The position numbers and the translations under genes are program-made. The notes under the pieces were generated by a model that did no database searches, was not told the origin of the DNA, and saw nothing but the letters and a program-made list of their open reading frames with translations. A DNA stretch of 64,000 nucleotides from Ianthella basta. Lineage: Eukaryota > Porifera > Demospongiae > Verongiida > Ianthellidae. Below are positions 1-64,000 of the stretch, piece by piece. The stretch spans positions 5,930,950 through 5,994,949 of the forward strand of contig OZ025887.1 of assembly GCA_964019415.1 (NCBI GenBank), written 5' to 3'. Position 1 is the first letter of the stretch; the number at the start of each line of letters is the position of its first letter.

Positions 1-2209
1 GTGGGAATGCTGTTGGCAGCAGCAGGGATCGTCCATCTCTTAGAGGCATCAGGTGATCCCTGGGAGGTGAACAGCAGTGGAGGGAGCTGTGCGGTGGTGG
101 AGAGGGTAGCCTTCACTTGGCCTGACTATGTCTACTTTGGAATTATAACACTGACCACTGTTGGCTACGGTGACATCGCCCCCAAGACAGTCCTGGGGAA
201 GGTGTGTGTTGTGCTGTTTATGCTTGCAGGACTGTTTCTTGTAGCCATAGCCCTGGGGCCCATAAAGGAATTGTTGGTGTCTGACGGACAGTATTATGCA
301 AGGCACTTGCCAGACCTCCATGAGAAGCACATTGTAGTGTGTGGCAGTCTAAGCGGTCGCCGGATGACACGGCTACTGCAGGGCCTTCTCCATCCAGCAA
401 GGGTGCCCCCGCTGGAGCGGCCAGATGTAATCTTCCTCTCTGAGCAGAACCCCACAGCAGATGTGAAGAGTGTACTCCAAAGCCACTTTCCACATGCCCG
501 CTTCATGATTGGTACACTCCTGAAGAGGAAGGACCTCCAACGTGTGCAGCTGAGGGAGGCTGGTACCTGCATCATTCTTGCTGACCTGACCACCACAGAA
601 GAGGAGTCGGCTGATGGATCTGCCGTCATGAGGTACATTGCAGTGAAGAACTTCACCAAGCAAGTCAGGATCATCATGCAAGTGCTGAAGGTGAGCCATA
701 ATGGCATGAATTACCAAGAATCGATTCTCATTAGAAATGAAGGCATAGCTAAATGTTATATTTACTAGTAATACAACTTCAAACACGTTTCAGTGCATAT
801 TAGTTTGATCCTCCACTCTCCCTCTCCTTACTCCACAGTCTGAGACGTCTGCCCAGCTGCGTGCCCTGCCCTGTTGGAACAGAGTCCAGGACACTGTGGT
901 CTGTATCAGTGAGTGGAGGCTAGGCTGGCTGGCTTCAGCGTGCTACTGCCCAGGCCTCTCCACCATCCTCGGCAACCTCCTGTACCCCACCTCACACTTG
1001 GGGAAGAAGTACTCCTCAGATGACATGTCCCTATACAGTGAAGGTACAAACCTGAAGGTTCACGGTATCCACCTCCCACCAAGTCTTGCCGGCCAATCTG
1101 TGAAAGAGATGCTGTATGTTTGTCAGCAGCTCGGAGTTGTGGTGATTGCAGTTGAGATTGAGGGCCAGATCCACATCAACCCCGCCAGACTTTCCACCCT
1201 TGATGGTGCTTCAGCTGTCTATGTCTTAGCAAGGGATGTTAGCATGCTCCAAGCAATGTCTGCACTGACAGAGACCAGAGTGCAGGCCATTTTGCATGAC
1301 TTTGAATCAACCGTTTGGTTGGAGGAGATGGGTTCAGAGACGCTAGCCTCAAAGGGAGAGCTACTGGTAGCACAGGAATCCACCTTAGCCGCCAGTGTCT
1401 CTGTGGACCTGACAGAGTTAAAGAACCACTATGTGTTGTGCCTGCTCACAAACAAGAGCTCCCCTGCACTTGATCTAAGCCCATTCATATCTCTGCTATT
1501 GCACCATCACCCAGGTAGCCATCTTGTTGTGGTTGCCAAGGATACCTACCTTCAGAAGCTGATGGATGGAGGTCACACTGTGAGCCATAACAGCAGTTTT
1601 GTCCATTATGTGACTGGCTCCCCCCTAGAGGTGACCACTCTACAGCAGGCCCGGGTGGCACACTGCAGGTGTTGTGCCCTCTTCACCGTCAACCCAAACC
1701 CAGACATTGAGGAGCCAGCCTTGTGGGACAAGGATGCTATTTTGTGTCTACGTGTTTTGGAGGGAATCTCTCATGACAACGGCGGTCCCATTCCTGTAGT
1801 GGTGGAACTGTTAGAGGAGAGCAACGTGCAGTTTGTCTCCCTTGAAGATGAGGAGGAGGAGGAGGGAGAAGAGCTTCCTCTCTCCTGGCCCTATGCTCTG
1901 GGTCAGGTGACAACCATGGGGATGTTGGATGTGTTGCTGTCAGCAAGCTACTTTGAAACTGCAGGAACCAGCATTGCAGAGTCTCTTCTCAAGTCGGTTT
2001 GTGTCACAGTGGAACCTGTGTCGGCCCTCCCACAGCACATGACCACATTTGGTGATGCCTTCAGCCATTTTCTCACCAAGGGGAGACTGTGTGTGGCTGT
2101 TATGCGTTTAAAAAGCAACTGCACATCCACCAAGTACTTCCCCATTCTCTCACCTCAGCCCAATTTGGCGATGGAACAAGCTTCAGATCTCCTAATTGTA
2201 ATGACGTAA
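1..2209 (+). CDS. KCNMA1: Calcium-activated BK (Slo1) potassium channel alpha subunit, C-terminal part
   Basis: Two coding exons are visible, 1-690 and 839-2209 (stop TAA), joined in phase 0. The gene starts upstream of the window. Exon 1 carries the end of S5, the pore helix, the filter TVGYGD (about residue 53 of the visible part), S6 and the first RCK domain (HIVVCG start of the Rossmann fold). The 1371-bp last exon carries the rest of RCK1 and all of RCK2. Segments align by eye with animal Slo1 over the whole C-terminus, including the NVQF block that precedes the calcium bowl. The bowl position holds a Glu-rich run (EDEEEEEGEE) instead of the usual Asp-rich one. The product would be a plasma-membrane K+ channel opened by voltage and Ca2+. 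Family call is firm; Ca2+ dependence of RCK2 is uncertain. It converges with WARS1 downstream. Confidence 0.9.
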
Positions 2210-2568
2210 TCACCACCTCGATTAATTGCAACACTGCAAAGCGTTTTGTACACACAAATAGCTATTCCATATCATAATTATGCTCGTATTCACAATCCAT
2301 GGATGTTCCAAATTTTTTACAGTTCACATTAATATTTATCTGAATTTTGCATCATGATCATTTTCATGTTTTTACGGTTTTGTTTGGCCCACCATTCAAG
2401 TGTGCAGTATCTATATATATATACACATCTGTGTGTCCCCTGGTGAGGTGCACACAGAGTGTTTCCATAATTATCAACATTTGTACACCAATTGTTATTA
2501 TAATTGTTGTCACTACAGATGATTTCTGAGTGGAAATAATTGTTAATATAATAAATTTGTCATTACTG
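2210..2568. other. Convergent intergenic spacer
   Basis: AT-rich 359-bp spacer between the stop codons of the BK channel (+) and WARS1 (-). It must hold both 3' UTRs. I see no further gene, only a short (TA)n run near 2411-2420. Confidence 0.6.
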
Positions 2569-4515
2569 CTAGCGTGTTTGTGCTGGAACCTTCTTCCCAA
2601 ACCTGAGTGCCCGAGGGGTCATGAAGCGCTTGACCATGTCATCAGTGACAAGGGCACGCCTCTCCTGGTGTTTGGTGACAAGGTTTTGGAGAACTTCTAT
2701 CAACCGCTTCTTCAGCTCTCCTGTCAGCATGCGCCCACTCTCATAGTCCTACAGCAAGTTGCAAGACAAGTGGCAATACTACACTGCACATTGACACACA
2801 ACACACACACGACACCTGTACAAACATATACACACAACATGTACACATACACATGTACACACATGTACAGATAGCATGTCCACAACATAATTTATTATAA
2901 TATTTGCAAACAACGTGTATGTACACAACACGTATAAACAGCATGTACACACACACATGTGCACGTGCATGTCATGGCTACTCCATCATCCTGCACTCTT
3001 TTGCAATGGGCGACTAACTTCTTTAATTTGCTTCAACATTTCGCCATCTTCCATGAAAAACGTGAGGTATTGGTACGACACATCCACGTCTGTGTTGCCA
3101 CCAAGCTTCCGGTGCTCCTCCACCGTGTCCCTCCCACCAGAGAAGGCATACTTGTTCACCTATGTACAAAGGATTAGCCAACAGCTAGACACACCAAGTG
3201 ACTCTCTGCAGCACATCACGAAGTCAAGACAGAAGGTCACCGTTATATGACAAAGACACACACAAACAGCCCACACATGGATTAGAGACACCACATGTAT
3301 CTGGTTAATATGAAAATGTTTCATAGAAACTATCAATTCCTGGCACCTTTTTCTTAATCTGCTGCTTTGTGTCGGTGAGGAAGATGGATGAGGTAGGATC
3401 ACTGGAACTCATCTTGGACTTGGAGCCTTGTAGGGCTGGGAAGAAGGTGGAGTGGAGAAGGGCCGGCTTTGGGTAGCCAAGGCGAGGAGCTACATCCCGA
3501 GTCATTCGAAAGTAAGGATCCTGAGGCCAGGGGGGGGGGGGACAAATTATTCTAACAGGGCTGTGCAGTCAGCAATGACTTTCAACCCGAAGGGAGTAAA
3601 CAGCTATGCTACACAAATATACAGCAGTGTCTGTCTGACCTGATCGATAGCACAAGGGATCAAGCAGAGAACATCCTTTCGGTCACCAAAGATGTGAGGG
3701 AATGTGTTTGAGAAGGATGGCACTGCCTGCACTGCGGGGAAGGCACTCTTCCCTATATGGTCGCCATCAGTGAACCCAAATATCCCCTTTGCTTGGTTCA
3801 TTGTAACACACTTCTGCACACGCAACATGTTCTTGTAGAAGGCAGAGCACTGGCTGCAAGGGGACAGAGAAACAGCACACTAAACTCCAATGCAGTAAAG
3901 CAATTTTCCATGATGTTGCAAAAGTAAACCAAAATCCACAGGCCATATGACAGTCACATGGACCAATCGGTAAGCAGAGTTTGGTGCTTAGTGATTGGTC
4001 CATGTCACTGTCACGGATTTTCAGGCCTTTTTTACAAATTCACAGAAGTCCCTGAATATACCATGCCAGTATACACACCTAACAAACTATACGTGCATAT
4101 AGTAACTGCATGAGTCCCTTCCCTCACCCCATGTAAGCTATATCTGAGAAAATGAAAGTCTTCTCCACATCAAAGCCAACAGCAATGATGTCCTTTGCAT
4201 TTTCGTAGGCAAGACGATGTGCCTCTTCCACTGAGAGGTCTTTCCAGAGGAACTTCTCATCGTCAGTCAACTGAACCACTAGGGGAACGTCAAACACGTC
4301 CTGTAGGTACCTTGGAAGAAGGGAAGAGGTAAGAGAGCGACCCCAACCAACACAGGTGAAGCACACACAGTATATGTAGGTGTCAGCTCACTTGGTGAAC
4401 AGGAAGGGGATGAGGTGTCCCAAGTGCATTGCCTCTGAGGAGGGCCCCCTTCCAGTGTACAGGAAGAATGGGTTACCTTTCTCCACTGCATCAAGGATGA
4501 GATGCATGTCCCTGC

Positions 4516-4548
<33 letters not shown>

Positions 4549-5488
4549 TGCAGTCAGCTTGTGTAGAGTGATGCAATATGCGCTGCTGCTACTACATCAG
4601 CTGACAGTGACTCATGAGCACACAGTTGGCCTGTGGGGGAAGCTGATGTTCAATTCATTACAACTTTCGTACAATTTTGATTCATATCAACTTATTGTGG
4701 TTTCACTATCAATTATTGTTATCACTATAATATTGGGATAATTTGGTAAGAATATCACAGAATATCACAATAACTTGTTTCCACTACCACCTGGTCCTAG
4801 AATACAGCACACCACGCCACACTGAAGAGCACAGACAGTCAATAATACACACGTGTAGCTACTAGCTATTGAAGGAACAGCGACGCACACATTGCGTGCA
4901 GTTGTGCATGCAAACACCCATTGTGCATCTAGGGCAGATCGAGAAACTTTTATGACTAGTTTCCAACACATAAAGGTATGGCTATAAGGAAACATAGACA
5001 TTATAAGACTGGTACATGCAAATACTAGTCAGAGGTGATCTGACCAGTTTCTGGAAACCTTGGAAACACCCCTGGATCCGCCCTTGTGCATGCATATGTG
5101 AATGTGTGAGTATTTGTGCTACTGTGTCTGCAAGTGTCATAGCTGCCTGCGCCTCACCTGTGTGAAAAGAAGATTTGCCGCTCCAGAAAGTGGTGCGGTT
5201 TCCGCCCTGTGACTCTCTCCATCCTCTCCAGGACATCTTGTGTAATCCTTTGACTACCAAACTTCTCTGCATCAATGCATGTGCGTTTGCAATCACTATA
5301 CCACGAGACACGTTGCAGCTAAACATGACTATATAGGTACACTGACTGATCAATTTGTCATAGTCAATCTTGTCTTCTCCCTCGGCGGCAGAGACATTCC
5401 ACGGGTCTACTACTTGCTCTTTCGGAGCTTTGCCATCTGTGGACTGAGGTTCCTTCCCAACTACGCTTTCCACCGGACCGTCGGCCAT
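2569..5488 (-). CDS. WARS1: Cytoplasmic tryptophanyl-tRNA synthetase
   Basis: Charges tRNA-Trp with tryptophan in the cytosol. Eight exons join in consistent phase: 5488-5347, 5266-5158, 4511-4392, 4310-4128, 3853-3640, 3520-3347, 3159-3019, 2748-2569, giving about 420 residues. The class I HIGH-type motif appears inside [18 protein letters not shown] (exon 3) and the KMSKS-type motif as KMSSS (exon 6). The insertion region [14 protein letters not shown] and the C-terminal [14 protein letters not shown] helix match animal cytosolic enzymes. The start ATG (5488) lies in an AAAATGGCC context. The protein lacks the N-terminal WHEP domain of the longer vertebrate form. It is head to head with ACTR2, with 227 bp between start codons. 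Intron 2 contains a (CAGA)n run; intron 5 contains a poly-G run at 3532-3541. Confidence 0.93.
4514..4549. repeat. (CAGA)n microsatellite in WARS1 intron 2
   Basis: About nine tandem CAGA units sit directly upstream of the exon 3 acceptor (minus strand), so the polypyrimidine tract there is made of TCTG repeats. Confidence 0.9.
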
Positions 5489-5715
5489 TTTCAACACACT
5501 AACCACGTGGAAGACATGTGTTTGTTTTAGAGCTCCATTTAATGGCCGGAAGTAGCTCTTTGTCTGTTGTCCAGATAAGGTAATGGGGAGCACGTGACGT
5601 ACTCTTACGACACTTGTGACGTAAATCACGTTTTGGACCACAGGTTACTTCGTACACCTGCTGTGGGAGTCCTTTCGTCACACAAATCACAGTTGCCTGC
5701 AACGAAGGACCAAAG
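5489..5715. promoter_or_regulatory. Bidirectional promoter region, WARS1/ACTR2
   Basis: 227 bp separate two divergent start codons. It contains CACGTGACGT (5591-5600) and a TGACGTAA (5617-5624), both resembling CRE/ATF half sites, the first overlapping an E-box CACGTG. No TATA box is obvious. That it acts as a shared promoter is inferred from spacing. Confidence 0.6.
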
Positions 5716-6289
5716 ATGACGACAGATTCACAAGGACACAAGGTCCTTGTGTGTGACAATGGAACAGGGGTAAGTTCCAGCAAATGATTTCCTTCACCAT
5801 TTTAGGCTAGAATTGTTGACAGCTTTCAGCCATGTTGATGGTTGTACTGTGGCATTATTCCTTGGGACGCCAATCACCTAACAGTGTGTGTGTGTGTGTT
5901 CCTGAGTGATAACGCACATCGTTCTGTAAACGTGAATAACTGTGGCATAATTTGAGTGTGTCTCTCATGAGCAATATAAGCAGTGACCATTGCATTCCCT
6001 CTTCTCATCCCAGTTTGTAAAGGTTGGGTACGCTGGAAGCAACTTCCCATCTCACATATTTCCATCACTTGTGGGTCGGCCCATCATCCGGTCAACTCAG
6101 AAAGTGGGTAACATTGAAATCAAAGACCTGATGGTGGGGGACGAGGCCAGTGAGCTCCGGTCCATGTTGGAGGTCAACTACCCCATGGAGAATGGGATTG
6201 TCAGGAATTGGGATGACATGAAACACGTATGGGACTACACCTTCAATGAAAAGATGTGTATTAACAGCAGAGATTGCAAAGTAAGCCAG

Positions 6290-6363
<74 letters not shown>

Positions 6364-9300
6364 CACAGGTTGTGCAATTCTGTCATGTCGTGATGGGCTT
6401 GTCATTTGTGTGGATGGCATTCTGTCTTTGATGCCAAACTCTTCTATTCCTCCTCTAGGTGTTGCTGACAGAGCCTCCAATGAACCCAATGAAGAACAGA
6501 GAGAAGATGATTGAAGTGATTCACGCACACGCACGCATGCACACACACGTCACATACACACTCCCTAACTCCCACTGTTTGCGTTTGCAGATGATGTTTG
6601 AGCAATACGATTTCAAGGGAGTCTACATTGCCATTCAGGCAGTTCTCACCCTGTATGCCCAGGGTGAGTAGTGACAAATAGACACACGCACACACAAACA
6701 TGTCTAGTCAAAATGTCTAGCCATCTAGTCGTCTAGTCATCCCTCCTACTGGCACTGTGCTCCTTGTATGGTATGGTTCACAGTGTAACCTCAGGGATGT
6801 ATAGTGACGTGGTTGGCATGGCAACCAGGTGCCTCACACATTGCATCTGTGCTATGCGGTCCACTACACCACTAATGGGGGAACTTTATAGTACCATTCT
6901 TAGCTTAGTGCTCCACTGTGTAGCGCTGCTCTGTTGTGTTGTGACTGCAAGTTTCCTCCCACCAGTTGTGAGTGCTGTCTGCCGTGTCACTGCAGGTCTG
7001 CTCACTGGTGTTGTCATTGACTCTGGTGACGGTGTCACTCACATTTGCCCCGTTTATGAGGGATTTTCCCTTCCTCACTTGACCAGGCGGTTGGACATTG
7101 CCGGCCGTGACATTACACGTTACCTTATCAAGGTGAGAAAGTGATGGTGACAAGGTGGACGAGGTGTGGCGGTAGTTTTCCAACACAGGGGTCAGCATAC
7201 TGGTGTTGGGGCTGTTAGCGTTCTCTCCTTATACCGCACTGGAGTCGTGTTGCTGAGTGACTTCAGCTGTAATTGGAAGGAGGTAGAGTCACATGACCCC
7301 ATGCCAGCTAGAGGGTGCTTCTGACAGCTGGGCTCTCTCTCTTAAGATGGGGTGTACATGTACTTGTAATGGATGAGATAAGTACTCACAGTAATTGACT
7401 GTTATCACAGCCCAAATCTGTGTGTGCAGATACCCACTGACTCACTGATCTCCAGTTTTCTACCTCTGAGTCCCTTCTTTCTTGCTCAGACTATGCCTTG
7501 CCCTCTTTGTTCTCCTTGCCTCCCCTCCCTTCTCTCCTTGCCCTCCTCCCTCTGTCTCACCCACTGCCTCATTCCTCCTCCTTGCTGTGTGTGTGTCTGT
7601 CTGTCTGTCCGTCTCCAGCTCCTGTTGCTAAGAGGGTACGCCTTCAACCACTCGGCAGACTTTGAGACAGTGCGAATGATAAAGGAGAAACTGTGCTACG
7701 TCGGGTGAGGGATACAGGCAAAATGGCCGCCACAAGATGGTAGCTACCTGACTTGAGTGACAGTGTATTCATGTATGGTGCATTGTGTGAGGCAGTGTTG
7801 GGAAATGGTGTGGCTTCTTCTGTTGTGGCAGTGTGTTGTTGGCCTCTTCAATGAGCTTGTGTGCTCCTTCTGTCACAGATACAACATTGAACAGGAGGAG
7901 AGACTGGCCACAGAGACAACAGTCCTTGTGGAGAGCTATGTTGTAAGTCTGTCAATGCAGTTTTTGGCACATTGGTCCACAAAACATGCCCTGCACTTGG
8001 CGTGGTGCCACTGAGGGTTAGGAGTTGTACCCTCCGAAGCAGGCCTCCAACCCTAGTCCACCATGGGACTCTATTTTGGGACTGGGGGGGTTAAGAATGG
8101 GGGAGGGGAGGAGGGAGGGGCTTTCTGCATTTTCCAATATGATAGATCTACTTGTCTGTGTGCAAAGTGTGGGTGCAGTTCCTGTGTGCACACTTGTAAC
8201 ACTGGAGTACTCAATTGTCGCTTTGCTCTACACACTGCTGCTACCTGGTTCCCTATCCCCCTCCCTTTGGCTTGCAGCTCCCCGATGGTCGTACTGTGAA
8301 AGTCGGAGGAGAGCGCTTTGGCGCTCCAGAGGCACTCTTCCAGCCACACTTGATCAACGTTGATGGAGTGGGAGTTGCCGAGCTCCTCTTCAGCACCATC
8401 CAGGCAGCAGACATGGACACAAGGCCCGAGTTCTACAAGCACATTGTTCTGTCCGGTGGCTCCACCATGTACCCCGGCCTGCCCTCCAGACTGGAGAGAG
8501 AGATCAAACAGCTGTACCTGGAGAGGGTCCTGAAGGGAGACACAGAGAGGCTTGCTGTGAGTCCTTCCAACCCCCCAGCTGGTTGGACCGTGGTGGCAAT
8601 GTGTATTACTTTGTCAGGCCAGTCCATCTTGGAGCAGTGTGTGGGTAGTGGATGGTGTTGTGGAGGGTATGCTGTGATAGTCATGCACCTCACCTCCCCT
8701 CCCCACTCTCCCCTCTCCTCACCTCCCCTCCCCACTCTCCCCTCTCCTCACCTCCCCTCCCCACTCTCCCCACCCTCCCCTCCCCTCCCCACTCTCCCCT
8801 CTCCTCACCTCCCCTCCCCACTCTCCCCTCTCCTCACCTCCCCTCCCCACTCTCCCCACCCTCCCCTCCCCTCCCCACTCTCCCCTCTCCTCACCTCCCC
8901 TCCCCACCCTCCCCTCCCCTCCCCACTCTCCCCTCTCCTCACCTCCCCTCCCCACCCTCCCCTCCCCTCCCCACTCTCCCCTCTCCTCACCTCACCTCCC
9001 CTCCCCACTCTCCCCTCTCCTCACCTCCCCTCCCCTCCCTCCCCTCTCCTCACCTCCCCTCCCCACTCTCCCCTCCCCTCCCCTCCCCTCCCCACTCTCC
9101 CCTCTCCTCACCTCCCCTCCCCACTCTCCCCACCCTCCCCTCCCCTCCCCACTCTCCCCTCTCCTCACCTCCCCTCCCCACTCTCCCCACCCTCCCCTCC
9201 CCTCCCCACTCTCCCCTCTCCCCACCCTCCCCTCCCCACTCTCCCCTCCCCTCCCCACCCTCCCCTCTCCTCACCTACATGCACACATCAGAAATTCAAG

Positions 9301-9468
9301 ATTCGTATTGAGGATCCTCCCAGACGCAAGCACATGGTATTCCTGGGTGGAGCTGTGCTAGCCAACATCATGAAGGACAACCCGGCATTCTGGATGAGCC
9401 GCGAAGAGTACAAGGAGAAAGGCCTTAAAGTCCTTGAGAAGTTAGGTGTGTCAGTTTCCAAGATGTGA
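5716..9468 (+). CDS. ACTR2: Actin-related protein 2 (Arp2/3 complex)
   Basis: Arp2 subunit of the Arp2/3 complex, which nucleates branched actin. Nine exons: 5716-5769, 6014-6280, 6459-6515, 6591-6663, 6996-7132, 7619-7704, 7879-7942, 8278-8556, 9292-9468; all phases agree and the total is about 397 residues, close to the usual 394. The actin-fold ATP-binding motifs are visible: CDNGTG near the N-terminus, [11 protein letters not shown] in exon 5 and [16 protein letters not shown] in exon 8. The ending VSVSKM is in frame to TGA at 9466. Intron 2 holds a (CA)n array; intron 8 holds a C-rich minisatellite and is unusual in being 735 bp, a multiple of three and open in the coding frame. EXOSC5 starts 167 bp downstream on the same strand. 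Confidence 0.96.
6291..6362. repeat. (CA)n microsatellite in ACTR2 intron 2
   Basis: About 35 uninterrupted CA units, starting shortly after the 5' splice site. Confidence 0.95.
8695..9275. repeat. C-rich minisatellite in ACTR2 intron 8
   Basis: About 580 bp of tandem variants of CCCCACTCTCCCCTCTCCTCACCTCCCCT, with shorter CCCACCCTCCCCTCC insertions. The plus strand is almost all pyrimidine. Confidence 0.92.
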
Positions 9469-9635
9469 CCGATGGACTAGGTAACTTATAAGGTGTTTGG
9501 AGTGTGTGCCCGTGGTGTATCAAATGAAACAGAACAAGCATTAGGATTGTATGGTTTAATTGTTCTTGTTTTTCTAGTGGATTATGTAAATGCAATGATT
9601 ATGTATTTGATGCTCATAATGAGATTCATGAAAAA

Positions 9636-10355
9636 ATGGCGGGCGGCAGCAGCGAGTTTCTTGGTAAGTGCAGGAGCAGGAAGTGTGAGCTGGGATTGCT
9701 GCACAGAGCGGACGGGTCGGCGCGATTCCAGCAAGGTACGCGACTGTAACGTTGTTGACGCGTGCGACTCCCTGTATCGCATGGAATCGGGCCTGTACTG
9801 CGCTGGGCACACACTGCTTGCCATTAAATACTGTAGGGTCCACATCCGTCCTGGCAGCCGTGTACGGTCCGGTGGAAGTGAAGCAGAGCAAGGAGAAGGT
9901 AGACCGTGCGGTGGTGGATATCACTGTGAAGGCAGCAACCGGGCTATCAGGTCACTAGACATGGGAGCCCGGGGGGGGGGGGGGGTAGCTTCTCACGTGT
10001 TGTGCGGGCGCGTGCGCCGTCACTTCAAGGGCCGGCTAACTGAGCTTTATCTCTTAACTAACAGGAGTGAAAGAGCGGGCTTTGGAGGATGTGTTGCATA
10101 ACACATGTGAGCAGGCTGTGCTGACTAGGCTCCACCCCCACGCATCAATCAATGTCATACTACAGGTGGAGAAAGATGACGGAGCAGTGAGTGACATGCG
10201 GCATAGCAGGCTAGCTAAGGGGAGTGGCTAGTGATGTCACTTCATAAACTGTTTTCACCCTCTACCATGCTGAAAATGTCCTCTGTTTTACTATAGCACA
10301 CACACACACACACACACACACATATGCATGCATGCATGCACTCACACACACACAT

Positions 10356-10421
<66 letters not shown>

Positions 10422-10426
10422 ACATG

Positions 10427-10475
<49 letters not shown>

Positions 10476-11321
10476 GATCTTGCAAAATGCAGCTCATGAT
10501 CGGAAGATAAATATGAAATCACACAGACACTACACTAGCACATGACACTTAACACACTATAGGACTAATATAAAATCTTACACAATATTATTGGAACAAT
10601 ACACGGTCTACGCATCTGCAATTATGTACTCACAGTGTATCTAATATAAAATGGCATTTTGTATGTAAAGCAGTGAGCTGGGAGATCCAGTGTCTTGTAT
10701 GAGGAGTCAACCCACCTTTGGTCTCTGCAGCTCCTGTCCTGCTTGCATAATGCAGCCTGTATGGCTCTGGTGGACGGAGGGGTGGCAATGAGTTGCATGT
10801 TTGGTGGGGTCACGTGTTCGTGGGACCAGGAGGGCACCATGGTCCTGGACCCGGACCTTCAACACGAGGTGGACGCAAAGGGTGTGGTCCACTTGGCACT
10901 AGACAGCCGCTCACAGGAAGTAATCACCACGCACACTCAGGGATGCTTCACAATAGACCAAGTAAGATGGTGTAGTTACAGTAATTTGGAATCAATAATG
11001 ATTAATCTGATGCTTCAACTTTATTTTCCATGATGTGTTACACATTTTTGATATTGTTTCATTGGTCTCCCTTGTAACCATCTGTCCCTGTCTCTTTTGG
11101 GTTCGCTCTGTCTCATGTTCCTTCAGTTAGAACAGAGCGTTTCAGTGGCCAAGTCAGTCAGTTCATCTCTGCTGGAGTTTTGTCGTGAAGCTGTCGAGAG
11201 GAAGCTATCAAAGGTGGTCGATGCTTGTCCAGAGACACTGTTTCTAGGTCATCCCAGTCTGCACACCCAGCCCGTATTCTCATGTGTTTATAGTACTGTG
11301 CAACTAGTGACTATGCAATAG
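9636..11321 (+). CDS. EXOSC5: Exosome complex component RRP46
   Basis: RNase PH-fold subunit of the nine-subunit RNA exosome ring, which processes and degrades RNA. Exons 9636-9735, 9837-9950, 10065-10186, 10731-10961 and 11127-11321 join in phase. Recognisable blocks are LLHRADGSARFQQG, SVLAAVYGPVEV and CLHNAACMALVDGGVAM, which match animal RRP46. The ATG is in AAAATGGCGGG context. Read to the stop at 11321 the protein is about 253 residues. Alternatively AAG|GT at 11213/11214 can splice to an exon at 11440-11475 (after CAACAG), which gives about 229 residues, nearer the usual 235. I cannot decide between these. Intron 3 carries long CA-rich arrays. Confidence 0.88.
10301..10474. repeat. CA-rich microsatellite cluster in EXOSC5 intron 3
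   Basis: Several (CA)n runs separated by CATGCATGCATG and CACTCACACACATGCACG interruptions. Confidence 0.93.
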
Positions 11322-11566
11322 CATTGCACGATGAATAGAGGCTGGAGTAGACCAGTTAATGACATGGTCATGTGTAATGTGTTACACACTAGTGTGCATA
11401 CACACGCCTTCACATCTCACTTACTGTTCATCCCAACAGGAATACAGCAAACTAACCCAAAGCAGCAGAAAGTGACAGAATCACACACATTAAAACACAT
11501 TCCACACGGTAATCATATACAAATGATAAATAACACCCTTTAAATTAAGGGTCATGTGAACACAGG
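11322..11566. other. Convergent spacer EXOSC5/scavenger receptor
   Basis: 245-bp spacer. It holds the possible alternative last EXOSC5 exon (11440-11475) and the 3' UTR of the distal receptor tail exon. Nothing else is seen. Confidence 0.5.
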
Positions 11567-11823
11567 TCAATGACTGTCATTAGGTGAAGGTGTCATTTGA
11601 TGGTTGCCCGCTGATTTGCTGTCTTGCTGTGACTGTGAGTAACTAGCTGAACTGAATACCTGAGCCAAGGGTGAAGTGAGGAGAGGAGTGTTCTCATCTT
11701 GGACAGTTCCTGGGGCCATGTTTCTGATCCTCAAGTTTTGTGGTGTGTGTTTACGGCGGCACCTTACCACCAGAGAGCAGACACAGCCAAGACTCACAAC
11801 CAGACACACACAGCCCAAGAAAC
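11567..11823 (-). CDS. SCARB: Alternative last exon of the scavenger receptor (distal tail)
   Basis: This exon has acceptor CTCCTGCAG|GT and the same phase as the proximal last exon (12327-12131); both need the single G from the exon ending at 12510. It encodes a full replacement for the end of the second membrane helix (GCVCLVVSLGCVCSLVV), a basic stop-transfer (RCRRKH) and a different 60-residue Ser/Gln-rich tail. The tail contains DENTPLLTS, again a [DE]xxxL[LI] sorting motif. Spliced from exon 9 it would give a receptor of about 556 residues. Use as an alternative terminal exon is inferred from phase, position and similar design. Confidence 0.72.
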
Positions 11824-12130
11824 CTGCAGGAGCGGAAGGATGACACATGGATGCAGCAATGCATGTAGATGAATGCTGTACAAGTAGGTATGTATACATC
11901 CTTCACCCATAGGGTGGGTAGTGTAACCTGCAACGCATCATCCTTCATGCATTAGCCGTCAATCAGTGTGTGATGAACTATATCATTGTCCCTGACTGGT
12001 TGTCAAATTTGATCAATTAAACTGGCAAGAGCTGTTACACAAAAGCAGCAATTGCAGTATACACATGTGCACATGGAATGCAATGAAGTACAGGCTAAGC
12101 AGTATGAGGAGTCCAAAGTGCTTAGTTTGA

Positions 12131-15881
<3,751 letters not shown>

Positions 15882-16000
15882 CTCGCACCGCAAGCGTAGC
15901 TACACTGATGAGTGTGTGTATAATTATACTCTACCTCGTGACTACAATGATCGGCAGTCCATATTATTGAATTTTATCACGTGATCATTGAGTCATCAAA
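15882..16000. promoter_or_regulatory. Bidirectional promoter with CLEAR-like and AP-1-like sites
   Basis: 119 bp separate the divergent starts of the scavenger receptor and BCKDHA. TCACGTGA at 15977-15984 is a palindromic E-box matching the core of the CLEAR element bound by TFEB/MITF factors. TGAGTCA at 15989-15995 matches AP-1. Both lie within 25 bp of the BCKDHA ATG. Function is inferred. Confidence 0.55.
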
Positions 16001-17088
16001 ATGGCTGCCCAATTGAGGCGTTGTACATCACAAGTTGCACCACTCTTGAGAAGAAGGCTATTTATTAGAAGTATTCCGCACCGAGTGAGTGGAGTTTAAT
16101 TTATTGTCTTCTGTGTTAAGGTAGTAGCTAGTTTACCTCCAGCTTGTGTTGGCAGTGTACCATCTTTGTGTGCTGCATATTGTGAAGTCGTGTCGCTTGT
16201 GCCCCTCATGCTGCATACAGTGCGTTGGCAGCACTGCTGCGACCAGGAGAAGCGAGGACGTGGGTCGCTACCCCAACCTCACCGCCAATTTCACAGCCAA
16301 GATGAGTGAGTCGGCTATGCCCCCGACCAGCGAGGCCAGGCCTATTTACCGTGTCATGAACAGCAGAGGCGAGTTCATGGACCCAGAACAGGACCCCCAT
16401 GTGAGCTGTGGGCGGTGCTAACTAGCACCACCCATTGCCATATATGTAGTGTTATTGCATACTGCATGGGACCGTAATTCCTCTCTCCTTCTTAGTTACT
16501 TTCTTCACTCACTTACACATATGATTGTACTGGACTGGGGTAGTCGGTGGGCATAGCTGCTCCCGTGGCTGCTGACAGCTACATGTACCTCATCATTCAT
16601 GTACACAGCACTTCCTACTGCTCACACAATGATGAGATGTTTTCCACTTGCAGTGGCTGTTCACCATTGTTCTCTTGTGCCCGTTCCCCTCACCTCTACA
16701 GCTCCCTGAGGAGACACTGCTGAAGGTGTACCGGCAGATGTGCACTCTGTCCATCATGGACACCATCCTGTACGAGTCACAGAGGCAGGCAAGTGGTGTC
16801 TACATACGCTGGACACTGCGGTGACATGGTGTGATGGTGTGTATAGTGGTGTGTGGAGTGGTGTGTGGAGTGGTGTGTGGGTGGAGTGGTGTGTGGAGTG
16901 GTGTGTGGAGTGGTGTGTGGAGTGGAGTGTGGAGTGGTGTGGTGTGTGGAGTGGTGTGGTGTGTGGAGTGGTGTGTGGAGTGGTGTGGTGTGTGGAGTGG
17001 TGTGTGGAGTGGTGTGTGGAGTGTGGAGCGGGCTTGAATCTGTGTCTTTGCGTGTGATCAATTTGCATTTTCTTTGTACTTACATGGG

Positions 17089-17169
<81 letters not shown>

Positions 17170-18577
17170 GTGTGTGTGTGTAGGGCCGGATATCCTTCTA
17201 CATGGCATGCTCGGGGGAAGAGGCAATCCACTTTGGGTGTGCCGCAGCTCTGGACGCTGCAGATGAGGTGTATGCCCAGTACCGAGAGGCTGGAATACTC
17301 TTGTGGAGAGGCTACACACTGGACGAAGTCATGAACCAGTGCTATGGCAACACGCTGGACCGGGGAAAGGGGAGACAGATGCCATGCCACTATGGCTCTC
17401 CAGAGCTCCACTACCAAACCATTTCATCTCCGCTGGCCACACAGATGCCCCAAGCCTCAGGGTTTGCTTATGCCTTGAAGAGGACCGGTGCAAAGAACTG
17501 TGTTATCTGCTTCTTTGGGGATGGGGCCGCCCAGGAGGGGGATGCGCATGCAGCACTCAACTTTGCTGCTACATTGGACTGTCCTGTGATATTCTTTTGG
17601 TGAGAGTGTATGCATGTGTGTGTTTCTGTATTGTGGGGAACTAAAGCCTTTAGTGCCCTTCCCTCATTCTCTAGTCGCAACAATGGCTATGCCATTTCAA
17701 CCCCGACTTCCGAGAACTACCGCGGAGATGGCATTGGTAAAAAGAAGCACTCAGTTGAGTCCATCATTGCAAGGGTGATGCAACATGCTTCTCTCCCTTC
17801 CTCCTCATGCAGTGTCCAGGGGACCAGGCTATGGAATGGAGTCTGTGCGCATTGATGGAAATGACTTCTTTGCAGTGTACAATGCAGTCAAATATGCAAG
17901 GGAGAAGTGCATTGGAGAGAGTCGGCCCTTCCTTATTGAGGCTATGACATACAGGTGTGTGTGTGCGTAGGGGAAGAAGAAAGGAGGGAGGGAGAATGGA
18001 TGGAGAGAGAGGAGGGAGGGGAGAGAGGGTAGAGAGGTGATGGGAAGATGAGGGGGAGGGTGGCAGGTTTCATGGCATGCAGCATATGTTACATTGTTGC
18101 CATGGTAGCACTGGGCATTGTACCTCTATTTCCGTGTCTGCGTACATTCTGAATGGGGGGATAGATATGTTGGGAGTGGGCGCATTCACATACCACGTGC
18201 ATTGCTGTCCCACCCTGTGGTGCTGTAGGGTTGGTGACCACAGCACCAGTGATGACTGGACTGCCTACCGTCCCAAGGAGGAGGTGCAGGAGTGGATCAA
18301 TAACAAGTATCCCAACACCCGCCTCATGCTCCATCTGATTAACCGGGGGCTCTGGGATGAATCCAGAGACAAGGAACTTCGGAAGGAGGTGCGGAGAGAC
18401 ATCCTGGCAGCATTCAAGAGAGCAGAAGAGCAGCCAAAGCCACATCCCTCCACAATGTTTGGGGACGTGTACGACACCCTCCCTCCTCGGCTACAGGCAC
18501 AGTATGAAGAGATGCTTCAGCACGTGAAGAAGTATCCACAACACTATCCTCTGGAGAAGTACCAAGTCACAGACTAG
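16001..18577 (+). CDS. BCKDHA: Branched-chain 2-oxoacid dehydrogenase E1 alpha subunit
   Basis: Thiamine-diphosphate E1 alpha subunit of the mitochondrial complex that decarboxylates branched-chain 2-oxoacids. Exons 16001-16084, 16221-16400, 16702-16788, 17184-17599, 17675-17736, 17813-17954 and 18229-18577 give about 439 residues. The first exon encodes an Arg-rich, acid-free presequence typical of mitochondrial import. [23 protein letters not shown], the ThDP/Mg motif [11 protein letters not shown]...[10 protein letters not shown] and the phosphorylation-loop block [12 protein letters not shown] are all present. Intron 3 begins with GC (CAG|GCAAGT) and its acceptor is a long (TG)n ending TAG. 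The ATG lies in AAAATGGCTGCC context. Confidence 0.96.
16845..17030. repeat. GTGTGTGGAGTG minisatellite in BCKDHA intron 3
   Basis: Tandem variants of GTGTGTGGAGTG, about 15 copies, a few tens of bases after the GC 5' splice site. Confidence 0.9.
17091..17183. repeat. (TG)n microsatellite forming the BCKDHA exon 4 acceptor region
   Basis: About 45 TG units with two CG interruptions run straight into the TAG acceptor, so no ordinary polypyrimidine tract is present. Confidence 0.93.
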
Positions 18578-18925
18578 TCCGAGTGTGTGTAAATGAGAGC
18601 TGTGACAACAGTGTTGAGTTAGCTCCCATTAACTCCCCTATACTACTTACATATTATTATATATTACGCATTAAATTATTAATAGCTGGGTAATAACTGT
18701 TCTATTAATATTGAATGTTCCTATTATTGCTTTCTTCATGTTGTAAATTGCACAGTATATGGCGCTGTGCAGCAGTAGAGAACAGCAAACACGCGGTACG
18801 TGGATTATGAGCAATATTTAAACCAGTGCAGGAGACAAACACTTTGCAAACATACAGTACAATGAGTTAGCGGTCTCGATTGTGATCGCGTGAAGCAAAA
18901 TAAAGTATGCAATAAAAGATCGGGG
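18578..18925. other. Convergent spacer BCKDHA/YIF1
   Basis: 348-bp AT-rich spacer between two stop codons. It contains ATTAAA (about 18671) and AATAAA (about 18899) on the plus strand, possible BCKDHA poly(A) signals. No gene is seen. Confidence 0.5.
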
Positions 18926-21900
18926 TTAGGGCTTAGTGTTTCCTGATACTCCAATGGTGTTCTTTTCGGACTTCGGGGGCGAGTACATGACCAGATGCCA
19001 TGTCAGCCACACCACCAGTAAGGGCTGCAGCAGGGCAATGGCAATGAGGAAGTAGTTCCTCCGCTGTCCAGTGTCAGCACTTGGTTGGAGGGACAGCCGT
19101 AGGGACTGGATCTGTGTGTGTGTGTGTGTGTGTGTGTATGAAGAGAAAGCATGATGAGAAAAAAAGGAGTTGGATGTTTAAAGATTCATGACAATAGAAA
19201 ATCATGCACTCAAGCTCAGTCAGGAGTTGAATGCTCCATTAATTCCTGCACATGTCTGAATGGACTTCCTTTACAATCCGAATAGCAAACTCCAATCTTG
19301 TAACACACCTCAGATAACATGTCTAACCATAATGGGGGCCATGTGTGCTCTGACACCCCAGACAAACTCCTTGTACACCAATCAAGAGATATTGGTTCTT
19401 CTCCAAACATGATTGTGTGGTGGAGTGAGGTGGAGTGAGGTGGAGTGGGTGGAGTGTGAAGACGACTCACCAGGAAGTACACGATTGTCAGGCCAGTCCA
19501 TGCCAAGCTAACATAGTACCCTGTTGGGCCAGTCAAAATGCTCACACCAAGTATAAGGACCATGCTATATTAATAGAAGAACAACACAACTTCTAGTAAA
19601 TCTCTGCATAACTCAGGATACCCCTGTATACTTACCATACATACTTGTACCCAGAGTAGGCCATTATGTCCATCCACTTCAGGTCAGAGACAATGGAGAA
19701 GATGTAGAGGCAGACCCAGATGAGGAGCACCTCGACCAGCAGCCATGCCAGGAGAGAGCTGGCCAAGATACCCAGCTCTTCTGGACTAAACCTACATACA
19801 GAAGAGGAAGAGGAAGAGGGAGAGGGAGGGGGAGAGGGGGAGAGGGAGGAGGGAGAGGGAGGAGGGAGGGGGAGGAGGGAGGGGGAGAGGGAGGGAGGGG
19901 GAGAGGGAGGGAGGGGGAGAGGGAGGAGGGAGGAGGGAGGAGGGAGGGGGAGAGGGAGGAGGGAGGGGGAGAGGGAGGAGGGAGGAGGGAGGGGGAGGAG
20001 GGAGGAGGGAGAGGGAGGAGGGAGGAGGGAGGGGGAGAGGGAGGAGGGAGAGGGAGGAGGGAGGAGGGAGGGGGAGAGGGAGAGGGAGAAGGGAGGGAGG
20101 AGGGAGGGAGGGGGAGAGGGAGGAGGGAGGGGGAGAGGGAGGAGGGAGGGGGAGAGGGAGAAGGGAGGGAGGAGGGAGGAGGGATGAGGGAGGAGGGAGG
20201 GGGAGAGGGGGGAGGGAGAGGGAGGAGGGAGGGGGAGAGGGAGGAGGGAGAGGGAGGAGGGAGGAGGGAGGGAGGAGGGATGAGGAAGACGGAGGAGGGA
20301 GGGGGAGAGGGAGGAGGAGGAAGTGAGGGGAGGGAGGAGGGAGAGGGAGGAGGGAGAAGGGAGGGAGGAGGGAGGAGGGATGAGGAAGACAGAGGAGGGA
20401 GAGGGAGAGGGAGGAGGGAGGGGGAGAGGGAGGAGGGAGAGGGAGGAGGGAGAGGGAGGAGGGAGAAGGGAGGGAGGAGGGAGGAGGGAGGAGGGAGAAG
20501 GGAGGGAGGAGGGAGGAGGGATGAGGAAGACAGAGGAGGGAGGGGGAGAGGGAGGAGGAGGAAGTGAGGGGAGGGAGGAGGGAGACGGAGGAAGGAGGAG
20601 AGAGGGGGAGAGGGATGAGGAAGTGTGGGGAGGGAGGAGGGAGATGGAGGGAGGAGGGAGGGGGAGAGGGAGGGATGAGGAGGAAGTGTGGGGAGTGTGG
20701 GGAGGGAGGAGGGAGGAGTGAGAGAGATAGAGGGAGAGGGAGATAGAACGGGAGAAGAGATGAAAGGAGGTCAAAAGTAATACACTTCTCACATACAGAA
20801 GATAAGTGGCAACTCAGAATTCTGCCTGCAATTACTCTCATTACAATGCAGTAGTAATCACACAGTGCCATAGGTACCACGTATACAAGCTTAGCACAGT
20901 GGTATTGTGCGTGAGACGCTAACATTCCTACCTCATCTGAGTGCCCAGAACAGAGCCAGCCAGAAGGATATATGTCACAAACGCCATCAAGGGGATGTAA
21001 AGATCAGGTGCATTGATTTCATATCTGGGAGCAACCGGTTCAGACTTGCTGTATTTGCAGGTCCAGTCCTGTAACAAGATGCGTGAAGTGTACGTAACCA
21101 TGGCAACAGTGACTCCAATGTAGTGTACTGTTGCAGTGACTTACTCGATGACTGAATGGGAAGGCAACAATCCTGAGCTTCTTGAGAACATACGCTGTGT
21201 CCACTGCAAAGTAGTACTTGAGGTTTGTTAATGAAAGGAACCCACTCACTCTATCTAGCTGTGGGGCCAAGGGAGATGATGGTTGTACACCCAAGGAATA
21301 CAGTGTGTACTCATTCAGTTACAACCATTAGATCCAATCACAGCACAACATGCCTAGTGTAACTAATACACGAAAGCCATGAAAGTGTACTACACAGGGC
21401 ATAATTCATGTGTACACACATGCGCGCGCACGCACGCACGCACGCAAGCACACACATGCATATCTGCCATTTGTAGAAGCACATAGAAGCATGGTACAAG
21501 CCACATTACACAGCCATCCTTGTCCTTGGCAGCAGAGCTTACGTTTTGCTCCATCATGTCCTTGGCCACCTCCGCCCCGTAGTCCATGGCGGCCGACGTC
21601 ATGGCGGGGTTGTTGAGCAGATTGCCCGCCACTCCGCCAAACGGGTTTGAAGGAGGAGGTTGGGACGGCGCCCTGCTCGTGTCTTCAAACATAGTATAGC
21701 CCTGTTCCTGCCCGGGTTGGAACTGGCCGCTTACTGCTGCCGCATGCTGTTGGGGGGCGGGAGAAGGCTGGTAGAACTGCTGGGACTCGGAAGCCGGAGG
21801 ATGAGGGGGAGGCTGGTAGGACTGCTGACCATAAGGGGCGCTAGTCTGCCCGTACTCGTCGGCTTGCTGACGATCTCTCCGGTAGGCTGGGTGGTCGTAG

Positions 21901-21966
21901 AAAGCCGACGTCACCACACAGCGAGAATACATTCATGGACAAGGAGAACAACTCACCACCATCCAT
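18926..21966 (-). CDS. YIF1: YIF1 family protein (ER-Golgi trafficking)
   Basis: Multispanning Yip1-family membrane protein of the early secretory pathway that pairs with YIPF5/Rab GTPases. Confident exons: up to 21543, 21258-21145, 21068-20932, 19791-19636, 19564-19471, 19111-18926. The N-terminus is Pro/Gln/Tyr-rich and disordered. Family blocks are [56 protein letters not shown] and the C-terminal [16 protein letters not shown]; about five membrane helices. The start is unclear: ATG at 21966 followed by MDGG and a possible intron of about 60 bp (GTGAGT...CCCAG), or a later in-frame start. The fourth visible intron (19792-20931) is a purine minisatellite. DPH6 starts about 80 bp away, divergently. 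Confidence 0.88.
19801..20750. repeat. GGGAGA/GGAGGA purine minisatellite in YIF1 intron
   Basis: About 950 bp in which the plus strand is nearly all A and G, in imperfect units such as GGGAGAGGGAGGAGGGAGGG. It fills most of one intron. Confidence 0.95.
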
Positions 21967-22045
21967 TGTAGCTGCGAACGGGGATAACCCTACAATGAGG
22001 TTGCGAGGTGTGGTCAGGGAAAATTGAGCAGTTGTGCTAGCAAAG
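21967..22045. promoter_or_regulatory. Very short divergent promoter YIF1/DPH6
   Basis: Only 79 bp lie between the ATG at 21966 (-) and the DPH6 ATG at 22046 (+). No classical element is recognised. Shared promoter function is inferred from the spacing. Confidence 0.45.
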
Positions 22046-24974
<2,929 letters not shown>

Positions 24975-25118
24975 CATGACATTGCATGAGGAACAGGAAA
25001 TTACGTCATTTTATTTCTAGTCACATGATCGCTCTGTTTGCATAAACAGGCTGAAGCTTGGTTTTCCCATTTTATACGCCATCTCCGTCGAACCCTACTG
25101 TGCTGTCCGGCTATTGAT
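24975..25118. promoter_or_regulatory. DPH6-BROX intergenic region
   Basis: 144 bp between the DPH6 stop and BROX start, same strand. It must contain the DPH6 3' end and the BROX promoter. No motif is assigned. Confidence 0.4.
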
Positions 25119-26864
25119 ATGGCGTACTGGTTCCACAGGAATCCCCTGAAGGCTACAAAGCCTGTACCATTCGAAGAACTGAAGAAGGCGGCGTCCAAAG
25201 GAAAGATTGGCCCACTGATTGTGTAAGGATGATGGCCATTTTGTTCGACCCATTGAAATACTACCCAACGCATTATCGTCCAAAGTGGCGAGTTTTGGCG
25301 TGTTTGTATGCGATATGGTGTCTTTGATGTTACTGTAAACCGTATACTTGCCAAGTGTAGCTGAAGCTGTGTGTATTCCCTATTGTGAGGCCGTTCCACT
25401 AGCTAATGCTTGGCGTATGGTGTCGTGTGGCCAGAAGTGCATGCCATCCACTTGTGCTTCTCCTCTGCAGGAAGTTCAAGTCCACTCGTGCACGTCTCCT
25501 TGAGCTAGTGTCAAAGCACTCAAGCAACTTTGATGATGTATCAGCCACCTTTACGGAGTACCTCTCCCTGGTGCGAGGGCTCACCGATGCCCCCGGGGAA
25601 ATGGGTGGAGAAAGCAAGTTGAGATACACAGAGGTGTTCCGCTGGACCAACTCACTTGGGGGGCGTGTCCCAAGGTAGAGGCGGGGCTGGGTGCCTTTGC
25701 ATAGCTTCCTCTGCCCACTCTGTTAAAAGAATCACGGCACAAGACTAGAGTTGTACATCTGCTTAAAGTGTGTGCCACTCCCTTCCCATCCCCGCCCCCC
25801 TACCCTAGTGTGCAGTCTGACAGCTACTTTGAGATGGTGTCAGTGATGATGGACGTTGCCCTGTGGTACACCAAGCATGCCTCCCATCTGGCCGACAACG
25901 ACGAGTGAGTGTGTGGGCTTGTTGTGCTGCTGATTGTCACATGACTGCACCAACATCCTTATATGGACCTCTTCAGGAAGAATGAGCACACAGGGCAGAG
26001 CCAATTGTCTTTGTAGCAATTCAGTTCCATGGTTCACCTGTCACAGGCTTTATTGGGCACACAGTACGGGTGAAGCCCATGATGGGTACAACACTAGTAC
26101 TGCTGAACTGCTGAACTGTTGAACTGTTGAACTGTTGGAACTGTTGAACTATTGAAGAGAGGCAACACTACCGTGTCAATCATCAATAGACATACTCCAC
26201 TATTGTCTCTCTCTCTGTGTGTGTGTTACTGGTAACTGGGCCGTGTGAAGGGGCTGGTTCAGTTGGTGTGTCCCTCCTCTTCCTTGCCCAGCATCAACCT
26301 TGAAGATGCTAAGCAGGTGCACAGATGCCTCAAACAGGCGGCTGGGATCTTCCTCTTTATCAAGGTCAGGTTTCACAAAACACACACAGGGGAGTGGATG
26401 AAGTAAGCACTATGGTGTTGGGTTAGGGGGTTGTCTGTAAGCCTGTAACACTCCTCCCTCCTCCCTCCCTCCCACCCCTCATTGCCCTGTACAGGACAGT
26501 GTCCTTCCCAAGCTCCCTGCTCGAGATGAAAAAGGAGTGGACACTGACCCCAGAGTGGTGGAGGCCTATGCCCAACAGTGCCAGGCAGAAGCACAGGAAG
26601 GTACATAGAACATGCGTGCGTGTGTGCACACACACGTGTCAACTTCCCTGCCCTGTTCTGCTCTTGCATCGATCTCCATTCTCCCTTGTGCCATTGCTAC
26701 ACTGCACCTTTCTTCCCTCCCGCCCTCTCCTTTCAGTCACACTGGCACGAGCACTTGAGCTGAAGCACAAGCCGAGTGTTGTGTATGCCTTGGCCACAGC
26801 AACATCTTCTCTCTTTGCTCAGGCAGGTGGGTAGTGTGTGTGTTAAGTGACCTCGTGACCCTCT

Positions 26865-26925
<61 letters not shown>

Positions 26926-28255
26926 GTAAGTGTAAATGTACGTGCATGCGTGTGTGCATATTGTCCCTTTCCTCTTGCTGTGGCTGTCCTCACACTGCAG
27001 AGGATGCACTGAGGACGCTGGACCCCGGCACCTTCAGGAAGTGGGCTGCTTATCTCAAGATGAAGGCCACATTTTATGAAGCACATGTGAGTCAGCCACA
27101 CTCAATACATGTATTATACATGTATTATACACATATGAATGTTGATAAAAGGGGGGATTTGTTGAGCGTTATACACGTGGTACACTTTTTACCAACAGGC
27201 AAAACGTTTCGGCCCCAAAAGGGCCTTCTTCAGTTGCACAAGAGTACAAAACAGAACAAGTTCATGTTTCTGAAGAAGGCCCTTTTGGGGCCAAAACGTT
27301 TTGCCTTTTGGTAAAAAGTGTACCACATGTTTAACGCTCAACAAATCCCCCCCCCCCCCCTTTATCAATGTCCAGACATGATAATGAATCTCTATTCTAT
27401 CACATATGAATGTGTACATAATAGAGCATATATCACTTTGTGTGTGTGTGCGTTTGATGGATAGGCTTATTGCTTCTTCGGACAAGAGCTGCTCGGAGAG
27501 GAGAAGTGTGGGGATGCTATTCGTGTGATGAAGCACAGCCAAACTTGTAAGTCTGTGTGTTCACTTGTACAAGGAGTGTTGCAGGGTTTGGGTGTGTGTT
27601 TGATGTACCCTAGCCCTCCATATAGAGATGTGTGTAGTGTTTTGTGTGTGTGTCTGTGTGTAGTGTTTGTTTGTTTGTGTGTAAGGTATCATGTTGTGGT
27701 GCACACTCACCTTGTTCCTGCTCTCATGTGTAGTGTATGAGCAGTCTGAGAAATTATGCAAAGAGTATGGGAAGGTGAAAGGAGCTGGGACCATTGCCCG
27801 TCCAGAAAGACACCCCTTCTTCCAAAGCCTAGGCCCTCTGCTGAAGCTACACTTGGAGAAAGCAGAGAGGGAAAATGGATTCATGTAAGGCCCTGCCCTG
27901 CAGTACAAGGTCCTGCCATAGCGCTCTACTGACACTGAGAGTTTATTGCATCACTATGATGTGTGTGTGTCCTGTCTCCTGATGCAGCTATTACCATAAG
28001 ATTCCTGCCGAGCTGCCCAAGCTACCAGAGAAGCAAGTCTATGGCATGGCCACTCCCAATGACTTCTGTCTCCCACCGCATGACCCCCTCTGGACTGAGG
28101 AGCTGTACAAAGGGCTGGATGTCAAGGAGCACAATGCTGCAGAGGCCTCTGGGCCAACGGTGGACAAGAGTGAGATAACGCCTGTGATGGAGCCTGATGT
28201 TGCACCAGCTAAACTGCCGGAGCCTAAGACTTCCTCTGGATGTGTTGTTCAGTAA
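25119..28255 (+). CDS. BROX: BRO1-domain protein BROX
   Basis: BRO1-domain protein that can bind ESCRT-III (CHMP4) at membranes. Ten exons: 25119-25222, 25471-25674, 25809-25904, 26292-26364, 26495-26600, 26737-26826, 27001-27086, 27465-27546, 27734-27884, 27988-28255; about 419 residues (human about 411). The BRO1 fold starts at MAYWFHRNPLKATKPV. Helical blocks such as KQVHRCLKQAAGIFLFIK and ELKHKPSVVYALATATSSLFAQA fit the family. The protein ends CVVQ, a CaaX box as in vertebrate BROX, so lipidation at the C-terminus is expected. Intron 7 contains a long foldback element. Confidence 0.92.
26868..26920. repeat. (TG)n microsatellite in BROX intron 6
   Basis: About 26 TG units. Confidence 0.9.
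27141..27370. mobile_element. Long foldback element in BROX intron 7
   Basis: About 230 bp that fold on themselves: the left arm starts TTGATAAAAGGGGGGATTTG and the right arm ends with its near complement. Inside each arm is CTGAAGAAGGCCC...AAAACGTTT, related to the ATGAAG...AACGTT motif seen at ends of Penelope-like elements. The link to that class is inference. Confidence 0.6.
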
Positions 28256-28454
28256 CTACCCTGCCTACCCAACTAAGTTGTTGTACATTAAACTTGTTGC
28301 ATTACGTTCAGTAACAGTTATATATACCGTAGTAGTGGCTAATTTTCTAATGAAATTCATTGGAGTGAAACACTGCAATTTTGTCAGCTGACTCGGGTCA
28401 CGCCTCCCAACGTCACTCGGTCGTGGAGCAAGCTCGAAGCAACGCTTCGGAGCA

Positions 28455-35909
<7,455 letters not shown>

Positions 35910-36532
35910 CAGTGACAAAGTTGTGACTAATTATGACAAATTGTTGGTGTTTTATAATTACGTGACATTTTCCCGGCTGTTAGTCTGTCTCATTATGGCT
36001 GGCTGTGTTTCCACCCCTTTCTGTCACCTCCGCAGCTGGTGTACTTTGTACAATAAATACACTTTTGAATGGTTTTTGTGAAGAATGTTGACACAGTAGA
36101 AGTGCATGCTATTAACCACATCAGTGAAAGGACTCAGGTATAGGCAAGCACGAACAGGAGCAATGGTTACATTAAGACACACAAACACAAGTGTCCTTAG
36201 CTACAAAGTTAGTGTCCTTAACAGCAGCTCTAGAAGATTTCTGTTATTGGACTATTCTACTATGCCTCGATGGCTGCATGCCTTGTGTGTGTCTGCTCTT
36301 CGGTATATGCACTTCAGATCATATAATATATGTTGTTTGCTTCATCACATCAAGTATAAAGCATAATTATGTATAATTATGTTAAGTCAAACATAGTACC
36401 TCTGATACAAGAGTGTAGTGTGAGAGATTCCAAAACATTTAAAGTCATTACAAAATGTACAAATGAATAAGCTTGTGGATATGTACATGCTGTATGTTGT
36501 CACACTATTCATACTGTGGGGGGGGGATTACA
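35910..36532. other. Convergent spacer with poly(A) signal
   Basis: 623 bp between the large protein stop and the proposed kinesin-ankyrin stop. AATAAA at 36052-36057 fits the plus-strand gene. The rest is AT-rich with no recognisable gene. Confidence 0.5.
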
Positions 36533-37888
36533 TCATTGATGTACTGGGGCAACGGTGTTACTCCGCCCACACAAGACGGGAGCAGACACAGTGTCTGCCG
36601 AGGAGGAGCCACACAACAAACTAATCCAACCTCTTCGCTGGCTCCTCCCACCAGTTGAACTGGTACACTGCACAGGACAGGTGGAAGAAATGCAGCGTCA
36701 TGGCACTATATATGCCTGTGTGTGTACTGTATATACCCTAGTCTCGCGCGCCAGCCCCTATTATTGCGCAATCGCGCTTAGAATAGTTTTCCGCGATTGC
36801 GCAATAAGGGAAATAGGGGCTGGCGCGCGAGACTATATAATTATACTATGGCACTACATATGTCTGGGTGCGTACTGTACATACCCCTCCTCATTACAAG
36901 CTCCCGAGCCCAGCCCAACAATGCTCCTACCTTCACATCCACCCTCACACTCACTGTCACACCCTCCCCCACTCCCACTGTCACCCATCCTCACTCCCAC
37001 CCTCACTCTCATCTGCATTCCCACACCAACACACCCATCCTCACACCCACACCTCATCACCCACACCCTACCTCAGCATCTGGTGTCTGTGGTGACCCCA
37101 CTGAAGCAGGACCAATGTCACTCACAGACTCTGAACAACCAGTAGCTTCAGAAGGACCTGCAGCAAGAGCAACCAGTGAAGGACATCGTGTGTGAGAGAA
37201 GACCCAAGCTGTGTACACTGCACACCACAATGACACTATTGCTCGTGACACACCTTGCTGGCTGCTGCCAGCTCCCTGCCCAGGTGAGCCTGCCGTGTGG
37301 TCCAAAGCACTGCTTGGTCTACTCTCACGGTCATTACCGTCTGCTGTCCCTCGGTCAAAGAGCTGCGAAGTGGTGAGGAGGGAAGCACCCCCAGGACGAT
37401 GAAGAGGGACGTGTCCGTACTCGTCAACTGTGGAGGGCCCACTGGATGGCACCTGGAACTGGGAGGCAATGGAGATGTTGGAAGGAAGACGCTTCAGTCC
37501 ATATGTCTCCAGAGTCTGTATGCACTCTGTGTAGCCTCTCTGCAGGGAACAGTGAAGAGGGAGGGGAGGGAAAGAAAGTGGGAGAGGGAGGGAAGTGGAA
37601 GAGGGAGGGTAGAAGTGGGAGGTGCACAAGTAAGAGTGAGAGGGTGGGAGTGGGGGCATATTGACATGTCAACACAGAAGAAGTGGGCCACACAGTGTAC
37701 TGGTCTTGATGTAGCGACAACTGGCTGCTACCTGAAGGGAAAGGTGCTCTGACCCACCTGCTGCGCATGGTTCAGAGCTGTCATTCCTCTTTTGTCCAAC
37801 TGGTTTCTATCAGAGCCCCGCCTTTGGGAGGTGGTGGGAGGGGCAGAGGAAGAACAGCTTAACTACACATGCCCACATGCATGCTCAT

Positions 37889-37980
<92 letters not shown>

Positions 37981-38437
37981 GCACGCACACACCTCAGCAG
38001 CAGCTGCAATACTGCAGGCTGGTTAGCAGCTGCTGCCCAGTGGAGAGGGGTTGTCCCTTGGTAGTCCGTACAGTGGAGGTTGCAGCTGAGTGGGCAAACA
38101 ACACAGAGGGCAGTACCAGCAGGCTAGTTAACACACCGACACATGTCAGCAGATGAGACAGGGACAACTGTCACACACTAGAGAATGTATTGAGCTACTT
38201 CTACAGCTCACACTGTTACCAAACTCAATAGTACACGTTCAAACACTTTGCCCCTCATCCAGCAATCCTGCCCATATCTGTGCCCCTCCCATTTTCCTTG
38301 TGCCCCTCCCACCTCTTATAAGAAAGGAGGGTCCTGATACAGTCTACAGATCCCTCAGCGCAGGCATAATGCAGTGCGGTCCTCCCTTTCCCATCGCACA
38401 AGTTGACAACCTCCTCAGCATGGTCCAGGATGGCCTG

Positions 38438-38487
<50 letters not shown>

Positions 38488-40238
38488 CACAAGAGATAGA
38501 AATGCCAGCACAACATGGCCGGTGTGAGAGCCACCACACAGCACAACTCACACAGGACCATGGAAGCACCACGTACCTTGATACAATTTGGAGAGAAGTT
38601 GAGGATGGCGTAGTTGAGGGGAGTGCGTCCGTTGGGGTCCTGTGCTGTGGCATCCACTTGGGTAGAGGAGAGGAAGATGTGGATGTGGGCGTCTTGGTCA
38701 CACATCACAGCCCAGTGGAGGGGGGTAAGCCCCTCATTGTCCTGAGGAGGTTGAACCATAAACAAATACAAACATGAGTAATATGTGAATAACACAAGTG
38801 AAGTCCAAGAAACTGCACCAAATTGAAGTAGAGACTCAGAGCCAGGGTTGGAGTAAACAGCTCACCGTCTTGTTCTGGACACTTCTTCTGACATATTTGC
38901 AGAGTACTTTGATGCACTGTGTGTCAGCAGTCTTCATGCTCCAGTGGTAGGCGGTCCGGTTCTCAGGGTCTGTCTTTAACACATCAGCTTCATGTCTGAG
39001 GCAGGCAGGTCACATGAGCCACACCATCAAACACACCCTATCGACCACACCCCAGAAACCACACCCACAAGACCACACCCACAAGGCCACACCTCTTCCA
39101 GCACATACTGTGTTGTGACGTAGCATGCACCTACCAGTCCTCGCTGCCCCAGAGTGGCTCACCGAAGGAGGACCTTCATTGCTTGTGCCCTGGCCCTGTA
39201 CGCAGCCCAGAGGAGCGGAGTCAGTCCGGCTGCATCAGTCACATTCACATTCGCACCCAACTGAAGGAGGACCTGCAGACAGACATCAAAACTGAAGAAT
39301 AACTGGAACCCTTGAGTTTAGTGTGGGGCAGGGACTGTGTGCTGAGGGACAAGGTGAGTCTGTGTGTAAGTGATGTCAGTCATACACACCTCACACATCT
39401 TGGGCTGGTTGCCTAGCACTGCATACATCAGCGGAGTGCGTCCACCTTGATCCCGGTACTCAACCCCATACTGAAACACCTGCAAAAATAGCAATGGGGA
39501 CACAAAATGGGATTGGGGATGGCACAGCAATCACAGGACACCAAGTTCACATGACCCACTATAGCTTGAAGACTGAGATTCTCTCACACTTACCAGTTTC
39601 TTCATTGTACTGGACTTGACACCTTCCATAGCTGCCGTGTGGATCTCCACAGAGCTGGCAAATTGCTGTGAATCTCTAAAGTAGTCCCCAACGGCATCAG
39701 TTGATGAGGCAGAACGCAGGCCACTGCTGTGGGCTTCTTCCATATTGTAAGTGGGTGGATTGGCAGCTGGTCTCCCCTTGTGGGAGCTTTGGGGGTCTTG
39801 GCCACTCCCATGGGTGACTTGGTCATAATGAGGGGGTTCTACCCCTGCATAGCCATATGGTGCTAGCTGCTGTCCATGGTAATGAGCTATCACATTCCCA
39901 TTCCCACCTTCACTGGGAATGGGAGGCAGGCTGGGCCTCCCGAGGGACATCCGCTGGTGTTGGGGTAGTTTAAGTGTGTGAGCAAGTCCTGGACAAGGAA
40001 GAAGACATTCATACACATCACTCTGACAGAAATGAAGAGGAGTACTGTGTGTGTGTGTGTGTGTGTGTGTGCGTGCGTGCGTGTGTGTGTGCGTGCGTGT
40101 GTGTGAATGTGTGTGTGCGTGTGTGTGTGTGTGTGCGTGTGTGCGTGCGTGTGTGTGCGTGTGTGTGTGAGAGAATGTGTGTGTGCGTGTGTGTGTGTGT
40201 GTGCGTGCGTGTGTGTGTGTGCGTGTGTGTGTGAGAGA

Positions 40239-40336
<98 letters not shown>

Positions 40337-43300
40337 AAGTAGTGCTCAGCACCTGACTGTGTCATCTCGTCCTCAGACTCAGACCCCAGACTACTCAGGC
40401 TGTCACTAAGCTCTGTGTGTGCACCGTAGATGTTAACAGTGCCAGGAGGCGGGTCTCTTCCTGTCACATGACGGATGGGAGCCAATCGGTTTCTTGCAGG
40501 AGGGAGATGTGCCATGTTCACTGACTGAACAGGGGGTAAATTTCGATTTGTTGTTGGCATGGAAACAGTTTTCTGCTTCAGCTGAGGATGACGAACAGGA
40601 GGGAGATCTCTTGCTGCAAGGGGCATGGAGGAAGTGGGCTGGGCCATATACTGAGTAGGACCTTCATCATCAGCTGACACCACTGACGCTACGCTACCAC
40701 TCTGATGTGAGATGCTAACAGCAGACTCAGCCTGCATATCCTCTCCTCTACTTGTTCCTCCTTGATCAAGTACTTGGGCTGCTAGAGGAGGCGGATGCTC
40801 TTCTTCCTCCCCATCCGAGGGTGGGAGGCGTTGAGGGGGTCCACCACGCCCACTAGGGACATCAGGAAGAGGCGCCAATGTCCTCTCCATCACTTCCTCC
40901 ATTTCAGCAGAGCCTGTGCCTTGACCTGAACTGCCAACACCCTGCTGGGGGGCTGCCTCCCCCTCCTCTGCACTGGTGAAGGGTGCCAGTCCTTGTTGTG
41001 CCAATTGAGCTGAGAGGGATGTACTGGGATCCACCGGGCTCAAGTAGCTGGGCGCAATGGGCTCCATCTCTGACTGGAGCGGTTTACGAGCTACCTTGTG
41101 GGGTGGGGACAAGGGCACACTCTGCTCCTCCGTGCTGACCGAACCAGCTGCCCCCTCTGCAGTTGAAGCTGTGTTGGGAGTACCCAACCCGTGCGTGTGA
41201 ATGCAAGTTATTGTTGCCTCTGGCTCTAACTCCTGATCTGCGCTAGAAGCCAGTGAGCTGGGAACACCTTGTTGTACTGTCTTGGCTGTAGCAGGTTCAT
41301 GCGGTAGGGGCGTATTGGCAGTGAGGTCTTGCTCCAAGGTGGTGGCTCTTGCTTGCTGGGGCGTGCTCATGTGTTCGTCAGCTGCCATTTTCTTCTCTGT
41401 AGTCTTTGAAGATGATGGCTCCTCTTCATTACCCTTAGTAACAGTGTCTGGAGGTGGAGTCACTGGTGGATCCATTTGCTCACCATGTGGTGATACCACT
41501 CCCTTATCGGTCACTCCATTCTGGCGAGGTGGTGGATCAGACAAGAAAGTTCTCGTACCAGTAGAGCGTGTAGGGCTCTGATTGGGCTGATCTGCTGTAT
41601 CACCCTGCTCCTCACTGCTGCTGTCTCTCTCAGAAGAACGTTCAGGCAAACGTTTCCTTCTCTTCTTCTTCTTCACATGGCCTTCTCCCATTCCAACCAC
41701 CTTCGATGCATGCTGAAATGGTAACGGCTTGGCTTTGACTTCTTCTTCCAGTTGAACACCATCCCGGCCATCCTCTGGTTGCATCGGAGAAGGGGCAGAG
41801 GGCAGCTTTGGAGGGAATGGGTGCTCGGAAGGAGCTGGCATTGCTGGAGGTCGAGGAAGGATGCCACCAAAGGGCAGCTGCCCCAGGGGGAGGGGTTTCT
41901 TGATACCACCTCCTAGATTATATCCCGGCAAGCCCTGAGTATAACGATAATAGCAATTCAACAGTGCACAAGTGGAAATAACACAGCATTCCATTCTGTA
42001 TGCAATGTAGAAAAACATGCATTCTATCTATCAATATGTACACAGTTAGCCATATACATTGGTGTCTGTCTCCATCCTGCTTACCGGTAGTCTCCCTGGG
42101 GGAGCCCCTCCCTGCTTGCTCATGGATGGGAGGCTCGCAAGAGGCAGTGGAGGCCTTGGGAGGAGGGAGCCAAGCGGAGGGGCTGTGGGTGGCTGAGATG
42201 TTCTGCAACACAATGGATGCCAGCCAGTGGGAGTGGAATTATTAATAGGTAACTACGGCAACCTGTAGGCTGTAACCATGGCAACCATGCCCTTACAGTG
42301 GCGGTAAAGTGACCAGGTAGCAATACCAGGTCGGAACTAGGTGTGTATGCATCTGTACATCTGTGTGTGTATGTACCTGTGTGCAGCTAGGGGCTTCCCC
42401 CCTTCCACCAGATTCTGTTCTGCAGCGGCAATAGCTAGACAGAGATCCCTGCAGGAAGCTGTCACATCCTCCACAGCAGACCCATTCAGGGACAGAGTGC
42501 CATTGGCATGGACTTCCATGTTGCTTCCCTCCTCTACCCCGAGCTTCCTCTGCAACTCCTGTCGTGCATCACTGGCCGCCTTCCAATGCTGCCACACTGC
42601 AGTCAACTCCTGTGCTACTTCACTCCTTTCTGGTGTCACCTTCACCTGCTGCAGTTCTGAAGCTAGCTGAAGAGCCGGGAGAGTCCTCTCCACAGAGTCA
42701 GTGTGTATGGCAGATAGGAAGAAAAGCACACTCTTGCGATCAAAACAGTGTCGCAAAACTTTGGTGAACACTGAACCAGTGGTGACTTCTGCCAGCTTCT
42801 CCTCGCTGTCACCGCTGTACATGCTGTGGAGTGTACTGTGGAGTGCTAGTATGCTGGATCCCTCTTTGAGGAGGTGAGGTGAGTGGTGGCACCTCTCTAC
42901 GGCAGACCCAGACAAGTCAATGACTGTGAGGCGTCCCACTAGAGGTTCACTGCCACTAGAAGACAGCTGCTCAACACGGAGTGCAAACACAGCATGTGTT
43001 GCATGGCCCCGTGCTGTCCCACGACCAGCTATGGGAGAGTGTGGGGCACCTTTTGGAGGGAGAACAGACGACCTACTGGAGGAGGTGGGTTCTCGCTCAC
43101 TCCCTGTTGCATTCCTCATTAAAGCACCTCTCTCAATAGCCTGGATGATATCAGCTGGCGAGGACACCACTGTGTTGGTTGCACCATCAACGATGTAGTC
43201 CCCTGCTGTGGTCCCAACCACTTGGAGGGACCTCTTGCGACCGTCCAACAGGTCAGCTACACGCCCGTCCTCAAAGACGTGGTAGAACGATACTGTCATG

Positions 43301-43698
43301 TGAAACCGTTTCCCGCTGCATTCGCGGCTCTGAATCTTGTCGAACAGCTGCATTCCTATTCGCGCAGCCAGCCCACGCGCTTCTGGCCTAGTCCGTGACT
43401 GTCCCGGGGTCCCAAACAGACTGAAGCTCTTTCCGGAGCTGGGGTATCCATAGCTAAGCAGTGCGACATTGGTACCCTTCAAAAGAGATTCGGCTGCTGT
43501 CTCGCCTAATCCTTCTTCAAACAGCTGTTCGTGAGTGCATGCAGAACCAAAGACGCGGCCACCCTGAAAGCGAAATTCCCGATTTGCTGCAACGCTGCAA
43601 ACCGACCCTTCCTCGGAGTCGATTGTCCAAGCCAGCTGCTCCGTATCTGCAGGTTTGGCTCGTATGAGAATCTGCACTGAGCTTGAGTTGGAATCCAT
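36533..43698 (-). CDS. Divergent kinesin motor fused to ankyrin repeats
   Basis: Exons, phases all consistent: 43698-42377, 42202-42085, 41934-40353, 39988-39594, 39479-39390, 39272-39163, 38995-38866, 38741-38577, 38434-38313, 38085-37993, 37806-37758, 37539-37254, 37157-37072 and possibly 36667-36533; about 1560 residues. Residues 1-340 resemble a kinesin motor: P-loop GYPSSGKS (84-91), [21 protein letters not shown] then SSRS (207-210), an insertion before ATHAVF, and DLSGSA (261-266) in place of DLAGSE. A short helical neck follows. Residues about 480-1140 are Pro/Ser/Glu-rich with a KKKKRRKR cluster. Exons 5-12 encode about seven ankyrin repeats ([52 protein letters not shown]). The last exon is least certain. 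It is head to head with HAAO. The family is not recognised as a fusion. Confidence 0.75.
36739..36835. mobile_element. GC-rich palindromic element
   Basis: 97 bp, a near-perfect inverted repeat: TAGTCTCGCGCGCCAGCCCC at one end and its complement at the other, with CGCGATTGCGCAAT arms around a 15-bp loop. It sits in the proposed last intron of the kinesin-ankyrin gene. Probably a MITE. Confidence 0.65.
37891..37976. repeat. (CA)n microsatellite in kinesin-ankyrin intron 10
   Basis: About 43 CA units followed by GCACGCACGCACAC. Confidence 0.93.
38440..38490. repeat. (CA)n microsatellite at the left duplication breakpoint
   Basis: CA array in the intron between exons 8 and 9 of the kinesin-ankyrin gene. 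The copy in unit 2 begins within this array (46232), so the duplication breakpoint lies here. Confidence 0.8.
40044..40336. repeat. (TG)n microsatellite in kinesin-ankyrin intron 3
   Basis: About 290 bp of TG with GCGTGCG and GAGAGAATG interruptions. The equivalent place in unit 2 (48260-48292) has only about 40 bp. Confidence 0.93.
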
Positions 43699-43843
43699 GA
43701 CGTCAGTGCACACCAATACACACGTTCATGTCAAAGGCGTGGTACTGCTGCTTTGATTTCAGCAAGGCCACGTTGAGTTAACGCCATCTTGTTTATTTGT
43801 TTGCTCGAGCATAGATCTGACCACGCCCTCGTTACGCAACAAA
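43699..43843. promoter_or_regulatory. Divergent promoter kinesin-ankyrin/HAAO
   Basis: 145 bp between divergent start codons. TGACGTCA (43697-43704), a perfect CRE, overlaps the minus-strand ATG. GCCATCTTG (about 43783-43791) matches a YY1 site. TTACGCAA (about 43832) resembles a C/EBP site. All three regions can be compared with the unit 2 copy, where the CRE and the YY1-like site persist. Confidence 0.5.
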
Positions 43844-45413
43844 ATGGCCGAGACATCCCAGGATGTCAGTACCAGTACTACCCCGTCCATCGTAAGTGGA
43901 AGAAAGAAAGGTGCCCAATCCGAAGAGCCAGAGTCCAAGAGAGCTCTTATGGAAGAGGCTCCGGTCAATAAGGTATCACAATGGATTGAAGAGAACAAGA
44001 ATTTCTTTCTTCCACCTGTGTGCAACAAGTTGATGTACGGGAGACAGCTCAAAGTAATGTTCATTGGAGGACCCAATGTGAGGAAGGACTACCACATGGA
44101 GGAAGGAGAAGAGGTGAGGATAACGGGAAGGATAAATTATTGCCAATCTGTGTCTTGTCTTCCATTGTGTTTGCTACGTATAAAGTTATTCTTCCTGCGA
44201 GTATTAGTGGTTCTATCAGCTCAAAGGGGATATGGTCCTGAAGGTGGTGGAGAAAGGAGAGCACAAGGACGTCATCATCAAGGAGGGGGAGTGCTTCATG
44301 CTCCCGTCCCGCATCCCGCACTCTCCCCAGCGCTTTGAGAACACTGTCGGCCTGGTCATTGAGAGGGATAGACTGGACACTGAGACAGATGGACTGAGGT
44401 AACACCATACACCACTACCAACGTGAGCTCTGCATTGTACACCACCATCATTGCCACTGCATACAACCTGTATTGACCTTTGATGTGTGCAGGTACTATG
44501 TTGACGGCTGCACTGACACACTGTGGGAGGAGTGGTTCCATTGCTTTGATCTTGGGATACAGCTTGGACCTGTCATTAAGAAGTAAGAGATACTCTTCCT
44601 TCACTGGCACACCTGTAAAGGGTGTAGGGGTGGTCTAATCAGCCTAGACTACACTCATAGTTCAATGATGTTGCTCTAGCCTAGTATTTGGGTTGTACTA
44701 GTGGCCAAGGTATCATGGAAGTTGGGCCTCCTGTGTCGATGCTGTTGGTGTGTTGTGGTGTAGGTTCTTTGCATCTGAGGAGTACAAAACTGGCAAGCCA
44801 CCCGAGGACAAGGTGTTTGGGCCACCTCCATTTGAGCTTAACACCACTACCTCCCTGGCAGAGCCAATCAACTTCAAGCAGGTTAGTGGCCATGACAGAG
44901 GAAAGTCAGACTGGCATTGCAATCATGTCTTTAATGCTTTATTCTAGTCCATCAAGGACAGCAAGGCTGAGATTGAGGAAAAGGGAAGCAAAATCCTGTT
45001 TGGTGAATCTAGTGGTGAATTTCAGGTTGGTTGTGTGCATGCATGCTTTTATTGATGAACCACTTCACCAGTGGTGGTTGCCCTCGCACACTGTGTGCCT
45101 GTGCAGGTAACAGTGTGGGGTACCAGTTGCCAAGAGGAAAGCTATGAGGGTGAAGTGTTTCTATGGCAACTTGAGGGCGAGTCAGAAGTTACTCATAGTG
45201 ATGGTAGTACCACTGTGCTGGAGGAGGACTCCTGCCTCATCATCCCACCCAAGGAGAAGTAAGTTGAATGTTCTCAACAGTGCATTGTCTGCTTGCGATT
45301 TTGCTTCACATTCACTACGACATTATTGCAGGTTTTCAGCCACCTGTAAGAGCGGTGGCAGGAGGCTGTCAGTGAAGACAGACCCACTGGCTAACAAGCC
45401 AAAGGAGCAGTAA
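43844..45413 (+). CDS. HAAO: 3-hydroxyanthranilate 3,4-dioxygenase (intact copy)
   Basis: Non-haem iron cupin enzyme of the kynurenine pathway that opens 3-hydroxyanthranilate on the way to quinolinate/NAD. Exons 43844-44113, 44208-44398, 44493-44582, 44764-44881, 44948-45025, 45107-45258, 45332-45413; about 326 residues, some 40 longer than the vertebrate enzyme because of an N-terminal extension rich in Ser/Thr/Lys. The iron ligands are visible: His in [15 protein letters not shown], Glu in the same block and His in [10 protein letters not shown]. The second cupin lies in exons 5-6. AATAAA at 45582 is a likely poly(A) signal. A decayed paralogue lies in unit 2. Confidence 0.93.
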
Positions 45414-45646
45414 CACACTCCACAAAGACTATTTTGACCCATTCATTTCAGTGCTTAGTACACAGTTGCCAACACTTACTGCTTTAACAAACAAGTAGTG
45501 TAAATTTCATGGAAAAGGCTGTGCAGTGTGTGAAGAAGCTTGTGAAATGGAGTGCAAGAGTGCATGTCATGCTAACAAAATAATAAAGAAAGTGGTGTCA
45601 TAAGTACTGCTAGAGAAAGAAACAAGATATAATGCAGCTGCAGCGA
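45414..45646. other. Convergent spacer HAAO/TMEM229 (unit 1)
   Basis: 233 bp with AATAAA at 45582-45587. Nearly identical to 55964-56196 in unit 2. Confidence 0.6.
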
Positions 45647-46231
45647 TCAACCATCATTGCTTTCATCCTCTCCTTCAGCACTGCAGGAAAATGTCACTGG
45701 CTGGCTTCTCTGCTTTAAGTTAGTCCCAGAGAAGGTTCGGATCAGAGTGTGTGTTACAATGTGGGTTGACTGGACCAGGTCACTGTCAGATTCTACCACC
45801 GAGTAGCGCTTCCATGATGCACTCCTCTCCAAGCTCTGTAGGTACTGATACAACTGCTCAAAGTACAGTCCCCCCAGAAACCAGGCGGGGGTGTACTCCA
45901 ACGTTATAAGGCCAGCAAGTTGTAGTCAAATGCAGAGTAGTCCCATGGGCACATTCCGAAGTAGCTCAGGATGAGGCCGAAAGAGAACTCCCATATGTAT
46001 GTAAAGAGTACATAGATGCTGCACCGCACGAGGAGGTGCACTTTCCATGCCGTCAAGATGTCGCAGATCAGTTCTGCAAGCAGCAGCGTCCCCAGTCCGT
46101 AGATAAAGAAGGCCCAAATGGAGGACACCCCCTTGAGGGCTAAATCACCCGTGACCACATACTCCCACACACTGGTGAAGACCATTTCAGTGAAGATACC
46201 ATGAATGCCCCAGAAGTACAACCTTGCCAGG
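45647..46231 (-). pseudogene. TMEM229 pseudogene (unit 1 copy)
   Basis: Same coding sequence as the intact gene at 56197-56793, but the duplication breakpoint removed the start codon and promoter (homology stops at CCAGG, 46231). A one-base deletion near 45914 (GGCCAGCAAG against GGCCAAGCAAG) shifts the frame and leads to an early stop at about 45904. Confidence 0.88.
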
Positions 46232-46907
46232 CACGCACACACACAAGAGATAGGAATGCCAGCACCACATGGCTGGTGTGAGAACCACTACACAGCACAA
46301 CTCACACAGAACCATGGAAGCACCACATACCTTGATACAATTTGGAGAGATGTTGAGGATGGCATAGTTGATAGGAGTGTGCCCATTGGGGTCCTGTGCT
46401 GTGGCAACCACTTGGGTAGAGGAGAGGAAGATGTGGATGTGGGCGTCTCGATCACACATCATGGCCCAGTGGAGGGGGGTAAGCCCCTCATTGTCCTGAG
46501 GAGGTTGAACCATAAACAAATACAAACATGAGTAATATGTGAATAACACAAGTGAGGTCCAAGAAACTGCACCAAATTGAAGTAGAGACTCAGAGCCAGG
46601 GTTGGAGTAAACAGCTCACCGTCTTGTTCTGGACACTTCTTCTGACATATTTGCAGAGTACTTTGATGCACTGTGTGTCAGCAGTCTTCATGCTCCAGTG
46701 GTAGGTGGTCCGGTTCTCAGGGTCTGTCTTTAACACGTCAGCTTCATGTCTGAGGCAGGCAGGTCACATGAGCCACACCATCAAACACACCCTATCGATC
46801 ACACCCCAGAGACCACACCCACAAGACCCTACCCACAAGGCCACACCTCTTCCAGCACCTACTGTCAGTGTGTTGTGACGTAGCATGTACCTATATACTA
46901 GTCCTTG

Positions 46908-47343
46908 ATGAGTAAGCAGGTCACAGCAGGGAATCATTAATGCAATCCAAGACGTTTTGATCCGGAGATCTTCATCAGTTGTACAAAACTTAAAGGGGGG
47001 GTTGTGAATTATATAGGGCAGCTATGGGCAGGAAAGTGGAGACTGGGGGACAACATAAGATGAGAATTATGTAAGGGCATTAAGTAACTAAAGCATAGTC
47101 TATGGAAAATTAATAATGGGGGGAGGGGGGTCATGTGAGGAGGGGGAACCAAATACTGTCTAAAGTTAGTCCACCATCTAGGTTAATTTGTTGTGTTTGC
47201 TGTCTGGTGGATGTGGAGAGCTTCTGCGATCCTTCTGTGGGAGAGGTTTGGCACAACTTCCTTCACTTTGGCAGATTCCCAATCCACTTGGTGACCGGAC
47301 TTGTACAGCAATGCCATTCTTTTGGTCCTGCTTCTTCACCGCC
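46908..47343 (-). mobile_element. 5'-truncated Penelope-like element fragment
   Basis: 436 bp inserted relative to unit 1 and flanked by a 12-bp repeat TACTAGTCCTTG (46896-46907 and 47344-47355). The minus strand encodes GHQVDWESAKV and INLDGGLTLDSIW, matching the end of the GIY-YIG endonuclease domain of Penelope-like retroelements. Downstream lies CTGATGAAGATCTCCGGATC followed by AAAACGTC, the ATGAAG...ACGT type motif common at their 3' ends. Only the 3' end is present. Confidence 0.75.
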
Positions 47344-48259
47344 TACTAGTCCTTGCTGCCCCAGAGTGGCTCACCGTTGGAGGACCTTCATTGCTTGTGC
47401 CCTGGCCCTGTATGCAGCCCAGAGGAGTGGAGTCAGTCCGGCTGCATCAGTCACATTCACATTTGCACCCAACTGAAGAAGGACCTGCAGACAGACATCA
47501 AAACTGAAGAATAACTGGAACCCTTGAGTTTAGTGTGGGGCAGGGACTGTGTGCTGAGGGACAAGGTGAGTCTGTGTGTAAGTGATGTCAGTCATACACA
47601 CCTCACACATCTTGGGCTGGTTGCCTAGCACTGCATACATCAGCGGAGTGCGTCCACCTTGATCCTGGTATTCAACCCCATACTGAAACACCTGCAAAAA
47701 TAGAAATGGGGATACAAAATGGGATTGGGGATGGCACAGCAATCACAGGACACCAAGTTCACATGACCCACTATAGCTTGAAGACTGAGATTCTCTCACA
47801 CTTACCAGTTTCTTCATTGTACTGGACTTGACACCTTCCATTGCCGCTGTGTGGATCTCCACAGAGCTGGCAAATTGCTGTGAATCTCTAAAGTAGTCCC
47901 CAACGGCATCAGTCGATGAGGCAGAATGCAGGCCACTGCTGTGGGCTTCTTCCATATTGTAAGTGGGTGGATTGGCAGCTGGTCTCCCCTTGTGAGAGCT
48001 TTGGGGGTCTTGGCCCCTCCCATGGGTGACTTGGTCATAATGAGGGGGTTCTACCCCTGCATAGCCATATGATACAAGCTGCTGTCCATGGTAATGAGCT
48101 ATCACATTCCCATTCCCACCTTCACTGGGAATGGGAGGCAGGCTGGGCCTCCCGAGGGACATCCGCTGGTGTTGGGGTAGTTTAAGTGTGTGAGCAAGTC
48201 CTGAACAAGGAAGAAGACATTCATACACATCACTCAGACAGAAATGAAGAGGAGTACTG

Positions 48260-48292
48260 TGCGTGCGTACGTGTGCGTGTGTGTGTGTGTGC
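48260..48292. repeat. Short (TG)n, contracted allele of the unit 1 array
   Basis: GTGCGTGCGTACGTGTGCGTGTGTGTGTG at the place where unit 1 has about 290 bp of TG. Confidence 0.85.
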
Positions 48293-49131
48293 AAGTAGTG
48301 CTCAGCACCTGACTGTGTCATCTCGTCCTCAGACTCAGACCCCAGACTACTCAGGCTGTCACTAGGCTCTGTGTGTGCACTGTAGATGTTAACAGTGCCA
48401 GGAGGCGGGTTCCTTCCTGTCACATGACAAATGGGAGCCAATCGGTTTCTTGCAGGAGGGAGATGTGTCATATTCATTGACTGAACAGGGGGTAAATTTT
48501 GATTTGCTGTGGGCATGGAAACAGTTTTCTGCTTCAGCTGAGGATGACGAACAGGAGGGAGATCTCTTGCTGCAAGGGGCATGGAGGAAGTGGGCTGGGC
48601 CATATACTGAGTAGGACCTTCATCATCAGCTGACACCACTGACGTTACGCTACCACTCTGATGTGAGATGCTAACAGCAGACTCAGCCTGCATATCCTCT
48701 CCTCTATTTGTGCCTCCCTGATCGAGTACTTGGGCTGTTACAGGAGGCGGATGCTCTTCTTCCTCCCAATCTTGTCGAACAGCTGCATTCCTATTCACGC
48801 AGCCAGCCCACACACTTCTGGCCTAGTCCACGACTGTCCCGGGGTTCCAAACAGACTGAAGCTCTTTCCAGAGCTGGGGTATCCATAGCTAAGCAGTGTG
48901 ACATAGGTACCGCTCAGAAGGGATTCGGCTGCTGTCTCGCCTAATCCTTCCTCAAACAGCTGTTCGTGAGTGCATGCAGAACCAAAGACGCGGCCACCCT
49001 GAAAGCGAAATTCCTGATTTGCTGCAATGCTGCAAACCAACCCTTCCTCGGGCTTGATCATCCAAGCCAGCTGCTCCGTATCTGCAGGTTTGGCTCGTAC
49101 AAAAATCTGCACTGAGCTTGAGTTGGAATCC

Positions 49132-49275
49132 ATGACGTCAGTGCACACCAATACACACGTGCATGTCAAAGGCCTGGTATTGCTGCCTTGATTTCAGCAA
49201 GGGCCATGATGAGTTAATGCCATCTTGTCTGTCTGTTCGAGCATCGATCTGATCACACCCTCATTACACAACAAA
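49132..49275. promoter_or_regulatory. Duplicated divergent promoter (unit 2)
   Basis: Copy of 43699-43843. The CRE TGACGTCA at the minus-strand ATG and GCCATCTTG are retained; the TTACGCAA site has changed (TTACACAA). Confidence 0.5.
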
Positions 49276-49662
49276 ATGGCCAACACATCCCAAGGCGCGC
49301 AAGAGAGCGTCAGTACTACCCCGTCCATCATAAGTGGAAGAAAGGTGCCCAATTCGAAGAGCCAGAGTCCAAGAGAGCTCTTATGGAAGAGGCTCTGGTC
49401 AATATGGTTTCACAATGGATTTAAGAGAACAAGAAGTTCTTTCTTCCTCCTGTGTGCAACAAGTTAATGTACGGGGAACAGCTCAAAATAATGTTCATTG
49501 GAGGACCCAATGTGAGGAAGGACTACCACATGGAGGAAGGAGAAGAGGTGAGGATAACGGGAAGGATAAATTATTGCCAATCTGCGTTTTGTCTTCCATT
49601 GTGTTTGTTACGTCCGTCAGGCAGCACACCGAACTGGTCACTCGGAGAGGGAATCAACTCAA

Positions 49663-49848
49663 TGAACACACACATGAGGCAGGCACATATCTGCGCATGC
49701 GTACAATATAACATAAGAATAATAAGTAGGTGTACCTGCATGTGACAGTAACATGATGTCAGAATAATAATAACCATGCGCTAGTGACTACTATGTATGC
49801 AACTGAACACAACACAAAATCAGTACAGTGTTAACACACACTGTCACA
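49663..49848 (-). repeat. 3' LTR of the Gypsy element
   Basis: 186 bp aligning with 54542-54713. It has about 30 bp (TACCTGCATGTGACAGTAACATGATG region) that the other LTR lacks, plus scattered substitutions, so the insertion is not recent. Confidence 0.8.
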
Positions 49849-49889
49849 CTGCCCCCCGCAGGGAAATAAAGCCAACCCGGCTTTAAGTA

Positions 49890-52800
49890 CTAGTTGAAAT
49901 CTGAACGGTAGTAGTCTGGGGCTGCACGCTGACGTCGAGGGTAGCGAGGTGGGGGCATTGGATGCTGTTGCTGCTGTGGGCAACAGGTGGTCAGGTCAAC
50001 ATCGTCCACAACTTCGAGGGTTGTGCCAGGGGGCTGTGGAGTGGGCTCACCAGGGGGATCCCCTGGACTTGGGGAGACTGGTGGAATAGTAATGGAGAGG
50101 CGGATGTCTGGTGGGCACAGCTTGAGGCGGTCAAAATGCACTACTAGGCGCTGGCGTGTTGCCTGAGTATTCTGGATGTGGTAAATCGTATCTGAGAGCT
50201 TCCTCACCACATGGAAAGGTTCGGTCCAGGGACGCCAGAGCTTCTTGGATTGGCCACGCGACACTGCAGGCGAATGGAGCCACACCAAATCTCCGCACTC
50301 GTAGGGTTTACCGTGAACCCTTCTGTCATAGAGGTCTTTCTGGCGACATAACTAGTGGCCTAACTGCACCCTCACCTGACGGTAGGCTGACTCCAGACTT
50401 TGATGGAGCTTCTCAGCATATTCCACAGGAGAGCAGGCCTGAGGGGTCGGGGTTCCATACATCACATCGATGGGCATCCGTGCTTGGCGGCCAAACATTA
50501 GGTAGAATAGCATGTAACCAGTTGTTGAATGTATACTGGTGTTGTATGCCATACACAGGCAACGGAGGTGTCCCTTTCATTCAAATGGGCGCTCCTGGGC
50601 CGTGGTGGCCAACATAGCCAAAAGGGTCCGGTTAAAGCGTTCTACCAGACCATCGTATTGTGGGTGGTAAGGAGTTGTACGGGACTTGGCAATACCCATG
50701 AGCTTGCACACCTCAGCGTTTACAGTGGACTCAAACTGCCTTCCCTGATCTGAATGCAGCTGCTCCGGTGGTGAGAAACGGAAAAAGAGCTCGTAAGTTT
50801 TCTGGCTACTGTGGTGGCCTCCTGATTTGGTAGTGTATATGCCTCTACCCACCGAGTGAAATAGTCCAAAGCTACCAGGATGTACAAGTTCCCAGCCTCT
50901 GATTCCGGGAGTGGGCCAAGGATGTACACAGCTACGAGCTGCATGGGGGTTCCTACTTTAATGCTTGTCAGTGGGGCCCTTGTCGGATGGGTGGGGCTCT
51001 TTCGGCTGGCACAAACTGCACACTTGCCACACTAATTCTGTACATCTTGGTAGTGACCTGGCCAGTAGAACCTCTCCTTTAGTCGAGCGAGTGTCTTCTC
51101 CATTCCCAGGTGGCCACACATCTCCCCTTCATGTAGGTCAGTCAATACCTCGCCCGTAGTGGTCCTGGTACCACCAGCTGCAGTTTCTCCTCCTTCCCCA
51201 CGGGGTCTTCAAACAGTCCATACAGCACACCATTCCGCACAACTAGCTGCTCCCATAGCTGCACCAAGCGTCTGCTGGCCAAGCTCATCTCTTTTAATTG
51301 GTCTCCTCTCGGACGCTGGTCGGCTTGCTTTGCCTGTAGGGCCAGTGCAATGTCAGTATCTGCCAGCTGGGCAGTACGAAGCTCCTCTAGTTGGCAACCT
51401 ACAGGCATGATAGGGGTGGCAGCAATGATAGCTGGGGAGTGGTCTTCTTGGCCACACTGTCGACAGGGGAGACGTGACAAGGCATCTGCATTGGTGTGCC
51501 TCCTACCTTGGCGGTGAACGATCTCGAAGTCATACTCCTGCAGGCACTCAAGCCGGCGTACTAACTGACCCTCAGGCTCCTCGAAGTTCCAAAGCCATAC
51601 TAGGGATCCATGGTTGGTTCGCAGCTGGAAACGCCTGCCGGCCAGGTAGGGCTTGAACTGCTTGATGAATGTAACTACAGCCAGGAGTTCTCGCCGGGTG
51701 ACACAGTACTGTCGTTCTGCCTTGCTAAGCACACAGCTACTGTAGGCAACTACCGCTCCTGCCCTGCCTCGTCAAGCTAGGACAAAACTGCTCCCATTCC
51801 CACTCCACTAGCATCTGTGTCCTGAATAAAGGGGCAATTGAAGTCAGGGTATGCTAGTAGCGCGGTAGTAGTGAGCAGGTGGCATAGCTTCTCAAAGGTG
51901 TGTTCACACTCATCTGTCCACAGGTAGGTAGCCCCCTCCTCAGTGAGGCAATGCAGTGGCTTAGCTATCCCTGCAAAGTCTTGGATGAAACGGTGGTAGT
52001 AGCTGGCAAAACCAAAAAATTGCTGCACCTCTGTCTTGGTGGTTGGCATGGGCCAGGTGGCAACCCGCTCCACATTAGCAGGGTCGGCTCAGACTCCCTC
52101 CCTGGAGACCAAGTGGCCTAGGAGCTGCACTTCCTCCTGAAACAGAGTACGCTTGGCAGGCTTAAGTTTCAGTCCAGCTTCCTGTAGCCTGGCGAACACC
52201 ATCTGCAGATTCTCCAAGTGTTCCAGAAAGGACTGCCCCAACACAATTACGTGATCGAGGTAGACCAGACAGTGGGCCCAGTTGAGTCCAGCGAGGATGA
52301 AGTCCATGAGACGCTGGAAAGTTGCCGGAGCGTTGCAGAGACCAAAGGGCATGACCTTGAACTCAAAAAGGCCCTCTGTTGTGCAAAAGGCAGTCTTCTC
52401 CCTATCTGCTTCAGCTACTTCCACCTGCCAGTACCCGCTGACCAAGTCTAGGGTACTAAACCACCTTGATCCAGCTAGGGTGTCCAGTGTCATGTCAATG
52501 CACGGCAGTGGGTAAGCATCTTTTCGGGTCACCTTATTCAGCTTGCGGTAGTCCACGCAAAACCTGGTGCTGCCATCCTTTTTAGTCACAAGTATGATGA
52601 GTGAAGCCCAGGGGCTGCTTGACCGCTGGATGACTTCTTTCTCCTGCATCACCTTCAGCAGCTGCTGCACCTCTTCTCTACAATATGGGGGAATCCGTCT
52701 GATTGGCTGTCTGATAGGCGTGTGGTTAGTGGTGGTAATTTCATGATGGATGACACCGGTCCGGCCGAGGTCTGCCCCAGAGCTGGAGAAGATGTCAGAA

Positions 52801-53909
52801 TAGGCCAACAACAGATGGTACAAAGACGTTTTCTCACCTTCTTCGAGCCCAGTTCCAGCCTTCTCTACCATTCCCCACAGCAGCTCCTGTTTCTCGTGTG
52901 GTACTGATGCCCCTTCATCAGGATTAGCTGGGGTGCCTAAGCCTTCACTGGCCATGGCCACAGTGATGTGTCCCTCCACTGGTTCAAGGGTGGCAATCCG
53001 GCTCCCTTTGTAAAGGTTAACAGGCTCTGGCCTTGGGTTGAGCAGCCCCACTACCACCTGATCTGATTGAGGGCTAACAACTGCTCTGGCAACACAGGCT
53101 GCATGGCGTTCACCAGGGGCCTTCTCCAGCAACCATGTTCCACCCTCTACTGGCTGGGACAGACGGGCTATCACCTCTACTTCACTGTTGGGTGGGATGC
53201 AAGTGGTAGTAACAGCACATACCATCGGTTGGGCTGTGGGGGGTGTTCCAGCTTCTGTTAACGACAGGGTACAATTGCGGCCACCAAGGAGAAGCTGCCT
53301 ACTCTTCACATCAATGGTTGCTTGGTGCTTCTTGAGGGAGTCGAGGCCAAGGATACCCTTGGTAGTGAGAGGGCTACCTACAAGTGCTTCAGTGTCCAAG
53401 GCCTTGCCTTGGGCAATGATGGTGACAGGTGCTTGGCCGTGCACCTCAATGGGATAACCGTCCACTCTCACCAACTTCAGGTTGGCCCAAGGCTGCAACT
53501 TGGTCGGCTGCTTGGCGTTGACTCGTCTCCAAACATCTCTGCTGATGAGGGTGACAGCAGCACCGGTGTCCAGTAAGAAAGATATGGGCTCACTGCCCAC
53601 CTCACAAGGTATGCACAGATAGCCAACAGGGGTAATAGGGTAAATGTACAGGGGGTTATTGGGGTCATTGGCCAGTTTATTGCCCTCATGTGTCTGGCCA
53701 CACACGCCGAGGGCTGCTAATTTTCCGTCGATGGTCGGCTCCGGGGGCAATCCTGGGCCAGGAACACCACACTGCCAGCATATGCCCCAAAACTGTGACC
53801 TACCCCCTACTGGTCCAGTCCCTTGACCCCCACTAGGTGCTGCCCGGCCTATGTACTGCTTGCTGGGGTGCTGATGTGGTAAGGAGCATTCATTCTCCAG
53901 CCTCTCCAA
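49890..53909 (-). pseudogene. Gypsy pol region (protease, RT, RNase H, integrase), broken
   Basis: The longest open piece (53909-52089) runs from a zinc-knuckle-like CWQCGVPGPG through a protease DTGA motif to the reverse transcriptase (FCVDYRKLN, MPFGLCNAPATFQ). The catalytic box reads YLDH, so the second Asp of the family YxDD is lost. A stop near 52089 precedes the RNase H part (51777-52073), another stop precedes the integrase zinc-binding part (51142-51732), and the integrase core (HSDQGRQF, near 50750) and C-terminal segment (49890-50288) are in separate frames or pieces. No intact enzyme is encoded. Confidence 0.88.
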
Positions 53910-53965
53910 TCTAGCTGTCAGTCATTTCACATCTGCAGCCAGTGGGTCTCGCGCCCCTACCACAG

Positions 53966-54472
53966 CTACAGTACCCTCACCCTCTCTTTCCTCCTCACCT
54001 TGTACACTGGCGACCACGTCTTGGCTTCAAGCAATAGGCCTCCATCTCTAGTGTGCATGGCGTTCATGGCCTTGTCCAGTTTCGCTGGTCGCTTCTGCCT
54101 GACACTGAATACAACCTGGGGGTGTTCAAGCTGCTGTAGGTACTGGTTGACAGCCAGCCGCTCCCTTGCCGCTTCCTCCAAGTCCGGGTATGCCTTGTCA
54201 ACCAGGGTCTTCAGGTGGTCAGCGAAATCGGCCCAAGACTCGGACTTCTATTTGGTACAGGTCTGGAACTCCGCGTGATAACGGCTCTGGCGACTCTTCG
54301 GATCAATCCGCTCCTGAAGGGCTTTCTTCGCCTCCGTGTAGTCTGCCTTCGCCTCCGCAGGGAGCCACTGGAAGGCTGTCTGGGCTTTCCCGGTAAGCCG
54401 CACCTTGAACCATTTCAACTTCTTCCCCACGTCCCAATCGTTCACGTCCACGACGCTCTCGAAGTGGTACAA
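53966..54472 (-). pseudogene. Gypsy gag region, broken
   Basis: Pieces 54472-54248 (WFKVRLTGKAQTAFQWLP, a retrotransposon gag helix) and 54181-53966 are separated by a stop and precede the zinc-knuckle segment of pol. Confidence 0.75.
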
Positions 54473-54541
54473 CCACGATTCCTAAGAGCTTTCGCCTAAA
54501 AACGGCTCTGGCAGCACCAACGGCCACCACTCCACACTCAA

Positions 54542-54713
54542 TGAACACACACACGAGGCAGGGGCACATATCTGCGCATGCGTACAATACAACGTAAGAA
54601 TAATAATTAAGTAGGTGTCAGAATAATATATAATAACCATGCACTAGTGACTACTATGTATGCAACTGAACGCAACACAAACTCAGTACGGTGTTAACAC
54701 ATACACTGTCACA
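54542..54713 (-). repeat. 5' LTR of the Gypsy element
   Basis: 172 bp, begins TGTGACAG on the minus strand and matches the left LTR. Confidence 0.8.
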
Positions 54714-56196
54714 TGTTTGCTACGTATAAAGTTATTCTTCCTGTGAATGTTAGTGGTTCTATCAGCTCAAAGGGGATATGGTAGTGCATGAAGGTGGTGG
54801 AGAAAGGAGAGCACAAGGACGTCGTCATCAAGGAGGGGGAGTGCTTCATGCTCCCGTCCCGCATCCCGCACTCTCCCCAGCGCTTTGAGAACACTGTCGG
54901 CCTGGTCATTGAGAGGGATAGACTGGACACTGAGATAGATGGACTGAGGTAACACCATACACCACTACCAACGTGAGCTCTGCATTGTACACCACCATCA
55001 TTGCCACTGCATACAACCTGTATTGACCTTTGATGTGTGCAGGTACTATGTTGACGGCTGCACTGACACACTGTGGGAAGAGTGGTTCCATTGCTTTGAT
55101 CTTGGGATACAGCTTGGACCTGTCATTAAGAAGTAAGAGATACTCTTCCTTCACTGGCACACCTGTAAAGGGTGTAGGGGTGGTCTAATCAGCCTAGACT
55201 ACACTCATAGTTCAATGATGTTGCTCTAGCCTAGTATTTGGGTTGTACTAGTGGCCAAGGTATCATGGAAGTTGGGCCTCCTGTGTCGATGCTGTTGGTG
55301 TGTTGTGGTGTAGGTTCTTTGCATCTGAGGAGTACAAAACTGGCAAGCCACCCGAGGACAAGGTGTTTGGGCCACCTCCATTTGAGCTTAACACCACTAC
55401 CTCCCTGGCAGAGCCAATCAACTTCAAGCAGGTTAGTGGCCATGACAGAGGAAAGTCAGACTGGCATTGCAATCATGTCTTTAATGCTTTATTCTAGTCC
55501 ATCAAGGACAGCAAGGCTGAGATTGAGGAAAAGGGAAGCAAAATCCTGTTTGGTGAATCTAGTGGTGAATTTCAGGTTGGTTGTGTGCATGCATGCTTTT
55601 ATTGATGAACCACTTCACCAGTGGTGGTTGCCCTCGCACACTGTGTGCCTGTGCAGGTAACAGTGTGGGGTACCAGTTGCCAAGAGGAAAGCTATGAGGG
55701 TGAAGTGTTTCTATGGCAACTTGAGGGCGAGTCAGAAGTTACTCATAGTGATGGTAGTACCACTGTGCTGGAGGAGGACTCCTGCCTCATCATCCCACCC
55801 AAGGAGAAGTAAGTTGAATGTTCTCAACAGTGCATTGTCTGCTTCCGATTTTGCTTCACATTCATTACAACATCATTGCAGGTTTTCAGCCACCTGTAAG
55901 AGCGGTGGCAGGAGGCTGTCAGTGAAGACAGACCCGCTGGCTAACAAGCCAAAGGAGCAGTAACACACTCCATACAGACTATTTTTTTGACCCATTCATT
56001 TCAGTGCTTAGTACACAGTTGCCAACACTTACTGCTTTAACAAACAAGTAGTGTAAATTTCATGGAAGAGGCTGTGCAGTGTGTGAAGGAGCTCGTGAGA
56101 TGGAGTGCAAGAGTGCATGTCATGCCAACAAAATAATAAAGAAAGTGGTGTCATAAGTACTGCTAGAGAAAGAAACAAGCTATAATACTGCAGTGA

Positions 56197-56793
56197 TCAA
56201 CCATCATTGCTTTCATCCTCTCCTTCAGCACTGCAGGAAAATGTCACTGGCTGGCTTCTCTGCTTTAAGTTAGTCCCAGAGAAGGTTCGGATCAGAGTGC
56301 GCGTTACAATGTGGGTTGACTGGACCAGGTCACCGTCAGATTCTACCACCGAGTAGCGCTTCCATGATGCACTCCTCTCCAACCTCTGTAGGTACTGATA
56401 CAACTGCTCAAAGTACAGTCCTCCCAGGAACCAGGCGGGGGCGTACTCCAACGTTATAAGGCCAAGCAAGTTATAGTCAAATGCAGAATAGTCCCATGGG
56501 CACATTCCAAAGTAGCTCAGGATGAGACCGAAAGAGAACTCCCATATGTATGTAAAGAGTACATAGATGCTGCACCGCACGAGGAGGTGCATTTTCCATG
56601 CCGTCAAGATGTCGCAGATCGGTTCTGCAAGCAGCAGCGTCCCCAGTCCGTAGATGAAGAAGGCCCAAATGGAGGACACCCCCTTGAGAGCTAAATCGCC
56701 CGTGACCACATACTCCCACACACTGGTGAAGACTATTTCAGCGAAGATACCATGAATGCCCCAGAAGTACAACCTCGCCAGGTACGGAAGCAT
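56197..56793 (-). CDS. TMEM229: TMEM229-family membrane protein (intact copy)
   Basis: Single-exon gene of 198 residues. Family blocks seen: YFWGIHGIFAEIVFTSVWEYVV, VSSIWAFFIYGLGTL, FTYIWEFSFGLIL, CPWDYSAFDYNLLGLITLEYAPAWFLGG, matching TMEM229A/B along the whole membrane region (about four to five helices). The last 60 residues are a polar cytosolic tail, longer than in vertebrate TMEM229B. The molecular role of this family is not established. The unit 1 copy is a pseudogene, so this is the working copy. Its ATG is 77 bp from the divergent MED9 ATG. Confidence 0.9.
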   Translation of the reverse strand: MLPYLARLYFWGIHGIFAEIVFTSVWEYVVTGDLALKGVSSIWAFFIYGLGTLLLAEPICDILTAWKMHLLVRCSIYVLFTYIWEFSFGLILSYFGMCPWDYSAFDYNLLGLITLEYAPAWFLGGLYFEQLYQYLQRLERSASWKRYSVVESDGDLVQSTHIVTRTLIRTFSGTNLKQRSQPVTFSCSAEGEDESNDG

Positions 56794-56869
56794 TTAGTTA
56801 GCTGGAACGAGGGCAACTACAGCAACATGGGCCACGCTTAGATCAGGGTATTCCCCCTTTACCAGGAAA
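56794..56869. promoter_or_regulatory. Divergent promoter TMEM229/MED9
   Basis: 76 bp between divergent start codons; a shared promoter is inferred. AAAATGGCTGCC spans the MED9 start. Confidence 0.45.
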
Positions 56870-57665
56870 ATGGCTGCCAGGCGATACGAACTACTGAACG
56901 ACATTAGTGACGAAGAAATCCGCCAGACGTTCAGTTTTCTCCCTCATATTGTAAAGATTGTGCGAGCGGCATCAACCAGTTCCGCCAGCGAGCCATTACT
57001 TTTAAAGAACTCTGTAAGTGACAACAACCAGGCAATGATAAAACAGTTGGAGGATCTAGCTATGTCGCTAGTTTATTACCGTATTGACATGCCCTTCTCA
57101 GCTTCTACGTTGCGATCACTGGTCATGGTACATGCATGAGAGATATCAATCAGCTGTTGTTGTCATTTAGATTTGTTTATTGAGTCGTCATGTGGTGTGG
57201 GCTTCTGTCTAGCCCGGACACATCTCCAGTGCAATCTTCTTCTCACTCCAGTACTTTGTTGCAGTACCCCTTCTTTCCCTCCCTCTTGTGTGGCATACAC
57301 TGCTGATGTGTAGCCCTCTTCTGTCTTGCCATGTTCTGCACGAGTGAGCTATTGTCTTTCTTCCTCCTTCAGATACAAAACTTGAAGGACCAGTTGACAA
57401 AGGCGCATATGCTCATTGAGAAGGCTGACTTCCTCAACACGACCCAGGAGGAACAAGAGAAGGTTCTGGAGAACATCCGAGCAAAGATAGCCGACCGACG
57501 GTAGGTGAATTGGGAGTTATTCTAGTCCCAGAAGTGGTGGACATCACCTCCACTAATAGTCCATATCTCCATCTTCCTCACATCAGAGAGCTCATGGTGA
57601 AATATACTCAAGTGGACTATGACTCCTTGATGAGAAGTGGGCAAGTGGGACGACGTCCATTATAG
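56870..57665 (+). CDS. MED9: Mediator complex subunit 9
   Basis: Small subunit of the Mediator middle module, linking regulators to RNA polymerase II. Exons 56870-57013, 57373-57500 and 57587-57665, in phase, encode about 116 residues. FSFLPHIVKIVRA matches the MED9 SFLP...I-K motif, and the helix EEQEKVLENIRAKIADRRELMVKY matches the C-terminal coiled coil of the family. A short protein, so identity rests on these two blocks. It converges with RSPH9. Confidence 0.75.
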
Positions 57666-57820
57666 CATCATTTAACTGTCACTTTATTTTCATCAACCCT
57701 GTGTATAACTGTGTGGCAAGTACATATATGCCATGATGTGTGGAAACATGTGTGTACAACAGCAAAGAGTTTGGGTGTGGTTATATGCAGGTCAGGTAGT
57801 GAGTGAGGTAGCAGTACTCC

Positions 57821-60143
57821 TCAGAGCATGAAGAGTAGGTCGTGGTTGCGTTCCCCGGTTCCACAATAAAAGGCGCCATAGTTCCTGGTGCATGGCACAT
57901 GGTAGAATGTATAGCCCAGCCACACCAAACTGCGGAGGATTGCCACAGACCCATCCTCGAGCTGCACACTCCAGCAACCTACACACAGAGCAAGACGGCA
58001 CACAGCCATGGCTGCATGATGCTACCTCAAGTGACACACCACAGCAAACACACAAGTGACACACCACAGCAAACACACAAGTGACACACCACAGCAAACA
58101 CACAGGTGACACACCACAGCAAACACACAAGTGACACACCACAGCAAACACACAAGTGACACACCACAGCAAACACACAAGTGACACACCACAGCATACA
58201 CACAAGTGACACACCACAGCAAACACACAAGTGACACACCACAGCAAACACACAGGTGACACACCACAGCAAACACACAGGTGACACACCACAGCAAACA
58301 CACAAGTGACACACCACAGCAAACACACAAGTGACACACCACAGCAAACACACAAGTGACACACCACAGCATACACACAAGTGACACACCACAGCATACA
58401 CACAAGTGACACACCACAGCAAACACACAAGTGACACACCACAGCAAACACACAAGTGACACACCACAGCAAACACACAAGTGACACACCACAGCAAACA
58501 CACAAGTGACACACCACAGCAAACACACAAGTGACACACCACAGCAAACACACAAGACACACCACAGCAAACACACAAGTGACACACCACAGCAAACACA
58601 CAAGTGACACACAAGCCAGTGGAATGCTTTGAGATTTTATAGCTGGCAAAGACCTTCACAGTCAAAACATCCAACACAGTCTTACAAATTGGCCGCTGTG
58701 TCTGTCTGCCAAGCACCTGAAATTATAGGCTACAGTGTTTCACTGCTATGTTAGAGCTATTTGGGACCAGTGAGGCTTGCTGTGCGTTACTGGGGCTACC
58801 TTATACAGTAACTTTTCTTTAGACAGGATTCTGTATATCACTGGAGAAGCTAGTTAACTGCCACCCCACATTAGCAATTAGGGAACTTAAATCAGTGCTT
58901 GGCCTATCAGTGTTGCTCCATTTAAGCCCAGTACATCCCATGAATGAATCCTACACATATGTACGGTAGCTTAAGCAACACTCGTGCACTCACCGTTGGG
59001 GATATCACCCTCTATGCTGTCAAGAAACTCCAATGTTTTGTTGACCCCGGTCTTCCTTGATAATAGGTCCTTGCTATTCTCCTGCACTGGCTCTCGGAGA
59101 AGCATGTACTGGCCCAGCTTCTGTGCATCTCCCAGAGATAAACCTGGGGAGGGAGAGGGAGAGAGAGTGGAAGAGGGAGAGGGAGAAGGAGAGAGAGAGG
59201 GAGAGGGAGGAGAGGGAGGAGAGGGAGAGGGAGAGGGAGAGGGAGAGGGAGAGGGAGAGGGAGAGGGAGAAGGAGAGGGAGAGGGAGAGGGAGAGGGAGA
59301 GGGAGAGGGAGAGGGAGAGGGAGAGGAAAGGCCACAGAACCTGCATACTAATCACTTGGGGAATGCCAGCACCACTGAACATCAATAATTGATTACTCAT
59401 AACAAATGAAATTTCAGTTGTGACACCATCGAATTACAGTCATGCAGGTGCACATACAAAGTATAGGGCACACCTTCAAAAGCCTTGTTGCACTTTACAA
59501 CTCCAGTTGGGGTCTTCATGACTGCCCCCTGGGGCACAATCCCCACTTCCTCCTCAATGGTGGTCACCACAGCAGCCAGACGGTCCTCCTCTTTCATCTC
59601 CACTGTTGTGGTTTCTTCGTGTGCCCCCTCCCCCTCCCCTGTCCTGTGTGACACTGTGTGCTCATACACAAAGGATGGGTCGCCAGAGAAGCGGCCTCGC
59701 AACAAGCTAGCTCTCATCATGAGTGCACCATCAGCCGGAGGAAGAACGGACCAGTTCAGGCAATCCTGGCTGTATGAGACAAGAAGACAGTCTAGTACAT
59801 CACACACCAGCACAGGGGAACATGGGTAATTCTATTGGTCAAACCCAAACATTCACAGACGTGCATGCACTCTGCAGCTAGTCATTGAGTGAATCAATTG
59901 AGGACTGAAATTGTACCTGTAGAGGTACTTTTTGTCTTGGATTTCGTCATCGTCTATCCCCTGAGCAATGAAATAGTTCTTCTTGATTCCTTTGACCATT
60001 CCCCAGAGTTTGACACGCTTGAACTTGTGTTGACTCTTCAAAATAGCAAGGGACGTTTGCAGAGTGGCCTTCTGTTCGACACTAAACACTACTCCGCTGC
60101 TTTCCAGGAAGGAAGAATTCTGGATAAAGGAATCGCCCTCCAT
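57821..60143 (-). CDS. RSPH9: Radial spoke head protein 9
   Basis: Component of the radial spoke head of motile cilia and flagella. Exons 60143-59917, 59769-59474, 59143-58994 and 57978-57821 give 276 residues, the same length as human RSPH9. Matching blocks: KRVKLWGMVKGIKKNYFIAQG, CLNWSVLPPA, RGRFSGDPSFVYEHT, IVPQGAVMKTPTG, AFEGLSLGDA and the ending YHVPCTRNYGAFYCGTGE...FML. Intron 2 holds a GGGAGA array and intron 3 a 25-bp minisatellite. An X-box-like site lies 14 bp upstream of the ATG. Its presence implies a life stage with motile cilia. Confidence 0.96.
58021..58612. repeat. 25-bp minisatellite in RSPH9 intron 3
   Basis: About 23 tandem copies of AAGTGACACACCACAGCAAACACAC, with A/G and A/T variants (CAGGTGAC, GCATACAC) and one copy that lacks GTG near 58554. 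Confidence 0.96.
59150..59332. repeat. (GGGAGA)n repeat in RSPH9 intron 2
   Basis: About 180 bp of GGGAGA/GAGAGG units close to the exon 3 acceptor, which on the coding strand is a CTCTCC tract. Confidence 0.93.
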
Positions 60144-60300
60144 GTTCAACGGTACGGTTGCTATGGAAATAACAGGATTTAACTAAATTCATTGCAATCG
60201 TGCGGTCGTCCCACACTGAAGTGGGTAAAATAGGGCCGATCAGTTTAGGTTGAGATTCTATTTAGGAAGAAGAGCATTGTGCACTAGAGAGAGAGAACTA
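60144..60300. promoter_or_regulatory. Divergent promoter RSPH9/BAR gene with X-box
   Basis: 157 bp between divergent ATGs. GTTGCTATGGAAAT (60157-60170) closely fits the RFX X-box (GTTGCCATGGCAAC type; two inverted half sites around AT). RFX factors drive ciliary genes in animals, which fits RSPH9. Confidence 0.6.
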
Positions 60301-63300
60301 ATGGAGAAGGAAGAGCGCGTGGCTTCGCCGTTGGGTGCCCCTCACCTAGGGATGGACTTCTTTCCTGTGTTCGATTCGCGGCTCGATGACAGTCCCAAGT
60401 TCCGCGCACAACTTCAACACTGGGCAGACCGTTCGAAGAAGGTACAGTTGCAGCAGCAAATGGGTCTTAGTTATCCTGTAGCAACGAATGGCAGAATGGC
60501 GTGCGATACCAGCTGAGCACCACCTGTGGCCTAACTGTTCACTTTATCATTTTTGTTTGTAGTTTAAAGGTTGCTTGCAAGATTTCAAGGAGAAACTCGT
60601 CGACTTTCATAACTCTGGAGTGCGGCACAACAAGGCGGCGAGAGAGCTGGTGCTCAAGATGGAGTACCTGGGTGAGGTGTTGGAGGAGGAGAAGGGAATG
60701 GAGGAGGTCTCTGCACCCTTTGCACAGGTGGGTGTGGCGAGAGGGATCATTGAATGACAGTGTGTGTGATGTTGGCGTTGAGGTTATGGTTAGAAGCCAG
60801 TGAATGTGAAAAGGTTATGTGAGTTTTGCGTGGAGTGTCTGCATTGTGTGTTGAGAGTATGTGGTTCCACTGAGTATGTCCTTCTAATGTATATAGTATC
60901 TCTGAGGTTGAGTATCCCTCTGCGGTGTGTGTGTGTGTGCACCAGTGTGTGTGTGTGTGCATGTGTATGTGTACTCATGTGTGCTCGTGTGTGCTCAAGT
61001 GTGTGTAGTGGCACAGAGGAGCTGTTGTCTCTTCTACATTGATTGTATTGAGTTCCCATTTGTGCTACATGCAAATAACTAAGAATATACTGTTCCCTGT
61101 AATGTAAACTTGACCTTACCATGGGACCATAGTAGTCACCACTGTAACGTATCAGTGCTGTCACAAAACACACACCCGAAGGGAGGGGGGGGGGGGGGGG
61201 GGGCATGACAGCCATTGACACATGCATTCCACTGTCCTGTCTGTGTGAACTCCTTGTCATGTGGGACCAGTGTCCAACCTACAAGCATCAAATTGCTTCT
61301 CAGGTCAGTCGTCATTACTCGTTGTATACTACCACTCATTCAATGTGTGTCAGTGAATGGCTTTCACTTACCTTTGAAGTAACCACCAAAGATGCGAGTA
61401 CATAGGTGTGTAACAATAGCATGGTGATGAGAGCAGCTGTACATGTGTACGTATGGTGTCACTCCTGGTCGAGGTTACTTCATTGGCGTGTAACTGATTT
61501 AGCACCTAGCTACAAGCCTCCTGGGAGGAGCAATTTGTTCCAATTCATTTGGTAGGGCATAGCCTTGATGTTTTAAGTCATCTACACATCCTGTTGGGTG
61601 CAACAAGGAGAGGGTCTTTGTCACTGAAGTTGAGGTCATTCCGCCTTCCCCTTGTAGGAGGTAGTGAGGTCACTGTGAGGCCATGTGTTGATGTGGTTGT
61701 GTAAACACTGCATACCATGGATAGGGTATGTTGATGGGGTTGGCTTGACTGGGACTTGGCCAAGTACTAGATCAGTTTGTACAGTACTAATGATCGATGT
61801 AGTTGGTGATGCTATCGCGCTGTGTTTGTGTTGGCGGAGACACCACAACTGTGTGTCCTAGCTGTCATGTCTTGTGATGTGTTGTGTGTTTGTGTGTGTG
61901 CGTGAGAGAGAGTGTGCTCTGCATGCGAGGTGCTGTCCTTGATACTGTCCTGTGTGTCTGTTCAGGTGTATCATGGTAGTGTGTTTGTATGTGTGGGAAG
62001 AGGGGAGGGAGAGGGGGAGAGGGGAGGGAGAGGGGGAGAGGGGGAGGGAGAGGGGGAGAGGGGGAGGGAGAGGGAGTGGGAGAGGGAGAGGGAGAGGGGG
62101 AGGGAGGCATGTTGTCATTGGTTTAAGGCAGCTCATTTGTACGTGGCTAGAGTGAGCAGTGTGACCATTGAGATGTGGTCACTATGTGTGGTGTACATAG
62201 TGCTGTGTAAGCCATGTTACTGTTGAAGCCTTACTGTGTACACAATTTGTGTTTAACTCCCCCTACCTTAGCCCTCACTGTGTCTTTCCTCCCTCCCTCC
62301 CTCCTTCCCTCCAGTTTACGGAGATCCTTGGCCAAGTGTGGACTTACCACAATGAGTCCAACCTCCAACAAACGGCTTCCTTTACTGAAGAGCTGGAGGA
62401 AGTTATCCAGAACTTTGGCCAGGTGTCGGTGAGGGGTGCTGACACTTGCTATACCTGTACCTTGAAACTGACAACATGCATACCACTGTGCCCTGACTCC
62501 CCACCTTTCCTTTCCCTTCCCTCCTCGCCTCTACTCTCCTACCGTCCCCAAAGGATACTTATGATGACATCCTTCTAGCTCGCTCCACCTCCCTGGCATC
62601 CATGGACAGGTTCACCTCGTGCAAACAGGGCATGAAGACCACAGACGTAAGCACATAGGCTCTCTGCAGTAGCAACAAGACAAGTTGCATGCTTACTGTG
62701 ATTGCATCCCTCCCTCTCTCTTCTCCCTCCCTCTCCCTCCCTCTCTCTCCTTCTCTCTCTCTCTCTCCTCTCTCTCTTTCTCTCTCCCCCTCTCTGACTC
62801 TCTCTCCCTCTCTCTCCCTCTCTCCCTCTCTCTTCCTCTCTCTCCCTCTCTCTCCCTCTCTCTCCCTCTCCCTCCCTCAGCCATCTGGTTGGAGCAACTT
62901 TGGAGAAGTTACATGTCTGACACAGGCGGCCTACAAGAAAGTTCTTTCCCAGTTCATGGTCTCCCTGAGGACCTCCCACTCTATCAACATGGTGAGTGGC
63001 TGTGGTTGGAGGGAGGGCATTGTGTCTGTGTGTGTGTACGTAAGTGTGAGTATGTGTGAGTATAGGGGGAGTGGGTGGGTCATTCCTACACCTCAGCAGA
63101 ATGTACTCTTGTTGAGCTGACCCTCAATTCTGTTATATTTTCCACAGCTCAAGTTCATGCAGAGGATGATGGACTTCATGTTAGCCGAGTTCTCCTTCTA
63201 CAACTTCTCCACTTCAGTGAGTTCACCACTCCAGCCCAGTATGCATTGCTGACTTTGTTGAAGCTTAGCTGACAGGCTGCATGCTAAAGACAGTCACATG

Positions 63301-64000
63301 ATAGCACCTGAGTTACGTTTATACATCCAGGAATGCTATTGGGCAATTCAAACAGCACCTGATGACTGTTAACTAACACACCACACTGTAAAAGGCAGTA
63401 GTGTGCTGGTGTCACATGACAGCCTATAGGATGATGGCTTCACTGCTTCCTGTAATCCTATTGGGCAATTCAAACAGCACCTGATGACTGTTAACTAACA
63501 CACCACACTGTAAACGGCAGTCGTGTGTTGGTGTCACATGACAGCCTATAGGATGATGGCTTCACTGCTTCCTGTAATCCTGCCGCTAGAGTTACTTCTC
63601 TCTACACATAGCGTCTTATATGGCATTGTGCTGCATGTGAATGACCTTTAGACTTGTTATAGGATATGAGATAACCTTCTACCTTATGGCTGCATTCAGT
63701 GTGTGTCATGTGTACTGCTTTGGTCCAGGGGGAGGGGGAGGGGGAGGGCCTGGAGGGTGGGGATGCTGTGTATTGTCATGTTGTGTTGCATGTCTGTCCA
63801 TTAGCTGTTTAAGAACTTGGAGGCCTATTGGGACAAGCTGTTCAAGCAGGTGAAGGATGAGAAGGGGACTTGTGAGGTAAGTGCTGTTGGGTAACGGGGA
63901 CGCGTGCATCAATGAGTGATGTGTAGTACAGTGCTTACATGTGTAGAGTGTGAATTGTTCCCATTGACTGTGTCAATGGAGTGAGATGGGTTGGGGATTC
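60301..64000 (+). CDS. BAR-domain protein, 5' part (runs off the window)
   Basis: Exons 60301-60441, 60563-60727, 62315-62422, 62554-62646, 62881-62991, 63148-63216 and 63805-63876, all phase 0; the gene continues past the window. The visible 253 residues are helical and charged. LDDSPKFRAQL near residue 29 resembles the N-terminal DSPxFR motif of BAR domains in ACAP, APPL and GRAF/oligophrenin proteins, and MLKFMQRMMDFMLAEFSFY fits the last BAR helix. Such domains bind curved membranes as dimers. The downstream domains that would name the protein (PH, ArfGAP, RhoGAP) are outside. The start ATG follows GAACTA and has A at -3. Confidence 0.7.
61986..62106. repeat. GGGAGA repeat in BAR gene intron 2
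   Basis: About 120 bp of GGGAGGGAGAGGGGGAGAGG units. Confidence 0.9.
62708..62880. repeat. CT-rich tract at BAR gene exon 5 acceptor
   Basis: About 170 bp of CTCTCC units forming an extreme polypyrimidine tract directly before CAG at 62878-62880. Confidence 0.9.
63336..63580. repeat. 122-bp tandem duplication in BAR gene intron 6
   Basis: Two direct copies starting CTATTGGGCAATTCAAACAG at 63336 and 63458, differing by a few bases. Confidence 0.9.

Follow-up and report, generated by a model that had tools for sequence, protein, structure and literature searches.

The minus strand of a 64,000-nucleotide window from the sponge Ianthella basta (contig OZ025887.1, positions 5,930,950 to 5,994,949) carries a 14-exon gene model that joins a kinesin motor to an array of ankyrin repeats. 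Built from the raw sequence between window positions 43698 and 36533, the model codes for 1565 residues and runs from the motor through a 668-residue Pro/Ser-rich linker to eight ankyrin repeats with a cap, followed by a tail (Table 1). Based on the sequence, motor and ankyrin domain probably belong to a single fused gene. The explanation that we favor, at roughly even chances, is that its product would serve as a ciliary scaffold rather than a walking motor, with a pseudo-motor joined by a long disordered linker to an ankyrin domain of the inversin/ANKRD55 type. Open reading frames elsewhere in the window match a BK-type potassium channel, actin, 3-hydroxyanthranilate dioxygenase, and reverse transcriptase.

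Table 1. Features of the fused gene model and its tandem copy (window positions).
Feature	Position	Strand	Description	Basis
Exon 1	42377..43698	-	residues 1-440; motor ~1-355, then helical stretch	Pfam, PDB kinesin-1
P-loop GYPSSGKS	43426..43449	-	residues 84-91	PDB alignment, motif scan
Switch I region	42994..43080	-	SSRS (207-210), 24 extra residues, then His of THAVF (235)	
Switch II DLSGSA	42901..42918	-	residues 261-266; Glu of DLAGSE absent	
Exon 2	42085..42202	-	Pro-rich linker begins	splice model
Exon 3	40353..41934	-	bulk of the linker (527 codons), with KKKKRRKR at 41673-41650	splice model
Exon 4	39594..39988	-	linker end and ankyrin cap	splice model, scored junction
Exon 5	39390..39479	-	ankyrin	splice model
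Exon 6	39163..39272	-	ankyrin	splice model
Exon 7	38866..38995	-	ankyrin	splice model
Exon 8	38577..38741	-	ankyrin	splice model and Pfam
Exon 9	38313..38434	-	ankyrin	splice model and Pfam
Exon 10	37993..38085	-	ankyrin	splice model and Pfam
Exon 11	37758..37821	-	ankyrin; absent from first 13-exon model	splice model
Exon 12	37254..37539	-	last ankyrin repeat ends, tail begins	splice model
Exon 13	37072..37157	-	tail	splice model; without homology support
Exon 14	36533..36667	-	tail and stop codon	splice model; without homology support
Truncated tandem pseudogene copy	46232..49133	-	its ATG at 49133	copy comparison

All 13 introns of the model are GT-AG and phase-compatible, bearing out the preliminary description in its claim that the chain continues in phase from the motor exon to the ankyrin exons, and the stop codon of the chain ends at 36533. 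In 11 of the 13 introns, a generic donor matrix scored no site within 100 bases above the chosen donor; in the remaining two, the chosen donor placed second among 12 and third among 21. An initial chain of 13 exons left one ankyrin repeat incomplete and one acceptor unusual. Both faults were resolved by adding a 64-base exon (37821-37758), which completes the repeat to 35 residues and lets exon 12 begin after a canonical CAG, so the exon count was corrected to 14 while the in-phase joins stood. The extra exon had been overlooked earlier, and so had the array's likeness to inversin and ANKRD55.

The first exon encodes a kinesin-like motor, as previously proposed. Pfam Kinesin (PF00225) matches across the whole domain (2.3e-32; 112.7 bits, cut-off 29.3), Microtub_bd matches in the same exon (4e-11), and the top match among 134 PDB sequences is kinesin-1 (70.5 bits, E value of 1.2e-18). 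The domain shares its N-terminal position with the kinesin superfamily, as well as an intact P-loop with the GKT/S ending (GYPSSGKS, at residue 84 as first reported). In contrast, neither the canonical switch I motif NxxSSRSH nor the switch II motif DLAGSE is present. As the preliminary description had noticed, SSRS lacks its following His and leads into an insertion of 24 residues, and switch II reads DLSGSA at residue 261, its Glu being either replaced by Ala (HMMER alignment) or deleted (MAFFT alignment). The kinesin-1 alignment halts at residue 200 and restarts at 232. The PYRDSK motif, in a region that contacts microtubules in kinesin-1, is also lost: when aligned with a KIF5B reference that is not a database copy but matches the PDB kinesin-1 chain except at a few Cys positions, NKSLSALGNVISAL of KIF5B falls on a 14-residue stretch of this motor, and YVPYRDSKMTR falls on an altered 11-residue stretch in which the motif is gone. 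A single-sequence structure prediction for residues 1-370 was of low confidence (mean pLDDT, 37.9; pTM, 0.39) and was not used.

The altered switches make an active motor less probable but do not bear on kinesin membership by descent. Taken together, the retained P-loop, the insertion in switch I, the missing switch II Glu, and the lost PYRDSK motif suggest that the head likely binds ATP without effective hydrolysis, and the earlier reading of an impaired motor is supported at this level. Kinesins of the KIF26/VAB-8 type, with altered switches and heads lacking normal ATP turnover, provide a precedent. Membership in the KIF26 type (kinesin-11) was not supported, with phmmer reporting no match to a KIF26B reference, likewise not a database copy, versus 64.5 bits for the KIF5B reference, and no assignment of the motor to a kinesin subfamily emerged. 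The E236A mutant of kinesin-1 is reported to have an ATP on-rate near that of the wild type and almost no hydrolysis, leaving the head trapped on microtubules (PMC12005725). With its microtubule contacts changed as well, the present head is more safely predicted to bind ATP without hydrolyzing it effectively. Microtubule binding by the head is uncertain; of the “microtubule-binding scaffold” suggested earlier, we retain the scaffold, and the changed PYRDSK region weakens the microtubule binding.

The linker (residues 441-1108) contains 14.5% Pro, 10.9% Ser, and no Trp, and the residues WFYCILV make up 16% of it versus 31% of the ankyrin part. It was previously put at 500 residues, which is too short, and its KKKKRRKR basic cluster is present as described, at residue 568. 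The ankyrin array that follows (residues 1109-1414; Pfam Ank_2, 2.4e-51) comprises eight repeats with a T-P/A-L-type motif, spaced by 33, 33, 35, 34, 34, 34, and 33 residues, plus a cap, confirming the repeats of the preliminary description and raising its count of about seven.

As a single collinear alignment, the array scores 151.3 bits to inversin (INVS, NPHP2) and 149.0 bits to ANKRD55, two about equal values obtained with reference sequences that are not database copies. The array shares SYxSCN with the inversin reference, and a 35-residue repeat ending in DNEG stands at the same place in the ANKRD55 reference. Since these inversin and ANKRD55 references score about equally with each other (140.3 and 131.5 bits), the array would stand beside these two proteins, not inside either. 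Neither inversin nor ANKRD55 is known to carry a kinesin head. We rejected an inversin orthologue; eight repeats and a cap are too few against 14 to 16, and the tail lacks IQ motifs. None was found after residue 1414, and the single strict IQ-like match (residue 185) and one more loose match (residue 1371) lie within the motor and the ankyrin part, respectively. Two inversins with 14 to 16 ankyrin repeats and IQ motifs have been reported from sponges (PMC4818920). Inversin is described as a ciliary protein found with microtubules (PMC11974183), and ANKRD55 is reported to move with IFT-B in Xenopus cilia, which are disturbed by its knockdown (PMC5488662).

A direct repeat of 38478-46235 immediately follows the original as 46232-56786, in five blocks with 91 to 97% identity. 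Within it, the copy of the gene (46232-49613) has no counterpart of ∼40816-43332 and so lacks 318 of the 440 codons of exon 1, all 39 of exon 2, and 373 of the 527 of exon 3; exons 9 to 14 are also absent. Codon 113 has become a stop (R113*), and the deletion junction is out of frame. Codon changes include 41 nonsynonymous (the stop among them) and 31 synonymous, and divergence is similar in exons (77/1719) and introns (32/764). CpG loss between the copies is uneven, at 18 versus 4 in the block with the motor start and, reversed, 4 versus 11 in the dioxygenase block; the counts in the other three blocks are 6/2, 9/6, and 3/5. Judged by its coding changes and divergence, the copy is a tandem pseudogene in neutral decay and carries no evidence about transcription, and it may be a false duplication from the assembly of two haplotypes. 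The preliminary description stated that the duplicate keeps the exon order and took this as support for one gene. We rejected this argument because the copy is a decayed pseudogene and because a tandem duplication at the DNA level preserves the order of one gene or of two alike.

The critical join is intron 3, which connects the linker to the ankyrin part. Two neighboring genes on the same strand could have been read as one there, if a kinesin-like gene ended within or beyond exon 3 and an ankyrin gene began in exon 4 or the intron before it. The donor of intron 3 is the weakest of all 13, an ATG is present early in exon 4, and without splicing the exon 3 frame would cross a His-Thr repeat before reaching a stop near 40018, all of which would suit two genes. 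However, the best donor scored within 41000-39996 (40353, phase 1) and the most pyrimidine-rich AG within 40060-39901 (39988, needing two more bases) agree in phase although scored apart, an agreement with a chance of ∼1 in 3. No AATAAA or ATTAAA occurs on the minus strand in 35801-43791, which is a weak argument against a gene end here because none follows the final stop either. On balance, we consider it unlikely that two separate genes have been misread as a fusion. That the locus itself is decaying or unexpressed, as the adjoining pseudogene and the very divergent motor might suggest, seems remote, considering a 1565-codon frame that stays open over 14 exons, one of 527 codons, with good splice sites.

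Within a single fused gene, the head could still be a working, if slow, motor that carries the ankyrin part as a cargo adaptor along microtubules or axonemes. The intact P-loop and the good alignment of the N-terminal half of the motor (residues 6-200) with kinesin-1 are consistent with such activity, but the insertion in switch I, the missing Glu of switch II, and the loss of PYRDSK make it very unlikely. The fused protein might instead bear a generic ankyrin domain with a nonciliary role, in which case the likeness to inversin and ANKRD55 would reflect general ankyrin similarity. Ankyrin repeats are widely alike, as the 331 distinct PDB sequences matching the array at 1e-10 illustrate, and the sequences of inversin and ANKRD55 used for comparison were not database copies. 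Against this, the five best PDB hits reach only 76.9, 94.8, 67.2, 76.9, and 59.1 bits in their best single alignments, so that the array in collinear alignment with the inversin and ANKRD55 references outscores all five. Only 8 PDB sequences total more than 149 bits, these five, inspected alignment by alignment, and three others that are designed proteins by name. We regard a generic domain as quite unlikely.

Under the favored reading of a ciliary scaffold, the ankyrin array would dock to ciliary partners, either IFT-B or proteins of the inversin compartment. Through its P-loop, the head would bind ATP with little or no hydrolysis, serving on its long flexible tether as a module for binding or regulation that is held by nucleotide. 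The sequence shows both domains, the changed motifs, the open frame, and the compatible exon phases; a single transcript, the loss of hydrolysis, and the ciliary location and partners are inferred.

In a survey of 1624 kinesins, 1300 are reported without an identifiable domain outside the motor, and most of the 105 domain architectures occur in one organism only (PMC2867816). A defined cargo-type domain on a kinesin chain is thus informative. The words ankyrin and ANK are absent from the main text of that survey, and the kinesin-ankyrin combination was not found in the literature searched, a body that most subscription papers fall outside. The domains are of known kinds, and their combination may be new, short of a proven first. 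None of 102 pattern matches in prokaryote contigs and none of 7 in viral contigs was a relative of the motor exon, which says little on animal orthologues, and no fused relative was found in these prokaryote and viral collections.

If real, the fusion links a kinesin head to the ciliary group of inversin and ANKRD55 and suggests a contact between motor and adaptor to look for in other animals. It would also be a naturally occurring counterpart of E236A, the mutation with which loss of the switch II Glu is studied in kinesin-1 (PMC12005725). More tentatively, the protein may be a ciliary adaptor that is specific to its lineage and carries a kinesin head of its own, a nucleotide-gated, nonwalking anchor fused to a scaffold of the inversin/ANKRD55 type. 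Were this true, the fusion would hint at an interaction of kinesin with this group of ankyrin proteins, one that other animals achieve with separate proteins.

The kinesin-ankyrin gene and the adjoining 3-hydroxyanthranilate dioxygenase gene start head to head at 43698-43844, with a gap of ∼145 bases from ATG to ATG. This interval is perhaps a promoter common to both genes.

Elsewhere in the window, an open reading frame (ORF) at 8200-9465 matched actin in two stretches (6.5e-28), and repeats of ∼10 bases lie around 8602-9169, after the actin match. At 978 codons, a plus-strand stretch at 29575-32508 is the longest in the window without a stop codon; it had no Pfam match at 0.01. A tandem array at 57878-58702 is built of a 25-base unit, with 97-99% likeness among its middle copies.

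The duplicated dioxygenase gene carries an insertion (see the table) that looks like an LTR-type retroelement, because a minus-strand ORF inside it, at 52092-53921, gave reverse transcriptase and retropepsin-like matches and because it has terminal direct repeats that are 83% identical (49657-49848 versus 54536-54713). Based on an in-frame stop in the first exon of this second copy (GAA to TAA, read by eye), we infer that it is decayed, like the neighboring kinesin-ankyrin copy.

Features of the duplicated dioxygenase gene
Feature	Position
3-Hydroxyanthranilate dioxygenase gene start, second copy	48768-49613
Insertion in duplicated dioxygenase gene, ∼5.1 kb	49614-54713
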